Shown: positions 1-64,000 of the stretch, one piece after another
How positions within the stretch are numbered: position 1 is the first letter of the stretch
How the letters are laid out: each line of letters opens with the position of its first letter
Origin: Seohaeicola zhoushanensis
GTDB lineage: Bacteria > Pseudomonadota > Alphaproteobacteria > Rhodobacterales > Rhodobacteraceae
Reading direction: 5' to 3'
DNA: 64,000 bases
Assembly: GCF_014656415.1 (NCBI RefSeq)
Contig: NZ_BNCJ01000003.1
Coordinates: 107,098-171,097 of the forward strand
Notes under the pieces: generated by a model
Databases searched by the model: none
What the model was told of the DNA's origin: nothing
The model's input: only the letters and a program-made list of their open reading frames with translations
Program-made: the position numbers and the translations under genes

Positions 1-45
1 GTCGACAATCCCGTCATGCGACCGCAGTATCCCCGCCAATGGGAA

Positions 46-63
46 GGCGGCCCGAGTGCCGCC
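46..63. other. small hairpin upstream of the TAXI gene
   Basis: GGCGGC and GCCGCC flank a 6-nt loop (6-bp stem). The hairpin ends 20 nt before the start of the TAXI gene. It may be the end of an upstream transcription unit or a leader element. No T-tract follows, and nothing else is recognisable in bases 1-82. Confidence 0.3.
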
Positions 64-82
64 CAGGAGTGGAGGAAACCCA

Positions 83-1030
83 ATGAAATTCGTTGCATTC
101 AGCTGTGCGCTCGCCTTGGCGTTTGGCGCGACCTCGGCCGGGGCCGAGACGCGTGTCACTTACAAGTCGGCCAAGAGCGGGTCGTCCTATTACCAGATGG
201 GCGTGGAACTGGCCGAGGCGATCAAGGCCGGCACCGATGGCAATGTCTCGGTTACCATCGAGGAGAGCCAGGGCTCGGTCCAGAACGTGATGGAGGTCCG
301 CGCGCGGGGTGGTGACTATGTCTTTACCACGCCGCCCTCGCTGGTCAGCGCCGCGCAGGGCGCGACCGGGCCGTTCGACGGCAAGGGCGACCCGAAATTC
401 GCCGAGATCCGCGCACTGTTCCCGATCCCCTCGCTGACCATGCATTTCGTCATGGCGAAGTCGGCGGACAACGGCTTTGCCAGCCTCGCCGACAAGACAA
501 TCCTGCTGGGCAAAGGCTCTTTCGGCGCGAAGGAAGGCGAGAAATACCTCACGCTCTTCGGGTTGGACGGCAAGGTCAAGATCGCCGACGCCGAGCTGTC
601 GAACGCGGTCAACGCGCTCAAGAACGGCCAGATCGACGGGTTCGTGACCGCCGGTTCCTTCCCCGCACCGAACGTGGTCGAGGCGGCGGCCTCGACCCCT
701 GTCACCATCCTGTCGATGACCGAGGATGAGGTCGCCCAGACCAAGAGCACCCGCGTGGTCATTCCGGCCGGCACCTATGCCGGGCAGGAGAGCGACGTCG
801 TGACCACCTCACTGCCGGTGGCAGCCTATACCACTACCCAGATGGATGATGACACCGCCTATACGCTGACAAAGACCTTCTGGGAGCAGAAGGCCGAGAT
901 GGCCGGCATCTCGCCCTGGTGGAACGGCGTGACCCCGGACCTGATGCAGAGCGTCAAGGCCGAGTTCCACCCCGGCGCGCTGCGCTATTACGCCGAGGCC
1001 GGTATCGCCGTTCCGGCGGCCAGCAAGTAA
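83..1030 (+). CDS. TAXI-family TRAP transporter substrate-binding protein
   Basis: Predicted 315-aa periplasmic binding protein that would capture a small organic acid or amino acid and deliver it to the membrane subunit encoded next. Residues 1-22 form a Sec signal peptide (hydrophobic core, AGA cleavage site). The mature start VTYKSAKSGSSYYQMG is typical of TAXI proteins (TRAP-associated extracytoplasmic immunogenic), as is the length. ATG at 83 is chosen because GGAGG lies 5-10 nt upstream and the signal peptide begins there; an upstream in-frame codon adds nine residues without an SD. The fused permease follows after a strong stem-loop. The ligand cannot be predicted. Confidence 0.9.
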   Translation: MKFVAFSCALALAFGATSAGAETRVTYKSAKSGSSYYQMGVELAEAIKAGTDGNVSVTIEESQGSVQNVMEVRARGGDYVFTTPPSLVSAAQGATGPFDGKGDPKFAEIRALFPIPSLTMHFVMAKSADNGFASLADKTILLGKGSFGAKEGEKYLTLFGLDGKVKIADAELSNAVNALKNGQIDGFVTAGSFPAPNVVEAAASTPVTILSMTEDEVAQTKSTRVVIPAGTYAGQESDVVTTSLPVAAYTTTQMDDDTAYTLTKTFWEQKAEMAGISPWWNGVTPDLMQSVKAEFHPGALRYYAEAGIAVPAASK

Positions 1031-1040
1031 CCACCCGCGC

Positions 1041-1064
1041 GGCGCGGCGCCCCGGCGCCGCGCC
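1041..1064 (+). promoter_or_regulatory. intercistronic stem-loop between TRAP binding protein and permease
   Basis: An 11-bp perfect GC stem (GGCGCGGCGCC paired with GGCGCCGCGCC) closes over a 2-nt gap, so the real loop would open by a pair or two. It sits in the 49-nt gap between the two TRAP genes. Such stems usually act as 3' mRNA stabilisers or partial terminators that give more binding protein than permease. That role is inferred here; there is no T-tract. Confidence 0.55.
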
Positions 1065-1079
1065 CGAACGGACCCGACA

Positions 1080-2864
1080 ATGCCCTCATCCCCCTTCGAA
1101 CGCGTCCGAACCGGCGCCTGGATCGCCTTCGCGCTGCTGCTGGTCGCGTTTCACCTCGGCCTGGTCTTCTCCGGGCTGGTGGCGAACCTGGTCAGCCGGC
1201 CGCTGCACATGGCGCTGATCCTGCCCTTTGCGCTGGTCTACAGCGCCAAGCCTGGCTGGCAGCGATGGACCGGCGCCGTCATTGCGGCAGTCGGCATCGC
1301 GGCGGCGCTCTGGGTGGCGCTGAACAACCAGCGGCTTGGGGATCAATACGGCTTCCTCGAAGGACCGGCGCAGATCGCCATCGCCGTCGCCCTGCTGGGC
1401 GTGGTGCTCGAGACCGCGCGCCGGGCGATCGGCTGGCCGCTGCCGCTGGTGGCCTTCGCCGCACTGCTCTACGGGCTGTTCGGCCAGTATATTCCGGGCG
1501 AGTTCGGCCATTCCGGCACGCCGCTGGCAAGCTTCCTCGGCACGCTGACCATTGCCGAGGGCGGCATCTGGGGTAGCCTGACCGGCGTGTCGGTCAATGT
1601 CGTCGCCGTTTTCGTGATTTTCGGTGCGGTGCTGAACGCCGGCGAAGCCGGGCTCGGCTTCATGAACCTCGCCTCGGCGGCGGCGGGCCGGCTCAAGGGC
1701 GGCGCGGCGAAGGTCTCGGTGCTCTCCTCGGCGCTCTTCGGGTCGATCTCGGGCTCGGCCTCGGCCAATGTCGCCTCGACCGGGGCGGTGACGCTGCCGG
1801 CGATGACGCGGCTTGGCTATCCCAAGCGGCTGGCCGCGGCGGTCGAGGCGGTGGCCTCGTCGGGCGGGCAGATCATGCCGCCGCTGATGGGGGCCGGCGC
1901 CTTTGTCATGGTCGAGTTGACCGGCGTCCCCTATTCCGACATCGTCGCCGCCGCGCTGCTGCCGGCGCTGCTGTATTTCCTGGCCGTCTGGCTGGGGATC
2001 AACGCCTATGCCCGGCGGTTCGAGCTGAGGGGCATAGAGGCCGCCGACCGCCCCCGCAGCCGCGACGTGATCGTCACCTCGATGTTCTTCCTGGTGCCCT
2101 TCGCCATCCTGCTGGGCGCCATGTTCGGCATCGGGTTCACCCCGGAGTATGCCGCGGCGCTGGCGATCCTGGCGGCGGCGGTGCTGCTGCTGTTCAACGC
2201 CGAGTTCACCTTTGCCCCGGCGCAGATTGCCAGCCGGGTCGGTTCGGCGCTGCTGAACGCCGCCGCGCAGGTGGCGATGATCGCCTCGATCATCCTCTGC
2301 GCCTCGATCGTCGTGGGGGTGCTGTCGATCACCGGGCTGGGGGTGAAGATCACCTCGCTGATCCTCGAAGGCTCGGGCGGCTATCTCTGGCCCTCGCTGC
2401 TGCTGACCGCGCTGGCCTGCCTGGTGCTGGGCATGGAGGTGCCGACCACCGCCGCATACGTGATCTGCGTCTCGGTCGCGGGGCCTGCCCTGATGAAGCT
2501 GGGGCTGGAACCCTTGCAGGCGCATCTCTTCGTGTTCTGGTATGCGATCCTGTCGACGATCACCCCGCCGGTCTGCGGCGCGGTCTTCATCGCCGCCGGG
2601 ATGATAGGCGAGAACTGGCTGAAGGTCGCGCTGACGGCGATGGCGCTGGGGGTCGGGCTCTACGTGATCCCGCTTGGTATGATCGCCAACCCGGCGCTGA
2701 TCGAACTGTCGAGCGAGCCGCTCGCCGCACTCTGGGCCGCGCTCAGGATCGCCGTGGGACTGGGGTTCCTGTCCTGGGGGCTGATCGCGGTGCGGCGGCC
2801 GGTTCCGACCGCCCTGGCCTGCCTGGCCGGGCTGGCGGTGATCTTCGCCGGAGCCTGGTTCTGA
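1080..2864 (+). CDS. TRAP transporter fused permease (DctQM fusion, TAXI type)
   Basis: 594-aa integral membrane protein with about 16 hydrophobic segments. The N-terminal ~180 residues correspond to the small DctQ subunit and the rest to the large DctM ion-coupled channel. The DctM part shows the SGSASANVASTGAVTLPAM region (about residues 224-242) and GGQIMPPLMGAGAF, typical of 4TM/12TM fused TRAP permeases that pair with TAXI binding proteins. It would drive Na+-coupled uptake of the ligand bound by the upstream protein. ATG at 1080 lies 49 nt after the binding-protein stop. Length is normal for the fused family. Confidence 0.9.
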   Translation: MPSSPFERVRTGAWIAFALLLVAFHLGLVFSGLVANLVSRPLHMALILPFALVYSAKPGWQRWTGAVIAAVGIAAALWVALNNQRLGDQYGFLEGPAQIAIAVALLGVVLETARRAIGWPLPLVAFAALLYGLFGQYIPGEFGHSGTPLASFLGTLTIAEGGIWGSLTGVSVNVVAVFVIFGAVLNAGEAGLGFMNLASAAAGRLKGGAAKVSVLSSALFGSISGSASANVASTGAVTLPAMTRLGYPKRLAAAVEAVASSGGQIMPPLMGAGAFVMVELTGVPYSDIVAAALLPALLYFLAVWLGINAYARRFELRGIEAADRPRSRDVIVTSMFFLVPFAILLGAMFGIGFTPEYAAALAILAAAVLLLFNAEFTFAPAQIASRVGSALLNAAAQVAMIASIILCASIVVGVLSITGLGVKITSLILEGSGGYLWPSLLLTALACLVLGMEVPTTAAYVICVSVAGPALMKLGLEPLQAHLFVFWYAILSTITPPVCGAVFIAAGMIGENWLKVALTAMALGVGLYVIPLGMIANPALIELSSEPLAALWAALRIAVGLGFLSWGLIAVRRPVPTALACLAGLAVIFAGAWF

Positions 2865-2907
2865 CCCGTCTCAGGGGGAGGCGCCGCGCGGTCCGGTGAT
2901 CGACCTC

Positions 2908-2937
2908 CCGTCCCGCGCATGGCCCTGCGCGGGACGG
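2908..2937. terminator. bidirectional hairpin between convergent genes
   Basis: Perfect 12-bp stem (CCGTCCCGCGCA / TGCGCGGGACGG) with a 6-nt loop, in the gap between the convergent TRAP permease and E1-like genes. No T-run follows on either strand, so termination would be weak or Rho-assisted. Confidence 0.5.
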
Positions 2938-2952
2938 CAACGGCCACCGGTT

Positions 2953-5277
2953 CTACGCCGACCGCAGGCGACGGCCCGGTGTCAGTTGCTCCACCGCCTG
3001 CCAGATCGCGTCACGGTCGATGCGGAAATGGCGGTAGAGATCCTGGATGGTGCCGGTCTGACCGAAGGCCGCCACGCCAAGCGGGATCACCCGGTGCCCC
3101 GAGACCGACCCCAGCCAGGACAGCGCCAGCGGATGTCCGTCGAGCGCGGTGACCAGAGCGCAGTCGCGTGGCACCCCGGCCAGCAGCCGCTCCACCGGCG
3201 AAAGCTGCTGCGCCCCGCCCCTGGCCCGCTCGACCAGCGCAGAGGACCATTGCGCGTGTAGCCGGTCGGCCGAGGTCACCGCCAGCACCCCGATATCCCG
3301 GCGGGCATCGGCGAGGAAGCCGGCGGCCGCGATGACCTCGGGCGCGACGGTGCCCTGGTAGACCAACACCACCTCGCAATTCGGCCCCGGCGGACGAAGC
3401 CAGTAGGCGCCATCCAGCACGCCCTGACGGAAGCCCTCGTCCGAGCGCGGCCCGATCTGCTCGATCGGGTTGGTCGAGAGCCGCAGATAGACGGACCCGC
3501 CCTCCTCGGCCTGGAGATGCTCAAAGGCCCATTCCATGATGACCGACAGCTCGTCGGCGAAGGCCGGTTCGAAGGAGGTCAGCCCCGGCTGTGAAATGCC
3601 CACCAGCGGCGTCCCGATCGACTGGTGCGCCCCGCCCTCGGGGGCCAGCGTCACCCCCGAGGGCGTGCCCACGATAAGGAAACGCGCGTCCTGGTAGCAG
3701 GCATAGTTCAAGGCGTCGTGCCCCCGTGCAACGAAGGGGTCGTAGACTGTCCCGATGGGCAGCAGGCGCTCCCCGAACAGCGAATGCGACAGCCCCGCCG
3801 CGGCGAGCGCGAGGAAGAGGTTCATCTCGGCGATGCCGAGTTCGAGGTGCTGCCCGTCCGGTGCAAAGTCCCATTTCGCGGTCGAGGGGATCTGCGCCTT
3901 GCGGAAGAGGTCTTCCTGCGGGCTGCGCGCGAAGAGCTTGCGCCGGTTCACCCAGGGTCCGAGGCTGGTGGTGCCGGTCACGTCGGGCGAAGTGGTGATG
4001 ATGCGCTCGGCCAGCGGCCCGTCCGAGCGGGCGATGCCATCGAGGATCTTGCCGAAGGCCATCTGGGTGGAGATTTCACGATCCTTCGGGGCCGCAAGCG
4101 CCGGCACGGCGACCGGAGCGCTGGCGTGGCGGCGTGCGCCCTGGCGGAAGAAGGGCACCTGGTCGAGGAAGGCGCGGAAGGCCGGCACGTCAGGGACCGT
4201 TTCGAACAGATCCCACTCGGCCCCCTCCGCGACCCCCATATGGCGCTGCCATTCGGCCATTTGCGCCTTGGTCATCAGGCCACCGTGGTTGTCCTTGTGC
4301 CCGGCGATCGGCGTACCCCAGCCCTTGATCGTATAGGCCAGGAAGCAGGTGGGCCGGTCGTGGTCGATGGCGGCGAAGGCCTCGGCCATGGTGTCGACGC
4401 AGTTGCCGCCGAGGTTCTCCATCAGCGCCGCCAGTTCATCGTCGCTGCGCCGCTCGATCAGGGCGCTCACCTCGCCCTGGTCGCCGAGGTCGTCCATCAG
4501 CCGCTTGCGCCATACCTTGCCGCCCTGGAAGGTCAGCGCCGAGTAGAGCTGGTTCGGACAGGCATCGATCCAGTCGCGCAGGGCCGCGCCGCCGGGTTCG
4601 GCAAAGGCGGCGCGCTGCAGGCGACCGTATTTCAGGCGCACGACCTCCCAGCCGAAGGCGTCGAAGATCTTCTCGATCCGGCCCCAAAGCCCCTCACGCA
4701 CCACCCCGTCCAGCGACTGGCGGTTATAGTCGATGATCCACCAGCAGTTGCGCAGGTCGTTCTTCCAGCCTTCCTGTAGGCATTCGTAGACATTGCCCTC
4801 GTCCATCTCGGCATCGCCGACCAGCGCGACCATGCGCCCCTCGGGCACCGCCGCACCCCAGGTCTTGGCGCGGACATAGTCCTGCATGATCGAGGCAAAG
4901 GCGGTCATCGCGACGCCGAGGCCGACCGAGCCGGTCGAGAAATCCACGTCGTCGACGTCCTTGGTGCGGCTCGGGTAGGACTGGGCGCCGCCATAGCCGC
5001 GAAAGGCCTCGAGCTTGTCGCGAGTCTGGTTGCCCATGAGATACTGCATCGCATGAAACACCGGCGAGGCATGGGGTTTGACCGCGACCCTGTCCTGCGG
5101 CCGCAGCGCCGAGAAGTAGAGCGCCGTCATGATCGACACCATCGAGGCCGAGGAGGCCTGGTGCCCGCCGACCTTGATGCCGTCGGGGTTGGGGCGGATG
5201 TGGTTGGCGTGGTGGATCATCCAGTGCGAAAGCCACAGCAGGCGGCGTTCGACGGTCTTGAGATGCGAAACGGACAT
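2953..5277 (-). CDS. pyruvate-dehydrogenase E1-like (AceE/MdeB-type) 2-oxoacid dehydrogenase
   Basis: 774-aa thiamine-diphosphate enzyme of the homodimeric E1/transketolase superfamily. The N-terminal half has HPNPDGIKVGGHQASSAS-like features and the TPP-binding stretch GDAEMDEGN ... IIDYN (residues about 161-196). The C-terminal half has the pyrimidine-binding and transketolase C-terminal regions. It is shorter than E. coli AceE (about 890 aa) and matches MdeB, the proposed 2-ketobutyrate dehydrogenase E1 of Pseudomonas, which is also partnered with an Lrp-type regulator. No E2 or E3 gene is nearby, so it would have to borrow those or work as a stand-alone decarboxylase. The substrate is inferred. 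It is divergent from the Lrp gene. Confidence 0.75.
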   Translation of the reverse strand: MSVSHLKTVERRLLWLSHWMIHHANHIRPNPDGIKVGGHQASSASMVSIMTALYFSALRPQDRVAVKPHASPVFHAMQYLMGNQTRDKLEAFRGYGGAQSYPSRTKDVDDVDFSTGSVGLGVAMTAFASIMQDYVRAKTWGAAVPEGRMVALVGDAEMDEGNVYECLQEGWKNDLRNCWWIIDYNRQSLDGVVREGLWGRIEKIFDAFGWEVVRLKYGRLQRAAFAEPGGAALRDWIDACPNQLYSALTFQGGKVWRKRLMDDLGDQGEVSALIERRSDDELAALMENLGGNCVDTMAEAFAAIDHDRPTCFLAYTIKGWGTPIAGHKDNHGGLMTKAQMAEWQRHMGVAEGAEWDLFETVPDVPAFRAFLDQVPFFRQGARRHASAPVAVPALAAPKDREISTQMAFGKILDGIARSDGPLAERIITTSPDVTGTTSLGPWVNRRKLFARSPQEDLFRKAQIPSTAKWDFAPDGQHLELGIAEMNLFLALAAAGLSHSLFGERLLPIGTVYDPFVARGHDALNYACYQDARFLIVGTPSGVTLAPEGGAHQSIGTPLVGISQPGLTSFEPAFADELSVIMEWAFEHLQAEEGGSVYLRLSTNPIEQIGPRSDEGFRQGVLDGAYWLRPPGPNCEVVLVYQGTVAPEVIAAAGFLADARRDIGVLAVTSADRLHAQWSSALVERARGGAQQLSPVERLLAGVPRDCALVTALDGHPLALSWLGSVSGHRVIPLGVAAFGQTGTIQDLYRHFRIDRDAIWQAVEQLTPGRRLRSA

Positions 5278-5414
5278 GCGCTGCAGCCTCCTTGCAGTCG
5301 TTTCCGCGGTTTTCGCTCAGATCGGGGAGTGAAACCTTGCGTTTTGCGCCTGAATTGGGAGAGATATAGCCATATCAACTAGAGATTCCGTACTTCTTGG
5401 AGATATCAGACAGC
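5278..5414. promoter_or_regulatory. divergent promoter region, E1-like gene / Lrp gene
   Basis: 137-bp divergent intergenic region, AT-richer around 5350-5400 (ATATAGCCATATCAACTAG), as expected for an Lrp/AsnC-controlled divergent promoter. I can point to no defined operator. The minus-strand start is preceded by GGAGGCTGCAGCGC, an SD for the E1-like gene. Confidence 0.4.
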
Positions 5415-5867
5415 ATGGACGAACTCGATGGCCGAATCCTGCGGGCATTGCGGCAGGATGGGCGGATCTCGATCACCGACCTGGCCGCGAAGGTCGGGCT
5501 GAGTGCCACGCCCGTTGCCCGCCGCGTCCGGCAGTTGGAGGAGGACGGCGTCATCACCGGCTATTCGGCCGAGATCGACGAGGCGAAGGTCGGCAGCGGG
5601 TTCTCGGTCTTCGTCTCGGTCAAGCTGGACCGGCAGATCGACGAGGCCCTTGCCACCTTCGAGAAAGCGATCGGCGAGTTTCCCGAAGTGGTCGACTGCT
5701 GGCTGATGACGGGCAATCGCGATTACCTGATGCGCGTCGCCACCGCCGATCTGGTCGCATTCGAGCGGTTTCTCATCAACCGGCTGACGCGCGTGCCCTG
5801 CGTGGCCTCGATCGAATCCTCGATCCCGCTGCGCCGGGTCAAGTCGGGGCAGTCGCTCCCGGCCTGA
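5415..5867 (+). CDS. Lrp/AsnC family transcriptional regulator
   Basis: 150-aa regulator. The N-terminal AsnC-type helix-turn-helix covers about residues 3-60 (LAAKVGLSATPVARRVRQLE is the recognition region). The rest is the alphabeta RAM/ligand-binding domain with the typical PEVVDCWLMTGNRDYL signature. Amino acids or 2-oxoacids are the usual effectors. It faces the E1-like gene, and the MdeR/MdeB precedent suggests it activates that gene. ATG at 5415 gives the standard length; a TTG six codons upstream is possible. Confidence 0.9.
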   Translation: MDELDGRILRALRQDGRISITDLAAKVGLSATPVARRVRQLEEDGVITGYSAEIDEAKVGSGFSVFVSVKLDRQIDEALATFEKAIGEFPEVVDCWLMTGNRDYLMRVATADLVAFERFLINRLTRVPCVASIESSIPLRRVKSGQSLPA

Positions 5868-5922
5868 ACCGCAGATTGCGTGTTTGCTACGATCACGGCA
5901 GGCAGGACCCGCCGCTGCACCG

Positions 5923-6534
5923 TCATGCCAGCGGCGCGCAGCCCTGCCGCAGGTTGCGAACGAACTGCCGGGCGACATCGGTCGCCGTCAACCCGCCGCC
6001 TTCGCGGAACCAGAAGGGCGCGAAGTTGAGCGACCCGAGCACCTGCAGCCGCAGCACGTTCGGCTGGACGTCGGGCCGCAGGTCGAGGCCGGCGAAGAGG
6101 TCGCGGAAGACGTCCTCGTAGCGGCTGCGCTGTTCTTTGATCTGCTCGTTGATCGCGCCACGCTCTTCCGGGAAGTTCGGCGAGATGATGTTGACGAGGT
6201 TGCGGCTTTCGATCAGCCCCTCGAAATGCGCGACAGCAGCGTTTTCCAGCTTTTCCCACGGCGTCTTGCCGGCCTCGATGGCCTCGACCACGCGGTCATA
6301 CATCCGGTCCACCACGCGCTGGTGGATCTCAATGAGCATGTCCTCCTTGGACTTGAAATGGTGGTAGAGCGAGCCGGGCAGGATGTTGACCGCCGCCGCG
6401 ATATCCCGCATCGACGTGCCCTCGAAGCCCTTCTGGGCGATCAGGTCGGCTGCCTTGCGCAGCAGTTCCTCGCGGCGGCTCTCGCTTTTCGAGCCCTTGC
6501 CGTCCTGCCGGGGCTTCACGTTCGGGTTTCCCAC
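5923..6534 (-). CDS. TetR family transcriptional regulator
   Basis: About 203 aa. The N-terminal TetR helix-turn-helix is clear (AADLIAQKGFEGTSMRDIA followed by ILPGSLYHHFKSKEDML), with a helical ligand-binding domain after it. No ATG precedes the HTH. GTG at 6534 has GAGG 7 nt upstream and is preferred; GTG at 6519 is the alternative. The gene is divergent from the enoyl-CoA hydratase, and the shared 15-bp element at 6587-6601 lies between them, so autoregulation is likely. Two more copies of the element at the other divergent promoters up to 17.5 kb make it the probable local repressor of the whole CoA-pathway region. An acyl-CoA effector is inferred. Confidence 0.85.
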   Translation of the reverse strand: MGNPNVKPRQDGKGSKSESRREELLRKAADLIAQKGFEGTSMRDIAAAVNILPGSLYHHFKSKEDMLIEIHQRVVDRMYDRVVEAIEAGKTPWEKLENAAVAHFEGLIESRNLVNIISPNFPEERGAINEQIKEQRSRYEDVFRDLFAGLDLRPDVQPNVLRLQVLGSLNFAPFWFREGGGLTATDVARQFVRNLRQGCAPLA

Positions 6535-6586
6535 TGGCTGTGACCTCGCTGCTGCTCGACCTGTCGGGTCGCTGGACTGCCAACTT

Positions 6587-6601
6587 ATCAAATGTTTGTT
6601 T
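6587..6601. promoter_or_regulatory. TetR operator candidate, copy 1
   Basis: ATCA-AA-TGTTTGTTT, located between the tetR and enoyl-CoA hydratase genes. It shares the TGTTTGTTT half and 2-nt spacing with copies at 13902 and 17457; its left half is ATCA rather than AACA. Confidence 0.6.
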
Positions 6602-6654
6602 GTTATTCCATAGCGGATGTGCTGTGATTGTCCAAACAGTCAGGAAAGCGAACT

Positions 6655-7464
6655 TTGCCCCAAGGTAGCGTCAAATTAAGGTCGGATGGCGACATTTCTC
6701 ACCTGTCCTTCAGCAACCCCGACGATGGGCTGATGGATGAGGCCATGGAGCGCGAATTTCTCGCCGCCATCGAGACGGTCATCGCCAGTCAGACCCCCGC
6801 CTGCGTCCTCTCCGGCGAGACGCCCGGTTACTTCGTCCGCCACTACGATCTCAAGGTCCTCGAGCGGCGCGCCGAGTGGATGGCGCGGAAAGGCCTTCAG
6901 TTCAGCGCCGACAGGCCGGTGCCCGAGGCCCCCATCCACACCGCCACGCGCCTGATGGAAACTTCCGGCACGGTCTTCTTCGCGGCGTTGAACGGCACGG
7001 CAATGGGCGGCGGCTTCGAGATCGCGCTGGCCTGCGATTTCCGCCTTGTGCAACAGGGGCCATTTGTCTTCGGGCTGCCCGAGATCAACCTCGGGCTGCT
7101 GCCGGGGGCCGGCGGAACCCAGCGTTTGCCAGAATTGGTCGGGCCGGCGCGCGCGCTGGAGATCGCCCTGCTGGGCGAAACGCTCGACCCCGCCGCGCTG
7201 GTCGCCGCCGGGCTGGCCACGGGCCCGCTGCGCGAGGATGCGGTAGCGGCGGCGACGGAGCTGGCGCGTCGGATCGCCAAGCAACCCACCCCCGCCCCCG
7301 CGCATATCAAGTCGCTGGTGCGCGCGGCGGCGGCAATCGGGCCGCAGGAGGCGCGGTTCGGTGCCGAGCGCGCCCTGTTCTGCGACCTGATGCTGCGCGA
7401 GCGCAGCCGCGAGCTGGTGCGCGAGGGGGCGGCCGGCCGCCGGAGCATCACCGACCTGCCCTGA
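6655..7464 (+). CDS. enoyl-CoA hydratase/isomerase family protein
   Basis: About 269 aa, crotonase fold. The oxyanion-hole and catalytic regions are present: ALNGTAMGGGFEIALACDF and LPEINLGLLPGAGGTQRLPE. Both glutamates typical of true hydratases are there (GGGFE and LPE). It would hydrate a 2-enoyl-CoA in beta-oxidation. TTG at 6655 is chosen because AGGAAAG lies 6 nt upstream; another TTG at 6628 lacks an SD. It is alone on the plus strand, divergent from tetR and convergent with the thiolase 7 nt away, so it is controlled by the first TetR-type site. Confidence 0.85.
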   Translation: MPQGSVKLRSDGDISHLSFSNPDDGLMDEAMEREFLAAIETVIASQTPACVLSGETPGYFVRHYDLKVLERRAEWMARKGLQFSADRPVPEAPIHTATRLMETSGTVFFAALNGTAMGGGFEIALACDFRLVQQGPFVFGLPEINLGLLPGAGGTQRLPELVGPARALEIALLGETLDPAALVAAGLATGPLREDAVAAATELARRIAKQPTPAPAHIKSLVRAAAAIGPQEARFGAERALFCDLMLRERSRELVREGAAGRRSITDLP

Positions 7465-7471
7465 GGCGCGC

Positions 7472-8731
7472 TCAGGCGCCGGGGGCCTCGAGCAGGATGA
7501 CCGAACAGGCGGCCTCGTCGAAGCCGATGACGCCGCCGCCGTTCTCGGCCAGGGCGATGTCGGCCTTCTGCGCCTGACGCTCGCCCGCCTCGCTGCGCAG
7601 TTGCAGCGCCAGTTCGTGGATCATTGACAGGCCCGTTGCGCCCACCGGGTGGCCCTTGGACACCAGCCCGCCGGAGAGGTTCACCGGCAACCGGCCACCC
7701 AGCCGGGTATGCCCCTCGGCCACGAAGGCGCCGCCCTTGCCGTCCTCAGCGAAGCCCAGCATTTCCAGCTGGAATATCTCGCAGAAGGAGGTGGCGTCAT
7801 GTACCTCTACCAGGTCGACGTCGGCGGCGCTCAGGCCCGCCTTGGCATAGGCCTTCTGCGCGGCGACCCGGCTGAGGCCCGGCTCGCTCGCGGCGCGATA
7901 CTTGCCGCCGGTCAGCACCGAGCCGCGCACCTTGATCGCGCGCTCGCGCACCGCTCGGTCCATGCCGGCCAGCCTGTCGCCAGAGACCAGCAGCGCCGCC
8001 GCCGCGCCGTCGCCGATGGGGGCGCACATGGCGCGCGTCAGCGGCCAGGAGACCTCGCGGTCGGCCAGGGCCTCGTCGACCGAGACCTCGAAGCGATATT
8101 GCGCCTTGGGGTTCATCGAGCCGTGCCAATGGTTCTTCGAGGCGGCGATGGCGATCTGTTCCTGGGTCGTGCCGTGGTGCTTCATGTGCCAGGCCGCCTG
8201 CATGGCGTAGGTGTTCATGAAGACCGTGCCGCCGCCGCCGTTCGGCTCGAACGGCTTGCCGGCCTCGTGCCCCATCTCGGCGTAGTAGCTGTGCCATTCC
8301 TCGGGATCGAGTTGGTCGATGCCGCCTTCGAAGATTTCCAGCGTGCGCCCGCCGTCGCCGGCGAAGAAGGTCTTTTCCACGCCGATGGCCATGGACATCT
8401 CCATGTCGCCCGAGGCCACGTCCTTCCACGCGCCGTGGAAGGCCATGGAGGCGGTGGCGCAGCCGCCCTCGACGTTGATCATCGGGACGCGTTCGGGAAA
8501 CAGCCCCTCGCGCACGAGCGGGGTGAAACAGACCTGTCCGCGGATGTTGCGCTGGCCGAAGGTGCCCATGCCGCAATTGCCGAACCAGGCCTGTTCGATG
8601 TCGCTGCCGCTGTCCAGCCCGGCGTCGCGGAGCATGTCGAGATAGGCCTCGCGCGCGAGGGCCTTGAAGCTGTCCTGCGGGCGTTTGCCGAAGGCGGTGC
8701 AGGAGGTGCCGATTACATAGACGTCGCGCAT
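7472..8731 (-). CDS. SCP2-type thiolase (lipid-transfer-protein thiolase family)
   Basis: 419-aa thiolase. The nucleophile Cys91 is in VEGGCATAS; an EVHDATSFCE segment replaces the NEAFA of classical thiolases, which marks the SCP2/lipid-transfer group; and GHPVGATG is near the C-terminus. These enzymes cleave 3-ketoacyl-CoAs, often branched or side-chain substrates, or take part in retro-aldol complexes. It is the last gene of a five-gene minus-strand operon (P450, thiolase, ligase, enoyl reductase, this gene), with 1 nt between it and the preceding reductase. Confidence 0.85.
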   Translation of the reverse strand: MRDVYVIGTSCTAFGKRPQDSFKALAREAYLDMLRDAGLDSGSDIEQAWFGNCGMGTFGQRNIRGQVCFTPLVREGLFPERVPMINVEGGCATASMAFHGAWKDVASGDMEMSMAIGVEKTFFAGDGGRTLEIFEGGIDQLDPEEWHSYYAEMGHEAGKPFEPNGGGGTVFMNTYAMQAAWHMKHHGTTQEQIAIAASKNHWHGSMNPKAQYRFEVSVDEALADREVSWPLTRAMCAPIGDGAAAALLVSGDRLAGMDRAVRERAIKVRGSVLTGGKYRAASEPGLSRVAAQKAYAKAGLSAADVDLVEVHDATSFCEIFQLEMLGFAEDGKGGAFVAEGHTRLGGRLPVNLSGGLVSKGHPVGATGLSMIHELALQLRSEAGERQAQKADIALAENGGGVIGFDEAACSVILLEAPGA

Positions 8732-8732
8732 G

Positions 8733-9719
8733 TCATTCTCCGACGAAGAGGATCTTGCCGTCGCGCCCGGCTGCTGCCGCGTGGGCCATGGCCTCGCGGT
8801 GCTGGCTCAGCGGGTAGCGGGCGGCGACTTCGGTGTGCAGGCGGCCCTGGGCCATCTGCTCGGCCAGGAAGCCGTTGAGCCGGCGGATCGCATCGCGGTC
8901 GGCCTTTGCGAACCAGTCGGACAGCCAGAAGCCGGTCACGGTGATGTCGCGGAACACAAGGTCGCGGGCGTCGAGCGCGCAGGGCTCGCCCGAGAGCAGC
9001 CCGTAGACGACAACCGCGCCGCCCTTTTCGAGGCTGGCCGCCAGCGCCGCCGTCGATGCGCCGCCGACGGCGTCGAGCGCGAGCTTCGGACGGATGCCGC
9101 CGGTCGCCGCGAGGATGCGGTCGGCCAGATCGTTGTCGCCCTTGTCGACCAGCACCACGTCGGCGCCTTCGGCCTTCAGATCGTCGGCGAGACCGTCGCG
9201 CCGCACGATATTGACGGTGCGGATGCCGCGATCGCGGGCGAAGCGGGCGACCAGCCGGCCCACGGCCGAGTTCGCGGCGTTCTGCACCACCCAGTCGCCC
9301 GGCGCGAGGTCGCGGTAGTCGCGCAGCATGATGTCGGCGGTCGAGGGGTTGGCGCGCATCATCGCGGCCTGTTCGGGGTCGATGCCCGCCGGCGCGGGCA
9401 CGGCCATGCGCGCGTCGAGGATTAGCGTATCGGTCCACAGACCGCGCCCCACCGGCAGCACCGCGTCGCCGGGCGCCAGCCGGTCGACCCCCTCGCCCAC
9501 CGCGTCGACGATGCCATAGGCGCCATGGCCCGGCGTGTCCGGCAGCGGTTCGGGTTCGGCGCCGTAGCTGCCTTCGATGGTCAGCAGGTCGGCGGGGTTG
9601 ATCGTCATGACCCGCAGCCGCAGCCGCACCTCGCCCGGCCCCGGCAGCGGGTCGGGCGCTTCGACCAGGCGCAGCACCTCGGTCGGGTCGCCGTGGCGGT
9701 CGTACACCAGCGTCTTCAT
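8733..9719 (-). CDS. MECR/ETR-like NADPH-dependent 2-enoyl reductase (MDR superfamily)
   Basis: 328-aa zinc-independent medium-chain dehydrogenase. The pattern INPADLLTIEGSYG near residue 40, the GDWVVQNAANSAVGRLVARFA nucleotide-binding segment and GIRTVNIVRR match the mitochondrial 2-enoyl thioester reductase (ETR/MECR) group rather than quinone oxidoreductases. It could reduce or interconvert an enoyl-CoA intermediate. Its start overlaps the stop of the upstream acyl-CoA ligase gene as ATGA, indicating translational coupling. Confidence 0.75.
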   Translation of the reverse strand: MKTLVYDRHGDPTEVLRLVEAPDPLPGPGEVRLRLRVMTINPADLLTIEGSYGAEPEPLPDTPGHGAYGIVDAVGEGVDRLAPGDAVLPVGRGLWTDTLILDARMAVPAPAGIDPEQAAMMRANPSTADIMLRDYRDLAPGDWVVQNAANSAVGRLVARFARDRGIRTVNIVRRDGLADDLKAEGADVVLVDKGDNDLADRILAATGGIRPKLALDAVGGASTAALAASLEKGGAVVVYGLLSGEPCALDARDLVFRDITVTGFWLSDWFAKADRDAIRRLNGFLAEQMAQGRLHTEVAARYPLSQHREAMAHAAAAGRDGKILFVGE

Positions 9720-11413
9720 GGCTTGCTCCGTTTCTTGAGGTCGCGCAGGTCGATGATGCCCGGCGCGTGGCGCGGGTCGTCGAGGCCGGGGAAGATCAGC
9801 CCCTTGCGCACCTTCTGGGTGCCGGTGCGGGGCAGATCGTCGACGAAGGCGACCCAGCCCGGCAGCTTGTAATAGGCCACCAGACGGCGACCGTGTTCAA
9901 AGACCGAGCGGGCGGTTTCCGCGTCCCGCGCCGCGCCGTCCACCGGGATGATGCATGCCATCACCTCCTCGTCGCGCATCTCGTCGGTGACGCTGATGAC
10001 TGCGACCGCGGCCACCGCCGGGTGGCCGATCAGCGCGTTCTCGACCTCGGCGGCCGAGATGTTCTCGCCCGAACGGCGGATGATGTTCTTGCGCCGCTCG
10101 ACGAAGTGCACCATGCCGTCCGGCTCCTGGGTGACCACGTCGCCGGTGTGGAACCAGCCGCCCTGCCAGGCCTCGGCGGTGGCCTCGGAGTTCTTGAGGT
10201 ATTCGCGGAAGAAGCCCCGGCGCGGGTCGGGTCCCGGCGCGCGCACCACCAGTTCGCCCTGCGCGCCATGGGGCACCTCGCGGCCCGCCTCGTCCCAGAC
10301 CTGGGCTTCGAGGTCGTCGTAGGGCTTGCCGAAGGCGCGGGTGCGGATGCGGCGCGGTTCGTGGCAATCGGCCAGGAAGCGGCCGGTTTCGCTCATCCCC
10401 CAGACCTCGACCATGGCGACGCCGAAGCGTTCCTCGAAGGCGGCGTGCAGGTCGGGGTCGAGCCCCGCGCCAAGACCGAAGCGCAGCCCGTGGCCGCGAT
10501 CCTGCGGCGCGGGCGGGCGCTTCATCAGTATGGGCGGGATGATCCCGAGGTAGTGCATCGCCGTGGCGCGGGTGGCGGCGATGTCCTGCCACCAGCTGTC
10601 CGGGTGGAAGCGGTCGGGCAGGATCAGGCAGTTGCCGGTGAGGATCAGCGCCGTCAGCGTGTTGATGCCAGCATTGACGTGGAAGACCGGCAGCGGCACG
10701 AACAGCCGGTCGCCGCCGTGGCGCAGGGCCAGCCGCCCGCCGTGGCGTGCATAGCCGAGGCCGACGGCGAAGTGATATTCGTGGTCGATCACGCAGCCCT
10801 TGGGCCGCCCCGTGGTGCCCGAGGTATATATCAGCGCCGCCTCGCTGGCCCGGCCCGGACGCTCGGGCCGCGCGCCGGTGACTGGCGCCAGCGTCGCCAG
10901 CGCGGCCTCGTCCAGCGCCGGTGTGCCGAGCTTGCCGGCCACGCGCGAGAGCTGGTCCATGTGCCCCGCGTGGCCGAGCGCGAGGACCGCCTCGGAGTGC
11001 GACAGCAGGTATTCCAGCTCGTGGTCGAGGTAGTCGGGATTGACCGGGATCTGCGTGGCCCCGACGGCATAGAGCGCGAGCTGGTTGAACAGATGCTCGG
11101 GCCGGTTGTCGAGCATCAGCGCGACCCGGTGCCCCGGCCCGTAGCCCGCCGCGCGATAGATCGCGGCGCGCCGTTCGACCTCGGCGCGGGCCTGCGCGAA
11201 GGTGATCTCGGCGCCTTCGGGGAGATAGGCGCGTCCGGGCCGGGCGGGAATGCACAGGAAGGCATTGTCCGGATGGGCCTCGGAGGCCAGGACGAAGGCA
11301 TCGTAGACGGTGGCCGAACGGGCGGCCATCGCCTCGGCCGCGCGGGCGGCGGGTGCGCCGTCGATCTCGGGCGGCAGCCCGGCCGGCGCGGTTGCGGTTG
11401 CGGCGCCGGTCAT
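9716..11413 (-). CDS. AMP-dependent acyl-CoA synthetase
   Basis: 565-aa adenylate-forming ligase with the AMP-binding P-loop IYTSGTTGRPKGC, the WGMSETG motif, the GWFHTGDV motif and the C-terminal catalytic lysine region RTGTQKVRKG. It would activate a carboxylic acid to its CoA thioester. ATG at 11413 overlaps the thiolase stop (ATGA). The same reading frame stays open upstream through the thiolase, but that stretch is the antisense-like shadow frame typical of GC-rich DNA, not a fusion. Confidence 0.88.
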   Translation of the reverse strand: MTGAATATAPAGLPPEIDGAPAARAAEAMAARSATVYDAFVLASEAHPDNAFLCIPARPGRAYLPEGAEITFAQARAEVERRAAIYRAAGYGPGHRVALMLDNRPEHLFNQLALYAVGATQIPVNPDYLDHELEYLLSHSEAVLALGHAGHMDQLSRVAGKLGTPALDEAALATLAPVTGARPERPGRASEAALIYTSGTTGRPKGCVIDHEYHFAVGLGYARHGGRLALRHGGDRLFVPLPVFHVNAGINTLTALILTGNCLILPDRFHPDSWWQDIAATRATAMHYLGIIPPILMKRPPAPQDRGHGLRFGLGAGLDPDLHAAFEERFGVAMVEVWGMSETGRFLADCHEPRRIRTRAFGKPYDDLEAQVWDEAGREVPHGAQGELVVRAPGPDPRRGFFREYLKNSEATAEAWQGGWFHTGDVVTQEPDGMVHFVERRKNIIRRSGENISAAEVENALIGHPAVAAVAVISVTDEMRDEEVMACIIPVDGAARDAETARSVFEHGRRLVAYYKLPGWVAFVDDLPRTGTQKVRKGLIFPGLDDPRHAPGIIDLRDLKKRSKP

Positions 11414-12594
11414 GCCACCCGCTCGATCAGCATGGCAAGCCCCTGCCCCGCGCCGAGGCACATCGACAGGATCGCGCGCCGGCCGCCGGTCTGCCTGAGG
11501 TGTTCCACCGCGGTCATCGTCATGCGCACGCCGGTCAGCCCCGGCGGATGCCCGACCGAGATGCCGCCGCCATAGAGGTTGTGCAGATCGCGCGGAATGC
11601 CCAGGTGGCGCTCGGCGTGGAGGTTGACCACGGCGAAGGCCTCGTTGATCTCGAAATAGTCGATGTCCGAGATCTTGAGCCCGGTCTTGTCGAGCAGCCC
11701 CCGGATGGCCGGCACCGGGCCATGCCCCATGATCCGCGCCGGGACGCCGACGCAGTGCCAGTCGACCAACCGTGCCTCGGGCGCGCAGCCCTCGGCCTCC
11801 ATCGCCGCGCGGTCGCCGACGATCACGAAGCCGGCCCCGTCGGTCACCCCCGAGGAGTTCCCCGCGGTGACCTTGCCGCCGGGCCGGAAGGCCGGCTTGA
11901 GGCTGGCGAGCTTGTCCAGCGTCGCGTCTGCGCGCGGGCTTTCGTCGGTGTCGAAGACGCGGGTGGACTTGCCGTCGGGCACCTCGATCGGCACGATCTG
12001 GCGCGCGAGGAAGCCGTTCTGGATGGCGGCGATCGCCCGCGCCTGGCTCATCGCGCCCCATTCGTCCATCGCGTCGCGGTCGTATTGGAACTCTTCCGCC
12101 AGGTTCTCGGCGGTTTCGCCCATGTATTCCTGGCTGAACGGGCAGCGATAGGCCCAGTCGAGCATGTCCTCCATCTCGATCGGTCCGCGCGGAGCGCCCC
12201 AGCGCACCCCCGCCACGGCATGGGGCGCGCGGGAATAGCACTCGGCCCCGCCGGCCAGCGACAGGCGCGAGTGGCCGCTTTCGACCTGCTGCCCGGCCGA
12301 GATGATGGCCTGCAGGCCCGAGGCGCAGGCGCGCACCACCTGCAGGGCGCCCGCGTCCTCGGGGATGCCGGATTTCACCCCCACGACCCGCGCCGCGAAG
12401 AGCGTGTCGCGGTCGGTGGGAACCGTGGTGGTGAAGACCATGTGATCGATCTTGTCGGCGGCGATGCCCGACCTGGCCACGCAGGCCCGGGCGGCATGGC
12501 CCGCCATGTCGGTCAGTTCGACGCCCTTGAGCGAGCCGCCGAAATTGCCCAGTGCCGTCCTCGTGCCGGCGGCAATCCCTATCTCCTGCGCCAT
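11410..12594 (-). CDS. acetyl-CoA acetyltransferase-type thiolase
   Basis: 394-aa classical thiolase. Nucleophile Cys90 is in VVRACASGLQA; NEAFA, the GHPPGLTG histidine motif and the second catalytic Cys in SMCLGAGQG are all present. Two usual residues differ: GHPPGL in place of GHPLGA, and CLGAGQG in place of CIGGGQG, which may reflect an unusual acyl group. It cleaves 3-ketoacyl-CoA to acetyl-CoA. It sits 27 nt downstream of the P450 gene. Confidence 0.88.
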   Translation of the reverse strand: MAQEIGIAAGTRTALGNFGGSLKGVELTDMAGHAARACVARSGIAADKIDHMVFTTTVPTDRDTLFAARVVGVKSGIPEDAGALQVVRACASGLQAIISAGQQVESGHSRLSLAGGAECYSRAPHAVAGVRWGAPRGPIEMEDMLDWAYRCPFSQEYMGETAENLAEEFQYDRDAMDEWGAMSQARAIAAIQNGFLARQIVPIEVPDGKSTRVFDTDESPRADATLDKLASLKPAFRPGGKVTAGNSSGVTDGAGFVIVGDRAAMEAEGCAPEARLVDWHCVGVPARIMGHGPVPAIRGLLDKTGLKISDIDYFEINEAFAVVNLHAERHLGIPRDLHNLYGGGISVGHPPGLTGVRMTMTAVEHLRQTGGRRAILSMCLGAGQGLAMLIERVA

Positions 12595-12621
12595 TCGCGC
12601 CTCCTCCCTCGTAATCCGTTG

Positions 12622-13860
12622 TTATCCGCGCAGCCGCACCGGCAGCCGCCGGGTGCCGCGCGGCACCATCGCGTCGAGCCACTCCGGCGGCTCGTCATCC
12701 AGCGCCAGGTCCGGGAACCGCTTGATCAGCTCCAGCACCGCGACGCGCCCCTCCTCGCGCGCAAGGCGCGCGCCGAGGCAGACGTGAATGCCCTGCCCGA
12801 AGGTCAGGTGGCGGTTCGGGTTGCGCCGGATGTCAAAGCGGTCGGGGTCCTCGAAGATGCGCGGGTCGCGGTTGGCCGAGTTGATCATCACGAAGACACG
12901 TTCGCCCTCGCGCAGTTTGCGCCCCTCGATCTCGTGATCCTGCGCCACCACGCGAACCAGCGCATTGGTCGGCCCGTCGTGGCGCAGCACCTCTTCGATG
13001 GCGCCGTCGATCAGCGCCGGGTCGGCGCGCAGGGCGGCCAGCTGATCGGGGTGGCGCAGCAGCAGGAGCGAGGCGTTGCCGATCAGGTTCGTCGTCGTCT
13101 CGTGCCCGGCAAAGAGGATCAGGATGCAGGTGGCGACAAGTTCGTCCTCGGTCAGCTGGTCGCCCTCGTCGCGGGCGTTGATGAGGTCCATCAGGAAGCC
13201 GGGGCGCGGGTTGGCGCTGCGCTCGTTGATGATCTCGCGGAAGTAGGAGGACATCTTCTGGCAGCCGCGCGCCGCGCGGTGGTACTTGTCGTCGGCATTG
13301 CGCGCGCCGCCGATGAAGACGGCCATGTCGTCGGACCAGCTCTTGAATTCGGCCAGCATCTCGCGCGGCACTTCCAGCATGTCCATGATGACATAGGCCG
13401 GAACCAACAGGGCGAATTCGCGGATCAGGTCGATGCGGTCGGCTTGGCGCTCTTCCAGCTGGTCGAGCAGGTGGTGCACGATCTCTTCGATTCCGGGCCG
13501 CATCGCATCAACCGCCTTCGGCGTGAAGGCATGGCGCAGGATCCGGCGGACCCGCGTGTGGTCAGGCGGATCGCGGAAGGCGAGCCAGAGGTCGAGATAC
13601 TTGACGATATCCGACAGCAGCGCGGCGTCCTGCGGCGGCAGCGAGCTGTAGAACTGCATCAGCCGCCGCACCGAGAGGTGATCGGACAGCAGCAGGTCGC
13701 GGACATCGGTGTACCGGCTGATGATCCAGGACTTCAGCGAGGGGCTCCAGTGGACCGGATCCTCCTCGCGCAGCCGCGCGTAGATCGGAAAGGGGTCGGC
13801 CATGGTGGCCGAATCGCTCGGGTCGTAGACGATCGGCTTGTCGGTCATTGCGGTATTCAT
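12622..13860 (-). CDS. cytochrome P450
   Basis: 412-aa soluble bacterial P450. The I-helix oxygen-activation motif FAGHETTTN is present, as is the haem-cysteine loop FGQGIHVCLGARLARE near residue 358; an E..R-type K-helix segment lies at EEVLRHDGP. It would hydroxylate the substrate with an external ferredoxin and reductase, neither of which is in the window. ATG at 13860 has GAGG 5 nt upstream. It is the first gene of the minus-strand operon and is divergent from an acyl-CoA synthetase, with the TetR-type site between them. Confidence 0.92.
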   Translation of the reverse strand: MNTAMTDKPIVYDPSDSATMADPFPIYARLREEDPVHWSPSLKSWIISRYTDVRDLLLSDHLSVRRLMQFYSSLPPQDAALLSDIVKYLDLWLAFRDPPDHTRVRRILRHAFTPKAVDAMRPGIEEIVHHLLDQLEERQADRIDLIREFALLVPAYVIMDMLEVPREMLAEFKSWSDDMAVFIGGARNADDKYHRAARGCQKMSSYFREIINERSANPRPGFLMDLINARDEGDQLTEDELVATCILILFAGHETTTNLIGNASLLLLRHPDQLAALRADPALIDGAIEEVLRHDGPTNALVRVVAQDHEIEGRKLREGERVFVMINSANRDPRIFEDPDRFDIRRNPNRHLTFGQGIHVCLGARLAREEGRVAVLELIKRFPDLALDDEPPEWLDAMVPRGTRRLPVRLRG

Positions 13861-13900
13861 CGCACCTCGTTTCCTGACGGGGTTGCCAGTGGTTGCAACC

Positions 13901-13916
13901 AAACAGATGTTTGTTT
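13901..13916. promoter_or_regulatory. TetR operator candidate, copy 2
   Basis: AAACA-GA-TGTTT is a perfect 5-bp inverted repeat, continued by GTTT. It sits 41 nt upstream of the P450 start and about 100 nt upstream of the acyl-CoA synthetase start, so it can control both directions. Confidence 0.65.
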
Positions 13917-14017
13917 ACTTTTATCGCATGTGCATCTTTGGCACAAGCGGTGGAATCGCGGCGGCCGAGAAGGTGCGCGCCACCCGTCCGGAGAGCAAGC
14001 AATGCAGGGAGGAAAGC

Positions 14018-15589
14018 ATGACCGATCTCGTCGACGATCCGCAGGTATATCTGCCGGATCTTTTCGCCACCCACGCCCGGTTCCAGCCGGAACGGGAGGC
14101 CGTCATCTGCGGCAGCGTTCGCCGCACATGGCGCGACTTCGACGCCGCCATCAGCCGGGTCGCGCATGGTCTTCTGGCCAGCGGGCTGCAGAAGGGCGAC
14201 AAGGTCGCGCTGCTGATGGGCAATTCGGTCGAGATGCTGGAATGCCTGTTCGGCATCGTGCGGGCGGGCGGCGTGGCGGTTCCGCTGTCGGGGATGCTGA
14301 CGGCCGAACAGCTGACCGGGCTGCTGGTCGACTGTGACGCCATCCAGGTCTTCGTCTCCTCGGAGTTCCGCGACAAGGTCGAGGGCAACCGGGCGGCGGT
14401 GCGCAATGTCGCCGCCGGGCGCTGGATCGCGCAGGGGTTCGACGGCGAGGGCTGGGTTCCGCTGGCCGCGCTGACCGAGGGCCAGCCCGCGACCCCGCCT
14501 AACGTGCGCTATTCCCTGCAGGACGAGTTCAACATCATCTATTCCTCGGGCACCACGGGCCTGCCCAAGGGCATCGTGCAGACCCATGGCGCAAGGCTGC
14601 ACTGGGCGTTTTCCAACGCGGTCGAGATGGGCTTCACCTCGACCAGCCGGGCGCTGACCACCACGGCGCTTTATTCCAACGGGACCTGGCTGATGATGCT
14701 GCCGGTGCTCTTCGCCGGCGGCACGCTGGTGGCGATGCGGGCCTTCGACGTGGGCGAATTCCTCAGCCTCGTGCCGCAGGAGCGCATCACCCATACCTTC
14801 ATGGTGCCGGCGCAATACGGCATGGTGCTGGATCACCCGGACCTGGACGGCGCCGACCTTTCCTCGCTGCGGACCCTGCTTTCGGCCGGCTCGGCACTGC
14901 GCCAGGACGTGAAGGCACGGATCATCGAACGCATCTCGCCCGGCCTCTACGAGCTTTACGGCTATTCCGAGGGCTTTGCCTCGATGCTCAAGCCGCATCA
15001 GCACGCCGAGAAATTCGCCACCGTGGGCACGCCCGTACTGGGGTTCGAGGTGCGCATCCTTGACGAGGAGGGCAACGAATGCCCGCGCGGAACGCCCGGA
15101 GAGATCGCCGGCTATGGCGCGGGGCTGATGAAGGGCTATCACAAGCGCCCCGAGGCCACCGCCGAGCTGATCTGGCGCGACGAGCGCGGGCGAACCTTCC
15201 TGCGCTCGGGCGATATCGGGATGATCGACGAGGACGGCTTCCTCTGCATCGTCGACCGCAAGAAGGACATGATCATCTCGGGCGGGTTCAACGTCTTCCC
15301 GACGGATGTGGAGGCGGTAGTGGCCAAGCACCCCGACGTCTTCGATGTCGCCGTGATCGGCGTGCCGCATGACAAATGGGGCGAAACCAGCCTGGCGCTG
15401 GTCATTGCCCGCGATGCGGCGGCCATCGACTGCCGGGCGCTGCGCGACTGGGCCAACGAGAGGCTGGCCAAGACGCAGCGCCTGATCGACGTGGAGCTGC
15501 GGGACGAGTTCCCGCGCAATGCGCTTGGCAAGGTGATGAAACGGCTGCTGCGCGATCCCTACTGGTCGGCCGAGAAGGCGGCACAATGA
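14018..15589 (+). CDS. AMP-dependent acyl-CoA synthetase (second)
   Basis: 523-aa adenylate-forming CoA ligase: P-loop IYSSGTTGLPKGI, YGYSEG acyl-binding region, LRSGDIGMID hinge region and C-terminal lysine motif FPRNALGKVMKR. ATG at 14018 has AGGGAGGA just upstream; the frame is open further 5' but without coding character. It differs clearly from the first ligase, suggesting two acids or two stages of one pathway need CoA activation. Its stop overlaps the ketopantoate-reductase-like start (ATGA). Confidence 0.88.
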   Translation: MTDLVDDPQVYLPDLFATHARFQPEREAVICGSVRRTWRDFDAAISRVAHGLLASGLQKGDKVALLMGNSVEMLECLFGIVRAGGVAVPLSGMLTAEQLTGLLVDCDAIQVFVSSEFRDKVEGNRAAVRNVAAGRWIAQGFDGEGWVPLAALTEGQPATPPNVRYSLQDEFNIIYSSGTTGLPKGIVQTHGARLHWAFSNAVEMGFTSTSRALTTTALYSNGTWLMMLPVLFAGGTLVAMRAFDVGEFLSLVPQERITHTFMVPAQYGMVLDHPDLDGADLSSLRTLLSAGSALRQDVKARIIERISPGLYELYGYSEGFASMLKPHQHAEKFATVGTPVLGFEVRILDEEGNECPRGTPGEIAGYGAGLMKGYHKRPEATAELIWRDERGRTFLRSGDIGMIDEDGFLCIVDRKKDMIISGGFNVFPTDVEAVVAKHPDVFDVAVIGVPHDKWGETSLALVIARDAAAIDCRALRDWANERLAKTQRLIDVELRDEFPRNALGKVMKRLLRDPYWSAEKAAQ

Positions 15590-16524
15590 CGGCGCCGTTT
15601 TCGGTCGCCATCGTCGGCGCAGGGGCCATCGGCGGCGTGCTGGCGGCCCATCTCGGCAAGGCCGGGGTCTCGGTGCGCGTTTTGGCGCGCAACCGGACCC
15701 TGGAAGCCTGGCAGCGCGACGGGATCACCGTGACCACCGATGAGGGCACCCTGCACCACCGCCCCGACGCGGTGAGCGATGACCCCGCGGCGCTCCGCCC
15801 CGTCGATCTCGTGCTGGTCACGGTCAAGGGTCAGGACACCGACGCCGTGGTTCCCGCGATTCGCGCATTGCTCGGCCCCGAGAGCCGGGTGCTGAGCTTC
15901 CAGAACGGCCTCGACGGGCTGGAGCGGCTGATCGCCGCCTTCGGGCCCGACCGCGTGCTGGCGGGCGTGACCTATGTGCCGGCCAGTGTCACCGCGCCGG
16001 GACAGGTGCGCCTCACCGGGCCGGTGCGCCGGTTTGTCTTCGGTCCGGCGGCATCCTCGGCCGCCTCGCCGCATATCGGGCAGCTGGCGCGCCTCGGCAA
16101 CGCACATGGCCTTGTCATGGAGCCGATGGACGACCCGATGCCGGCGATCTGGGCCAAGTTCACCATGCTGACGGCCTTCCACATGGTCAGCGCCCTTACT
16201 CGCCTGCCGCTGGGCGGGTGGATCCGCCAGCCCGAGACCGCCGACCTCTACGAACGCGCGATGGCCGAGACCGCCGCCGTTGGCCAGGCCCGAGGCATCG
16301 CCCTGCCCCCGGATCTCGTCGAGGCGAACATGCGGTTCAGCCGTGAAAACGCCGATCCCCGGACCCGCGCCTCGATGCTGGAAGATCTGGAGAACGGCCG
16401 CCCGCTGGAACTCGACAGCACCGTGGGCTGGCTGATAAGGGCCGCCGCCAAGGCGGGCATCCCGGTTCCGGTGCACGACATCTGCCATGCCCTGCTGAAG
16501 CCCCACCTCGATGGGGCTTCATGA
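15586..16524 (+). CDS. ketopantoate reductase family (PanE/ApbA-like) oxidoreductase
   Basis: 312 aa. An N-terminal Rossmann motif VAIVGAGAIGGVLAAHL (GxGxxG) and the family signatures VLVTVKGQDT and LSFQNGLDGLE are present, followed by the helical C-terminal domain. Classical members reduce 2-ketopantoate with NADPH, but members within catabolic operons often reduce other 2-oxo acids. Because it is translationally coupled to a CoA ligase in the TetR-site region, a catabolic role is more likely than pantothenate synthesis. Confidence 0.82.
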   Translation: MTAPFSVAIVGAGAIGGVLAAHLGKAGVSVRVLARNRTLEAWQRDGITVTTDEGTLHHRPDAVSDDPAALRPVDLVLVTVKGQDTDAVVPAIRALLGPESRVLSFQNGLDGLERLIAAFGPDRVLAGVTYVPASVTAPGQVRLTGPVRRFVFGPAASSAASPHIGQLARLGNAHGLVMEPMDDPMPAIWAKFTMLTAFHMVSALTRLPLGGWIRQPETADLYERAMAETAAVGQARGIALPPDLVEANMRFSRENADPRTRASMLEDLENGRPLELDSTVGWLIRAAAKAGIPVPVHDICHALLKPHLDGAS

Positions 16525-16545
16525 CTCGGGCCGTGTTGGCCGGGC

Positions 16546-17319
16546 CTAGCGGGCGTAATCGGCGCCCATCCGGTCGAGCCTGCGCTTGAGCGCCGCGAAC
16601 TCGCGGGTGCCGAGATCGGCCCCCAGGCCGGTCATCGCCTGCTTGTGGGTCAGATCCTGAACCGCCTTGCTCGGGAAATTCAGCGCGCCGCCCGCCTGGG
16701 CGGCGATCTGGATGCGGCAGGCCTGTTCGAGATAGAACATCATGATGAAGGCCTCGGGGATCGACCGCCCGCAGGCCAGCAGCCCGTGATTGCGCAGAAT
16801 CAGCATCTGCTTGTCCGACCCCAGATCGGCCAGCAGACGCTTCTGCTCTTCCATGTTGAGCGCGAGACCCTCGAACTCGTGGTAACCGATCAGGTCCTTG
16901 TAGAGCAGCCCGGTCTGGCTGATCGGCAGCAATCCCTCGGCCTGTGCCGAAATGCCGACACCGGCGGTCGTGTGGGTATGGATGATGCAGGTCAGGTCGT
17001 GCCGTTCGCGGTGCACGCAGGAGTGAATCACGAACCCGGCCGGGTTGATCGGCGAGCCATCGCTCGAGATCACGTTGCCGTCCAGATCGACCTTCACCAG
17101 GTTCGACGCCGTCACCTCCTCGTAGAGCAGCCCGAAGGGGTTGAGCAGGAAATGCTCTTCCGGGCCGGGCACGCGCGCCGAGATGTGGTTGTAGATCAGA
17201 TCATCCATTCCGAAATGCGCGATGAGCCGATATGCGGCGGCAAGGTCGATCCGGGTCTGCCATTCCTCCTGTGTCATGCCCGGTCGGGGGGTGGATTCGG
17301 CGCTGTCGAGCGGTGCCAT
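16546..17319 (-). CDS. class II aldolase/adducin family protein
   Basis: 257 aa. The fold is recognised by YNHISARVPG and the metal-binding histidines in IIHTHTTAGVG and LRNHGLLACG. Members are zinc-dependent aldolases, decarboxylases or dehydratases. ATG at 17319 has GGAGGAG 8 nt upstream. It is divergent from the DctP-type TRAP operon with the third TetR-type site between them, so it likely acts on the imported compound or on a retro-aldol intermediate of it. Confidence 0.85.
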   Translation of the reverse strand: MAPLDSAESTPRPGMTQEEWQTRIDLAAAYRLIAHFGMDDLIYNHISARVPGPEEHFLLNPFGLLYEEVTASNLVKVDLDGNVISSDGSPINPAGFVIHSCVHRERHDLTCIIHTHTTAGVGISAQAEGLLPISQTGLLYKDLIGYHEFEGLALNMEEQKRLLADLGSDKQMLILRNHGLLACGRSIPEAFIMMFYLEQACRIQIAAQAGGALNFPSKAVQDLTHKQAMTGLGADLGTREFAALKRRLDRMGADYAR

Positions 17320-17456
17320 TCGATGAACTCCTCCATTTGTTCGGCCCAAAGTGAACCCTCCCGCGGCAAGCCGGGCTTCGAACTGCCGCCAATCGGTATT
17401 TTCCGGGCGGAACGGTTTTTTGGGTGTTGCTAGAATACATGTTTAACGGCAATTTG

Positions 17457-17471
17457 AACAGGTGTTTGTTT
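17457..17471. promoter_or_regulatory. TetR operator candidate, copy 3
   Basis: AACA-GG-TGTTTGTTT lies between the class II aldolase and TRAP operons, 63 nt upstream of the dctP-like start. It matches copy 2 at all positions outside the spacer. A related ACATGTTTAA lies at about 17437. Confidence 0.65.
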
Positions 17472-17533
17472 GGCTGACTTCGCAAGCCGGTGCAAACAGC
17501 GATCCACAGCATCGCGCATCAGGGAGGAAACAG

Positions 17534-18640
17534 ATGACGATCAACCGCAGGACATTCTTTCGCAATTCGGCAGCCGCAGGATTCGGCGCCACGGCCGCGA
17601 CCCTGGCCACCCCTGCCCTTGCCCAGGGCAAGCGGCAGCTGACCATGGTCATGGCCTGGCCGCACAACTTCCCGGGCCTCGCCTCGATCGCCTACAACTG
17701 GGCCAAGGCCGTCGAGGAGCTGAGCGACGGAAATATCACCGTGAAGGTCAACGCCGCCGGCGAACTGGTCGGCGCCTTCGAGGTCTTCGACGCCGTGGGC
17801 CAGGGCACCGCCGACGCCTATCACGCCTCGCCCATGTTCCTGGCCGGCAAGTGGCAGGCGGCCACCTTCTTCGGACTCGTTCCCTTCGGGCTGAACGCCA
17901 TGGAGCACTGCGCCTGGATGTATTTCGGCGGCGGCCAGGACCTGCAGGACAAGGCCTATCGTGAACTGCTGAACCTCAAGGCCTTCCCCTGCGGCCATAC
18001 CGGCACCCAGATGGCGGGCTGGTTCACCAAGGAGATCAACAACCTGGAGGACTTCCAGGGGATCAAGATGCGCTCGTCGGGCATCGCCGGCGAGGTGATG
18101 CGCCGCGTCGGCGCCAGCGCGGTGATGATTCCCCCTCAGGAGATCTTCACCTCGCTGCAATCGGGCGCCATCGACGCGACCGAGCTGTGCTGCGCCTGGC
18201 TCGACAGCGCCAATGGGTTCCACCAATACGCCAAGTATTACTACACCCCCGGCTGGCAGGAGGTGAACAGCGCTGGCGAGATCGGCCTGAATGCCGACCT
18301 GTGGGACGATCTGAGCGCCCATGAGAAGCTGATCATGGACCACGCGGCCCGCTCGGCCAACTCGATCAACATCGGCGAATGGCCCTATTACAACGCCAAG
18401 GCGATGAACACGCTGCGCACCGAACACAAGGTCGACGTCCGCGGATATCCCGACGACGTGGTGCTGGCCCTTGCCAAGACCTCGCAGGAGGTCGTTGCCG
18501 AACTGGCCAATTCCGACGCCCACGCGGCCGAGATCTATGCCAGCTGGAAAGCCTACCGCGATGAGGCCATCCAGTATTCGGCCCTGGTCGACTACCCGAT
18601 GTATCGCGCGCGCAAGCTGGCCTTCGAAGCCGGCGCCTGA
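17534..18640 (+). CDS. TRAP transporter substrate-binding protein, DctP family, TakP-like
   Basis: 368-aa periplasmic receptor with a Tat signal (RRTFFRN then a hydrophobic stretch ending ALAQG at about residue 33). The body matches the 2-oxoacid/lactate-type (TakP) subfamily: AAGELVGAFEVFDAV, PFGLNAMEHCAWMYFGGGQ, GWFTKEINNLEDFQGIKMR with the ligand-binding Arg. In that subfamily the motif after the second domain is usually DATEW; here it is DATEL, so a ligand-contacting Trp is missing and the substrate may differ. ATG at 17534 has GGGAGGAAA upstream. It is the first gene of a dctPQM operon. Confidence 0.9.
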   Translation: MTINRRTFFRNSAAAGFGATAATLATPALAQGKRQLTMVMAWPHNFPGLASIAYNWAKAVEELSDGNITVKVNAAGELVGAFEVFDAVGQGTADAYHASPMFLAGKWQAATFFGLVPFGLNAMEHCAWMYFGGGQDLQDKAYRELLNLKAFPCGHTGTQMAGWFTKEINNLEDFQGIKMRSSGIAGEVMRRVGASAVMIPPQEIFTSLQSGAIDATELCCAWLDSANGFHQYAKYYYTPGWQEVNSAGEIGLNADLWDDLSAHEKLIMDHAARSANSINIGEWPYYNAKAMNTLRTEHKVDVRGYPDDVVLALAKTSQEVVAELANSDAHAAEIYASWKAYRDEAIQYSALVDYPMYRARKLAFEAGA

Positions 18641-18650
18641 GCGCGAAAAG

Positions 18651-18675
18651 GTCCGGCGCGCCATTCGCGCCGGAC
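18651..18675 (+). promoter_or_regulatory. intercistronic stem-loop, dctP-dctQ gap
   Basis: A 10-bp perfect stem (GTCCGGCGCG / CGCGCCGGAC) with a 5-nt loop lies in the 60-nt gap after the binding-protein gene. It resembles the stem in the same position in the TAXI operon. A likely role is higher expression of the binding protein than of the permease. Confidence 0.55.
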
Positions 18676-18700
18676 ATCCAGCCTTTCTTGGAGTCACCCC

Positions 18701-19243
18701 ATGCAGGCAATCGACAAGGTCATAGCCATGATCGATCGGATCACCGAAGTCTTCGGCCGTCTGATCTCGTGGCTGGTCCTTTACATGGTTCTGATGACCT
18801 TTGCGAACGTGGTGATGCGCTATGTCTTCGGCGTATCGATCATCTCGCTCTACGAATCCGTCCTCTACGCCTTCGCCATCGCGATGTCCTCGCTGGGCGG
18901 ATGGGCGCTGTTGCGGGATCAGCATGTCCGGGTCGACATCTTCTACAGCGTGCTCGGCGCCCGCGGCAAAGCCATCGTCAACCTGGCGGGCACCGTGGTC
19001 TTCCTGGCGCCTATGCTCTGGGTGCTCTGGACCAGTTCGATTCCCTACATCGAACGCTCGTGGAAGCTGAAGGAAGCCTCGAACGAAGTGGCGGGGATTC
19101 CCTATCTCTACGTTCTCAAGACCTTCATCCTCGTCTTCGTGGCGCTGCTCGCCTTCCAGACGGTCTCCTTCTTCCTGCGGAACCTGCGGATCGCCCTGAT
19201 CGGGCATGATCCGGCGACCGCCCCCAAAGCGGACGAGTGCTGA
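18701..19243 (+). CDS. TRAP transporter small permease (DctQ family)
   Basis: 180 aa with four hydrophobic helices (about residues 20-40, 52-72, 90-110, 135-160) and the WALLRDQHVRVDIFY signature of DctQ proteins. It forms the membrane complex with the large permease encoded 3 nt later. ATG at 18701 is preceded by TTGGAG. Confidence 0.9.
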   Translation: MQAIDKVIAMIDRITEVFGRLISWLVLYMVLMTFANVVMRYVFGVSIISLYESVLYAFAIAMSSLGGWALLRDQHVRVDIFYSVLGARGKAIVNLAGTVVFLAPMLWVLWTSSIPYIERSWKLKEASNEVAGIPYLYVLKTFILVFVALLAFQTVSFFLRNLRIALIGHDPATAPKADEC

Positions 19244-19246
19244 TCC

Positions 19247-20827
19247 ATGTTCGTCGAATACCTAGAACTATGGCTGTTTGTCGCCGTCTGCATCGCCATC
19301 CTGGCGGGCTTTCCGGTGGCCTTCACCCTTGCCGGCGTCGCGCTGGTCTTTGCCCTGATCGGCGACCTGCTGGGCGAGTTCCAGTTCCGGCAGCTGAACT
19401 TCCTGCCCCAGCGCATCTTCGGCATCATGTCGAACGAGGTGCTGATAGCTGCGCCGCTCTTCATCTTCATGGGCCTGGTCCTGGAGAAATCCAAGGTGGC
19501 CGAGGACCTGCTGAACTCGATGGCGGGGCTGTTCCGCGGGATGCGCGGCGGCCTGGCCCTGTCGGTGGTGATGGTTGGCATGATGATGGCCGCCTCGACC
19601 GGGATCGTCGGCGCCACCGTCGTGACCATGGGCCTGATCGCCTTGCCGGTCATGCTGAGGAACGGCTATGACCCAAGACTCGCCACCGGCACGATCTGCG
19701 CCTCGGGCACGCTGGGCCAGGTGATCCCGCCCTCGATCGTGCTGGTCTTCCTCGGCGATGTGCTGACCTATGCCAACCAGCAGGCCAACCTGAAGATGGG
19801 CAAGTTCGCCGGCAAGTCGGTGGGCGTCGGAGACCTCTTCGCCGGCTCGCTGATCCCCGGACTCATGCTTGTGATCCTCTACGCGGTCTACATCATCGCA
19901 CTTGCGGCCATGCGCCCGGAACGGGCGCCGGTGCGCGTGTCGGACAACGAAGGCGCCGAACTCGACCGGCGCGAGAAGCTGCAGCTGCTGGTCAACGGCC
20001 TGCTTGCCCCCTCGGCGCTGATCATCGCGGTGCTCGGCTCGATCCTGGGTGGCATCGCGACACCGACCGAAGCCGCCGGCGTCGGAGCGGTCGGGGCGAT
20101 CCTGCTCGCCGCCCTGCGCGCCCGGCCCGACCTCTCGACCTGGCTGCTCGGCGGGCTGGTCGCCGCCATCGCGCTGATGGTGCTGAACCAGTTCTTCCAC
20201 CTGCTGCTGATGCGCGAGACCTTCACGCCCGGCGAAACCGCCGCCATGTGGGCCTCCTTCGCACTGCTGGGCGTCGTGGTCCTGGCCGTTCTGCTGTCCT
20301 GCTACATCCTGCTGCAGAGCGGGACGATGCGCTACGCGATGGAGGAAGCCGGCCGCGTGACGGCGATGATCTTCGCCATCCTCGTCGGGGCCAGCCTGTT
20401 CTCGCTGACCTTCCGCGGCCTCGGCGGCGAAGAGACCGTGCACCACATGCTCGACAGCCTGCCCGGCGGTCTGACCGGCGCGATGATCTTCGTCATGGCG
20501 CTGATGTTCGTGATGGGGTTCTTCCTCGATTTCCTCGAGATCATCTTCATCCTGGTGCCCATCGTCGGCCCTGCCCTGATCGTGATGGGGGCCGATCCGG
20601 TCTGGCTCGGCGTGATGATCGCGGTGAACTTGCAGACCTCGTTCCTGACCCCACCCTTCGGCTTCGCGCTGTTCTTCCTGCGCGGGGTGGCGCCACCCGA
20701 GGTCAAGACGCGGCACATCTACCAGGGGGTCATTCCCTTCATTCTTCTGCAGTTGCTCGGGCTCGTGCTGATCGCCTGCTTCCCCGCGCTGGCCACCTGG
20801 CTGCCGGAATATCTCTTCTCGCAGTGA
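19247..20827 (+). CDS. TRAP transporter large permease (DctM family)
   Basis: 526 aa, about 100 residues longer than a typical DctM. The conserved FIFMGLVLEKSKVAEDLL and the GTLGQVIPPSIVLV motif are present. The extra length is a segment around residues 300-370 with two hydrophobic stretches between the canonical halves, a form I associate with the large permeases of TakP-type systems. It couples ion flow to uptake. It closes the dctPQM operon and is followed by a strong palindromic terminator. Confidence 0.9.
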   Translation: MFVEYLELWLFVAVCIAILAGFPVAFTLAGVALVFALIGDLLGEFQFRQLNFLPQRIFGIMSNEVLIAAPLFIFMGLVLEKSKVAEDLLNSMAGLFRGMRGGLALSVVMVGMMMAASTGIVGATVVTMGLIALPVMLRNGYDPRLATGTICASGTLGQVIPPSIVLVFLGDVLTYANQQANLKMGKFAGKSVGVGDLFAGSLIPGLMLVILYAVYIIALAAMRPERAPVRVSDNEGAELDRREKLQLLVNGLLAPSALIIAVLGSILGGIATPTEAAGVGAVGAILLAALRARPDLSTWLLGGLVAAIALMVLNQFFHLLLMRETFTPGETAAMWASFALLGVVVLAVLLSCYILLQSGTMRYAMEEAGRVTAMIFAILVGASLFSLTFRGLGGEETVHHMLDSLPGGLTGAMIFVMALMFVMGFFLDFLEIIFILVPIVGPALIVMGADPVWLGVMIAVNLQTSFLTPPFGFALFFLRGVAPPEVKTRHIYQGVIPFILLQLLGLVLIACFPALATWLPEYLFSQ

Positions 20828-20847
20828 TCCACCCGCTGAACGACCAC

Positions 20848-20871
20848 GGGCCCCGGCAGCTGCCGGGGCCC
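20848..20871. terminator. bidirectional terminator
   Basis: A perfect 24-bp palindrome (GGGCCCCGGCAG and its complement) is followed by GATCCATTTTC. It lies between the convergent dctM and aapP-like genes and can serve both. Confidence 0.7.
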
Positions 20872-20907
20872 GATCCATTTTCACTCCTGCTATCTGTTGG
20901 ACGAAAG

Positions 20908-21678
20908 TCAGTTCACCGTCGCGGCGCCATGGCCCAGGATCTGGCTCAGGAACAGCCGGGTCCGCTCGTTCTGCGGGTTGCCGAAGAAGGCTTCCGGCGT
21001 GTTCTCCTCGACGATGCGCCCGGCGTCCATGAAGATCACACGGTCGGCCACCTTGCGGGCAAAGCCCATCTCGTGGGTGACGCAGAGCATGGTCATGCCC
21101 TCTTCGGCGAGGCCCACCATCGTGTCCAGCACCTCGGAGATCATCTCGGGATCGAGCGCCGAGGTCGGTTCGTCGAACAGCATGATGCGCGGGCGCATGC
21201 AGAGGCTGCGCGCGATGGCGACCCGCTGCTGTTGCCCGCCCGAGAGCTGACCGGGGTATTTGTGCGCCTGGTCCGGGATCCGCACCTTTTCAAGGAAATG
21301 CATCGCCAGCGCCTCGGCTTCCTTGCGGGGCGTTCGACGCACGTTAATCGGGGCCAGCGTGCAGTTCTCCAGGATCGTCAGGTGCGGAAACAGGTTGAAG
21401 TGCTGAAAGCACATGCCGACCTCCGAGCGCACCGCGTCGATGTTCTTGAGGTCCGAGGTCAGCTCGATCCCGTCGACGATGATCCGACCGCGCTGGTGCT
21501 CTTCCAACCGGTTCACGCAGCGGATCAGCGTCGACTTGCCCGACCCGGACGGGCCGCAGATCACGATCCGCTCGCCCTTGGCCACCGTCAGGTTCACGTC
21601 GGTCAGCACCTGGAACTGCCCGTACCACTTGCTGACGTTCATCATCTCAAGCGCGGCGCCGTTGCCCATGTCTCCCAT
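20908..21678 (-). CDS. aapP: amino-acid ABC transporter ATP-binding protein (AapP/GlnQ type)
   Basis: 256-aa ABC ATPase with Walker [11 protein letters not shown]-loop [13 protein letters not shown], signature LSGGQQQR, Walker [15 protein letters not shown] and the H-loop THEMGF; this is the polar amino-acid uptake subgroup. ATG at 21678 has GGAGG 7 nt upstream. It is the last gene of the aap-like operon and is separated from the permease genes by the GntR and PLP-decarboxylase genes, an unusual gene order. Confidence 0.9.
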
Positions 21679-21700
21679 GTCGGATCCTCCGCCCCGGCGC

Positions 21701-22960
21701 CTAGTAGACCGCCTTGAGTTGCGACGCCGCCTGCCCGCCGGCCCGCACCGCCTCCACGCTGTCATGCAGGTCGGACAGGAACTGCGGGCGCGAGGGATCG
21801 TGCAGCATCGACATCATCGCATGCATCCCCTTGGGGCGGCTCGTCAGGCCCGCCAGCCAGCCGCGGGCGGTCATCTGCTCGGCCACGAGGTAGATGTCGA
21901 AAACGTCCGAGCCGAAGTTGATCAGCGTCAGGTCCGGGATGGAATGCATTTTCAGCCCGTCGATGGCGCAGATGCCCTCGACATAGGCGTCGGTCATCGT
22001 CGAGAGGCGCCGGGCCGCTTCGAAGTAGCCCGCTTCGCCCAGGTGGTTCAGCACTGCCCAGGCGCTGGCGACCGAACCGCCGGTGCGCGTGCCGGTCAGC
22101 GTGGCCGTATCGATCACCCCGCTCGGCCACGCGTCATGGCGGAAGCGCGAGCGTTCCAGGTCTGCCCCGTCTCGGAAGAAGACGGTCGAGGCCGATTTCG
22201 GGCAGAAACCGAACTTGTGCAGATCAGCCGAGAGCGAGCGCACCCCGGGAAAGCGGAAGTCGAAATCGGGCGTATCGCGGCCAATGCGGGTGAAGAACGG
22301 CGCGAGCCAACCACCGACGCAGGCGTCGACATGCAGCCAGACGCCAGCCTCCAGCGCGATCTTGCTCAGCTCCTCGATGGGATCGACCACGCCATGCGGG
22401 AAACAGGGGGCCGAGCCGACGATGGCGATGGTGCGCTCGTTGATGAGGCCCTTGAGTGCCGCCGTGTCGACCCGCAGGTCCGCCCGCAGCGGCGCGCGCA
22501 GGATATCGAGGTCCATCGCCGCCGCTGCCTTGTCGAAGGCCGGGTGCGCCGAGTCCGGCATCACGATGTTGAGGATCTCGCCACGCGGCGTGCCGGTCCT
22601 TGCACGATAGGCATCACGGGCGGATTTCATCGCGACGAAGATGCTCTCGCTGCCGCCGGTGGTAAAGGCGCCGGCCCCGCTGTCGGGGGCGTTGAACAGG
22701 TCCATGCCATAGTCCAGCACCTCGCGCTCCATCGACTGGATGCTCTTGAAGGCGCGTTTCTGTCCAAGGGCGTTTTCGCTGAAGAACTCGAAATAGGCCT
22801 TGCGGCCGATCTCGTAGGTGTCCTGATCGTAAAAGAAGACATAGAGCGGCGTGCGCCCTCCGCGCCAGTCGATGTCCTCTGCGGTACGCGCGATCATGTC
22901 CTGCTTCAGATCGTCCCAACCGCGCCCGCCGGCCGGGTAGGAAATGCGGTTCTGTGCCAT
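21701..22960 (-). CDS. PLP-dependent decarboxylase, sphingosine-1-phosphate-lyase-like (group II)
   Basis: 419-aa fold-type I PLP enzyme. The cofactor lysine is Lys249 ([12 protein letters not shown]); Asp212 in [14 protein letters not shown] holds the pyridine nitrogen; TTGGSESIF binds phosphate. VDACVGGW and SADLHKFGF resemble sphingosine-1-phosphate lyases more than glutamate or tyrosine decarboxylases. The reaction is therefore a carbon-carbon cleavage or amino-acid decarboxylation of unknown substrate. ATG at 22960 has AAGGA 7 nt upstream. Lying inside an amino-acid transporter operon, it probably acts on the imported compound. Confidence 0.8.
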
Positions 22961-23021
22961 TCGACTGTCCTTTGTCACTTGCTATGCGTTATATCAGTTT
23001 GGATCCAACCGGCCGCGCCGG

Positions 23022-23750
23022 TCAGTCCTTGAGCGCCAGGCAGAGGTTCTGCGCCCCCGCCGAGATGTCATGCACCACCGCCGCGCGCGAGGCCTGCACG
23101 TCTCCGCTGCGCAGGGCGGCGATGATGGTCTTGTGGTTCATGTAGCCGACCAGCCGCCGGCGATAGGTGTGCGACAGCAGGGTCCGGGTCGGCCCCACCC
23201 GCAGCCAGAGCGCGTCGATGATGTTCTTCAGAACATCCTGATCGGCCAGCTCATAGATGGTGTGGTGGAACTCGGAGTCGATCTGCAGCGCCTCGTTGAA
23301 CTTCTCCGCCTCGATCAGCGCCTTCATCCGCTCGTTCAGCGCCTCGAGGTGATCCAGCACCTTCGCCGTGATGAAGGGCATCGCGGCCTCGGTCGCCAGC
23401 GGCTCCAGTGCCATGCGGATCCCGACCACCTCCTGGTATTTCGAGCGGCTGAGCAGCGGCACCAGGAAGGTGCGGGTTCCCGAAACCTCTAGCGCCGCCT
23501 CGTTGGCAAGCCGCATCATGGCCTCGCGCACCGGCGTCAGGCTGACCTCCATGTCGCGGCTGAGGCTGCGGGCGGTGATCTTCTGGCCCGGCTCCCACAC
23601 GCCGCGCAGCAGTGCGAGGCGCAGCCTGTCATAGACCTTGTCGGTGAGCGTCGAGCCGCGGCTGACAGTGCCGATCACGGTTGCCGGATCCTTACTGTCT
23701 TCCTCCGCCGTCAGAGCCGCCATCAAAGCTTTCCTCTGTTCGATGCCCAT
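23022..23750 (-). CDS. GntR family regulator, FCD (FadR-like) domain
   Basis: 242 aa. The winged HTH covers about residues 35-100 (LTDKVYDRLRLALLRGVW, then RDMEVSLTPVREAMMRLANE), followed by an FCD ligand-binding domain with the metal-site pattern around DSEFHHTIYELA. ATG at 23750 overlaps the preceding permease stop (TGATG), so it is co-translated with the transporter and probably regulates it. The palindrome TGATATATCA in the operon promoter is a candidate target. Confidence 0.88.
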   Translation of the reverse strand: MGIEQRKALMAALTAEEDSKDPATVIGTVSRGSTLTDKVYDRLRLALLRGVWEPGQKITARSLSRDMEVSLTPVREAMMRLANEAALEVSGTRTFLVPLLSRSKYQEVVGIRMALEPLATEAAMPFITAKVLDHLEALNERMKALIEAEKFNEALQIDSEFHHTIYELADQDVLKNIIDALWLRVGPTRTLLSHTYRRRLVGYMNHKTIIAALRSGDVQASRAAVVHDISAGAQNLCLALKD

Positions 23751-24835
23751 CACCCGTTCCCCCTGGTGCTGCGCAACTTGGTTTCCACCCTGCGCCCGTA
23801 CCACGAGATGCTGGCACACATTGCGACGTATATTGCACCGGCAAAGGCGAAGGCTTCAACGTAGAAACCGACCCAGTTGGGATCTGCCAGCGAGGCCTTG
23901 GCCGCCCCCAGGAGGTCCATCATTGCCACGATGACCACCAGCGACGTACCCTTCAGCGTGATGATAATCAGGCTGACAAAGGCCGGCAACACCAGTTCCA
24001 CTGCCTGCGGCAGCACCACCTTGAACTGGGTTTTCCAATACCCGAGCCCCAGCGAGCTGGCCGCCTCGTGCTGGCCCTTGGGCACCGCCTGAAGCCCGCC
24101 GCGCAGCACCTCGGCCATGTAAGCCGCGGTGAAGATGACGATGCCGATGATCACCCGCACCAGCCCGCTAGGCGAGAACCCCTCCGGCAGCAGCAGCGGC
24201 ATGGCCACCGAGGCCATGAACAGGATCGAGATCAGGGGCACACCGCGGATCAGCTCGACATAGATCACCGCTGCAATGCGGAAGACCGGCAGCCGGGACA
24301 CACGGGCCAGCGCCACGGGCACCGCCACCAGCGCGCCGAAGAAGACGCCGAAGACGGTCAGGATGACGGTCAGCGGCAGCCCTCCCCAGGCGCTGCTATC
24401 GACGAACCGCAGCCCGAAGACGCCACCCCACATCAGCACGCTGTAGACGGCAAGCCCGATCACCCACCCCATGGCCAGCCTGCGGGTCCAGTAGAGCGGG
24501 TTCAGCGAGGCCAGCACCAGCGCCACGACGATCAGGGTCGCGATCACCGCGCGCCAGTGTTCGTCATAGGGATAGGTACCGAACAGGATCAGCCGCATCT
24601 TCGCGCCGATGAAGGCCCAGCAGGCACCACCCTCGGGCGGACAGGCGTTCATGTCGCTGCCGGTCCAGGTGGCCCGGATGACGGCCCAGTCCAGCAGCGG
24701 CGGAAGTGCCGTCACGATCAACGCCAGCATGGCGATATTGAGCACCAGCCCCAGCGGCGAGCGCATCTGCGCTCTGATCCAGGGCTTGATGCCCCTGCCC
24801 TCACCGGGAGGAAGCGTCACGCTGTGGTCCGTCAT
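23750..24835 (-). CDS. aapM: amino-acid ABC transporter permease (AapM type)
   Basis: 361-aa inner-membrane permease. It has an N-terminal helix, a periplasmic loop and a C-terminal His/Glu/Gln-type TM domain with the EAA-loop EAASSLGLGYWKTQFKVVLPQA. The PNPLYW-type segment near the middle and the overall length match AapM of rhizobial general amino-acid transporters. It overlaps the aapQ-like gene by ATGA and the GntR gene by TGATG. Confidence 0.88.
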   Translation of the reverse strand: MTDHSVTLPPGEGRGIKPWIRAQMRSPLGLVLNIAMLALIVTALPPLLDWAVIRATWTGSDMNACPPEGGACWAFIGAKMRLILFGTYPYDEHWRAVIATLIVVALVLASLNPLYWTRRLAMGWVIGLAVYSVLMWGGVFGLRFVDSSAWGGLPLTVILTVFGVFFGALVAVPVALARVSRLPVFRIAAVIYVELIRGVPLISILFMASVAMPLLLPEGFSPSGLVRVIIGIVIFTAAYMAEVLRGGLQAVPKGQHEAASSLGLGYWKTQFKVVLPQAVELVLPAFVSLIIITLKGTSLVVIVAMMDLLGAAKASLADPNWVGFYVEAFAFAGAIYVAMCASISWYGRRVETKLRSTRGNG

Positions 24836-26013
24836 CGCGTCACCAGGGCCGCACGGGCGTTGAACCAGTTCAGGAACAGCGAGGTGCTGAGACTGATGGT
24901 CAGGAAGACCAGCATGATGATCGAGATGCACTCGATCGACTGGCTGGTCTCGGCCAGCGTCACGTTGGCCACCCGCACCAGCTCGGGATAACCGATCGCG
25001 ACGGCGAGCGAACTTTCCTTGGTCAGATTCAGGAAGTTGTTGGAAATCGGCGGGATGATGATCCGCAGTGCCTGCGGGATCACCACCAGCCGCATCACCT
25101 GCCCGCGCTTGAGGCCCAGCGCCGTTGCCGCCTCGGTCTGGCCCTTCGGCACGCCCAGGATGCCGCCCCGGATAACCTCGGCGTTGAATGCCGCCGTGTA
25201 GAACGTCAGCCCGAGCAGCAGCGCCAGGAACTCGGGCGACACCGCCAGTCCGCCGCGAAAGTTGAAGCCCTTCAGCTCGGGCAGATCGAGAGACACCGTG
25301 GCCCCGCTCAGCAGGAAGGTCGCAATGGCCGGCAGCAGCAGCAGGCCCCAGAAGGCCCAGGCGATGTTACCGCGCGCCTGCGTGCGCAGCTTCCAGACCA
25401 TCAGGGCAACGGCCATCACCAGCCCGGCCAGCAGCGCCAGGCCGATCTGCCCACCCGCACCGCCAAAATCGAGAGCGGGCAGGAACAGCCCGCGGTTGGA
25501 CAGGTAGACCCCTTCCACCGGCGACAGCGCCTGCTTCACCCGAGGCAGGCTGGCGGTCAGGAAGGCGTACCAGAAAATGAGTTGCATCAGCAGCGGCACG
25601 TTGCGCGCGGTCTCGATGTAGAGCCGGCAGACCCGCGCCACCACGCTGCTGGGCGACAGTTGCCCGAGTGCGATGACCAGCCCGAGAGCGGTCGACAGGA
25701 TGATGCCGAGCGCCGCGACCTTCAGCGTGTTGAGAATCCCGACGGCGAAAGCGCGCATGTATGTGTCGCCGGCCTTGTAGGCGATCAGGCTCTCGCCCAG
25801 CTCGAACGGTGCCTTCTCCCAAAGGAAACCATAGCCGGACTTGACCGAAAGCCGTTCCAGGTTGCTCTGCGCAACCAGGGTCAGCGCCACCAGCAGCGCG
25901 GCGACGCCAAGAACGAACAGCACCTGCGCCAGCGTGGTCGGGCGCGAGAGGGCCGCGGTGAGGCGCGCGAACGGGCGCGCGCCTCCTTGAGCATTTGCGG
26001 CCAGGTCGGCCAT
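24832..26013 (-). CDS. aapQ: amino-acid ABC transporter permease (AapQ type)
   Basis: 393-aa permease with eight or so hydrophobic helices. The ARNVPLLMQLIFWYAF segment and the EAA loop EAATALGLKRGQVMRLVVIPQA are characteristic of the AapQ/BztB group, which has a long insertion between the first helices and the conserved TM domain. It pairs with the AapM-type permease. Its start overlaps the aapJ-like stop (TAATG). Confidence 0.88.
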   Translation of the reverse strand: MADLAANAQGGARPFARLTAALSRPTTLAQVLFVLGVAALLVALTLVAQSNLERLSVKSGYGFLWEKAPFELGESLIAYKAGDTYMRAFAVGILNTLKVAALGIILSTALGLVIALGQLSPSSVVARVCRLYIETARNVPLLMQLIFWYAFLTASLPRVKQALSPVEGVYLSNRGLFLPALDFGGAGGQIGLALLAGLVMAVALMVWKLRTQARGNIAWAFWGLLLLPAIATFLLSGATVSLDLPELKGFNFRGGLAVSPEFLALLLGLTFYTAAFNAEVIRGGILGVPKGQTEAATALGLKRGQVMRLVVIPQALRIIIPPISNNFLNLTKESSLAVAIGYPELVRVANVTLAETSQSIECISIIMLVFLTISLSTSLFLNWFNARAALVTR

Positions 26014-27029
26014 TACTGCCAGCCCGGCGCGAACAGCACACCGCCATCGCGGTGCAGCGCGTTCATCCCGCGCTCGACGCCCAGAGCCGAGTTCTTGCCC
26101 AGGTTCCGGTCGAAGAACTCGCCGAAGTTGCCGACGGCCTTGATCACGTTGACCATCCAGTCGTTGGAGACGCCCATGTCCTGCCCGACGTTGCCATCGG
26201 TGCCCAGGAAGTTGCGCACGTTCGGGTCCTGCGAGGTGGCGGCCATCTCTTCGACGTTGGCCTGGGTGATGCCCATCTCCTCGGCGGTGATCATGCCCCA
26301 GTGCATCCATTGCAGCACTTCACGCAGACGCGGAGAGCCCTCGCGGATCACCGGCGCCTCGTAGGATTTCGAAATGATGTCGCTCAGGATCACATGCTCG
26401 TCCGCCTGCCCCGACCGCAGGCGCCGGATCGCCATGTAGGGCGGCTCCTGGGTGACGGCGTCGCAGCGGCCGTCGAAATACATCGGGTACATCTGGTCGC
26501 CGCCCTCCGCGGCGACGGGGGTGAAGGTCATGCCCTTGTAGGCGAAGTATTCGGCCAGGTAGCGTTCCTGCGCCGAACCGCCCAGCACGCAGATGGTCGC
26601 TCCGTCGAGGTCGTCGACCGAGGTCACGCCGCTGTCCTTGCGGACCATGAAGCCCTGCCCGGTCATCAGGTTCGGCCCGATGAAGTCATAGCCCAGCGTG
26701 GTCTCGCGCGAGATGGTCTGGGTGACCGAGCGCGACAGGATGTCGATTTCGCCGGAATCCAGCGCCGGGAACTTCTGCGGACCGGTGAGCGCCACCAGCT
26801 TCAGCTTGCTCGGGTCGCCCAGGATTGCGGCGGCCGCGGCCTTGCAGAAATCGACGTCATAGCCGCTCCATTCGCCCTTGTCGTCGAGGAAGCCCACGCC
26901 GGGCAGGTAGTTCAGCGTACCGCAGGACAACTCGCCGCGCGCCTTGATGTCGTCGAGCAGGTCCGCATGAGCGGCGGTTGCACCGGTGACGGCCAGAATG
27001 GCGGCAGCGGCGATGGTTCTTAAGGACAT
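26013..27029 (-). CDS. aapJ: amino-acid ABC transporter substrate-binding protein (AapJ type)
   Basis: 338-aa periplasmic protein with signal peptide residues 1-22 (cleavage near AAHA-D). RGELSCGTLNYLPGVGFLDDKGEWSGYDVDFCKA and DILSRSVTQTISRE match the AapJ/BztA general L-amino-acid binding family. ATG at 27029 has GGAGGG a few nt upstream. It is the first gene of the operon aapJ-Q-M-gntR-PLP decarboxylase-aapP. The actual ligand may be narrower than that of Rhizobium Aap, given the co-transcribed decarboxylase. Confidence 0.9.
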   Translation of the reverse strand: MSLRTIAAAAILAVTGATAAHADLLDDIKARGELSCGTLNYLPGVGFLDDKGEWSGYDVDFCKAAAAAILGDPSKLKLVALTGPQKFPALDSGEIDILSRSVTQTISRETTLGYDFIGPNLMTGQGFMVRKDSGVTSVDDLDGATICVLGGSAQERYLAEYFAYKGMTFTPVAAEGGDQMYPMYFDGRCDAVTQEPPYMAIRRLRSGQADEHVILSDIISKSYEAPVIREGSPRLREVLQWMHWGMITAEEMGITQANVEEMAATSQDPNVRNFLGTDGNVGQDMGVSNDWMVNVIKAVGNFGEFFDRNLGKNSALGVERGMNALHRDGGVLFAPGWQ

Positions 27030-27645
27030 GGTTCCCTCCGAGTGGTGATGCTGTTGGTAGCTTGTTCGGAACCGAATGGAAGTCCGGTTAAGCTTTGGCG
27101 ATTCCGTCATATGATATATCAAAAATCAGTTTCCGATTCCGGTCAAGATGCTGCTGGCCGACCTCGGGAACACATTCCGCCGTCTCTCCGAAATAACAAT
27201 TCGTTTCCATAGACTTGCGCCCCAAAGCTGCGTTCCATCGCAACGGGAAAGACACTCATTTCGTATGTCCGATAGCTCAGAACTTAGCCGACACACCTCG
27301 AAAATGCCCCTGACGCCGGTGGAAATTGAGGGGATTGGCGCGGCTCGAAGGCCGCGCCCACCGCCCGATAGCCCAGCAATCGGGGCGCCGATTCTGGCAA
27401 TTGGATCGCAGGTTCGCCCTGCCGCACACGTCCCACCCTGCCCGGCAATTGGTCCGGAGAATAATCTTCCAAAATCACGACCAAGAAAGACGTGTTTCTT
27501 CCTTTGAAAAACACGATCAACTCTGTCGTTATTGTGGTGTCAGGCGGCGCTGGCGGCGTGACCGGGCGGGAACATCACCCGTGACCGAACTGCCGCGCCG
27601 CCGGCCTGGCACGAAATTTCGACTGGTTTCAGCAAAGGACAGACC
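27030..27645. other. 616-bp divergent intergenic region
   Basis: No credible coding frame is present; base composition is less GC-rich than in the genes. Contents: the minus-strand aap promoter region with a palindrome (27112-27121), an 8-bp GC hairpin with loop TCGAAG at 27337-27358 that could terminate or insulate transcription, and the plus-strand promoter region of the sulfate-type operon. I recognise no riboswitch. Confidence 0.5.
27112..27121. promoter_or_regulatory. palindromic GntR operator candidate
   Basis: TGATATATCA is a perfect 10-bp palindrome 82 nt upstream of the aapJ-type start, next to a second small palindrome TCATATGA. FCD-type GntR regulators commonly bind short AT-centred palindromes, and the operon encodes one. 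A partial match (TTATATCA) lies at about 22989, upstream of the decarboxylase. Confidence 0.4.
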
Positions 27646-28794
27646 ATGCTACGCACCATCCAGATCGGCGCGCATACGCTCGCTCAGGGCCTTTTTGTCC
27701 GAAGTCTCGGCAATGGCCGGATCGAAATCGACGCGGGGGCCGAACGCATCTCCGGCTATCCGGTCGCGGCCAGCGCCGCCCTGCCGGCACGCAATCTGCG
27801 CGGCGCTCTCGTCGCCGCCGTTGCTGCCATCGCGCTTGCATTCGGCGGCAACGGACCGGCGCAGGCGCAGGACAGCGTCGAGCTCCTGAACGTCTCCTAC
27901 GACCCGACCCGCGAGTTCTATCGGGACTATAACGAACTGTTCAAGGCCTGGTGGATCGCGCAGGGCAATGCGCCGGTCAGCATCCAGCAATCGCACGGCG
28001 GCGCCGGCGCGCAGGCACGGGCGGTGATCGACGGGCTGCAGGCCAGCGTCGTCACGCTCGCCCTGTCGGCGGACATCGACGCCATCGCCGAGCGCACCGG
28101 CAAGATCCCCGCCGACTGGCAATCGCGCCGGCCGCACAACTCCTCGCCCTATACATCGACCATCGTGTTCCTCGTCCGCGAGGGCAACCCCAAGGGCATC
28201 GCGGACTGGGACGACCTCGTGACCGGCGATGTGCAGGTCATCACGCCGAACCCCAAGACTTCGGGCGGCGCGCGCTGGAACTTCCTTGCCGCCTGGGGCT
28301 ATGCCCAGCAGAACGGCCTCGATCCGCGCACCTTCGTGAGCACGCTCTACCAGAACGTGCCCGTCCTCGATACCGGCGCACGCGGTGCGACCACGACCTT
28401 CGCCCAACGTGGCGTGGGCGACGTGCTGCTGGCCTGGGAGAACGAGGCCTTCCTGGCCCTTAAGGAACTGGGCGAAGACAGTTTCGACATCGTGGTGCCG
28501 TCGGTCTCGATCCTCGCCGAACCTCCGGTGGCCCTGGTCGAGGGCAACATCACCTCGGATGCCCAGCGCGTGGTGGCCGAAGCCTATCTGGAGCATCTCT
28601 ACAGCCCCGAGGCCCAGGCGCTGGCGCTCAAGCACTTCTACCGCGCCTGGGACCACTCGGCCGCCGCGCCCGAGGATTCCGCCCGCTTCCCCCAGGTGAA
28701 ACTGGTGAACATCGCCGATTTCGGCGGCTGGCCGGTGGTGCAGAAGGAATATTTCGGCGACGGCGGCATCTTCGACCAGATCTACAAGGAGTAA
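27646..28794 (+). CDS. sulfate/thiosulfate ABC transporter substrate-binding protein with N-terminal extension
   Basis: 382 aa. From about residue 76 it is a typical Sbp/CysP protein: VSYDPTREFYRDYNELF, SHGGAGAQ, SPYTSTIVFLVREGNPKG and PKTSGGARWN are sulfate-site and family signatures. The signal-peptide-like hydrophobic stretch is at about residues 54-74, preceded by some 50 extra residues (MLRTIQIGAHTLAQ... RIEIDAGAERISGYPV) that look like a small beta-rich domain. No alternative start codon lies nearer the signal, and AAAGGAC precedes ATG 27646, so the extension seems to be translated. It heads the sulfate-type transporter operon. Confidence 0.85.
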   Translation: MLRTIQIGAHTLAQGLFVRSLGNGRIEIDAGAERISGYPVAASAALPARNLRGALVAAVAAIALAFGGNGPAQAQDSVELLNVSYDPTREFYRDYNELFKAWWIAQGNAPVSIQQSHGGAGAQARAVIDGLQASVVTLALSADIDAIAERTGKIPADWQSRRPHNSSPYTSTIVFLVREGNPKGIADWDDLVTGDVQVITPNPKTSGGARWNFLAAWGYAQQNGLDPRTFVSTLYQNVPVLDTGARGATTTFAQRGVGDVLLAWENEAFLALKELGEDSFDIVVPSVSILAEPPVALVEGNITSDAQRVVAEAYLEHLYSPEAQALALKHFYRAWDHSAAAPEDSARFPQVKLVNIADFGGWPVVQKEYFGDGGIFDQIYKE

Positions 28795-29637
28795 ATGATG
28801 AGGGCTGGCATTCTCCGCTCGCCCTCACCCCTTCCGGGGTTCGGGCTGAGCTTCGGAATCATTATGGCAATCCTGTCCATCGTGGTCCTGCTCCCCATCG
28901 GCGCGCTGCTGGGGCGCGGGTTGATGATCGGTCCCGCAGACCTATGGAGCATGGTGAATTCGCGCCGGATCTGGTCGGCGCTGGCGCTTTCCTTCCGCGC
29001 GGCGCTGGTCGCCTCACTGTTCAACCTCGTCTTCGGGTTGCTTCTGGCCTGGGTGCTGGTGCGCTACCGGTTCTGGGGACGCCGGTTCATCGATGCGGCG
29101 GTGGACCTGCCTTTCGCCCTTCCGACGGCAGTCGCGGGCATCGCCCTGACCGCGCTCTATGCCCCGAACGGCCCTTTCGGCCAGGCGCTGGCGCCGCTCG
29201 GCATCCGAGTCGCCTACACCGAGGCGGGGATCTGGGTCGCGCTGGTCTTCATCGGGCTGCCCTTCGTGGTGCGCACCGTTCAGCCGGTGATCGAGCAGCT
29301 CGAACCGGACCTCGAGGAAGCCAGCGCCACGCTCGGAGCGCGCCGCCCCTACACGCTGCGCCGGGTGGTCCTGCCGACGCTGACGCCGGCGCTGCTCACC
29401 GGCTTCGCGCTCTGCCTGGCGCGCTCGGTCGGAGAATACGGTTCGGTCATCTTCATCGCCGGCAACATCCCGAACGTGACCGAGATCGCGCCACTGCTGA
29501 TCGTGATCCGCCTCGAGGAATACAACTACGACGCCGCGGCCGCGATCGGGATCGCCATGCTGCTGATCTCCTTCGCCATGCTGCTCGCCATCAACGCGAT
29601 CCAGGTCTGGAGCCGGCGGAGGATCGGTCTTGTCTGA
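28795..29637 (+). CDS. cysT: sulfate ABC transporter permease, CysT type
   Basis: 280-aa inner-membrane permease with six helices. The DLPFALPTAVAGIALTALYAP segment and the EAA loop EASATLGARRPYTLRRVVLP are typical CysT/CysU features. Two adjacent ATGs (28795 and 28798) follow the binding-protein stop directly. It forms the transmembrane heterodimer with CysW. Confidence 0.92.
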   Translation: MMRAGILRSPSPLPGFGLSFGIIMAILSIVVLLPIGALLGRGLMIGPADLWSMVNSRRIWSALALSFRAALVASLFNLVFGLLLAWVLVRYRFWGRRFIDAAVDLPFALPTAVAGIALTALYAPNGPFGQALAPLGIRVAYTEAGIWVALVFIGLPFVVRTVQPVIEQLEPDLEEASATLGARRPYTLRRVVLPTLTPALLTGFALCLARSVGEYGSVIFIAGNIPNVTEIAPLLIVIRLEEYNYDAAAAIGIAMLLISFAMLLAINAIQVWSRRRIGLV

Positions 29638-29683
29638 CCTGTCCGCCGCGCGCCGCGACAACGCCCTTTCCACGGAGCCATGA

Positions 29684-30547
29684 ATGTCCGTCGTCCCCCT
29701 CTCGCGCCCTGTGCCGGTCACGACCGAACCGCGCCCGACCCGCCACCTGCTGATCGGCCTGGCCGTCGGCTTTGTCGCCCTGTTCCTCTTTGCCCCGCTC
29801 GTCACCGTCTTCGCCGAGGCGCTGCGGCAGGGCTGGGTCGCCTCGGTGCAGGCACTGGCCTCGCCCGATGCGCGCTCGGCGATCAGGCTCACGCTGATCG
29901 TCGCTGCGATCACCGTGCCGCTGAACGCGGTCTTCGGCATCGCTGCGGCCTGGGCCATCACCAAGTTCGACTTCCGCGGCAAGGCCTTCCTCATCACCCT
30001 CATCGACCTGCCCTTCTCGGTCTCGCCAGTTGTCGCGGGCCTCGCGCTCATCCTGCTGGTCGGCGCCAACTCTTCCTTCGGAGCCTGGCTGGCGGCAAAC
30101 GATCTCAAGATCGTCTTTGCCTTCCCCGGCATCGTGCTCGCCACGATGTTCGTGACCTTCCCCTTCGTCGCCCGCGAGCTGATCCCCGTGATGGTCGAAC
30201 AGGGCCGCGCCGAGGAAGAGGCCGCGCTGACCCTTGGCGCGTCCGGCTGGCGCAGCTTCTTCACCGTAACGCTGCCCAATATCCGCTGGGCGCTGCTCTA
30301 CGGCGTGCTGCTCTGCAACGCCCGCGCCATGGGCGAGTTCGGCGCAGTTGCCGTCGTCTCGGGCAAGATCCGCGGCGAGACCACGACCATGCCGATCATG
30401 ATCGAGATGCTCTACAACGAATATCTCTCCGTTGCGGCCTTCTCACTCGCCGCCGTGCTGGCGTTGCTCGCCCTGCTGACCCTGCTTCTGAAATCCCTGC
30501 TCGAATGGCGCCATGCAGACCTGCTGGCGGCCACCCGGCGTCACTGA
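29684..30547 (+). CDS. cysW: sulfate ABC transporter permease, CysW type
   Basis: 287-aa permease. [34 protein letters not shown] and the EAA loop [21 protein letters not shown] mark CysW. ATG at 29684 has CGGAG upstream; another ATG four bases earlier is out of frame. It partners CysT in the membrane. Confidence 0.92.
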
Positions 30548-30560
30548 GAAAGGATCGACC

Positions 30561-31268
30561 ATGAACATCGAGATCGAGGAACTGGCCAAGGAATTCGGCA
30601 CCGAGCGGGCGCTCTACCCGGTGTCGATCTCCATCCCCTCCGGCGCGCTGATCGCGCTTCTGGGGCCGTCCGGATCGGGCAAGACGACGCTGCTGCGGAT
30701 CCTCGCCGGGCTGGAATTTCCAACCTCGGGGCGCGTGCTCTTCGGCGGGCAGGATGCCACCGGGCTTTCGGTGCAGGAGCGGCGCGCGGGCTTCGTATTC
30801 CAGCACTATGCCCTGTTCAAGCACATGACGGTCTTCGAGAATGTCGCCTACGGGCTGCGCGCGCGTCCCCGCAAGGAGCGGCCGACCGAGGCCGAGATTG
30901 CCCGCCGCGTGAACCGGCTGCTCGACCTGATCCAGCTGCCCGACATCGGCGGCCGCTATCCCAATCAGCTCTCGGGGGGGCAGCGTCAGCGGGTGGCCCT
31001 GGCCCGCGCGCTGGCCATCGAACCGCGCATGTTGCTGCTCGACGAACCCTTCGGCGCGCTCGACGCCAAGGTCCGCAAGGAACTCCGCCAGGGCCTGCGC
31101 GAGATCCACGACCGGACCGGCCTCACCACCGTCTTCGTCACCCACGACCAGGACGAGGCGATGGAGATCGCCGATCTCGTCGTCTTCATGTCGAAGGGCC
31201 ACATCGAGCAGATGAGCGTCATGCCCCCCGCCGGAAAGGCCCGCGCCGTGCCGGTTGCGCCGCGATAG
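30561..31268 (+). CDS. cysA: sulfate-type ABC transporter ATP-binding protein, short form
   Basis: 235-aa ABC ATPase: Walker [32 protein letters not shown], signature LSGGQRQR, Walker [14 protein letters not shown]-loop THDQDEA. CysA proteins are normally about 330-360 aa with a C-terminal TOBE regulatory domain. Here the protein stops about 20 residues after the H-loop region with an unrelated tail. The downstream DNA does not continue a TOBE domain in another frame, so this looks like a real deletion, not a frameshift. The nucleotide-binding domain is complete, so transport may still work. Confidence 0.88.
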
Positions 31269-31292
31269 CGCGGGTTGCCGCCCGGCGGATTT

Positions 31293-31339
31293 GGCAGCGC
31301 GTTGGGGGCACATCCTGACGCGCCCCCACGCGGCTGCCA
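31293..31339 (+). terminator. long hairpin after the cysA-type gene
   Basis: GGCAGCGCGTTGGGGGC pairs with GCCCCCACGCGGCTGCC apart from small bulges, over a loop of about 12 nt. It lies between the convergent cysA-type and TSUP genes. No T-tract is present. Confidence 0.5.
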
Positions 31340-31372
31340 TTGACGCCTGCCTGGCCAGGGACCATGCGCGCT

Positions 31373-32122
31373 TCACCTGAGGAAGAAAACCACCGTCATC
31401 GCCGCGCCCACCGCCGTGATGAACAGCCTCAGCAACGCCGGGTTGGTGATATGGCGGGACAGCGCCGCCCCCAGGTAGCCCCCGACCGCACAGGCTGCCC
31501 CGAGCACCAGCGCATGTTCCCAGGCGATCAGCCCCGCACCGATGTAGAGCACCACCGAGACCAGCGAGAGCACCGCCGAGACCAGGTTCTTCAGCCCGTT
31601 CATTTCCCTGAGATCGGTCAGGCCCAGAAAGCCGAGCGCGGCGAGCAGCAGGATCCCGACACCGCCGTTGAAATATCCGCCATAGGTGGTGACGGCAGTC
31701 AGCACACCGGCGGCCACGGCCCGCCCCGGCGCACCGAACCCTCTGCGCGCCAGCACCGCGGTGATCCTGGGGCCAGAGGCGAAGATCACCGTCGCGAAGG
31801 CAAGAAGCCAGGGCACGACGCCCTCGAAGACCTCGCCGGGCGTCACCAGCAGCAGCAGCGCGCCAAGAACGCCCCCGGCCGTCGCGGTACCGAGCACCAG
31901 CGCCAGCGGCAGGCTCCGACTGGCCCGGATGTCATGGCGAAACGCCCAGGCGCTGCCGATATAGCCGGGCAAGGCGGCAAGCGTCGCCGTCGCATTGGCG
32001 GTGATCGGCGGAACGCCGGCCCAGACCAGCGCCGGAAACGACAGGAAGGTGCCGCCCCCCGCCACCGCGTTAAGGGCTCCGGCCGCCAGACCGGCGAGAA
32101 TAAGCGTGAGAATCGTGAGCAT
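31373..32122 (-). CDS. TSUP family (TauE/SafE) membrane transporter
   Basis: 249 aa with about eight hydrophobic helices. The repeated family motif AGLAAGALNAVAGGGTFLSFPALVWAG at the N-terminus and GGYFNGGVGILLLAALG in the second half identify TauE/SafE anion permeases, which export sulfite, sulfoacetate or related organosulfur anions. It is divergent from a GntR regulator. Its neighbour, a sulfate-type importer, supports a sulfur-anion role, but the direct link is inferred. Confidence 0.88.
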   Translation of the reverse strand: MLTILTLILAGLAAGALNAVAGGGTFLSFPALVWAGVPPITANATATLAALPGYIGSAWAFRHDIRASRSLPLALVLGTATAGGVLGALLLLVTPGEVFEGVVPWLLAFATVIFASGPRITAVLARRGFGAPGRAVAAGVLTAVTTYGGYFNGGVGILLLAALGFLGLTDLREMNGLKNLVSAVLSLVSVVLYIGAGLIAWEHALVLGAACAVGGYLGAALSRHITNPALLRLFITAVGAAMTVVFFLR

Positions 32123-32169
32123 CTTGCACCTGCACCGAGAATCGATGCCGGGGTGTTGTCTATTGCTCG

Positions 32170-32192
32170 ATTGGTCTGCAAATTGGTCTGCA
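32170..32192. promoter_or_regulatory. tandem 11-bp direct repeat, operator candidate
   Basis: ATTGGTCTGCA occurs twice (32170-32180 and 32182-32192) with a 12-bp period, in the 77-bp gap between the divergent TSUP and GntR genes. Its position suggests an operator for the GntR regulator covering both promoters. Confidence 0.5.
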
Positions 32193-32199
32193 TGACGGG

Positions 32200-32904
32200 A
32201 TGTTCGACATGAGCCGGATCACGGCCAGCACGGCGCTCGCGCAATTGCGCGATGTGCTCGACCGGCTGGCGCCGCACCCCGGCGACCGGCTGCCGACCGA
32301 ACGCGAGCTGAGTCTTCAGATGGGATGCAGCCGCCAGACCCTGCGGCTGGCGCTAGCCCGGCTCGAGGAAGAGGGCGAGATCTGGCGGATGGTGGGCAAG
32401 GGCACCTTCCGGGGCCGCCCCCCGCTTGGCCATTCGATCCGCGAGACGGTTCTGCTCCAGGCCGCCTCGGCCGAGCAGCTCATGCAGGCAAGGTTGATGA
32501 TCGAACCCGCCATCGCCGGCGAAGCGGCGAAGCGCGCCAGCTCGGCCGAAGTGGACTATTTGACGCGCCGGGTCGAGGCCGGGCGGCGGGCGTCCAGCCG
32601 CTCGGAAGCCGAGGCCGCCGACGCGCAGTTTCACCGGGGCGTGGCCGAGGTGGCCGCGAACCCGGTGCTGGCCGGGCTGCTGGCCTACCTCGCCGAGGCG
32701 AGGCGCCGCGCGGCCTGGCAGCACGAATGGGACCGGACCTATCGCCGGATCGGAGTCGAGGAATTCACCGGCCTGCACAGCGACCAGCACGCCGCCGTGG
32801 TGGCCGCGATCGCCGAGGGCGATGCAGGCGCCGCCGAGCAGGAGATGCGCCGCCACCTGGAAACCATCGCAACGGCCATGCGCCGCGACCGGCCTTCGGG
32901 CTGA
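32200..32904 (+). CDS. FadR/GntR family regulator (FCD domain)
   Basis: 234 aa. GntR winged HTH: LAPHPGDRLPTERELSLQMGCSRQTLRLALARLEEEGEI at about residues 24-62. An FCD-type all-helical domain follows, with EAEAADAQFHRGVAEVAANP and LHSDQHAAVVAAIAEGD carrying the usual metal-binding histidines. ATG at 32200 is used; ATG at 32209 is a possible alternative. It probably controls the divergent TSUP gene through the tandem repeat just upstream. Confidence 0.87.
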   Translation: MFDMSRITASTALAQLRDVLDRLAPHPGDRLPTERELSLQMGCSRQTLRLALARLEEEGEIWRMVGKGTFRGRPPLGHSIRETVLLQAASAEQLMQARLMIEPAIAGEAAKRASSAEVDYLTRRVEAGRRASSRSEAEAADAQFHRGVAEVAANPVLAGLLAYLAEARRRAAWQHEWDRTYRRIGVEEFTGLHSDQHAAVVAAIAEGDAGAAEQEMRRHLETIATAMRRDRPSG

Positions 32905-32929
32905 CCTGCCCGGCTCTGCGGCAAACCAG

Positions 32930-33154
32930 TCAATGCCGCGCTGGCAGGCGCGACGGCCGGCGGCGACGGCAATCCACGCAGGCGGTCACGCCGCCCGCCG
33001 ACGCGGGCAGAGAAGACCCACAGCGCCGGCATGACAGGCGGATCACCGGAACCGCCGGAAACAGGCTGCGCCGGCAGCCGGGACATCGATGCGCGGCCGC
33101 CCGCGGAATGGCTTCCGCGCAGGACGGGCAATGGGTGGGAAGTCGATCTTGCAT
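32930..33154 (-). CDS. possible small zinc-ribbon protein
   Basis: 74 codons starting with ATG at 33154. Four CxxC pairs (CPSC, CPGC, CRRC, CVDC) are evenly spread over about 50 residues, which is the pattern of a double zinc ribbon and unlikely by chance in a shadow frame. The rest is Arg-rich. No strong SD is visible (GAGAGCG lies just upstream). It fills most of an otherwise empty 392-bp gap (32905-33296). Function unknown. Confidence 0.45.
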   Translation of the reverse strand: MQDRLPTHCPSCAEAIPRAAAHRCPGCRRSLFPAVPVIRLSCRRCGSSLPASAGGVTACVDCRRRRPSRLPARH

Positions 33155-33296
33155 GTCGCTCTCGCATCTCGGGGATTAGGGGCGCCGGCGCACCGGCAGA
33201 CGCAACCCGGAAGGAGAGCCCCGGTCTCAGGACCGCGCCACTCTCCCTCCGGGCGGGACATGGGCCTCGTCGAGACCTCGCGCTCCGGTCGTCATG

Positions 33297-33734
33297 TCAC
33301 GCCGCGCCCGCGCCGGTACCGGACCCGGCCACCCTCAGGACCCTCAGCACACGGGTCTCTCCGCCCCGCGTCTGCCACGGCAGCGAGGCCCCTTCGGCCA
33401 GCCCGATCAGGGCCACGCCGATCGGTGTCAGTACCGAGATCAATCCGCGCGAAATGTCGGCCTCCTCCGGGAAGACCGGCGTCACCGTCTTCTCCTCCCC
33501 GGAGACTTCGTCCAGGTAGGTGACCGCGCGGCCCATGCTCACGACATTCACCGGCAGCCGCGCCGCGGACACGATCCTGGCGCGGCCAAGCTCCTCCAGC
33601 AACTGGTCAGCCAGCTCGGGCGTGCGGTTGTATGCGCCCTCGGCCAGGGCTTCGAGACGTTCCAGCGTCTCCTCGGCGATCACGATCTTCGCCCGCCGCG
33701 CGGTGCGGCCGGATATTCTCTGTGACTTGTTCAT
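33297..33734 (-). CDS. rnk: nucleoside diphosphate kinase regulator (Rnk), GreA/GreB-like
   Basis: 145 aa. The short N-terminal helical region (LERLEALAEGAYNRTPELADQLLEEL) and the GreA/GreB C-terminal FKBP-like domain (VSMGRAVTYLDEVSGEEKTVTPVFP ... ISVLTPIGVALIGLAEG) match Rnk, an RNA-polymerase-binding protein. ATG at 33734 is chosen because AAGGAG sits 6 nt upstream; the ATGs at 33740 and 33761 have no suitable SD. It lies downstream of a diverged paralogue. Confidence 0.88.
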   Translation of the reverse strand: MNKSQRISGRTARRAKIVIAEETLERLEALAEGAYNRTPELADQLLEELGRARIVSAARLPVNVVSMGRAVTYLDEVSGEEKTVTPVFPEEADISRGLISVLTPIGVALIGLAEGASLPWQTRGGETRVLRVLRVAGSGTGAGAA

Positions 33735-33792
33735 TGCCATCTCCTTTTCGCCTTTCGGCATGTTCGATTGTCTTGCGGACCCTGCCGCCCGG

Positions 33793-34257
33793 TCAGGCGG
33801 CGTCATCCCCCTGTGGCGGAGTCACATCCAGCACGACGACGGTGTCGATCTCGCCGTCGTCCCGCAGCAGCGGGGTCTTCTGCAGCACGCGCATCCCGAT
33901 CAGGGTCGCCCCCAGCAGCGAGGCCACCAGGATACGCCCCGGCAACGGCATCGCCTGCATCGAAAGCTCGCCCGAACGCGCGCCTTCGCCGCTGATCATG
34001 TACGTGACGATACTCCCGGCCACGACCAGACCGGCCGGCGCCGGCTCGGGCGCACCGCGCGCCGAGCGCAGCTTGTGGCGCAGCAGACCGTCGAGGATCG
34101 ACGGGTTCGGCGCGTGGCGCGTTGCCTTGTTGTCAAGCAGCCGCTCGATGCCCAGCCGGTCGGCTACGGTCAGGTGATAGGCCCCTGGCTCGAAGTGGTC
34201 ATGGGCCGTACGAGGGGACCCGCCGAAGGACGGGTAGTGGATCTTGTTGATGGACAT
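33793..34257 (-). CDS. Rnk/GreA-like paralogue (diverged)
   Basis: 154 aa. It has the same architecture as its downstream neighbour: an N-terminal DRLGIERLLDN segment, then a GreA/B-type C-terminal domain recognisable in AGSIVTYMISGEGARSGELSMQ and GRILVASLLGATLIGMRVLQKTPL. Divergence is high, so assignment rests on matching pattern and tandem position. ATG at 34257 has GGGAGA 7 nt upstream. It probably arose by duplication and is transcribed with rnk (58-nt gap). Confidence 0.65.
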   Translation of the reverse strand: MSINKIHYPSFGGSPRTAHDHFEPGAYHLTVADRLGIERLLDNKATRHAPNPSILDGLLRHKLRSARGAPEPAPAGLVVAGSIVTYMISGEGARSGELSMQAMPLPGRILVASLLGATLIGMRVLQKTPLLRDDGEIDTVVVLDVTPPQGDDAA

Positions 34258-34616
34258 GGTCGTCTCCCGGGGGCCGAAGCGCCCGCTATCTCAGGTGAAG
34301 GATGTGAGATGGCCCCGGGTGGTCGAAGGCGCGACTAAGCGCAGACCGCCCGGGGTGCCGGGCGGTTGAGAAGCAGAAACCGGTAATGATTCTCGTGCTT
34401 GACCATGCTCTGAAGGTAGTCACTGGATTCTGTCTGTCAACTTGGGGGCCTTTGCCGGCGTTGCGGGAAAAAGCGGAACACCGCCATCGCAAGCGAACCA
34501 CCCCTGCCCACCTGCACCGCCACTATATGAGCCAGCCTCATGATCCTGCTGCAAATGTTGAATTTGCTGCCAGTGCCAGGATTGACTATGTGCAGGGCGC
34601 AAACGATGGAAAGACA
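34258..34616. other. 359-bp intergenic region between rnk-like and metH genes
   Basis: Next to the rnk-like paralogue is a nested stem (CCCGGGGGCC 34266-34275 with GGCCCCGGG 34311-34319; inner ATCTCA 34288-34293 with TGAGAT 34305-34310), then a 9-bp hairpin ACCGCCCGG/CCGGGCGGT at 34345-34366. The remaining 250 bp up to the methionine synthase start hold no recognisable B12, SAM or SAH riboswitch. The methionine synthase frame happens to be open back to 34386, but that part lacks family similarity. Confidence 0.5.
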
Positions 34617-35658
34617 ATGCCCAGCTTCAACTTGCCGCCGACCGACACCTACCAAGCCATTGCCCGCGCCGCGCGCGACCGGATCCTGATCCTCGACGGC
34701 GCGATGGGCACCCAGATCCAGACGCTTGGGCTGGACGAAGAGGCCTACCGCGGCCACGGCGGGCACAGCTGCGCGATCCATTCCGACCACCCGCAGAAGG
34801 GCAACAACGACCTGCTGATCCTGACCCAGCCGCAGGCGGTCGAGGATATCCACTATGCCTTCGCCAAGGCCGGGGCGGATATCGTCGAGACCAATACCTT
34901 CTCGTCCACCACCATCGCCCAGGCCGATTACGCGATGGAACAGGCGGTCTTCGACCTCAACGCCGAGGGCGTGCGCGTCGCGCGGCGCGCGATCGACCGC
35001 GCCACCGCCGAGGACGGCAAGCCGCGCTGGGTCGCCGGGGCGGTCGGGCCGACCAACCGCACCGCCTCGATCAGCCCGGACGTGAACGACCCCGGCTATC
35101 GCGCCGTCACCTTCGACGACCTGCGCCGCGCCTATGGCCAGCAGATCCGCGGGCTGATCGCCGGCGGCGCCGACCTGATCCTGATCGAGACGATCTTCGA
35201 CACGCTGAATGCCAAGGCGGCGATCTTCGCGGCCTTCGAGGCCTTCTCCGAGCACGGCAAGCGCCTGCCGATCATGATCTCGGGCACCATCACCGATGCA
35301 TCGGGCCGCACCCTCTCGGGGCAGACGCCGACCGCCTTCTGGCACTCGGTCCGCCACGCCCGCCCCTTCACCGTCGGGCTGAACTGCGCGCTTGGCGCCG
35401 ATGCCATGCGACCTCACCTCGCCGAACTGGCCAGCGTGGCCGACACGCTGATCTGCGCCTATCCCAACGCCGGCCTGCCCAATGCCTTCGGCCAGTATGA
35501 CGAACAGCCCGAGGACACTGCCCGCAAGGTCGAGGTCTTCGCCCGCGAAGGTCTGGTCAACGTCGTCGGCGGCTGCTGCGGCACCACCCCCGACCACATC
35601 CGCGCGATTGCAGAACATGTCGCCGCCCATTCACCGCGCAAGATCGGGGAGATGGCCG

Positions 35659-35666
<8 letters not shown>
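34617..35666 (+). CDS. metH: methionine synthase, homocysteine S-methyltransferase module (split MetH part 1)
   Basis: 349 aa covering only the homocysteine-binding TIM barrel of Met[16 protein letters not shown] at the N-terminus, the zinc ligands Cys in VGLNCALGA and the Cys pair in [13 protein letters not shown] near the end. In standard MetH (about 1230 aa) this domain runs straight into the pterin domain. Here it ends with TGA inside the overlap ATGCGTGA with the next gene. ATG at 34617 has GGAAAG upstream and begins the family-like sequence. Confidence 0.88.
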
Positions 35667-38376
<2,710 letters not shown>

Positions 38377-38381
38377 GCGTG

Positions 38382-38410
38382 GCCCCGGCCGGACAGGATC
38401 CGGCCGGGGC
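38382..38410. terminator. bidirectional hairpin terminator
   Basis: A perfect 12-bp stem (GCCCCGGCCGGA / TCCGGCCGGGGC) with a 5-nt loop lies exactly between the convergent metH and ATPase stops. No T-tract; GC-rich terminator style seen across this window. Confidence 0.6.
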
Positions 38411-41047
38411 TCAGCCGACCTCTTCCATGCGGATGTCCGGCCGCTCGCCGCCCAGCCCGGCAAAGGCCAGCTGGCGGCAGGAAAACACGATGATCTGCTG
38501 CTCCATCGCCACCCGGTTCAGCGCGGTGAACATCTTCACGATGCGCTCGTCGTCGGAATAGACCAGCGCATCGTCCAGGATGATCGGCAGGTGCTGCCCG
38601 CGCCGCGCGAAGAGCCGCGCAAAGGCCAGCCGGGTCAGAATGGCGATCTGCTCCTGCGTCCCGCCCGAGAGCGTGTCGAAGGCCTCGGTCTCGCCCCCCC
38701 GGCGCAGCGCGCCCGGCATGATGCTGTCGGTCTCCCAGTCGATCCCGGCATCCTCGTGCAGGATGCGCAGCAGCGGGCGCAGCTCGTCCTGCACCGGCTC
38801 GAAATAGGCCTCGCGCGCCCCCGCACGGGCGGTTTCCAGCGCATCGCGCAGCCGCACCAGCGCATCCACCTCGGCCTGAAAGCGCGCCGCCCGCTCGGTC
38901 GCGGCGGCCAGCCGCCCGGCCACCTCGTCGCGGCGTTCCTCGACGCCCTCCTCGGCGCGGGTGTCGATCCGGGCCGAGAGGTCGGCGCGGCGCTCGACCA
39001 ATTGCTCGCGGCGGCGGCGGGCGTTGTCGAAGGCGGTCTCGGCGCGCTTGAGGTTGGCCGCCGCCGTGGCCGCATCGGGCGCATCGGCGGCCAGGCGATC
39101 AAAGGCCGCCTGCCGGGTCGCGGTCTCGGCGCGGGCCCTGTCCGCCGCCTCGGCCAGCGCGGCCAGGCGCGCCGTCCTGTCCTCGGCCGGCCCGGCGGCG
39201 GCCTCGGCCGAGGCGTGCGCATCCCGCGCCGCGGCGAGCGCGCTGGCCGAGGCGGCCGCCGCCTCGCGCGCATCACCGATCTGCGCCGCCAGCGAGGCGA
39301 GCCGCCCGCGCGCCTCGGCCTCCTGCGTCTCGGCTGCCTCCAGCGCGGCGGCGATCTCCTCGACCGGGCGCACCGGCGCATGGGTCGCCCCCTTCACCGT
39401 CTCGCGGAAGCTGGCCAGCTCGCGTTCCAAGGCATCGACCCCCACGGGCGCCAGCGAACGCTGCATCTGCTCGGCAAGCTTGGCCGCCGCCTCGTCGGCC
39501 TGCCGCGCCTGCGCCCGCTGGCGCGCCGCGGAAAGCGTGTCCGCGCCACAGGCCGCCAGCGCCTCGGCCTCGGCGGCCAGCGCCATCGCCAGACGGCGCT
39601 GCGCCTCCTCCGTATCCGTGCCCTGCGGCAGGTCGACATGCAACCGGCCGATGCCCGGCATCTCGATCTCGGCGCCATGCTCCAGCGCGATCGCCTCGCC
39701 CCCCGGCAGCGGCTGGCCCGCCTGCATGAGCCGCGTCTCGCCGCTGTAGGTGACGGTCAGGCGCGGCAGACTGGCGGCGATGGCGCCGCGCAGGGCGGCA
39801 ACCTCGGCCACCGCCGCCTCGGCCAAGGCGAGCGCGCGCGGCGTCGCCGGGTTGTCGGCGATGCGTTCGCGCATTTCGGCGGCGGCGGCGATATGGGCGC
39901 GCACTTCCTCAAGCAGCTTGGACAGCCGTTCCGCCTCGTCACGGGCACGCTTTACCCGCTCGGCCCGCTCGGCCTGCGTCAGCTCGGCCCGCAGGGCCCG
40001 CGCCGCCGCTACGGCCTGCTCCAATGCTCTGGCCAGCCCCGCCTCGCCCGCGCGCAGGTCATCCAGCGCCGCTCCCGCTTTGGCCTGAAGCGCCTCGGCC
40101 TTCGCCAGCCCCTCGGCCGCCGTCCCGGCCGCGACGATGGCATCGGCAAGGCCCCTGCGCTGCCGCTCGGCCTCGCCCTGCCGCATCGCTGCCAGGTCCA
40201 GCTCGCCCTTGGCGGCGGCAATCTTCTGGGCATGGCTTTCGGCCGCCTGGGCGGCAACGCGCGCCTCCCTCAGGTCACTCTCGCGCCGCGCCTTCTCGGC
40301 CGGGTCGTCCAGGCGCTGCAACTCGCCCTCGATCCGCCGCCGCTCGGCCAGCGCTTCGGCCAGGTCGCTGCATTGCTGCTCCAGCACCGCAAGCTCCGCC
40401 TCCAGCGCCTTTCGCGCCTCCTCGGTCTCCTTGAACGCGCCCTTGGGCGACAGCCGGGCGCCGGTCGCCAGCGCATCGAGGTCCTCCTGGCAGCGCCGCA
40501 GGATGCGGTCCATCGTGCGCCCGCCGGTCACCTGCTCGATCTCGCCTGCAACCGAGCTCAGCAGGTCGCGCCGCGCCTCGGTCAGCCGGTCCTTCTCTGA
40601 TTTCTTGCCGTCCAGCGGTTCCAGCCCCAGCACCCCCTGCCGCACCCAGAGCAGCCCCGCGGGCCCCTGTTCGGCGGCGGCGACATGCTGCGCCATCCAG
40701 TCCTCGGCCTCACCGTCGCGGGCGATGACCGTGCCCCGGTCGAGGTCGGTGACCGTGGCCCCCTTCTGCGCCAGGAACCGCTTCTCAACCCGGTAGCGCC
40801 CACTCTCCAGCTCAAAGTCGAGTGTGATGCGCACGCCCCCCCCGGCGCGCGGGCGCAACTTCTGGATTTCGCCCGAGGTGCCGGTGTGCTTTTCAAAGAC
40901 CACCGCGTGGATCGCGTCGAAGAAGGTCGACTTGCCGAACTCATTGGCCTCCGAGATCACCGTGATCCCATCGCCGATGCCGGCAATCGACACCCGCCTG
41001 CCACCGAATTTCCGAACATTCTCAAGGGTAAGCGCGCGGATCTTCAT
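38411..41047 (-). CDS. SbcC/YhaN-like SMC-type ATPase
   Basis: 878 aa. N-terminal ATPase lobe (VRKFGG, P-loop region at residues 33-41), then about 600 residues of Ala/Glu/Arg-rich coiled coil, then the C-terminal lobe with signature TLSGGTQEQIAILTRLAFARL and Walker B HLPIILDDALVYSDDERI. The P-loop reads EANEFGKST, with Glu in place of the first glycine of GxxxxGKST. No CxxC zinc hook is visible in the coiled coil, favouring the YhaN group over SbcC/Rad50. It overlaps the nuclease gene by ATGA and probably forms a DNA-end processing complex with it. Confidence 0.82.
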   Translation of the reverse strand: MKIRALTLENVRKFGGRRVSIAGIGDGITVISEANEFGKSTFFDAIHAVVFEKHTGTSGEIQKLRPRAGGGVRITLDFELESGRYRVEKRFLAQKGATVTDLDRGTVIARDGEAEDWMAQHVAAAEQGPAGLLWVRQGVLGLEPLDGKKSEKDRLTEARRDLLSSVAGEIEQVTGGRTMDRILRRCQEDLDALATGARLSPKGAFKETEEARKALEAELAVLEQQCSDLAEALAERRRIEGELQRLDDPAEKARRESDLREARVAAQAAESHAQKIAAAKGELDLAAMRQGEAERQRRGLADAIVAAGTAAEGLAKAEALQAKAGAALDDLRAGEAGLARALEQAVAAARALRAELTQAERAERVKRARDEAERLSKLLEEVRAHIAAAAEMRERIADNPATPRALALAEAAVAEVAALRGAIAASLPRLTVTYSGETRLMQAGQPLPGGEAIALEHGAEIEMPGIGRLHVDLPQGTDTEEAQRRLAMALAAEAEALAACGADTLSAARQRAQARQADEAAAKLAEQMQRSLAPVGVDALERELASFRETVKGATHAPVRPVEEIAAALEAAETQEAEARGRLASLAAQIGDAREAAAASASALAAARDAHASAEAAAGPAEDRTARLAALAEAADRARAETATRQAAFDRLAADAPDAATAAANLKRAETAFDNARRRREQLVERRADLSARIDTRAEEGVEERRDEVAGRLAAATERAARFQAEVDALVRLRDALETARAGAREAYFEPVQDELRPLLRILHEDAGIDWETDSIMPGALRRGGETEAFDTLSGGTQEQIAILTRLAFARLFARRGQHLPIILDDALVYSDDERIVKMFTALNRVAMEQQIIVFSCRQLAFAGLGGERPDIRMEEVG

Positions 41048-42156
41048 TTGACGTCCATGGCATAGGTGTACAGCCGGCTCAGCGCGGCGGCGGCAGTGGC
41101 GTCGCCCGCATCGGCCGCGGCGGCCAGCGCCTCTGCGGCATCGCGCACCGCGCCCCGCTCGTCGATCCCGGCGAGGTCGGTGGTGTCATGGCTGACAGCA
41201 AGCGCCGAGAGATCGCTGTCGGCCCAGAGGAAATCGGGCGCGACATCGGCAATGGCATGGGCCAGCGCCGCCTGCGCGGCCAGCCGCACGCGGCCCGCGG
41301 CGCGGATATCCAGCAGCGTGCGCTCGCGCTGGCCCAGCGGCGGCAGCGCCCCGGCCAGCCGCGACGGCGCATCCTCGGCCTCCAGCAGGTCAAGGACCAG
41401 CCGCGTCCAGGCGATCTGCCCGGTCTCGACCTCGCGCACCTCGGGCGTCGCCCCCGGCGCGGCGATTGTCACCAGCAGCGCCCCGGCGGGGCGGTGCGGC
41501 TTGAAGCTGTCAGGCTCGGGCGCGCCGGAATACCAGGTGTTCGCCGTCACCTCGATCCGGCCATGCCAGTCCCCGAACCCGAGATAGTCGAGCCCCGCCC
41601 GCCGCGCCCGGTCCGGCGCGATCACCGCGCCACCCTCGCCGCCCATCTCCTCGACCGAGCGGAAATCGCGAATCGACCCATGCGCCAGGCCGATGCGGAT
41701 GGCCTCGCCGGTCGGCGCCGCATCCATCCACTCGGTCAGGTCGCGCCCCGGCGTCTTGGTCGTGCAGGGCGCCGGCAGCAGCACCGCGCCGGGCGCCAGT
41801 TCCACCGGCGCAGGCTCCAGCGCCAGCGCCACGTTGGCTGGGCGCTCGCGCGCCAGCGTGCCCCAGATCTCGACCGCGCCGAGGTGGTCATGGTTGCCCG
41901 GCATCAGCACCCAGGTCAGGTCGTCCTGCCCGGCTATGGCGTTCATCGCCTGGCGCAGGGTGGCGCGCTGCGGCGTCATGGTGTCGAAGATATCGCCGGC
42001 CAGCAGCACATGGCTCGCCCCGCCCGCGCGAGCCGCCTCGCCCAGCCGGGCGATGCTGTCCTGCCGGGCCTGGCGCAGGCGGTGGCGCACCTCTTCGGGG
42101 AAGCCGCCGAAGGGCTTGCCCAGATGCAGGTCAGAGCTGTGCAGCACACGGATCAT
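41044..42156 (-). CDS. SbcD/YhaO-like DNA exonuclease (metallophosphoesterase)
   Basis: 370 aa. The calcineurin-like phosphoesterase motifs are in order: HSSDLHLGKP (residues 6-15), LAGDIFDTM, MPGNHDHLG, AHGSI and FGDWHG, giving the two-metal site of Mre11/SbcD nucleases. ATG at 42156 begins directly before the first motif; an open extension upstream has no similarity. It is followed by, and overlaps, the SMC-type ATPase, the usual SbcD-SbcC or YhaO-YhaN order. Confidence 0.85.
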   Translation of the reverse strand: MIRVLHSSDLHLGKPFGGFPEEVRHRLRQARQDSIARLGEAARAGGASHVLLAGDIFDTMTPQRATLRQAMNAIAGQDDLTWVLMPGNHDHLGAVEIWGTLARERPANVALALEPAPVELAPGAVLLPAPCTTKTPGRDLTEWMDAAPTGEAIRIGLAHGSIRDFRSVEEMGGEGGAVIAPDRARRAGLDYLGFGDWHGRIEVTANTWYSGAPEPDSFKPHRPAGALLVTIAAPGATPEVREVETGQIAWTRLVLDLLEAEDAPSRLAGALPPLGQRERTLLDIRAAGRVRLAAQAALAHAIADVAPDFLWADSDLSALAVSHDTTDLAGIDERGAVRDAAEALAAAADAGDATAAAALSRLYTYAMDVK

Positions 42157-42351
42157 CGCCGGGTCAATCCCGGCATCCGAAGGGTCTGTTGCATCGGTTC
42201 GGCCTTCCATTCCAATTCACGGCGATTCGCACACCGCGGCCAGTCTGCACGGCAAGGGTGACGAAATCGGTCACGCCAATCTGCATCGGATGGCAACCGG
42301 ATGCCACCGCGAGGATGCGCGGATCGGCATTTCGGAACAGGCCGGAGGCAA

Positions 42352-42374
42352 GGCAGGGACACATCGCCCCTGCC
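42352..42374. terminator. hairpin downstream of the hemophore gene
   Basis: GGCAGGG and CCCTGCC flank a 9-nt loop, 46 nt past the hemophore stop on the minus strand. Possible terminator. The rest of the 42157-42419 gap shows no gene. Confidence 0.35.
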
Positions 42375-42419
42375 CGCCCGGATTTGAGGGCCGGCGAGTC
42401 CCCCGCCGCCCCCCGAGGG

Positions 42420-43322
42420 TCAGAACAGGAAGTCGTTGGCCGTCAGATCGCCAAGGCCGACGCCGACGAGCACGATCACGTTCTGGCCGTCCCCGTCCAT
42501 GTCATAGACCAGGCGGCCGTTGGCCTCGGTGCTGGCGTCCAGGAACTCCTGAAGGCTGGTCGCCTCGCCGCTGGTCTGCGAGAAGTCGAGCAAGTCGGTG
42601 CCGGGCTTGAAATCGCGGATGATGTCGCGGCCGAACTTCTCGACAAAGCGGAAGGTATCCTCGCCCTTGCCGCCGTGCAGCACGTCACGCCCCATGCCGC
42701 CGACCAGCACGTCGTCACCCGCGCCACCGCGCAGCACGTCGCGACCGGTAGCGCCAATCAGCAGGTCATCTCCCGCACCACCGAACAACACGTCGTTGCC
42801 GGCCCGCCCGTTCAGCACGTCGTCCCCGGCGTATCCCAGGAACACATCGTTCCCGCCCGCGCCGACGAACTTGATCGAGTCCATCCGGAGCAGTTCGGCC
42901 AGCGGGTCGGTCTTGCCCGCGCCCGCTTCGCCCGAGCCGAACAGCCCGTAGATCACATCATGCGCCTCGGGGTCCGCCAGCGCCGGCGAGAAGCGCACCG
43001 AGTAGTCCAGCGCCTCGAAGGCATAGACGTCCGCGCCGCCCTCGGTCCCGGTGGCGGTCACGCCATGGCCGAACTCGACCCCGGCAACGGGGCCGCTGAT
43101 GACATGGGTCGCCATGTTGTAGGAAATCGGACCACGGATGACATAGGCCTGCGCGTCCAGATCGGCGGTCTCGGACAGCGCGACTTCCGAGGCGGCATAG
43201 TCGCCCGAAAGGCCGTTCGAGAAACCACCGCGCCCGGAGGACACGAAATCGGCGTCGAAGGTGTCGAGATAGGCAAGGAAATCGGTGGCGCCGGCGTTGC
43301 CGGTACGGATGGTGATGGTCAT
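42420..43322 (-). CDS. HasA-like hemophore domain fused to RTX calcium-binding repeats
   Basis: 300-aa predicted secreted protein without a Sec signal. Residues 1-145 follow the hemophore HasA: FLAYLDTF near the start, [24 protein letters not shown] with Tyr68 where HasA has its haem ligand Tyr75, His73 at the place of HasA His83, and [11 protein letters not shown] near 121. The His32-bearing loop of Serratia HasA is shorter here and lacks His. Residues about 154-223 are seven GGxGxDxLx-type RTX nonapeptides. The C-terminus LTANDFLF resembles a type I secretion signal. ATG at 43322 has AAAGGAG upstream. It belongs to the haem uptake locus; no type I exporter is in the window. Confidence 0.8.
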
Positions 43323-43495
43323 GACGTCTCCTTTGCGTGGCCGCTCCGGGACCCTTTCAGGGCGGCGGGCGGCACCGGACCAAATATCTTTGATGCCCTG
43401 GCGGGCTGCGTGCTGCTGAAATGCTGGGGTCCGGTCGCGCGGTCTGTCCGGCGCGACTGCGGCGAAGTGGCCTTCGCCCGCTGCCTTGCCCCCGC

Positions 43496-43524
43496 TGTCT
43501 AGAAAAGATGATTAAAACTGTCAA
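43496..43524 (-). promoter_or_regulatory. hemophore promoter with iron-responsive-type operator
   Basis: On the minus strand, TTGACA, a 17-nt spacer and TAGACA form a sigma-70-like promoter. The -35 region overlaps TGA-N9-TCA (43509-43523), the form described for RirA-type iron-responsive operators. The sequence closely resembles the receptor promoter at 47390. The predicted leader is about 165 nt. Confidence 0.55.
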
Positions 43525-43553
43525 GTAATACGGCGGTCGTGGCACGCGAATTT

Positions 43554-44333
43554 TCAGGGTGCCACGGCCATGTGCGGCAGCAGGAAGCTCTGCCCCGCTG
43601 GGGCGGCATTCACCCGCAGCTCGCAGCCATAGGTGGCCGAAAGAACGGCGTCGGTCATCACCTCGCCCGGCGCGCCAGAGGCGGTGACCCGCCCGCGCGC
43701 CATGACCGTCATGCGGTCGGCGAACATGGCCGAGAGGTTGAGGTCATGCATCACTGCCACCACCCCGCCGCCGCCTTCGGCGTAACGGCGCAGCAGCTGC
43801 ATCACCACCAGCTGGTGGCCGATGTCGAGGCTGGCGACCGGCTCGTCCAGCAGCAGCCAGCGCGGCTGGCCGTCCACCAACGGCTCCCAGACCTGGCAGA
43901 GCACGCGGGCAAGTTGCGCCCGCTGCTGCTCGCCGCCCGACAGCTCCTGATAGAGCCGCCCGGCATAGCCCTCGAGGCCCACGGCCGCCAGCGCCATCTC
44001 CGGCAGCCGGCTGCGGCTGGCAGAGATCCCCGCACGCAGCCCCATGCGCACCACCTCGCCGACCTGGAAGGGGAAGGACAGCACCGCCGCCTGCGGCAGC
44101 ACGCCCCGGATCGCGGCCAGTTCCCAGGGCTTGCGGCGGCGGATGTCGGCGCCGTTGATCTCCAGCCCCCCGGTGCTGTCGACCTCGCCGGTGATCGCCT
44201 TGAGCAGCGTCGACTTGCCCGAGCCGTTGGGCCCGACGATGGCGGTGACCTGCCCCGACTCGGCGCGGAAATCGACACCCTGCAGGATCGGCTTGCCGCC
44301 GATGCGGACGCGGATGTCGGTTGCGCGCAGCAT
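43554..44333 (-). CDS. hmuV: haem ABC transporter ATP-binding protein
   Basis: 259-aa ABC ATPase of the iron/haem/B12 (FecCD) importer group: Walker A GPNGSGKST, signature LSGGEQQRAQLARVL, Walker B WLLLDEPVASLDIGHQ, H-loop MHDLNLSAMFADR. It energises haem import across the inner membrane through HmuU. ATG at 44333 overlaps the hmuU stop (TGATG). Last gene of hmuSTUV. Confidence 0.92.
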   Translation of the reverse strand: MLRATDIRVRIGGKPILQGVDFRAESGQVTAIVGPNGSGKSTLLKAITGEVDSTGGLEINGADIRRRKPWELAAIRGVLPQAAVLSFPFQVGEVVRMGLRAGISASRSRLPEMALAAVGLEGYAGRLYQELSGGEQQRAQLARVLCQVWEPLVDGQPRWLLLDEPVASLDIGHQLVVMQLLRRYAEGGGGVVAVMHDLNLSAMFADRMTVMARGRVTASGAPGEVMTDAVLSATYGCELRVNAAPAGQSFLLPHMAVAP

Positions 44334-45391
44334 CACAGGTCCACCAGCCCGCGCCGGCGCAGCAGGATCCACAGGAACACCGGCGCGCCGAGGATCGCGG
44401 TGACGATGCCGATGGGCAACTCGGCGGGCGCGACGATCACCCGGCTTATCACATCGGCCACCAGCAGCAGGCTCGCCCCCAGCAGCGCGGCATTAGGCAG
44501 AAGAGGTTCGTGGTCCGGCCCGGTGGCCAGCCGCAGCAGGTGCGGCACCACGATACCGACAAAGGCGATGCCACCGGAAACGGCAACCGCCGCCCCCGTC
44601 GCCGCGGCAGCGGCCAGGATGGCCAGCGCCTTGATCCGCTGCACCGGCAGGCCCATGTGGCCCGCCGCCGCCTCGCCCAGCGCCAGCCCATTCAGCCCGC
44701 GCCCCAGCGTGACGGCCAGCAGCAGCGCGGCCAGGGTCACCGGCGCGGCCACGGCCAACTTGGCCCAGGTCGCCCCAGCCAACGAACCGAGTTGCCAGAA
44801 GGTCACGTCGCGCAGCTGCGCATCATCGGCCATGTAGATCAACCCGCCCGACATCGCCCCGGCCATCGCGGTCAGCGCTATGCCCGCCAGCAGCATGGTG
44901 GCGACCGAGGTGCGCCCGCGCCGTGTGGCCACGGCATAGAGCAGCCCCGTCGCGCCCCAGGCCCCCAGGAAGGCCGCGAGCGGCAGCAGCCAGGGCCCCG
45001 ACAGGACCGCCGGCAGCGCCGCGCCCAGCACGATGGCGCTGATCGCGCCAAGTCCCGCACCCGCGCTTACGCCGACGATGCCGGGATCGGCCAGCGGGTT
45101 GCGGAACAGCCCCTGCAGCACCGCACCCGAGACCGCCAGCCCGGCGCCGACGCAGATCGCCAGCAGCATCCGCGGCATCCGTATGGTCCAGAGCACGGTC
45201 TGCTCGGCCGCCGTCAGCGGCACGCCGGTCGCCAGCTTCTCCAGCGCGCCCCAGAGCGAGGTGCCCGAGGCCCCCACCGCAAGGCTCAGCAGGCAGGCCA
45301 GCGCCAGCCCCCCGCCCAGCACCAGATGCGCCCGCCGGGCTCGGCTGCGCCGGTCCGGCAGGGCCAGCGCGATCTGCTCGGTCGCCGCCAT
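44333..45391 (-). CDS. hmuU: haem ABC transporter permease (FecCD family)
   Basis: 352-aa permease with about ten helices. RMPRMLLAICVGAGLAVSGAVLQGLFRNPLADPGIVGVSAGAG is the diagnostic FecCD segment, and GGIAFVGIVVPHLLRL the second. It forms the haem channel with HmuV. The start lies 3 nt after the hmuT stop. Confidence 0.93.
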   Translation of the reverse strand: MAATEQIALALPDRRSRARRAHLVLGGGLALACLLSLAVGASGTSLWGALEKLATGVPLTAAEQTVLWTIRMPRMLLAICVGAGLAVSGAVLQGLFRNPLADPGIVGVSAGAGLGAISAIVLGAALPAVLSGPWLLPLAAFLGAWGATGLLYAVATRRGRTSVATMLLAGIALTAMAGAMSGGLIYMADDAQLRDVTFWQLGSLAGATWAKLAVAAPVTLAALLLAVTLGRGLNGLALGEAAAGHMGLPVQRIKALAILAAAAATGAAVAVSGGIAFVGIVVPHLLRLATGPDHEPLLPNAALLGASLLLVADVISRVIVAPAELPIGIVTAILGAPVFLWILLRRRGLVDL

Positions 45392-45394
45392 GGC

Positions 45395-46240
45395 TCAGTT
45401 CCCGTAGAGCGCCGCGCTCAGCTCGCCCACTGCATCGCCCGTGCGCGGGCCGAAGCCGAGAAGATACAGCCCCTCCATCCGCACCACCGCGCGGGCCTGA
45501 CCGGCGGGGGTGGCGGCAATGGCCGGCAGGGCAACAAGCTCGTCGACCGGGCTGTCATGCTCGCCGCCGCGCTCCATCATCAGGATCGCGTCCGGCGCGG
45601 CGGCCAGGATCGCCTCGTCGGTCAGGGGCTTGTAGCCCTCGAACCCGCTCACCGCGTTCTCGGCCCCCGCCAGCGCGATCATCGCATCGGCAGCGGTGCC
45701 GCTGCCCGAGGCCATGATGCGCCCGCCCGCCGCGCTCAGGATGAAGAGCACGCGCTTGGGAGTATCGCCCGCCCGCGCCTTCGCCTGCGCAGTGGCTTCC
45801 GTAATCCTGCCCGTCACCTCGGCCGCCAGCGCCGCCGCCTTCTCCGCCTCGCCAATGGCCGCGCCCACGGCGGTGACCTTCGCGGCGACGCCCTCGGCCG
45901 AATAGACGTCCGGGATCAGGACCAGCGGGATCGAGGCCGCCTTGAGCACCTCCATCGTCTCGGGCGGCCCCGCCCCCTGGTCGGCCAGGATCAGCGAAGG
46001 CCCGACCGAGAGCACCCCCTCGGGTGAGAGCGCGCGCAGATAGCCGACATCGGGCAGCGCCTGCGCCGCCTCGGGGTAAAGCGAGGTGGCATCGCGTGCC
46101 GCCAGCCGGTCGCCCGCGCCAAGCGCGAAGACGATCTCGGTGATCGCTCCGCCAACCGAGACGATACCGCCCGCCTTGTCCGCCGCCTGCGCCGGCGCGG
46201 CCAGCGCCAGCGCCAGCAGCGCCGCCTTCAGCCCCCTCAT
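45395..46240 (-). CDS. hmuT: periplasmic haem-binding protein
   Basis: 281 aa with signal peptide MRGLKAALLALALAAPAQA. The mature start (GGIVSVGGAITEIVFALGAGDRLAARDATSLYPEAAQALPDVGYLRALSPEGVLSV region, residues about 24-80) is typical of HmuT/ShuT. A conserved Tyr at the SLYPEA position is the usual haem ligand in this family. It receives haem from the outer-membrane receptor and passes it to HmuUV. Overlaps hmuS by ATGA. Confidence 0.92.
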   Translation of the reverse strand: MRGLKAALLALALAAPAQAADKAGGIVSVGGAITEIVFALGAGDRLAARDATSLYPEAAQALPDVGYLRALSPEGVLSVGPSLILADQGAGPPETMEVLKAASIPLVLIPDVYSAEGVAAKVTAVGAAIGEAEKAAALAAEVTGRITEATAQAKARAGDTPKRVLFILSAAGGRIMASGSGTAADAMIALAGAENAVSGFEGYKPLTDEAILAAAPDAILMMERGGEHDSPVDELVALPAIAATPAGQARAVVRMEGLYLLGFGPRTGDAVGELSAALYGN

Positions 46241-47292
46241 GCCTCGACCTCGGCCGTCAGCCCTTCGAGGCCTGCCACCAGTTCGCCCCAGGCCGGGCGG
46301 CAGTCGCGGCCTTCCTTGCCGACGCCGAAGACCTGCAGGATCAGCCCGCCATCCTTGTTGAACGCCTCGACCGAGACCGCCGGACCCCGCTGGGTCGGCT
46401 TGTCGACCGCCCAGACCTCGGCAATCCGGTCCAGCCGCAGGTGCAGGTTGAACCCCGGGTCCAGCACGTTCTGCCAGGGCCCCATCGGCTTCAGCGTGTG
46501 GATCGGCCCCGAGTGGATCTCGATACAGCCGCGGTTGCCGACAAAGACCATGATCTCCAGCCCCTGCGCCTGCACCTTCTCCAGCATGTCATTGAAGGCG
46601 CTCACCGCCAGCGGCCGCACGAAGGGCGCACCGGCGATGCGATAGGCGCCAAGGCGGTTCATCTTGAGCTTGGCCGTCAGCCGCAGGAACTGGTGGGTAT
46701 CCGTCATCCGCGCCCATTCCTTGCGCAGGATATCCAGCTTGTCGGGCGCCGAGCGCGGCGGCTCGTCAGGCTGGCGCGCCTCGACGGTCAGCGTCTGCGC
46801 CTGTTCCGCCAGCCGCAGATCGGCCTTGGCCTTGTCCCAGGCCGCCAGGTCGGCCCCGTCGCGCAGAAAGATCTTGTGCACCGCATCGCCCGCCTCGTCG
46901 AAGGCCTGCAGGCTGCGCCGGATTCCGATCTCGGTTTCCTTCTCGACCATATAGGCATACCGCCAATGCGCCGGGAACATCCGCAGGTCGATGTCGTCGT
47001 TCAGCACCATCGAGGCATGAGGGCCGTAGCGGTAGTTGGCATAGGCCCCCACCTTCTCGATCACGCAGTCCTCGTTGCGGGTCAGCGCCATGACCTCGCC
47101 AAAGGAGGCGGCCGCGCCCATGAAGCCATCCATATGCGGGTCGATCGCGGTGACACCGTGACCGCAATGCGCGGCGACAAGCTGCGCCTCGCTGATGCCG
47201 AGCTTGTCGGCCAGGTCGCGGTCGCGCATTTTCGGGTTTTCGACGCGCGCGGCGCGGATCGCCTCGGCGGTAAGCGGGTTGGGTTGGGTCAC
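46237..47292 (-). CDS. hmuS: haem-degrading/haem-trafficking factor HmuS
   Basis: 351 aa with two tandem structural repeats of the HemS/HmuS family: N-terminal AHCGHGVTAIDPHMDGFMGAAASFGEVMALTRNEDCVIEKVG region and C-terminal VFVGNRGCIEIHSGPIHTLKPMGPWQNVLDPGFNLHLRLD region; the latter carries the haem-contacting residues. It acts in the cytoplasm on imported haem. A GTG start at 47292 is chosen (AAGG 8 nt upstream); further 5' the frame has no similarity. First gene of hmuSTUV. Confidence 0.9.
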   Translation of the reverse strand: MTQPNPLTAEAIRAARVENPKMRDRDLADKLGISEAQLVAAHCGHGVTAIDPHMDGFMGAAASFGEVMALTRNEDCVIEKVGAYANYRYGPHASMVLNDDIDLRMFPAHWRYAYMVEKETEIGIRRSLQAFDEAGDAVHKIFLRDGADLAAWDKAKADLRLAEQAQTLTVEARQPDEPPRSAPDKLDILRKEWARMTDTHQFLRLTAKLKMNRLGAYRIAGAPFVRPLAVSAFNDMLEKVQAQGLEIMVFVGNRGCIEIHSGPIHTLKPMGPWQNVLDPGFNLHLRLDRIAEVWAVDKPTQRGPAVSVEAFNKDGGLILQVFGVGKEGRDCRPAWGELVAGLEGLTAEVEA

Positions 47293-47363
47293 GGGACACC
47301 TTTGCCTTGCAGTTTTCGGGGAGAGGGCTGGCGGGCACGCTTCCGGCACCGGCTGGCAAAAGC

Positions 47364-47380
47364 TTGAGTGAAAATCTCAA
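47364..47380. promoter_or_regulatory. iron-responsive-type operator TTGA-N9-TCAA at the hmuS promoter
   Basis: TTGAG-N7-CTCAA is an exact inverted repeat containing TGA-N9-TCA. Read on the minus strand it supplies a TTGAGA -35-like hexamer for hmuS. It is one of three related elements in the haem locus. Confidence 0.5.
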
Positions 47381-47389
47381 CCTTTATTC

Positions 47390-47418
47390 TTGACGCTTTT
47401 AGTAATCTTTTTTAGAAG
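47390..47418 (+). promoter_or_regulatory. receptor promoter with iron-responsive-type operator
   Basis: TTGACG, a 17-nt spacer and TAGAAG, with a TGA-N9-TAA near-match over the -35 (47391-47405). The stretch from TTGAC through TAGA matches the hemophore promoter at about three quarters of positions. The predicted leader is about 90 nt before the receptor ATG. Confidence 0.5.
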
Positions 47419-47514
47419 GCGCAAGCGGTCGATAAGCTTCGGCCGCGAAATTCTCATTGTGCCCCGCCAGCGATTGCAAGCATCCGGCCAACTGGTTCGC
47501 CTGCGAGGGGGCTG

Positions 47515-49539
47515 ATGAAAGCAATTCCTGACATACGTGCATTCCTGCTCGGCACCACCGCGATGCTCGCGGCGGCGGGCAGCGCAACCGCCCAGGAGGC
47601 CGGCGACGGCTTCCTCGGCACCCTGGTCCTCGGCCTGAGCAAGCGCGAGGTGCAGACCGGCACCGCAACGCCCGTCACCTCGGTCAACCAGGAAGAGATG
47701 GACGACCGCCAGGCCGGCACGATTGCCGAACTCGTCGATTCCGTGCCCGGCGTCACCCTGGTGAACGGGTCGACCCCCGGCGGCTCCGGCATCAACATCC
47801 GCGGCTTCGGGGCCAACGGCACCTTCGGCACCGACCAGAAGGTCGCCGTGCAGGTCGACGGCGCCAGCGTCGGCGCGGAAGAACTCTACCGCATCGGCAC
47901 CCAGCTCTACACCGACCCGTTCCTCTACCGGCAGGTCAGCGTGATCCGCGGCACGGTCGGCAGCTTCGAGTTCGGCTCGGGCATCGTCGGCGGCGTGGTC
48001 AAGCTCGAGACCAAGGACGCCTCCGACTTCACCGGCGGCGAAATCGGCGTGGTCTTCGGCCAGACCGTCGAGTTCACCAGCAACGGCAACGGCATCACCA
48101 GCTCGTCTATCCTGGCCTGGCAGCCGACCGAGAATTTCGAGATGCTGCTGAACTACACCTGGCGCGACCAGGACATCCAGAAGGACGGCAAGGGCGCGGC
48201 CATCGGCAACAGCGCCTTCACCCTGCCCTCGGGCCTCGTCAAGGCGCGCTATACCTTCGGCCAGAACCGCGAGCATTCGCTGACCCTGGCGCTCAGCCAG
48301 ACGCAAACGAGCGACCGCGACGTGCCCTATGACAGCTTCGTCATGGTCGCCGACGTCTTCGGCAACGTCGACCGCGACACGCTCTCGCGCACCGCGGTGC
48401 TGACCTACAACTTCAACCCCGCCGGCAACGACCTCGTCGACCTCGACGTAATCCTGTCGCGGGCCGACCAGCAGATCGACCAGACCTACGTCCCCGGCTC
48501 CTCGCCGCTCGACGGCACGCCGGACTTCGCCCAGATCTCGCCCCTGGTGAACGCCGACCACCGCTACCAGACCACCAAGCTGACGGTGAAGAACACCGCC
48601 CATGCAGTGACCGGCGCCATCCGGCACGACCTGCGAACCGGGGTCGAACTGGTCCACAAAAAGCGCCGCGACGCCGATTCCGCGCCCGGCGGCACCGACC
48701 GCCGGCTGGCGTTCTTCGTGGTGGACGACATGCAGATCGGCGACGGCTGGACCATCAGCCCGGCGCTGCGCTACGAGCGCTCCAGGATCGAGGGCGTCAC
48801 CGCTGCCACCGCCGGCCCCTACGAGAGCGACGCGCTTATGGGCGGCCTCTCGATCCGCCGCGCCTTCGCCAATGGTTTCGCGGTCTTCGGCAGCGCCGCC
48901 TATACCGAATCCCTGCCGATCATCGACGACCTCGGCAATGCCGCCCTCATCGCCATGTCCGAGAAGTCGCGTACCTTCGAGATTGGCGCCTCCTTCGACC
49001 GCGCCGACCTGTTCCGCCCCGGCGACCGACTGGCGGTCAAGGCCAACCTCTACAGCACCGACCTCTACGACGTGACCTCCTACACCGCCTCGGTCAGCGG
49101 CCCGAGCGTGCCGCTCGCCCGCGTCGAGACCAGGGGGCTGGAACTGGAGGCCTCCTATTCCACCGAGAGCGGCCACTACCTCGACTTCAACGCCAATATC
49201 GTCGAGGGCGAGGAGTTCAACGCCGCCGGCACCGCCGCGCGCTGGCGCAATTCGCCGGCCGACTCCGGGCGTCTGACGCTGGGCCGCCGGTTCGGCGAGG
49301 CGCTGGATCTCAGCTGGGAGGTCGCCGCCGCCCGCCCCGTCACCACCGCCACGACCCGCGTGCCGGGCTTCGGCGTGCACAACCTGCGCCTGACCTGGAA
49401 CCCGCAATCCGGGCCACTTGAAGGCACCATCATCCGCGCCGGTATCGAGAACCTCTTCGACCGCGCCTATACCCCGCACCTTTCCACGCGTCCCGCACCG
49501 GGGCGCAATTTCAAGGTGACCCTGTCACGACTGTTCTGA
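47515..49539 (+). CDS. TonB-dependent outer-membrane receptor, probable haem receptor
   Basis: 674 aa. Signal peptide residues 1-27. A TonB-box-like stretch (FLGTLVLG) is at about 33-40. Plug domain at about 50-165 (IAELVDSVPGVTLVNG, INIRGFG), then a beta-barrel ending in the canonical aromatic NFKVTLSRLF. Its place between hmuSTUV and exbBD-tonB indicates haem or haem-protein uptake. It is much shorter than HasR (about 865 aa), so it resembles HmuR-type receptors. I could not identify the FRAP/NPNL motifs of other haem receptors. ATG at 47515 has GAGGGGG upstream. Confidence 0.88.
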   Translation: MKAIPDIRAFLLGTTAMLAAAGSATAQEAGDGFLGTLVLGLSKREVQTGTATPVTSVNQEEMDDRQAGTIAELVDSVPGVTLVNGSTPGGSGINIRGFGANGTFGTDQKVAVQVDGASVGAEELYRIGTQLYTDPFLYRQVSVIRGTVGSFEFGSGIVGGVVKLETKDASDFTGGEIGVVFGQTVEFTSNGNGITSSSILAWQPTENFEMLLNYTWRDQDIQKDGKGAAIGNSAFTLPSGLVKARYTFGQNREHSLTLALSQTQTSDRDVPYDSFVMVADVFGNVDRDTLSRTAVLTYNFNPAGNDLVDLDVILSRADQQIDQTYVPGSSPLDGTPDFAQISPLVNADHRYQTTKLTVKNTAHAVTGAIRHDLRTGVELVHKKRRDADSAPGGTDRRLAFFVVDDMQIGDGWTISPALRYERSRIEGVTAATAGPYESDALMGGLSIRRAFANGFAVFGSAAYTESLPIIDDLGNAALIAMSEKSRTFEIGASFDRADLFRPGDRLAVKANLYSTDLYDVTSYTASVSGPSVPLARVETRGLELEASYSTESGHYLDFNANIVEGEEFNAAGTAARWRNSPADSGRLTLGRRFGEALDLSWEVAAARPVTTATTRVPGFGVHNLRLTWNPQSGPLEGTIIRAGIENLFDRAYTPHLSTRPAPGRNFKVTLSRLF

Positions 49540-49549
49540 GGACCAAGAC

Positions 49550-49966
49550 ATGCGATTTACGCTCACCCTGCTTGCCAGCATCGCGCTCGCCAGCCCGGCG
49601 GCGCGGGCGGAGGAGACCGGCGGCCTGACCATCGAGCTGAACCGGCAGGAGCCCGCCGACGCCGACTGCCGACTGACCTTCGTGGTAACCAACCGCCACG
49701 CCACGGCCATCGACGGCGCGGTCTTCGAGACCGTGCTCTTCGATGCCCAGGGCAGCGTCGACCGCCTGACCCTGTTCGATTTCGGCGCCCTGCCGCAGGG
49801 CCGCGAAAGGGTGCGCCAGTTCCAGGTCGACGGCCTGGCCTGCGACAATCTCGGCCGCGTGCTGTTCAACGGCGCCAGCAGCTGCACCGCCGGCGGCCAG
49901 CCGAGCGACCTCTGCGCCAGCACGCTCGAGGTATCGAGCCGCACCGCGACGGAGCTGCTGCGATGA
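49550..49966 (+). CDS. small periplasmic protein of the haem/TonB operon
   Basis: 138 aa. Signal peptide at about residues 1-20 (cleavage ARA-E). The mature part has four cysteines (DCRL, LACDN, SSCTA, LCAST), enough for two disulfides, and a beta-rich domain. It overlaps exbB by ATGA and so is expressed with the energy-transducing genes. I do not recognise a characterised family; a haem-relay or receptor-accessory role is a guess from context. Confidence 0.75.
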   Translation: MRFTLTLLASIALASPAARAEETGGLTIELNRQEPADADCRLTFVVTNRHATAIDGAVFETVLFDAQGSVDRLTLFDFGALPQGRERVRQFQVDGLACDNLGRVLFNGASSCTAGGQPSDLCASTLEVSSRTATELLR

Positions 49967-50616
49967 CCGGCCTTGTCGACGCGGTGAAGGGCGCCGTCGC
50001 ACTTGGCGGGCCGGTGGTGGCCGTTCTGGCGCTGGTCTCGGTGCTGACGGTGGCGGTGATCCTCTACAAGCTCTGGCAGTTCCGCGCAGCCGGCGTCGGC
50101 CGGCACCGCGCCCTGCGCCGCGCCGTGGCCCATTGGGATGCCGGCGCCCGCGCCGAGGCCCGCCGCGATGTGGCCGAGGGCCGCAGCTACCTGCAGCCGC
50201 TGTTCGACATGGCGATGTCGCACCACGGCGCCGAGGGCATCCGCGCCCGGCTCGAAGCCGAGGCCGAGACCCGTTTCGCCCGGCTCGAACGCGGTTTCCG
50301 CTATCTTGACTCGGTGGCCCAGCTGGCCCCGCTCATGGGGCTCTTCGGCACCGTGCTCGGCATGATCGAGGCCTTCCAGTCGCTGCAGGCGGCGGGCGCG
50401 CAGGTCGACCCCTCGCTGCTGGCCGGCGGCATCTGGGTCGCGCTGCTGACCACGGCCGTGGGCCTTGGCGTGGCAATGCCGACCTCGGTAGTGCTGTCCT
50501 GGCTCGAAAGCCGCATGGCCGCCGAACGCGTGATCGCCGAACAGGGCTTTTCCGCCATCCTGACCCCGGCCGGGGAACGGACGCGCGCAGCTGGGCCGGC
50601 GGCCCATGTCGCTTAG
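49963..50616 (+). CDS. exbB: ExbB/TolQ/MotA family proton channel subunit
   Basis: 217 aa with three membrane helices. The conserved MGLFGTVLGMIEAFQSL and GIWVALLTTAVGLGVAMPTSVVLSWLESR segments form the proton-channel helices. With ExbD and TonB it energises the outer-membrane receptor. Overlaps the preceding gene (ATGA) and the first exbD. Confidence 0.92.
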   Translation: MTGLVDAVKGAVALGGPVVAVLALVSVLTVAVILYKLWQFRAAGVGRHRALRRAVAHWDAGARAEARRDVAEGRSYLQPLFDMAMSHHGAEGIRARLEAEAETRFARLERGFRYLDSVAQLAPLMGLFGTVLGMIEAFQSLQAAGAQVDPSLLAGGIWVALLTTAVGLGVAMPTSVVLSWLESRMAAERVIAEQGFSAILTPAGERTRAAGPAAHVA

Positions 50617-50980
50617 GGCCCGCTACCGGCGCCGCGCCCTGTCGATGACCTCGCTGATCGACGTGATCTTCCTGCTGCTGCTGTTCTTCATGCTCTCCTC
50701 GACCTTCTCGAAGTTCTCCGAAGTGGACCTGGTCGCCTCCAGCGCGCCCGGCTCCGCAGCCGAAGGCAAGGTGCTCTTCCTTCAGGTCGCCGAAGAGGGG
50801 CTGCGCCTGAACGCGCAGCCGCTAACGCTCGAAGACCTGCCCGCACGACTGGAGCCCGAGACCCAGGCGCAGCTGGTTCTCAGCCTCGCACCCGAAGTGA
50901 CGTCGCAGCGCCTGGCCGACGTGCTGGTGATCTTGCGCGCCCGTCCCGGCCTGCGCTTCAGCATCCTGGCCCCGTCATGA
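50606..50980 (+). CDS. exbD: ExbD-family protein 1
   Basis: 124 aa. One N-terminal membrane helix (TSLIDVIFLLLLFFMLSS) containing Asp19, the residue equivalent to the proton-carrying Asp25 of E. coli ExbD, then a periplasmic domain. Overlaps exbB by 11 nt and the second exbD by ATGA. Confidence 0.9.
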   Translation: MSLRARYRRRALSMTSLIDVIFLLLLFFMLSSTFSKFSEVDLVASSAPGSAAEGKVLFLQVAEEGLRLNAQPLTLEDLPARLEPETQAQLVLSLAPEVTSQRLADVLVILRARPGLRFSILAPS

Positions 50981-51363
50981 AGCGCCCCGCCCCCCGCCGC
51001 CCGCGCGAGCCGACGATCGCGCTCATCAATGTCGTCTTCCTGATGCTGGTCTTCTTCATGGTCGCAGGCACCCTCGCCCCCTCACAGGAACGCGGAATCG
51101 ACCTGGTCGAGACCGCCGACCTCGAAGGCCGCGCCCCGCCCGATGCGCTGGTCATCATGGCCGACGGCGAGTTGCGTTATCGCGGCAGCGTGCTGACCTC
51201 GGCCAGTGCCTATCTCGACCGCCCCGATAGCCGGCCGCGCGACGTGGTGCGGCTGATGCCCGACCGCGCCCTGCCCGCCGCCGACCTGCTGCGGATCGGC
51301 GCGGAACTGCGCGCTGCCGGGGTCGAGCGCGTCGTGATCTCAACCATGCGGGGGCAGGAATGA
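50977..51363 (+). CDS. ExbD-family protein 2 with Asn in place of the membrane Asp
   Basis: 128 aa. Same topology as ExbD 1, but the membrane helix reads TIALINVVFLMLVFFMVAG, so Asn18 (codon AAT) takes the position of the essential proton-carrying Asp. The periplasmic domain is intact. It may form a heterodimer with ExbD 1 in the ExbB pentamer. Overlaps both neighbours by ATGA. Confidence 0.88.
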   Translation: MKRPAPRRPREPTIALINVVFLMLVFFMVAGTLAPSQERGIDLVETADLEGRAPPDALVIMADGELRYRGSVLTSASAYLDRPDSRPRDVVRLMPDRALPAADLLRIGAELRAAGVERVVISTMRGQE

Positions 51364-52292
51364 TCCCGAGTTCCCGCAAGCTGGCGCTGCTGGTGCTGAC
51401 GGTCTCGGCCGGCGGCCACCTCGCCGCGATGGGGCTGACGCTGCGCCCCGCCGATGTTGCCATGCAGGGCGGCGCCGAAGTGGCCGCCTCGGCCATCGGG
51501 TCGAGCTTTGCCGACCTCAGCGCCGGGGTGCAGACCCCGCAGCCAGTCGCGCTCAGCGAGACGGTGCAGCCGGTGGAACCGGTCACCGCCCGCACCCCGC
51601 CGCCCGCCGTGACACCGACGGTGACGGCCCAGGCGACGCCCAGCGCGGCGCCGCAACCGCTGACCGCGACACCGGCCCAGGCCGCCACGCCGCCGGTCCC
51701 GACGCTGGCCCCGACGGTGCCGGCCCCGACCGAGACCGCGAAGGTCGAGCCGCAACAGACCGAGGCACTTCCGCCACCCGAGACGGTGCGACCCGAACCC
51801 GAGCGGACCGCCGAGGTGCCGCCCGAGGAGACGGTGACGCCCGAACCCGAACCGACGCAGGTGGTCGAGAATTCGCCCCGGCCCAAGGCCCGGCCGAAAC
51901 CACCCGCCCCGGCCCCCGCCCCCGGCAATGCCGACCGCAATGCACGCTCAGGCAGCGAGACCGGCGCCGAGACCGTGAAGACCAGGGCCGCGCAATCGCA
52001 GAAGGCTGCCGCCGGAAACGCCGCGGGCAATGCGGCAGCCGACAACTACCCGGGCCAGGTCATGCGGCGCATCAGCCGGGTGCCGCGCCCACGGGTTCAG
52101 GTGCGCGGCGAGGCGGTGATCCGCTTCTCGATCGCCGCCAACGGTGCATTGGCCGCGGCCAGCGTGGCGCGCTCCTCGGGCTCTGCGGCGCTGGACAGCG
52201 CGGCGCTGGCGGTGCTGCAGAAGGCCGCCCCCTTCCCCGCCCCGCCAGCCGGGGCGCGGCGCGATTACTCGATCCGGATCGAGGGCCGGTAA
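51360..52292 (+). CDS. tonB: TonB energy transducer
   Basis: 310 aa. An N-terminal membrane helix includes the conserved His (SAGGHLAAMGL). A long Pro/Glu/Thr-rich periplasmic spacer spans about residues 55-200, and the C-terminal TonB domain (about 225-310) has NYPGQVMRRISRVPRPR, GEAVIRFSIAANG and the SSGSAALDSAALAVLQKAAPFP helix. It links ExbBD to the receptor. Last gene of the operon. Confidence 0.9.
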   Translation: MIPSSRKLALLVLTVSAGGHLAAMGLTLRPADVAMQGGAEVAASAIGSSFADLSAGVQTPQPVALSETVQPVEPVTARTPPPAVTPTVTAQATPSAAPQPLTATPAQAATPPVPTLAPTVPAPTETAKVEPQQTEALPPPETVRPEPERTAEVPPEETVTPEPEPTQVVENSPRPKARPKPPAPAPAPGNADRNARSGSETGAETVKTRAAQSQKAAAGNAAGNAAADNYPGQVMRRISRVPRPRVQVRGEAVIRFSIAANGALAAASVARSSGSAALDSAALAVLQKAAPFPAPPAGARRDYSIRIEGR

Positions 52293-52300
52293 GTTCCACC

Positions 52301-52416
52301 CGAGGCGCGGCGGGGTGAACCCCGCCCTACGCCCTTGACGGGCGTCAACGCCTGTGGCCAGGGCGCGTTTGGGGGCGCTGCCCCCGCCGCCTTCGGCGGC
52401 TCCCCCGGAGGTATTT
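52301..52416. repeat. intergenic repeat cluster (REP-like hairpins)
   Basis: Three GC hairpins lie in tandem: GGCGGGG-TGAA-CCCCGCC (52309-52326), GGGGGC-GCT-GCCCCC (52371-52385) and GCCGCC-TTC-GGCGGC (52386-52400), followed by TCCCCCGGAGGTATTTG. From memory, the first and last strings resemble multicopy intergenic repeats of Rhodobacteraceae. They separate the convergent tonB and SDR genes and probably end both transcripts. Confidence 0.5.
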
Positions 52417-52471
52417 GTCAAGAAGAGAAATCAGGGGGGCGGCGCCAGTTTCTTCTCGGGCGCCGCAGAGT

Positions 52472-53209
52472 CTAGCCGCGGCCGATGAAGGGCATGTTGG
52501 TCGCCATCACCGTCATGAACTGCACGTTCGCCTCGAGCGGCAGGCTGGCCATATAGGCGACCGAGCTGGCGACATGGGAGACGTCCATCACCGCCTCGAT
52601 CTGCATCGTGCCGTCGGCCTGCGGCATGCCTGTCGTCATCTTGCGCGCCATCTCGGTCAGGGCGTTGCCGATGTCGATCTGGCCGCAGGCGATGTCGAAG
52701 GGCCGCCCGTCGAGCGAGATGGTGCGGGTCAGCCCGGTTATCGCATGTTTCGAGGCGGTATAGGCCACCGAGCCCCAGCGCGGCACATGGGCCGAGATCG
52801 AGCCGTTGTTGATGATCCGCCCACCCCGCGGGTCCTGGTGCCGCATCCGCCCGAAGGCGGCGCGGGCCACCAGGAAGGCGCCGGTCAGGTTGATGTCGAT
52901 CACCCGGCGCCAGTCGTCGACGCCGACCTCGTCGATCGGCGCACCGGGCAGGCTGACGCCGGCATTGTTGAAGACCGCGTCGAGATGGCCCCATTCGGCC
53001 ATCGCCCTGTCGAAGGCGGCATCGACCTGTGCCGCCTCGGTGACATCGCAGGGCAGCACCAGGGCGTTGGCATGGCCCGCCGCTGTCTCTTCGAGAGGGC
53101 CGGCGCGACGGCCTACCAGGCCCACGCGCCAGCCATCGGCGAGGAAGGTCTCGGCGCAGGCGCGGCCGATGCCGCTGCCCGCCCCGGTGATGATGATGCT
53201 CTTGCTCAT
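52472..53209 (-). CDS. short-chain dehydrogenase/reductase
   Basis: 245 aa. Rossmann motif TGAGSGIG at residues 8-15; NNAG; catalytic triad in INNGSISAHVPRWGSVAYTASKHAI (Ser, Tyr, Lys). ATG at 53209 begins the family sequence. It ends the minus-strand sugar-acid operon, 10 nt after the dehydratase. Likely a sugar, lactol or sugar-acid dehydrogenase; the substrate is not resolved. Confidence 0.85.
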   Translation of the reverse strand: MSKSIIITGAGSGIGRACAETFLADGWRVGLVGRRAGPLEETAAGHANALVLPCDVTEAAQVDAAFDRAMAEWGHLDAVFNNAGVSLPGAPIDEVGVDDWRRVIDINLTGAFLVARAAFGRMRHQDPRGGRIINNGSISAHVPRWGSVAYTASKHAITGLTRTISLDGRPFDIACGQIDIGNALTEMARKMTTGMPQADGTMQIEAVMDVSHVASSVAYMASLPLEANVQFMTVMATNMPFIGRG

Positions 53210-53219
53210 GCGTCCTACC

Positions 53220-55001
53220 TCAGTGATTGTCGCGCGGCAGGTCGCGGGCGACCTTCTGATAGGCAGTCGCCAGTTCGAGACAGCCGCCATCGGCCAGTTG
53301 CCCGACATGGGTGCGGTAGATCTCCTGCCAGGGGGTCTGGTTGCGGATCACCGGCGGGGTCCAGGCGGCCTTGCGGGCCTGCCATTCGGCCTCCTCCACC
53401 AGCGCGTCCATGCGCGAGGCGTTGAGGTCGAGCCGCACCATGTCCCCTGTCTCAAGGTAGGCCAGCCCGCCGCCGACCACCGCCTCGGGCGAGGCATTGA
53501 GGATCGAGGGGCTTTCCGAGGTGCCGGACTGCCGCCCGTCGCCGACCGTCGGCAGGTGGTTGATGCCCGCCTTGATCACCGCATCCGGCGGCTGCATGTT
53601 CACCACCTCGGCCGAGCCGGGATAGCCGACGCAGCCGACGCCGCGGATGAAGAGGATCGTGGTCTCGTCGATCTTCAGCGCCGGGTCGTTGATCCGGTCG
53701 TGATAGTCCTCCGGCCCCTCGAAGACCACGGCGCGGGCCTCGTAGATGCCTTCGCGGCCCGGCGTCGACAGGAACCGCTTGCGGAAGTCGGCCGAGATGA
53801 CGGAGGTCTTCATCAGCGCGGAGTCGAAGAGGTTGCCCGAAAGCACCAGGAAGCCCGCGTTCTCGCGCATCGGCGCGGCAACCGTCTTGATCACGTCGAG
53901 ATCCTGGCTCTCCCAGCCGGACAGGTTCTCGCCCATGGTCTTGCCGGTGGCGGTCATCACGCCTTCGTGGATGCGCCCGGCCTTCTTCAGCTCGCCCATG
54001 ATCGCCGGCACGCCGCCGGCGCGGAAGAAGCTCTCGCCCAGGTATTCCCCCGCCGGCTGCATGTTGAGCAGCAGCGGCACGTTGAAGCCGACCGTCTCCC
54101 AGTCCTTCACCTTCAGCTCCACCCCGGCATGGCGCGCGATGGCCTGCAGATGCGGCGGCGCGTTGGTCGAACCGCCGATGGCGCCATTCACCACGATGGC
54201 GTTCTCGAAGGCCTCGCGGGTCAGGATGTCCGAGGGCTTCAGGTCCTCGTAGACCATCTTCACGATGCGCTTTCCGGTCTCGTAGGCCATCGCCATGCGC
54301 TCGCGGAAGGGCGCTGGGATTGCCGAGTTGCCGGTCAGCGAAATGCCAAGCGCCTCGGCCATGGCGTTCATCGTCGAGGCCGTGCCCATCGAGTTGCAAT
54401 GCCCGAGCGAGGGCGCCGACGCACAGACGCGCGACATGAATTCCTCGTAGTCGATCTTGCCTTCGGACAGCAGGCGACGCGATTCCCAGACGATGGTGCC
54501 CGAGCCGGCGCGCTTGCCCTTCCACCAGCCGTCCAGCATCGGCCCGCCGTTCAGCGCGATGGCCGGAATGTCGACCGTGGCGGCGCCCATCAGCATGGCC
54601 GGCGTGGTCTTGTCGCAGCCGGTGGTCAGCACCACCCCGTCGATCGGATAGCCGTGCAGCACCTCGACCAGCGACAGGTAGGTCAGGTTGCGATCCAGCG
54701 CCGCCGTCGGCCGCTTGCCGGTTTCCTGGATCGGGTGCACCGGGAATTCCATCGGGATGCCGCCGCCGTCGCGGATGCCGGCCTTGATGCGGTCCATCAG
54801 GAAGACGTGGATCTTGTTGCAGGGCGCGATGTCGCTGCCGGTATTGGCGATGCCGATGATCGGGCGCTCGCCCTGCAGCTCGTCCCGCGTATAGGCCTGG
54901 TTCTGGTAGCGCTCGACATAGAGCGCGGTCATCCCCGGGTTGTTGGGGTTGTCGAACCACTCCTGCGACCGGAACCGCTTGTTTGCACGTGTATCACTCA
55001 T
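53220..55001 (-). CDS. IlvD/Edd family sugar-acid dehydratase, D-xylonate-dehydratase-like
   Basis: 593 aa. Fe-S cluster cysteines Cys61 (APCNKIH), Cys129 (TTGCDKT) and Cys202 (GHCNSMGTAST); Lys131 is the usual carbamylated lysine; TVGDGRQSGTSESPSILNASPE carries the catalytic Ser. N-terminus RFRSQEWFDNP and C-terminus ARDLPRDNH closely match Caulobacter XylD as I remember it, including overall length. The expected reaction is dehydration of a pentonate (D-xylonate, possibly L-arabinonate or hexonates) to 2-keto-3-deoxy-acid, the entry to the Weimberg route encoded in this cluster. Confidence 0.85.
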   Translation of the reverse strand: MSDTRANKRFRSQEWFDNPNNPGMTALYVERYQNQAYTRDELQGERPIIGIANTGSDIAPCNKIHVFLMDRIKAGIRDGGGIPMEFPVHPIQETGKRPTAALDRNLTYLSLVEVLHGYPIDGVVLTTGCDKTTPAMLMGAATVDIPAIALNGGPMLDGWWKGKRAGSGTIVWESRRLLSEGKIDYEEFMSRVCASAPSLGHCNSMGTASTMNAMAEALGISLTGNSAIPAPFRERMAMAYETGKRIVKMVYEDLKPSDILTREAFENAIVVNGAIGGSTNAPPHLQAIARHAGVELKVKDWETVGFNVPLLLNMQPAGEYLGESFFRAGGVPAIMGELKKAGRIHEGVMTATGKTMGENLSGWESQDLDVIKTVAAPMRENAGFLVLSGNLFDSALMKTSVISADFRKRFLSTPGREGIYEARAVVFEGPEDYHDRINDPALKIDETTILFIRGVGCVGYPGSAEVVNMQPPDAVIKAGINHLPTVGDGRQSGTSESPSILNASPEAVVGGGLAYLETGDMVRLDLNASRMDALVEEAEWQARKAAWTPPVIRNQTPWQEIYRTHVGQLADGGCLELATAYQKVARDLPRDNH

Positions 55002-55025
55002 CTTCGCTTCCTTTCGCTGGAGCCA

Positions 55026-55916
55026 TCAGGCAAAGGCGCTTTTCGCCCCGGCGCTTTCCTGGGTCTTGAATATCGAACTGTTGTCCGGCGCTGCCGGCAA
55101 GGGGAGACGCACCGGCACCGGCTCGACCCGTGGCGTCAGGCTGGGCTGGCCGGTAACCATACGGTCGAGCAGGTCGTCCCAGAAGGCGCGCTGGTCGAGA
55201 CGGGTGTAATAGGCCCCTGTCCCGAGCAGCGGCCAGGCATCGGCCGAGGCCAGCTCGTAGAACAGGATCAGCCGCGCCCGATCGCCGGTATTGGGGGCCG
55301 AGCCGTGCAGCGTGCGGACGTGATGCACCGTCATGTCGCCGGCCTTGCCGGTCAGGGTCACGATCCGGTCCTTCTCGAACAGCGGGTCGTCGGGGTCGAT
55401 CGCCCCGGCAAAGACGCCATTGGCATGGTGGCTCAGGATCGGCCCCCTGTGGGTGCCGGGGATCACCATCAGCGGGCCGTTGGCCTCGTCCACGTCCTCC
55501 AGCATCAGCCCGAAGGCCAGCAGGTCGTCGTTCGAATGCGGGTAGAAGGCCCAGTCCTGGTGCCATTCCACCGCGCGCCCGCCGCCCGGCGCCTTGGTGT
55601 TGAGCTTGGAAGTCAGCAACACCGTGTCCGGCCCCAGCAGCTCGTTCAGCACCTCGGTCATCGCCGAGCTGCGGAGCACCTCCCAGAAATACGGGTCCTG
55701 CTTGTGCGGCAGCTTGATCCGCGTCAGCCGGGGCGCCTCGGCGCTGTGGCCCTTGTCGAGGTCATAGGCCGCGTTGCTCTCGGTCACGCTGCGCGAGGCG
55801 TCGATCAGCCCGTAGGTGAGTTCGCGCAGCCGCGCCAGCTGTTCTGGCGTCACCGCGTTCTCGACCTTGAGATAACCGTTCTCGGCGTAGAACCGTTTCT
55901 GCTCCGCCGTCAGCAT
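55026..55916 (-). CDS. phytanoyl-CoA dioxygenase (PhyH) family Fe(II)/2-oxoglutarate oxygenase
   Basis: 296 aa. Iron ligands His119 and Asp121 (EWHQDW) and His204 (LHGSAPNTGDRAR), with Arg215 positioned for 2-oxoglutarate. It would hydroxylate a small substrate using 2-oxoglutarate, the product of the pathway encoded around it. ATG at 55916 follows the upstream stop by one base. Its role in a sugar-acid operon is not obvious; it could oxidise a modified sugar or a methylated or phosphonate-bearing compound. Confidence 0.8.
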   Translation of the reverse strand: MLTAEQKRFYAENGYLKVENAVTPEQLARLRELTYGLIDASRSVTESNAAYDLDKGHSAEAPRLTRIKLPHKQDPYFWEVLRSSAMTEVLNELLGPDTVLLTSKLNTKAPGGGRAVEWHQDWAFYPHSNDDLLAFGLMLEDVDEANGPLMVIPGTHRGPILSHHANGVFAGAIDPDDPLFEKDRIVTLTGKAGDMTVHHVRTLHGSAPNTGDRARLILFYELASADAWPLLGTGAYYTRLDQRAFWDDLLDRMVTGQPSLTPRVEPVPVRLPLPAAPDNSSIFKTQESAGAKSAFA

Positions 55917-55917
55917 G

Positions 55918-56838
55918 TCACTTCCCCTTCTCCACCGCCTCGGCCAGGTCGAGCCCGTTCCAGCGGGCCACGTGATCGGCCAGCATCGGCACGAAATCCC
56001 CCGCATGCCCGGTCGCTTCGACCTGGGCGAAGGCGTTGCGGAAGGCCGCGCCCAGCGGGTTCGCCATCTCGGCCGCCATCGCCATCGAGGCGGCATAGCG
56101 CAGGTCCTTGGCGGCATTGGCGATGGTGAACTTGTGGATCTCGCGGTCGCGCCCCACCGCGCCCTTCATGAAGGTGTCGAAGAAACCGTTGGCCAGACGC
56201 GAGCCGCCGATCACCCGTTCGACCGTCTGCGGCGTCAGCCCCGACTTCACCGCCATCACCAGCGCCTCGGAATAGAGCGCGGCATAGCCCATCGAGATGA
56301 AGTTCATCACCAGCTTCATCTTGTGCGCCGAGCCGACCTCGCCGGTGCGGTTGATATTGCCGGCCCAGCATTCGATCACCGGCTTCAGCCGCTCGAAGGT
56401 CTCGACATCGGCCCCGACCATTGTGTCAAGGGTGCCGGCCTCGGCCTCCTTCGGCGTGCGCCCCAGCGGCGCATCGACCAGGGTCATGCCCCTGGCGGCC
56501 AGCTCGGCGGCCAGCGCGATGGTCGAGGTCGGGTCCGAGGTGGTCGCGTCGATCACCGTCAGCCCCGGCTTGCCGCCCGCGAGAATGCCGTCAGGCCCGC
56601 GGATCACCGCCTCGACCTGCGGCGAGTTCGACAGGCACAGGTGGATGATGTCGCAACTCCCCGCCATCGCCGCCACGCTTGCGGCCTCGGTCGCGCCCAT
56701 GCCGACCAGGCTCTCGACCGGAGCGCGGTTGCGGTTGCCCTTCACCTGCAGCTTGTAGCCGTTCTGCAGGATGTTCTTCGCCATCCCGTGGCCCATGTAA
56801 CCCAGGCCGATGAAGCCGATGACCGGTTTGTCCGCCAT
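55918..56838 (-). CDS. beta-hydroxyacid dehydrogenase (HIBADH/GarR family)
   Basis: 306 aa. NAD(P) motif GFIGLGYMGHGMA; catalytic Lys175 in GSAHKMKLVMN aligned with the GxGxxxKxxxN signature; substrate motif region VDAPLGRTP. Members reduce tartronate semialdehyde or oxidise 3-hydroxyisobutyrate-type acids. Here it probably handles a hydroxy-acid intermediate. Third gene from the idnO-like gene in the minus-strand operon. Confidence 0.87.
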   Translation of the reverse strand: MADKPVIGFIGLGYMGHGMAKNILQNGYKLQVKGNRNRAPVESLVGMGATEAASVAAMAGSCDIIHLCLSNSPQVEAVIRGPDGILAGGKPGLTVIDATTSDPTSTIALAAELAARGMTLVDAPLGRTPKEAEAGTLDTMVGADVETFERLKPVIECWAGNINRTGEVGSAHKMKLVMNFISMGYAALYSEALVMAVKSGLTPQTVERVIGGSRLANGFFDTFMKGAVGRDREIHKFTIANAAKDLRYAASMAMAAEMANPLGAAFRNAFAQVEATGHAGDFVPMLADHVARWNGLDLAEAVEKGK

Positions 56839-56847
56839 TTTCCCCCC

Positions 56848-57609
56848 TCAGAGACTTGCCGTAATACCACCGTCGACGAACAGCGTGTGCCCGTTGACGA
56901 AACTCGCCGCGTCCGAGGCGAGGAAGACGCAGGCGCCCACCAGTTCCTCGACCCGGCCCCAGCGCCCCGCCGGGGTGCGCTTCTCCAGCCATTCGGTAAA
57001 GGCCGGGTCCGCCACCAGCGCGGCATTCAGCGGCGTGTCGAAATAGCCCGGCGCGATGGCGTTGCAGTTCAGCCCCTTGCGCGCCCAGTCGGTGGCCATG
57101 CCCTTGGTCAGGTTCGCCACCGCGCCCTTGGTCGCGGTATAGGGCGCGATGCCGGGCCGGGCGAGCGCGGTCTGCACGCTGGCGATGTTGATGATCTTGC
57201 CCTCCCCCCGCGCGATCATGTGCCGCGCGACGGCCTGGCCGACGTGGAAGACACTGGCGATATTGGTCTGCAGCAGCCGCTCGAAGGCATCGGCCGGAAA
57301 GTCCTCCAGCGGCGCGCGGTGCTGCATCCCGGCGTTGTTCACCAGGATGTCGATGGCCCCGTGTTCCGCCTCGAAGCCGTCCACCGCCCGGCGCACCGCC
57401 TCGTGGTCGGTCACGTCGAAGGGCAGCTCAAAGACCTTCGCGCCCTCGCGCCGCAACGATTCCGCCGAACCGGCCAGCCGCCCGGCGTCGCGCGCGTTCA
57501 GTACCACCTCGGCACCGGCCTGCGCCAGCCCGCGCGCCAGCGCGAACCCGATCCCCAGGGACGAGCCGGTGACAAGCGCCCGGCGTCCGGTCAGGTCGAA
57601 AATCTGCAT
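56848..57609 (-). CDS. idnO: SDR, gluconate 5-dehydrogenase (IdnO)-like
   Basis: 253 aa. TGSSLGIGFALARGLAQAG coenzyme site; NNAGMQHRAPLEDFP, which is typical of gluconate 5-dehydrogenases; catalytic Ser/Tyr/Lys in NIASVQTALARPGIAPYTATKGA. It would interconvert 5-ketogluconate and gluconate with NAD(P)H. ATG at 57609. It heads the minus-strand operon and faces an idonate-dehydrogenase-like gene, the classical IdnD/IdnO pairing. Confidence 0.82.
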   Translation of the reverse strand: MQIFDLTGRRALVTGSSLGIGFALARGLAQAGAEVVLNARDAGRLAGSAESLRREGAKVFELPFDVTDHEAVRRAVDGFEAEHGAIDILVNNAGMQHRAPLEDFPADAFERLLQTNIASVFHVGQAVARHMIARGEGKIINIASVQTALARPGIAPYTATKGAVANLTKGMATDWARKGLNCNAIAPGYFDTPLNAALVADPAFTEWLEKRTPAGRWGRVEELVGACVFLASDAASFVNGHTLFVDGGITASL

Positions 57610-57652
57610 ACGTCCTCCCCCGGCCCGGCATTGCCTGCCTTGCCGCTTGCAA

Positions 57653-57668
57653 AAATGGTATACCATTT
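57653..57668. promoter_or_regulatory. perfect 16-bp palindromic operator candidate
   Basis: AAATGGTATACCATTT lies almost midway between the divergent idnO- and idnD-like starts. Its GGTATACC core is like the sites of UxuR/ExuR-type GntR regulators of sugar-acid genes. No GntR gene lies beside it in the window, so the cognate regulator is probably outside. Confidence 0.65.
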
Positions 57669-57721
57669 CTAGGGTATTGCAAGGGCGCTTCGGGCGCCGC
57701 CGTTCGGGGGGAGGACGAGAC

Positions 57722-58759
57722 ATGAAAGCGCTCTACGTGCATGGCGCGAAAGACCTGCGCCTGGGCGACTGCCCCAATCCGACGCCCGGCCCCGGCGAGG
57801 TGCGCGTCGCCATCGCGCGGGGCGGCATCTGCGGTTCCGACCTGCATTACTACAGCCACGGCGGCTTCGGCACGGTCCGCGTGCGCGAGCCGATGATACT
57901 CGGCCATGAGGTCTCGGGCCATGTCACCGCCCTCGGCGAAGGCGTCAGCGGGCTGAAGGAAGGCGATCTCGTCGCCGTCTCGCCCTCGCGCCCCTGCGGC
58001 GCTTGCGAATACTGCCACCGGGGCCTGCCGAACCATTGCCTGAACATGGCCTTCTACGGCTCGGCCATGCCTTTCCCCCATATCCAGGGCGCCTTCCGCG
58101 ACGTGCTGGTGGCGAAGGCCAGCCAATGCGTGCGGGCCGAGGGGCTGGACCCGGCGCAGGCGGCCATGGCGGAACCGCTCTCGGTCTGCCTCCACGCCGT
58201 CAGCCGCGCCGGCCCGCTGCTCGGCCGCCGCGTGCTGGTGACCGGCTGCGGCCCGATCGGCGTGCTCTCGATCCTCGCCGCCCGCCGCGCCGGCGCGGGC
58301 GAGATCATCGCCACCGACATCGCCCCCCGCGCGCTGGCCTATGCTCGCGAAGCCGGGGCCGATGTCACCCTCGACACCCTGGCCGACCCGCAGGCGCTTG
58401 CGCCCTATACCGCCGGCAAGGGGCAGGTCGACGTGCTTCTCGAATGCTCCGGCGCCGAACCCGCTCTGGTCGCCGCCCTGCCCGCGATGCGCCCGCGCGC
58501 GATCGTGGTGCAGCTGGGCCTCGGCGGCGACATGCGCCTGCCGATGATGATGATCACCGCCAAGGAACTCGACCTGCGCGGCTCCTTCCGCTTCCACGAG
58601 GAATTCGCCTCGGCGGTGCGCTTCATGGCCGGCGGGCTGATCGACGTGCGCCCGCTGCTCACCCACAGCTATCGCCTCGCCGATTTCGCCGAGGCCTTCG
58701 CCACAGCCTCGGACCGGGCCCGGTCGATGAAGGTGCAGCTGGAGTTCGCCGGGTGCTGA
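57722..58759 (+). CDS. idnD: L-idonate 5-dehydrogenase-like zinc alcohol dehydrogenase
   Basis: 345 aa. Catalytic zinc Cys in RGGICGSDLHYY, GHE motif, structural-zinc cysteines in PCGACEYCHRGLPNHC, and GCGPIGVLS for NAD(P). GSAMPFPHIQGAF and KELDLRGSFRFHEEF closely match E. coli IdnD from memory. It oxidises L-idonate (or a similar polyol acid) to 5-ketogluconate, which the IdnO-like enzyme can reduce. First gene of the plus-strand operon; SD GGGGAGGA upstream. Confidence 0.87.
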   Translation: MKALYVHGAKDLRLGDCPNPTPGPGEVRVAIARGGICGSDLHYYSHGGFGTVRVREPMILGHEVSGHVTALGEGVSGLKEGDLVAVSPSRPCGACEYCHRGLPNHCLNMAFYGSAMPFPHIQGAFRDVLVAKASQCVRAEGLDPAQAAMAEPLSVCLHAVSRAGPLLGRRVLVTGCGPIGVLSILAARRAGAGEIIATDIAPRALAYAREAGADVTLDTLADPQALAPYTAGKGQVDVLLECSGAEPALVAALPAMRPRAIVVQLGLGGDMRLPMMMITAKELDLRGSFRFHEEFASAVRFMAGGLIDVRPLLTHSYRLADFAEAFATASDRARSMKVQLEFAGC

Positions 58760-59349
58760 CATTCGCGCTGGCCGTCTTCCTGCTGATCGTGACGCCGGGC
58801 CCCGGCGTGCTCTCGATCGCCGGGGTCGGCGCGGCCTATGGCTTCCGCGCCGGGTTCGCCTATCTGGGCGGGCTGTTCATCGGCACCAACCTGGTGGCGC
58901 TGGCGGTGATATCGGGCCTGGCCGCCGCGCTGCTCGGCATCCCATCGGTGCGGCTGGTGCTGATGGTCGCCTCGGTCGCCTACCTGCTCTACCTCGCCGC
59001 AAAGATCGCCTTCGCCGGGTCCCGGCTCGCCTTCATCGAGGCCAGGACCGCCCCCGGCATCGCCGCAGGCGTGATGCTGCAGGCAATCAACCCCAAGGCC
59101 TATGCGGTGAACACCGCGCTCTACTCCGGCTTCCCGATCCATCCTGACAACTTCGCCGCCGAAACCATTGCAAAGCTTGTGATTTCCAACCTGATCTGGT
59201 TGCCGATCCACTTCGGCTGGCTCTGGGCCGGCGTCACCCTGCACCGGCTGAACCTGCCCGAAACCACCCAAGCCCGCATCAACTACGCCATGGCCGCCGC
59301 CATGCTCGGCGTTGTCCTGCTGGCGATCCTCTCGGCCCCAAGAACATGA
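58753..59349 (+). CDS. LysE family translocator
   Basis: 198 aa with about six hydrophobic helices. TPGPGVLSIAGVGAAYGFRAG is the diagnostic LysE/RhtB N-terminal motif, and INPKAYAVNTALYSG the second. GTG at 58753 overlaps the idnD-like stop by 7 nt and gives the full first helix. Possibly an exporter that relieves accumulation of an acid or amino-acid intermediate; the substrate is unknown. Confidence 0.82.
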   Translation: MLTFALAVFLLIVTPGPGVLSIAGVGAAYGFRAGFAYLGGLFIGTNLVALAVISGLAAALLGIPSVRLVLMVASVAYLLYLAAKIAFAGSRLAFIEARTAPGIAAGVMLQAINPKAYAVNTALYSGFPIHPDNFAAETIAKLVISNLIWLPIHFGWLWAGVTLHRLNLPETTQARINYAMAAAMLGVVLLAILSAPRT

Positions 59350-59363
59350 AGAAAGGCTGACAG

Positions 59364-60284
59364 ATGACTGACATGCAACCCTATTCCGGCGTCTGGCCCG
59401 TCGCACCCACGCCGTTCCACGACACCGGAGAACTCGACGACGACGGAATGCGCCGTGTGCTCGACTGCATGATCGACCAGAAGGTCGACGGCATCTGCAT
59501 CCTCGCCAATTTCTCGGAACAGTTCCTGATTTCGGACGAGGAACGCTTTCACCTGATGCGGCTCTCGGCCGAACACATCGGCGGCCGCGTGCCGCTGATC
59601 GTCACCATCTCGCATTTCGCAACCCCCATCGTGGTCAGCCGCGCCAAGCAGGCGCAAAGCCTCGGCGCCGATATCGTGATGATGATGCCGCCCTACCACG
59701 GCGCCCTGCTCAAGGGCACGCCAGAGCAGACCTTCGAACAATTCCGCGCCGTCGGCGAGGTCGGCATCCCGATCATGCTGCAGGACGCGCCGCTTTCCGG
59801 CGTAGACCTGCCGGTGCCCCTGCTGGTGCGGATGGCGCAGGAGATCGAGATGCTGAAGCTCTTCAAGATCGAATGCGCCCAGGCCGCCGCCAAGCTGCGT
59901 GCGCTGATCGAACTGGGCGGCGAGGCCATCGAAGGCCCCTTCGACGGCGAGGAAGGCATCACCCTGCTTGCCGACCTCGACGCCGGGGCCACCGGCTGCA
60001 TGACCTCGGCGATGATCCCCGACCTGATCGGCCCGGTGGTGCGCGACTTCCTCGCCGGCGACGAATCCGGCGCAGCCGCCGCTTACGGCCGCATCCTGCC
60101 CGCGATCAACCACGAGAACCGGCAATGCGGCTTCCGCGCCGCCAAGGCCGCGATGGTGGCGGGCGGTGTCATCAAGTCCGACTTCTGCCGCCACCCGATC
60201 CCAGCCCTGCATCCCGATACCCGCGAGATGCTCTTGAACCTGCTGACCCCGCTCGACCCGCTGGTCCTGCGCTGGGGCCTCTGA
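59364..60284 (+). CDS. L-2-keto-3-deoxyarabonate dehydratase-like (DHDPS/NAL superfamily)
   Basis: 306 aa TIM barrel with Schiff-base Lys168 (LFKIE). ILANFSEQFLISDEER, MMPPYHGA, IMLQDAP, EGPFDGEEGITLLADLDAGATG, NHENRQCG and the end LDPLVLRWGL match the Azospirillum L-KDA dehydratase (EC 4.2.1.43) as I remember it, not DapA. It converts L-2-keto-3-deoxypentonate to 2-oxoglutarate semialdehyde. It is next to an unrelated enzyme for the D-series compound. Confidence 0.87.
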   Translation: MTDMQPYSGVWPVAPTPFHDTGELDDDGMRRVLDCMIDQKVDGICILANFSEQFLISDEERFHLMRLSAEHIGGRVPLIVTISHFATPIVVSRAKQAQSLGADIVMMMPPYHGALLKGTPEQTFEQFRAVGEVGIPIMLQDAPLSGVDLPVPLLVRMAQEIEMLKLFKIECAQAAAKLRALIELGGEAIEGPFDGEEGITLLADLDAGATGCMTSAMIPDLIGPVVRDFLAGDESGAAAAYGRILPAINHENRQCGFRAAKAAMVAGGVIKSDFCRHPIPALHPDTREMLLNLLTPLDPLVLRWGL

Positions 60285-60293
60285 GGAGACCTG

Positions 60294-61427
60294 ATGCCGC
60301 TTCCCTTCGACAATCCCGAACCGCAGGCCACCCTGACCGGCCGCGTCTGGCGTCCCGGCATCGGCCCGGCCCTCGTCGCCCTGAGGGGCGAGGCGCTGGT
60401 CGACATCACCAGCCGCGAAACGCCCACCATGCGCGACCTGCTCGAAGCGGGCGACCCGGCCGACCGCGTCCGCTCGGCGCCCGGTGAAACCTTCTGCGCG
60501 CTCGCCGACCTCGGGCAGGATGGCGCGCCCCACCTGCTCGCCCCGCCCGACCTGCAGGCGGTCAAGGCCAGCGGCGTTACCTTCGCCCGCTCGATGGTGG
60601 AACGGGTGATCGAGGAACAGGCCGCCGGCGACCCCGACCGCGCCAAGGCGATCCGCGACCGCGTCGCCTCGGTGATCGGCGACTCGTTGCGCGGCATCGT
60701 CCCCGGCTCGGAAAAGGCGATGGAGGTGAAGACGCTGCTCCAGGCCGAAAAGCTCTGGTCGCAATACCTCGAAGTCGGCATCGGCCCCGATGCCGAGGTC
60801 TTCACCAAGTGCCAGCCGATGGCCGCCGTCGGCTGGGGCGCCGAGGTCGGGCTGCACCCGATCTCGACCTGGAACAACCCCGAGCCCGAGATCGTGCTCG
60901 CGGTGAACAGCACCGGCGCGATCCTCGGCGCGACGCTCGGCAACGACGTAAATCTGCGCGACATCGAGGGCCGCTCGGCCCTGCTGCTCGGCAAGGCCAA
61001 GGACAACAACGCCTCCTGTGCCATCGGGCCCTTCCTGCGGCTGTTCGACGAGACCTACTCCATGGACGACGTCCATACCGCCGAACTCGACCTGCATGTC
61101 AGCGGCGAGGACGATTTCACCATGGAGGGCCATTCCTCGATGCGCGAGATCAGCCGCAAACCCGCCGATATCGTCGCCCAGACCATCGGGCGGCATCACC
61201 AGTATCCCGACGGGTTCTTCCTCTTCCTCGGCACGCTCTTCGCCCCGATCCAGGACCGCGATGCGCCGGGCAAGGGTTTCACCCACAAGACAGGCGACGT
61301 GGTGACCATCTCCGAGGCCCGCCTCGGCACTCTGCGCAACACCGTGCGGCTCTCGACCCAATGCCCGGAATGGACCTTCGGCACCGCCGCCCTGATGCGC
61401 AACCTCGCCGGAAGGAACCTACTGTGA
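60294..61427 (+). CDS. xylX: 2-keto-3-deoxy-D-xylonate dehydratase-like (XylX, FAH superfamily)
   Basis: 377 aa. FAH-type core: WSQYLEVGIGPDAEVFTK, NNPEPEIVLAV, LGNDVNLRDIEGRSALLLGKAKD and QDRDAPGKGFTHK, which match Caulobacter XylX nearly motif for motif as I recall it. Expected reaction: dehydration of 2-keto-3-deoxy-D-xylonate to 2-oxoglutarate semialdehyde (EC 4.2.1.141). SD GAGGAG precedes ATG 60294. Overlaps the lactonase gene by GTGA. Confidence 0.87.
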   Translation: MPLPFDNPEPQATLTGRVWRPGIGPALVALRGEALVDITSRETPTMRDLLEAGDPADRVRSAPGETFCALADLGQDGAPHLLAPPDLQAVKASGVTFARSMVERVIEEQAAGDPDRAKAIRDRVASVIGDSLRGIVPGSEKAMEVKTLLQAEKLWSQYLEVGIGPDAEVFTKCQPMAAVGWGAEVGLHPISTWNNPEPEIVLAVNSTGAILGATLGNDVNLRDIEGRSALLLGKAKDNNASCAIGPFLRLFDETYSMDDVHTAELDLHVSGEDDFTMEGHSSMREISRKPADIVAQTIGRHHQYPDGFFLFLGTLFAPIQDRDAPGKGFTHKTGDVVTISEARLGTLRNTVRLSTQCPEWTFGTAALMRNLAGRNLL

Positions 61428-62287
61428 CCGCCACGATCTTCGACGGCACCGAATGCAGCCTCGGCGAAGGCCCGATGTGGCACCCCGAGCGGCAGGAGTT
61501 CTTCTGGTTCGACATCAACGCCCACCGCCTCTACGCCCGCGACGGCGAGGAGAGACGCCTGTGGCAGTTCGACGGCCATGTCTCGGCCGCCGGATGGATC
61601 GACCGCGACCGCCTGCTGGTGACCCATGAACGCGGGCTGCTGATCCTCGACCTCGAAACCGGCAATACCGAGCCACTCTGCCCGCTCGAAGCCGACAACC
61701 CGCTGACCCGCACCAACGACGGCCGCGCCGACCCCTGGGGCGGCTTCTGGATCGGCACCATGGCCAAGGCGATGACCAAGGGCGCGGGCGCCTTCTATCG
61801 CTTCTACCGGGGCGAGCTGCGCCAGCTCTACGGCAATATCACCGTGACCAACGCCCAGTGCTTCTCGCCCGACCGCCGCTTCGCCTATTTCGCCGACACC
61901 CCCACCGGCAAGGTGATGCGCCAGCCGCTCGACGAGACCACCGGCTGGCCCAAAGGAGACCCCGAGCTGTTCCTCGACCTGCCCGCCACCGACTTCCGCC
62001 CGGACGGCGCCGTGGTCGATGCCGAGGGCAACTTCTGGTGCGCGCATTACGGACATGCCAAGGTGACCTGCCATTCCCCCGCAGGAGAGCTGATGCAGAC
62101 CTTCGCCATTCCCGCCCGCCAGGCCACCTGCCCCGCCTTCGCGGGCGCCAACCTCGACCGGATGCTGATCACCTCGGCCTGGCAGAAGCTGACCGACGAG
62201 CAGCGCGCCGCCGACCGCAACGCCGGCAAGACCTTCGAGATCGCGCCGTGCGCCACCGGCCAGGCCGAACACCGGGTCATCCTGTGA
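61424..62287 (+). CDS. SMP-30/gluconolactonase family sugar lactonase
   Basis: 287-aa six-bladed propeller with metal ligands Glu15 (LGEGPMW), Asn98 (RTNDGRADPWGGFWIGTM), Asn143 (VTNAQ) and Asp194 (FRPDGAVVD). It hydrolyses aldonolactones, the first product of sugar oxidation (xylono- or arabinonolactone). GTG start overlaps the xylX-like stop; the GTG start of the kinase overlaps its own stop. Confidence 0.9.
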   Translation: MTATIFDGTECSLGEGPMWHPERQEFFWFDINAHRLYARDGEERRLWQFDGHVSAAGWIDRDRLLVTHERGLLILDLETGNTEPLCPLEADNPLTRTNDGRADPWGGFWIGTMAKAMTKGAGAFYRFYRGELRQLYGNITVTNAQCFSPDRRFAYFADTPTGKVMRQPLDETTGWPKGDPELFLDLPATDFRPDGAVVDAEGNFWCAHYGHAKVTCHSPAGELMQTFAIPARQATCPAFAGANLDRMLITSAWQKLTDEQRAADRNAGKTFEIAPCATGQAEHRVIL

Positions 62288-63186
62288 AGAGCTTCCTTGC
62301 CATCGGCGAATGCATGGTCGAACTCGCGCCCATCGGCGACGGGGCCATGCGCATGGGCTTTGCCGGCGATACCTTCAACACCGCCTGGTATGCCCGCCGC
62401 CTGCTGCCCGACGACTGGAGCGTCGCCTATGGCACCTGCGTCGGCACCGACCAGGTCTCGGACGACATGCTGGCCTTCATGGCGGCCGAGCGCATCGACA
62501 CCTCGGCCATCCGCCGCCTGCCCGACCGCACCGTCGGCCTCTACATGATCAGCCTGCGCGACGGCGAGCGCAGCTTCTCCTACTGGCGTGGCCAATCCGC
62601 CGCGCGCCGGCTGGCCGACGACCCCGATGCGCTCGACCGGATGCTGGCGGGGCGCAGCGCGGTGCATGTCTCCGGCATCACCCTGGCAATCCTGCCGCAG
62701 CCCGACCGCGAGGCGCTCTGCGCCGCGCTGGCCCGCGCCCGCGCCAAGGGCAGCCACATCGCCTTCGACACCAACCTGCGCCCGCGCCTCTGGGAGAGCC
62801 CCGAGGCGATGAAGGCCGGCCTCACCCTCGGCGCCTCGGTGGCCGACACGGTGCTGCCGAGCTTCGACGAGGAAACCCAGCTCTTCGGCGATGCCACCCC
62901 GGCCGAGACCGCGCACCGCTACGCCGCCCTCGGCGCGCGCGAGATCGCGGTGAAGAACGGCGCGCAGGATCTTCATGTCATGGCAGAAAACCACATCCAC
63001 GTCTTCACTCCGCCCCGCGTCCGGCAGGTCGACAGCACCGCCGCCGGCGACAGTTTCGGCGCCGCCTGGCTCTCCGCCCGCCTGACCGGCGCCGACATCG
63101 ACACCGCCGCGCAGCGCGCCATGGGCCTCGCCTCGCGCGTTGTGCAGGAACGCGGCGCGCTGGTGCGCTCGATCTTCGCGGCCTGA
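62284..63186 (+). CDS. kdgK: PfkB family sugar kinase, 2-keto-3-deoxygluconate-kinase-like
   Basis: 300 aa. FAGDTFNTAWYARRL and DTNLRPRLWES are the KDG-kinase signatures; catalytic base Asp256 in QVDSTAAGDSFGAAW. It phosphorylates 2-keto-3-deoxygluconate for cleavage by KDPG aldolase, giving hexonates a way into central metabolism beside the pentonate Weimberg branch. GTG start overlaps the lactonase stop (GTGA). Confidence 0.87.
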   Translation: MKSFLAIGECMVELAPIGDGAMRMGFAGDTFNTAWYARRLLPDDWSVAYGTCVGTDQVSDDMLAFMAAERIDTSAIRRLPDRTVGLYMISLRDGERSFSYWRGQSAARRLADDPDALDRMLAGRSAVHVSGITLAILPQPDREALCAALARARAKGSHIAFDTNLRPRLWESPEAMKAGLTLGASVADTVLPSFDEETQLFGDATPAETAHRYAALGAREIAVKNGAQDLHVMAENHIHVFTPPRVRQVDSTAAGDSFGAAWLSARLTGADIDTAAQRAMGLASRVVQERGALVRSIFAA

Positions 63187-63263
63187 GACCGGCGACCTTG
63201 CCGCGCCCCGGCTCATGGGGCATGGGATACACTAATATATCAATTCGAACCAAGGAGACCCCG

Positions 63264-64000
63264 ATGACCTGGCAACCGAACGGCAAGCACCTGATCGCGG
63301 GCGAATGGGTCGGCGGCAGCGCGACCTTCCGCTCCGAACCCTCAAGCGGCCCCGCACATGACTTCGCGGTCGGCACCGTCGACCTGGTGAACCGCGCCTG
63401 CGAGGCCGCCGAGGAGGCCTTCTGGACCTACAGCGCCACGCCCCGCGCGGCCCGCGCCGCCTTCCTCGACGCCATCGCCGACGAGATCGAGAAGCGCGGC
63501 CCCGCGATCACCGAGATCGGCACCCAGGAATCCGGCCTGCCCGCCGCCCGCCTCGAAGGCGAGCGTGGCCGCACCACCGGCCAGCTGCGCCTCTTCGCCA
63601 GCCACATCCGCGACGGCGCCTACCTCGACCTGCGCCACGACGCCGCGCTGCCCGACCGCCAGCCGCTGCCCCGCCCGGACCTGCGCATGGTACAGCAGCC
63701 GATCGGGCCGGTCGCGGTCTTCGGCGCCTCGAACTTCCCGCTCGCCTTCTCCACCGCGGGCGGCGACACCGCCGCGGCGCTGGCCGCCGGCTGCCCCGTG
63801 GTGGTCAAGGGCCACTCGGCCCACCCCGGCACCGGCGAGATCGTCGCCGAGGCCATCCTCGCCGCCATCGAGAGCTGCGACATGCCCAGGGGCGTCTTCT
63901 CGCTGATCCAGGGTGGCCGACGCGATGTCGGCACCGCGCTGGTGCAGCACCCGCTGATCAAGGCCGTCGGCTTCACCGGCTCCCTGGCCGGCGGCCGCGC
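63264..64000 (+). CDS. 2-oxoglutarate semialdehyde (2,5-dioxovalerate) dehydrogenase, cut by window end
   Basis: The first 245 residues are present; the gene runs off the right edge. ATG at 63264 has AAGGAG upstream. GKHLIAGEWVGG at the start and FGASNFPLAFSTAGGDTAAALAAGCPVVVKGH are characteristic of NADP-dependent KGSA dehydrogenases. It would oxidise the common product of the two dehydratases to 2-oxoglutarate. The catalytic Cys and Glu lie beyond the window. A 77-bp gap with an AT-rich stretch (ACTAATATATCA) precedes it, so it may have its own promoter. Confidence 0.88.
   Translation, partial: MTWQPNGKHLIAGEWVGGSATFRSEPSSGPAHDFAVGTVDLVNRACEAAEEAFWTYSATPRAARAAFLDAIADEIEKRGPAITEIGTQESGLPAARLEGERGRTTGQLRLFASHIRDGAYLDLRHDAALPDRQPLPRPDLRMVQQPIGPVAVFGASNFPLAFSTAGGDTAAALAAGCPVVVKGHSAHPGTGEIVAEAILAAIESCDMPRGVFSLIQGGRRDVGTALVQHPLIKAVGFTGSLAGGR

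Follow-up and report, generated by a model that had tools for sequence, protein, structure and literature searches.

Positions 5923–20827 of the window (the whole 64-kb stretch of DNA analysed) hold a gene cluster of ∼15 kb that probably degrades an imported organic acid. At its left end lies tetR (5923–6534, − strand), which encodes a TetR/AcrR regulator of 203 amino acids (Pfam TetR_N, 3.3e-17; TetR_C_24, 1.1e-14) from a likely GTG start at 6534. Divergent from it is ech (6655–7464, + strand), of the enoyl-CoA hydratase/isomerase family (ECH_1, 1.1e-26), whose likely TTG start at 6655 sits behind AGGAAAG. A leftward operon on the − strand opens with the gene for a CYP107-like cytochrome P450 (12622–13857; p450, 4.5e-38). 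It continues with an acetyl-CoA acyltransferase, a BktB-like thiolase (11410–12594; nearest solved relative BktB, 8e-91), acyl-CoA ligase 1 (9716–11413, start at 11413; AMP-binding, 2.3e-60), an MDR-type zinc/quinone oxidoreductase-like reductase (8733–9719; ADH_zinc_N, 1.8e-16; quinone_pig3, 1.2e-32), and an SCP2/BbsB-type thiolase (7472–8731; Thiolase_C_1, 2.3e-39), for which the nearest solved proteins are a benzoylsuccinyl-CoA thiolase subunit and SCP2-thiolase.

On the other side of the P450 gene, the + strand carries acyl-CoA ligase 2 (14018–15589; AMP-binding, 1.8e-74; nearest solved relative feruloyl-CoA synthetase) and a ketopantoate-reductase-like (ApbA/PanE) oxidoreductase (15583–16524; ApbA, 1.2e-37). 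A class II aldolase/adducin-family gene (16546–17319, − strand; Aldolase_II, 1.9e-48) is followed by a third operon on the + strand, encoding a TRAP transporter: dctP, the solute-binding protein with a Tat-type signal (17534–18640; DctP, 1.2e-42), dctQ, the small membrane subunit (18701–19243), and dctM, the large membrane subunit (19247–20827), which ends the operon ahead of a terminator-like hairpin at 20847–20872. The dctQ gene is kept beside dctP and dctM in four related genomes (G129, G125, G149, and G963). Between them, the solved relatives hint at several substrate directions: CYP107 P450s, feruloyl-CoA synthetase, benzoylsuccinyl-CoA thiolase, and BktB.

Two neighboring features were noted by eye. 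A pyruvate-dehydrogenase-E1-type gene (2953–5277, − strand), divergent from an Lrp/AsnC-type regulator gene (5397–5867, + strand), adjoins the tetR cluster, and the gap between these two genes (5278–5396), just outside the cluster, is without the operator motif described below. A second TRAP-type transporter pair, comprising a secreted binding protein and a large membrane protein, occupies 56–2864, at the start of the window.

A Palindrome in Three Divergent Gaps

The preliminary description had placed a 9-bp core in three divergent gaps, one of them beside tetR, and this is exact. The core, TGTTTGTTT, occurs on the + strand at 6593–6601, 13908–13916, and 17463–17471, with exactly three copies in the window. 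These fall between tetR (−) and the enoyl-CoA hydratase gene (+), between the P450 (−) and acyl-CoA ligase (+) genes, and between the class II aldolase gene (−) and TRAP dctP (+). The longer form AWCA-N2-TGTTTGTTT is also exact at 6587, 13902, and 17457. Dinucleotide shuffles of the window contain the core 0.04 times on average and once at most, in agreement with the earlier judgement that chance recurrence is very small; the Poisson chance, calculated post hoc, is ∼6e-11 for three copies in 494 bp of gap and ∼2e-6 for three in any given 15 kb. Nor is the core abundant elsewhere, the outcome that had been named as refuting a shared operator: the 78 contigs of the genome, 5.51 Mb in all, contain only eight copies, three of them in the cluster, and inspection of the context of the other five found none comparable to the cluster.

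The asymmetric form of the motif can be refined: the core is one arm plus the spacer of a palindrome, CAAAC-N4-GTTTG. We redefine the operator as this palindrome, which, judged by comparison with related bacteria, is very likely to be bound by the cluster's own TetR. The putative operator O2 (13900–13913, P450/acyl-CoA ligase 2 gap), CAAAC-AGAT-GTTTG, is the sole perfect CAAACNNNNGTTTG in the 5.5-Mb genome. O1 (6589–6602, tetR/ech gap) reads CAAAT-GTTT-GTTTG, with one mismatch, and is overlapped by the open frame of tetR, which extends to 6591, upstream of the likely start. O3 (17455–17468, class II aldolase/dctP gap) reads TGAAC-AGGT-GTTTG within TTGAACAGGTGTTTGTTTGG and is a weak site, with two mismatches. 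Six transcription units lie between 5923 and 20827, and the three putative operators together cover all of them.

In several sites, both in the window and in relatives, the half-site is repeated at a 4-bp step (CAAACAAAC), an arrangement that could allow two dimers to bind overlapping palindromes. A sigma-70 promoter scan of the region found none, so that only weak patterns hint at an overlap between operators and promoters. In the dctP gap, a TTGC ∼20 bp upstream of the operator (window 17427–17458 and the equivalent alignment positions) is invariant in five genera and is a possible −35 element.

A genome-wide regulon was considered and rejected. With up to one mismatch, CAAACNNNNGTTTG matches 28 places per strand across the whole genome, compared with 41 for the reversed control, and the best extra candidates are found next to the genes of a Dps-like protein (L063) and an ArsR-family protein (L141), both unrelated to the pathway. 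Because outside sites do not exceed the control level and the best scorers adjoin unrelated genes, the regulon is most likely local. The L141 locus has, near position 1501, a long palindrome of its own, TCATTCAA-N8-TTGAATGA, adjoining an ArsR-rhodanese-type gene; this is probably that regulator's own operator.

Conservation of the Palindrome in Related Genomes

Several genera of the family contain orthologs of the TetR (about 43%–53% identity), located within rearranged versions of the catabolic cluster; farther afield, other families and a Novosphingobium MAG contain more distant ones (37%–41%) beside related P450s. A contig search with the TetR returned mostly unrelated TetRs and one useful locus (L022). 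Gene order varies among the orthologous clusters; the palindrome stays before the P450 gene and most other transcription units, and an O2-type site precedes the P450 in all TetR-linked orthologs.

In an unbiased dyad count over 23 gaps, set by gene coordinates and including three from the window, the highest-ranking dyads are pieces of the palindrome; they occur in as many as 11 gaps, compared with a shuffle maximum of 7. Among 28 gaps from other genomes, CAAAC-N4-GTTTG is present with at most one mismatch in 21 and perfect in 14, while permuted or altered control half-sites reach 0–5 of the same gaps and are never perfect. A matrix built from the sites of other genomes only, when scanned over the window, ranks O2 first (30.9 bits), O1 second (30.4 bits), and O3 third (16.5 bits), setting aside shifted registers of the three; the next unrelated place scores 6.7 bits. 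The frame of the palindrome was chosen with the window in view, so the independence of the test extends to the letters of the sites and not to their frame.

These results bear on the alternative that, in a GC-rich genome, an AT-rich 9-mer recurs in promoter gaps by chance. Two points favor this idea: the choice of the word was post hoc, and such gaps have a higher AT content than genes. The shuffles, the whole-genome counts, and the window-free matrix nevertheless all speak against it, and the finding that other genera conserve the sites refutes it, leaving a probability that we consider negligible.

The tetR/ech gaps of relatives hold weaker sites, with a recognizable CAAAC/GTTTG-type site at two mismatches in three genomes (G149, G371, and G963) and at three mismatches in another (G366). 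Operator sites lie beside tetR in most orthologs and not in all: in G129, no clear site was found before tetR itself. In the dctP gap, an identical 20-mer containing O3 is present in the corresponding gaps of G149 and G125, and O3 is the main conserved block across five genera, TTGAACAGGTGTTTGTTTGG being kept in three genera and diverged in two more within a gap that is otherwise poorly conserved. One genus has two operators exactly 50 bp apart in its tetR/P450 gap (L112, 10692/10742; L113, 9283/9333; L114, 10596/10646), which suggests cooperative or looped binding.

The site also follows the regulator. Homologs of the P450 (38%–77% identity) were gathered by the P450 alone, in the family and the class, and the 300 bp upstream of each P450 gene were examined for a site with no more than one mismatch. 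The site is present in 14 of 14 homologs with the TetR nearby, defined as P450 loci with the TetR within about 9 kb plus the clusters found by TetR, the window included, and in none of the 13 without (Fisher p = 5e-8, with relatives counted as independent samples although they are not). Of the weaker P450 loci, only those extended to 20 kb enter the count, which also leaves out one locus with a site and no TetR visible on its short contig (L111).

This co-occurrence argues against a second alternative, in which some other regulator, whether a MarR, another TetR, or a global factor, recognizes the motif and by coincidence governs this set of genes, the linked TetR acting elsewhere or only on itself. 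The palindrome is close to the PsrA operator (PMC10304680), so a different TetR could read it. Set against this are the split between homologs with and without a linked TetR and the presence of the site beside TetRs that belong to this subfamily at a greater distance and have other neighbors; that the genome has a single perfect palindrome further argues against a global factor. We regard binding by another regulator as improbable. The earlier proposal, that one operator of the cluster's TetR lies at three promoters, gains support from footprinting, the window-free matrix, and site/TetR co-occurrence.

TetRs of the same subfamily at 32%–38% identity also have such palindromes beside their own genes. 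Four distant subfamily genes in other contexts carry a CAAAC-N4-GTTTG-like palindrome just upstream (L019, 5026; L020, 6052; L073, 4108; L074, 9479). At L021, a catabolic locus of another kind whose TetR is only distantly related (32%–33% identity), perfect CAAAC-N4-GTTTG sites lie at 13296 and 13323, a distance of 27 bp, and a further site lies near tetR.

The TetR Protein and Its Predicted Ligand

The regulator scores 62.4 bits for TetR_N (cut-off 24) and 55.1 bits for TetR_C_24 (cut-off 26.4), which places it in the TetR/AcrR family. Its AlphaFold2 model is all-helix (pLDDT 88.6), with TetRs as fold matches, and O1, a putative palindromic operator near the protein's own gene, is a feature of TetR autoregulation. 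The protein is not PsrA: the NCBIfam model NF053516, with a cut-off of 300, gives it 27.3 bits and matches no more than a portion of its DNA-binding half. Membership of the KstR family was likewise rejected (NF033703, 29.7 bits against 280); the protein falls far below the cut-offs of these and other NCBIfam TetR models, and no KstR2 model is among its NCBIfam matches. By these profile scores, it is a TetR-family member outside the named subfamilies tested, although it is predicted to act much as their members do.

KstR2 is the best solved relative by both sequence (9e-23) and fold (TM 0.75–0.78). This TetR repressor of the lower cholesterol pathway in Mycobacterium, whose effector is HIP-CoA (PMC5380842), acts locally on genes of CoA-thioester catabolism, as the TetR here is predicted to do. 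In contrast, the TetR here is only 27% identical, and its cluster has a P450, a TRAP transporter, and an SCP2-type thiolase; no ipdAB-type genes were recognized in the cluster, and no steroid-ring genes among the scanned cluster proteins. AibR, the isovaleryl-CoA-responsive TetR of Myxococcus, matches in fold (TM 0.77–0.84, including the ligand and DNA complex) but has 26%–30% identity and serves a different pathway, alternative isovaleryl-CoA synthesis (PMC9131029). Further fold matches are DarR, PfmR, and Bacillus FadR with acyl-CoA, AibR itself being matched with isovaleryl-CoA.

Other likenesses lie in the operator or in the neighborhood. PsrA, which governs β-oxidation in Pseudomonas and relatives, has the operator consensus G/CAAAC(N2-4)GTTTG/C (PMC10304680), matched by CAAAC-AGAT-GTTTG at 13900, and it shares the link to acyl-chain metabolism and autoregulation; its β-oxidation regulon is broad, whereas the cluster here is local. 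EdcR, the TetR repressor of the estrogen-degradation edc cluster of Caenibius tardaugens, which is induced by the steroids E1/E2 themselves, is encoded beside a cytochrome P450 in a cluster with a lipid-transfer-type thiolase and an enoyl-CoA hydratase (PMC8700777). However, its proposed operator, TnnCnnTACnAnTnGTAnnGnnA (PMC8700777), differs from the conserved CAAAC-N4-GTTTG, and the sites here do not match it.

Because the TetR resembles KstR2, AibR, PfmR, and Bacillus FadR, repression would likely be relieved by an acyl-CoA of the pathway. The gene content of the cluster, with two thiolases and a hydratase alongside its acyl-CoA ligases (also two) and TRAP importer, likewise makes relief by a CoA thioester of the imported acid, or by a product of it, the simplest account. 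A third alternative holds that the TetR binds its sites as an activator, or responds to a ligand other than a CoA ester, such as the free acid or a P450 product. TetRs with free fatty acid ligands exist, namely PsrA and its Stenotrophomonas ortholog (PMC10304680), and the fold matches include DarR, a cyclic-dinucleotide binder. We nonetheless consider this alternative unlikely, given that KstR2 is closest by sequence and fold, that AibR–isovaleryl-CoA and FadR–acyl-CoA are among the best fold matches, and that the cluster encodes two acyl-CoA ligases of its own.

A Model for the Cluster

Considered together, these data make it highly probable that the cluster at 5923–20827 is a local, autoregulated TetR regulon with a CAAAC-N4-GTTTG operator. 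In this model, a dimer of the TetR encoded at 5923–6534 would bind the palindrome in the three divergent gaps and repress six units: tetR, ech, the P450-thiolase-ligase operon, the ligase 2/ApbA operon, the class II aldolase gene, and the TRAP transporter operon. The imported acid would be converted to its CoA thioester by the cluster's ligases, and this thioester or a derivative would probably bind the C-terminal domain of the TetR and release it from DNA. The sequences show the sites, with their rarity, their conservation, and their co-occurrence with the TetR; we infer that this TetR binds them, that it represses rather than activates, that an acyl-CoA is its effector, and that the imported substrate is an organic acid. 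We read the system as a local, so far undescribed example of a familiar type: a TetR repressor that controls its own gene together with a cluster for acyl-CoA catabolism. Within the literature library covered by the search, no paper describes the cluster or the operator, and both this TetR and its pathway appear to be undescribed.

A broader reading can be offered tentatively, as somewhat more doubtful than not: the protein may belong to a TetR subfamily of Alphaproteobacteria that has gone undescribed, combines a KstR2/AibR-like ligand domain with a PsrA-type operator, and governs a transferable P450, CoA-ligase, and SCP2-thiolase island, reshuffled among genera and degrading an acid. If so, the operator logo would let all such islands be found by sequence. 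For this uncharacterized catabolic cluster, the analysis supplies a testable operator and a bounded regulon, and inducers of its promoters would reveal the substrate. That TetRs of different subfamilies appear to use nearly the same operator, CAAAC-N4-GTTTG, is also a caution for the transfer of regulons by motif.

Follow-up and report, generated by a model that had tools for sequence, protein, structure and literature searches.

Tandem ExbD proteins with aspartate and asparagine at the acid site: a conserved variant of the Ton motor found by sequence analysis in Seohaeicola zhoushanensis and its relatives

In the proton-driven Ton motor, which draws haem and other nutrients across the outer membrane, the aspartate of ExbD is the essential proton-binding acid. 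The D25N form of E. coli ExbD is called inactive in a review of the field (PMC11658791), and MotB D22N is described as a mimic of the protonated state (PMC9389320). As described for the solved motors, the two acids of the dimer differ in their surroundings, one being located at a threonine of ExbB/TolQ and the other toward the cytoplasmic cavity (PMC12905483, PMC12215075, PMC12965293). Published rotary models are said to assume two acids acting in alternation (PMC12215075).

Operons with more than one ExbD gene have been described in several bacteria. The haem cluster of Ruegeria sp. TM1040 is of the same operon type as the one analysed here, as it contains hmuTUV, hmuS, hmuR, exbB, exbD1, a duplicate exbD1a, tonB and a hypothetical protein; its hmuR was shown to be necessary for haem uptake (PMC5225302). 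In the account of that cluster exbD1a is described as a duplicate only and the absence of an Asp is not mentioned, the likeness being one of gene content (PMC5225302). Tandem exbD1-exbD2 genes accompanied by TonB and ExbB have also been reported from Xanthomonas campestris (PMC3551730) and Sphingobium SYK-6 (PMC8599685), in both of which the gene order is different (tonB-exbB-exbD1-exbD2). The comparison with Xanthomonas concerns genes and not residues, whereas both tandem ExbDs of SYK-6 are described as keeping Asp25, unlike the pair analysed here (PMC8599685). These two cases suggest that tandem ExbDs need not work as a one-acid pair. Both the operon type and the tandem ExbDs are therefore already known from these accounts. 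Besides, the AglRQS gliding motor of Myxococcus combines one pentamer-forming protein with two different axle-type proteins; according to the paper, it is not known whether the latter form homo- or heterodimers, but the conserved Asp is described in both of them (PMC9389320).

The operon analysed here lies in a stretch of 64,000 nucleotides of S. zhoushanensis (contig NZ_BNCJ01000003.1, positions 107,098 to 171,097), hereafter the window, and its features are collected in Table 1. The parts of a Ton motor are all present: an ExbB with both pore threonines, an acid-bearing ExbD and TonB. In common with the motor of E. coli and Serratia, it has the equivalents of ExbB Thr148 and Thr181, the ExbD fold, TonB, an outer-membrane receptor and, in ExbD 1, the acid; it differs in having two ExbD genes, the second one with Asn at the acid site and a non-polar residue four positions before it (position -4), and in the replacement of ExbB Glu176 by Val. 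In HMM alignments to solved chains, Asp19 of ExbD 1 and Asn18 of ExbD 2 both align to Asp25 of E. coli ExbD. Judged by Asp at that position, ExbD 1 is a proton-carrying ExbD and ExbD 2 is not. The first-pass annotation, made from the letters of the window, had read Asp against Asn (codon AAT) at the same helix position and overlapping exbD genes in one operon; the first reading is exact, and the overlap is confirmed as 4 nt (ATGA) shared by the two frames. Both proteins are recognised by the Pfam ExbD family PF02472 (cut-off 25.4 bits), ExbD 1 with 51.6 bits and ExbD 2 with 40.6 bits over residues 11-123.

Table 1. Features of the operon and of its neighbourhood (positions are those of the window)
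Feature	Position	Strand	Description
Periplasmic binding protein of an ABC importer	45395..46240	-	HmuT-like by position; divergent neighbour
HmuS/HemS-type haem-degrading protein	46237..47349	-	370 aa; divergent neighbour
TonB-dependent outer-membrane receptor	47515..49539	+	Top NCBIfam match is a haem/haemoglobin receptor model, below its cut-off
Putative secreted small protein	49550..49966	+	138 aa; without Pfam family; conserved beside these motors
ExbB	49963..50616	+	217 aa; the only ExbB of the operon
ExbD 1 (D-type partner)	50606..50980	+	124 aa; ...SMTSLIDVIFLLLLFF...
ExbD 1 site residues	Asp19 (GAC) 50660-50662; Thr15 (-4) 50648-50650		
ExbD 2 (N-type)	50977..51363	+	Full-length ExbD, 128 aa; ...TIALINVVFLMLVFF...
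ExbD 2 site residues	Asn18 (AAT) 51028-51030; Ile14 (-4) 51016-51018; Glu11 (-7) 51007-51009		
TonB	51360..52292	+	310 aa with a TonB C-terminal domain; gene start overlapping the stop of ExbD 2

The neighbourhood is compatible with the haem role that had been supposed for the operon: the haem-degrading protein scores 282 bits with the HemS family and the binding protein 112.6 bits, but the receptor, with 230.9 bits, falls short of the haem-subfamily cut-off (316.85). However, the haem genes searched for are absent from some of the operons with such an ExbD pair in other genomes, so the motor type as such is not haem-specific.

The pair with Asp in the first protein (D-type) and Asn in the second (N-type), hereafter the D/N pair, was followed in searches covering the phylum of the window, plus control genomes. 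Among 295 genomes of the family, 169 gave some ExbD match, and the best 80 places (E-value 7e-14 or better) come from 77 genomes. A second sample, taken from another collection, consists of the best 80 of 349 confirmed relatives. The tandem pair with Asp first and Asn second is found in 80 of 80 loci in each case, that is in 160 of the 160 best relatives, the two samples partly overlapping, and the conservation of Asn in tandem pairs, which the first-pass annotation had proposed as a check, is very strong. Twenty weaker tandem matches comprise 18 D/N pairs, mostly of a second subfamily (PMIDVVF/PMINVVF), and two pairs with Asp in both proteins (D/D pairs), one of them in the window's own genome. 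With a profile built from 28 N-types, the search was extended to 240 genomes from the class and 249 from the phylum, and the best matches correspond to 57 loci (L217-L273). Over all fetched loci, with each distinct second protein counted once, the totals are 234 for D/N and 25 for D/D pairs, besides one N-type that has lost its partner at a contig end; as the loci were found mostly with N-type queries, the share of D/N pairs is inflated and the ratio of the two kinds is not a population frequency.

Counted by locus and genome handle, the D/N pairs belong to at least 25 family groups, three of them outside the class (f181, f191, f199). Those within the class are f1, f2, f8, f10, f19 (counted from L316), f23, f28, f33, f75, f80, f82, f95, f96, f105, f107, f123, f124 (which rests on L232, a suspect assembly), f125, f126, f135, f146 and f160. 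Every N-type is second, behind a D-type, the sole exception being the one cut off from its partner by the contig end, and the single ExbDs among the fetched loci have Asp in all cases. A census of all PF02472 domains in six genomes, picked for holding D/N pairs, gave 27 domains: seven N-types, all second behind a D-type, and 20 D-types, of which seven are these partners, four form two D/D pairs (G000, G789) and nine stand alone. A plasmid search returned 27 records, all with Rhodobacterales-type genus names, and the 15 matches listed are annotated as 'biopolymer transporter ExbD' or similar.

As regards gene order, ExbB lies directly upstream of the pair in 80/80 loci of both samples, and the complete run ExbB-D-N-TonB is found in 75/80 and 77/80. 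In 231 of 233 pairs the nearest possible start of ExbD 2 lies at most 8 nt away from the stop of ExbD 1, the 4-nt overlap being present in 95, and such near-contiguous genes suit a coupled 1:1 synthesis. In one draft genome (L232, 1012-1893) the D-type and the N-type are found in a single open frame of 294 aa, probably as a result of an assembly error. This case was set aside as a natural fusion proving the pairing, for the linker looks frame-shifted and the second helix would point the wrong way.

The protein encoded downstream differs between the two kinds of pair. TonB follows in 219 of the 234 D/N pairs; no match was found in five others with enough sequence nor in ten with less than 1.6 kb (219/224 assessable), and TonB is upstream of the operon in a few loci. 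The 25 D/D pairs are followed by a DUF4384 protein in 18 cases and by TonB in two (L253 and L320), five being not judgeable. Asn is therefore not strictly fixed in the second position, since 25 distinct D/D pairs exist, and the two cases with Asp before TonB show that it is not indispensable with TonB. In trees calculated without the D/N column, the second-position proteins, whichever residue they bear, group in a single clade (97/98) that excludes nearly all the first-position ones and contains both the DUF4384 group (100/100) and the two D/D cases linked to TonB. Two N-types (L241, L246) fall just outside, beside two single ExbDs at an unresolved fork, and L283 is a D/D pair of another kind, placed apart. 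The fewest changes between Asp and Asn are three in the first tree and five in the second, both trees having few columns for their rows, and a topology test that forced the N rows into a single clade gave p-AU 0.0565, which is no clear rejection. The trees do not show that Asn had one clean origin, considering that Asp-bearing second proteins nest in the second-position clade and that at least three or five changes are needed, together with this p-AU value. From these sequence data we take Asn to be ancient in the second protein, which would have gone back to Asp a few times, but several gains are possible. Most of the association between residue and output partner comes from a single clade and does not amount to many independent cases.

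The existence of ExbD 2 homologues with Asp had been named beforehand as what would point to a random local mutation or a sequence error. Such homologues exist, in the 25 distinct D/D pairs, but they lie within the second-position clade, mostly in one tight group, and they read as a few evolutionary switches of the residue and not as sequencing errors.

The window genome itself holds both types of pair. Its operon without TonB (L211, G000:C1:339200-345500) consists of a small protein, ExbB, two ExbDs (D/D) and a DUF4384 protein of 515 aa, and it adjoins a convergent gene for a caspase-domain protein (Peptidase C14). The motor predicted from it shares with the D/N motor the clades and the order small protein-ExbB-ExbD-ExbD, and differs in that the second ExbD has Asp and the downstream protein has the DUF4384 domain and no TonB domain by Pfam. 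The small protein (L211:1548-1973), upstream of ExbB, is 31% identical over 118 aa to the small protein of the window operon. A protein of this kind was found upstream of 175 of 197 assessable D/N pairs (37 too short) and of 22 of 23 assessable D/D pairs (2 too short), and it is absent from most loci of the second D/N subfamily. This small secreted protein may be an accessory subunit of tandem-ExbD motors.

The N-type helix differs from that of its partner in more than the acid site. At position -4, one helix turn below the acid site and aligned to Thr21 of E. coli, 209 of 213 partners have Thr, as do 20 of 23 single ExbDs, whereas 216 of 219 N-types have I, V or L; at position -7, Glu or Asp is present in 210/219 N-types, 0/213 partners and 0/23 single ExbDs (sequences whose site could not be placed in frame are excluded from these counts). 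Two polar residues have thus disappeared from the N-type helix, while an acid has been added at its cytoplasmic cap, and Glu11 of ExbD 2 is perhaps a helix cap in the cytoplasmic cavity. In 60 diverse rows L16, N18, V20, F21, L22, L24 and F26 are invariant and the rest of the helix is nearly so. AlphaFold2 models, made from alignments of 60 N-types and 50 D-type partners, reached a mean pLDDT of 80 for ExbD 2 and 83 for ExbD 1. That of ExbD 2 has a single N-terminal helix (residues 13-33) followed by the periplasmic ExbD/TolR fold, and its Foldseek ranks 1-6 are all ExbD/TolR periplasmic domains (probabilities 0.98-1.00); their E-values go from 1e-3 to 4e-2, none being under 1e-3, and hence it is the consistency of the ranking that carries the assignment. 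For both ExbDs the best structural matches are solved periplasmic domains of ExbD, some of them in complex with the D-box of TonB, and of TolR, and along E. coli ExbD the profiles of both types reach from the helix almost to the C-terminal end.

In ExbB, Thr130 and Thr164 align with E. coli Thr148 and Thr181, and both equivalents are Thr in all 258 rows that could be aligned from D/N operons (of 263 including repeated loci, 5 have a gap), so that the proton path is kept for one acid. The position of E. coli Glu176 is occupied by Val159 in the window (50437-50439), and among the D/N operon rows Val occurs there 206 times, Glu 42 times, Gln 5 times and other residues 5 times (n=258). The loss of Glu176 was considered as a partner change of Asn and rejected, since operons that lack a D/N pair vary at this site too (E, K, Q, R, M, V). 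In the SYK-6 paper, the loss of this Glu in one ExbB, along with no phenotype, is taken as a sign of non-function (PMC8599685); the conserved D/N operons with Val there argue against such a general rule.

Several explanations of ExbD 2 have to be weighed. One base separates the Asp codon from that of Asn, and the protein could be seen as a decaying duplicate, or its Asn as a chance mutation or a sequence error. This is contradicted by the Asn of all 160 best relatives of the overlapping samples and by the spread of D/N pairs over at least 25 family groups. The 225 distinct N-type sequences use both Asn codons (AAC 153, AAT 72), which indicates that the residue is conserved although its codon changes. 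ExbD 2 is also under purifying selection, the dN/dS of close pairs having a median of 0.085 (range 0.02-0.32; 71 of 73 pairs usable). Decay or error was rejected on these grounds and hardly deserves any credence. Quite improbable, too, is that ExbD 2 carries protons by means of the Glu/Asp at -7, two helix turns below Asn, which would give two proton sites at different depths. The near-universal acid at -7 in N-types and its absence from partners and single ExbDs agree with this idea, but the model helix begins at residue 13, which places Glu11 at the cytoplasmic helix cap, and the acid is also carried by second-position Asp proteins (3/4 in the count, and most D/D sequences listed), so it did not arise as a replacement.

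It is somewhat less unlikely that ExbD 2 stays outside the working pore, ExbD 1 homodimers driving TonB with two acids, and that it acts in separate or transient complexes by docking TonB, peptidoglycan or a class of receptor, or by holding surplus ExbB inactive. Its conserved periplasmic fold would suit such a role, and exbD2 of Xanthomonas is reported to be needed for a signalling output and not for iron uptake (PMC3551730). Against it stand the tight coupling of the exbD1 and exbD2 genes and the transmembrane helix, which belongs to the best conserved stretches of ExbD 2 and would be needless in a mere periplasmic scaffold.

The reading preferred here, which we hold to be reasonably probable from the sequences, is that five ExbB subunits, ExbD 1 and ExbD 2 form one Ton motor with a single proton-binding acid and one helix of each ExbD in the pore. 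ExbB, both ExbDs and TonB would constitute this motor. Proton binding and release would be carried out by ExbD 1 only, through Asp19 and the conserved ExbB threonines, while the Asn of ExbD 2, which resembles a permanently protonated acid, would make it the proton-inert half of the axle; ExbD 2 would keep its periplasmic TonB-binding fold and fix the direction of the dimer. The asymmetric pair with one protonatable subunit suggested by the first-pass annotation is favoured by the gene pairing, by the dependence on a D-type partner and by the loss of the second polar residue; we infer from these a 1:1 heterodimer in one ExbB pentamer, with one proton site per motor and a fixed orientation of TonB. 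As E. coli D25N is described as inactive, an N/N homodimer is not expected to work, so the N-type would have to act with a D-type. ExbD 1 homodimers could also be formed. The asymmetry of the two acids in the solved motors would be made permanent by a D/N heterodimer. Under a rotary scheme, one turn would take the active acid past all five ExbB subunits, once each, which would give 5 protons per turn in steps of 72 degrees; for a gate or a piston, a single acid would be enough. The broader view, that true one-acid Ton motors are widespread, is put forward tentatively, as it is more doubtful than plausible. Each pentamer would hold a single copy of ExbD 1 and of ExbD 2, working with one proton per 72 degrees (5 per turn, not 10) or as a single-stroke device without alternation; the heterodimer would fix one docking direction for TonB, and evolution would set the second site by the load, as Asn with TonB and as Asp again in the lineage whose motor drives a DUF4384 protein.

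In a literature search of open-licence PMC papers no mention of a natural Asn at the acid site of ExbD was found, and among the alignments listed in PDB sequence searches there was no entry with one. On the evidence of its sequences, the D/N pair is a real and conserved variant of the Ton motor, for which no earlier description was found and for whose asymmetry a role is only proposed.

How proton flow moves ExbD, TolR or MotB within the pentamer is an unsettled question, and the pairing of an Asp-bearing with an Asp-less ExbD in many bacteria is a natural test of whether such a motor needs two acids. The sister clade of D/D pairs, with another output partner, provides a built-in comparison, and an active and an inert axle subunit constitute a ready tool, as each of them can be tagged, swapped or changed separately. 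If the heterodimer is real, a natural one-acid motor would bear directly on the two-acid rotary models, and alternation would not be needed.
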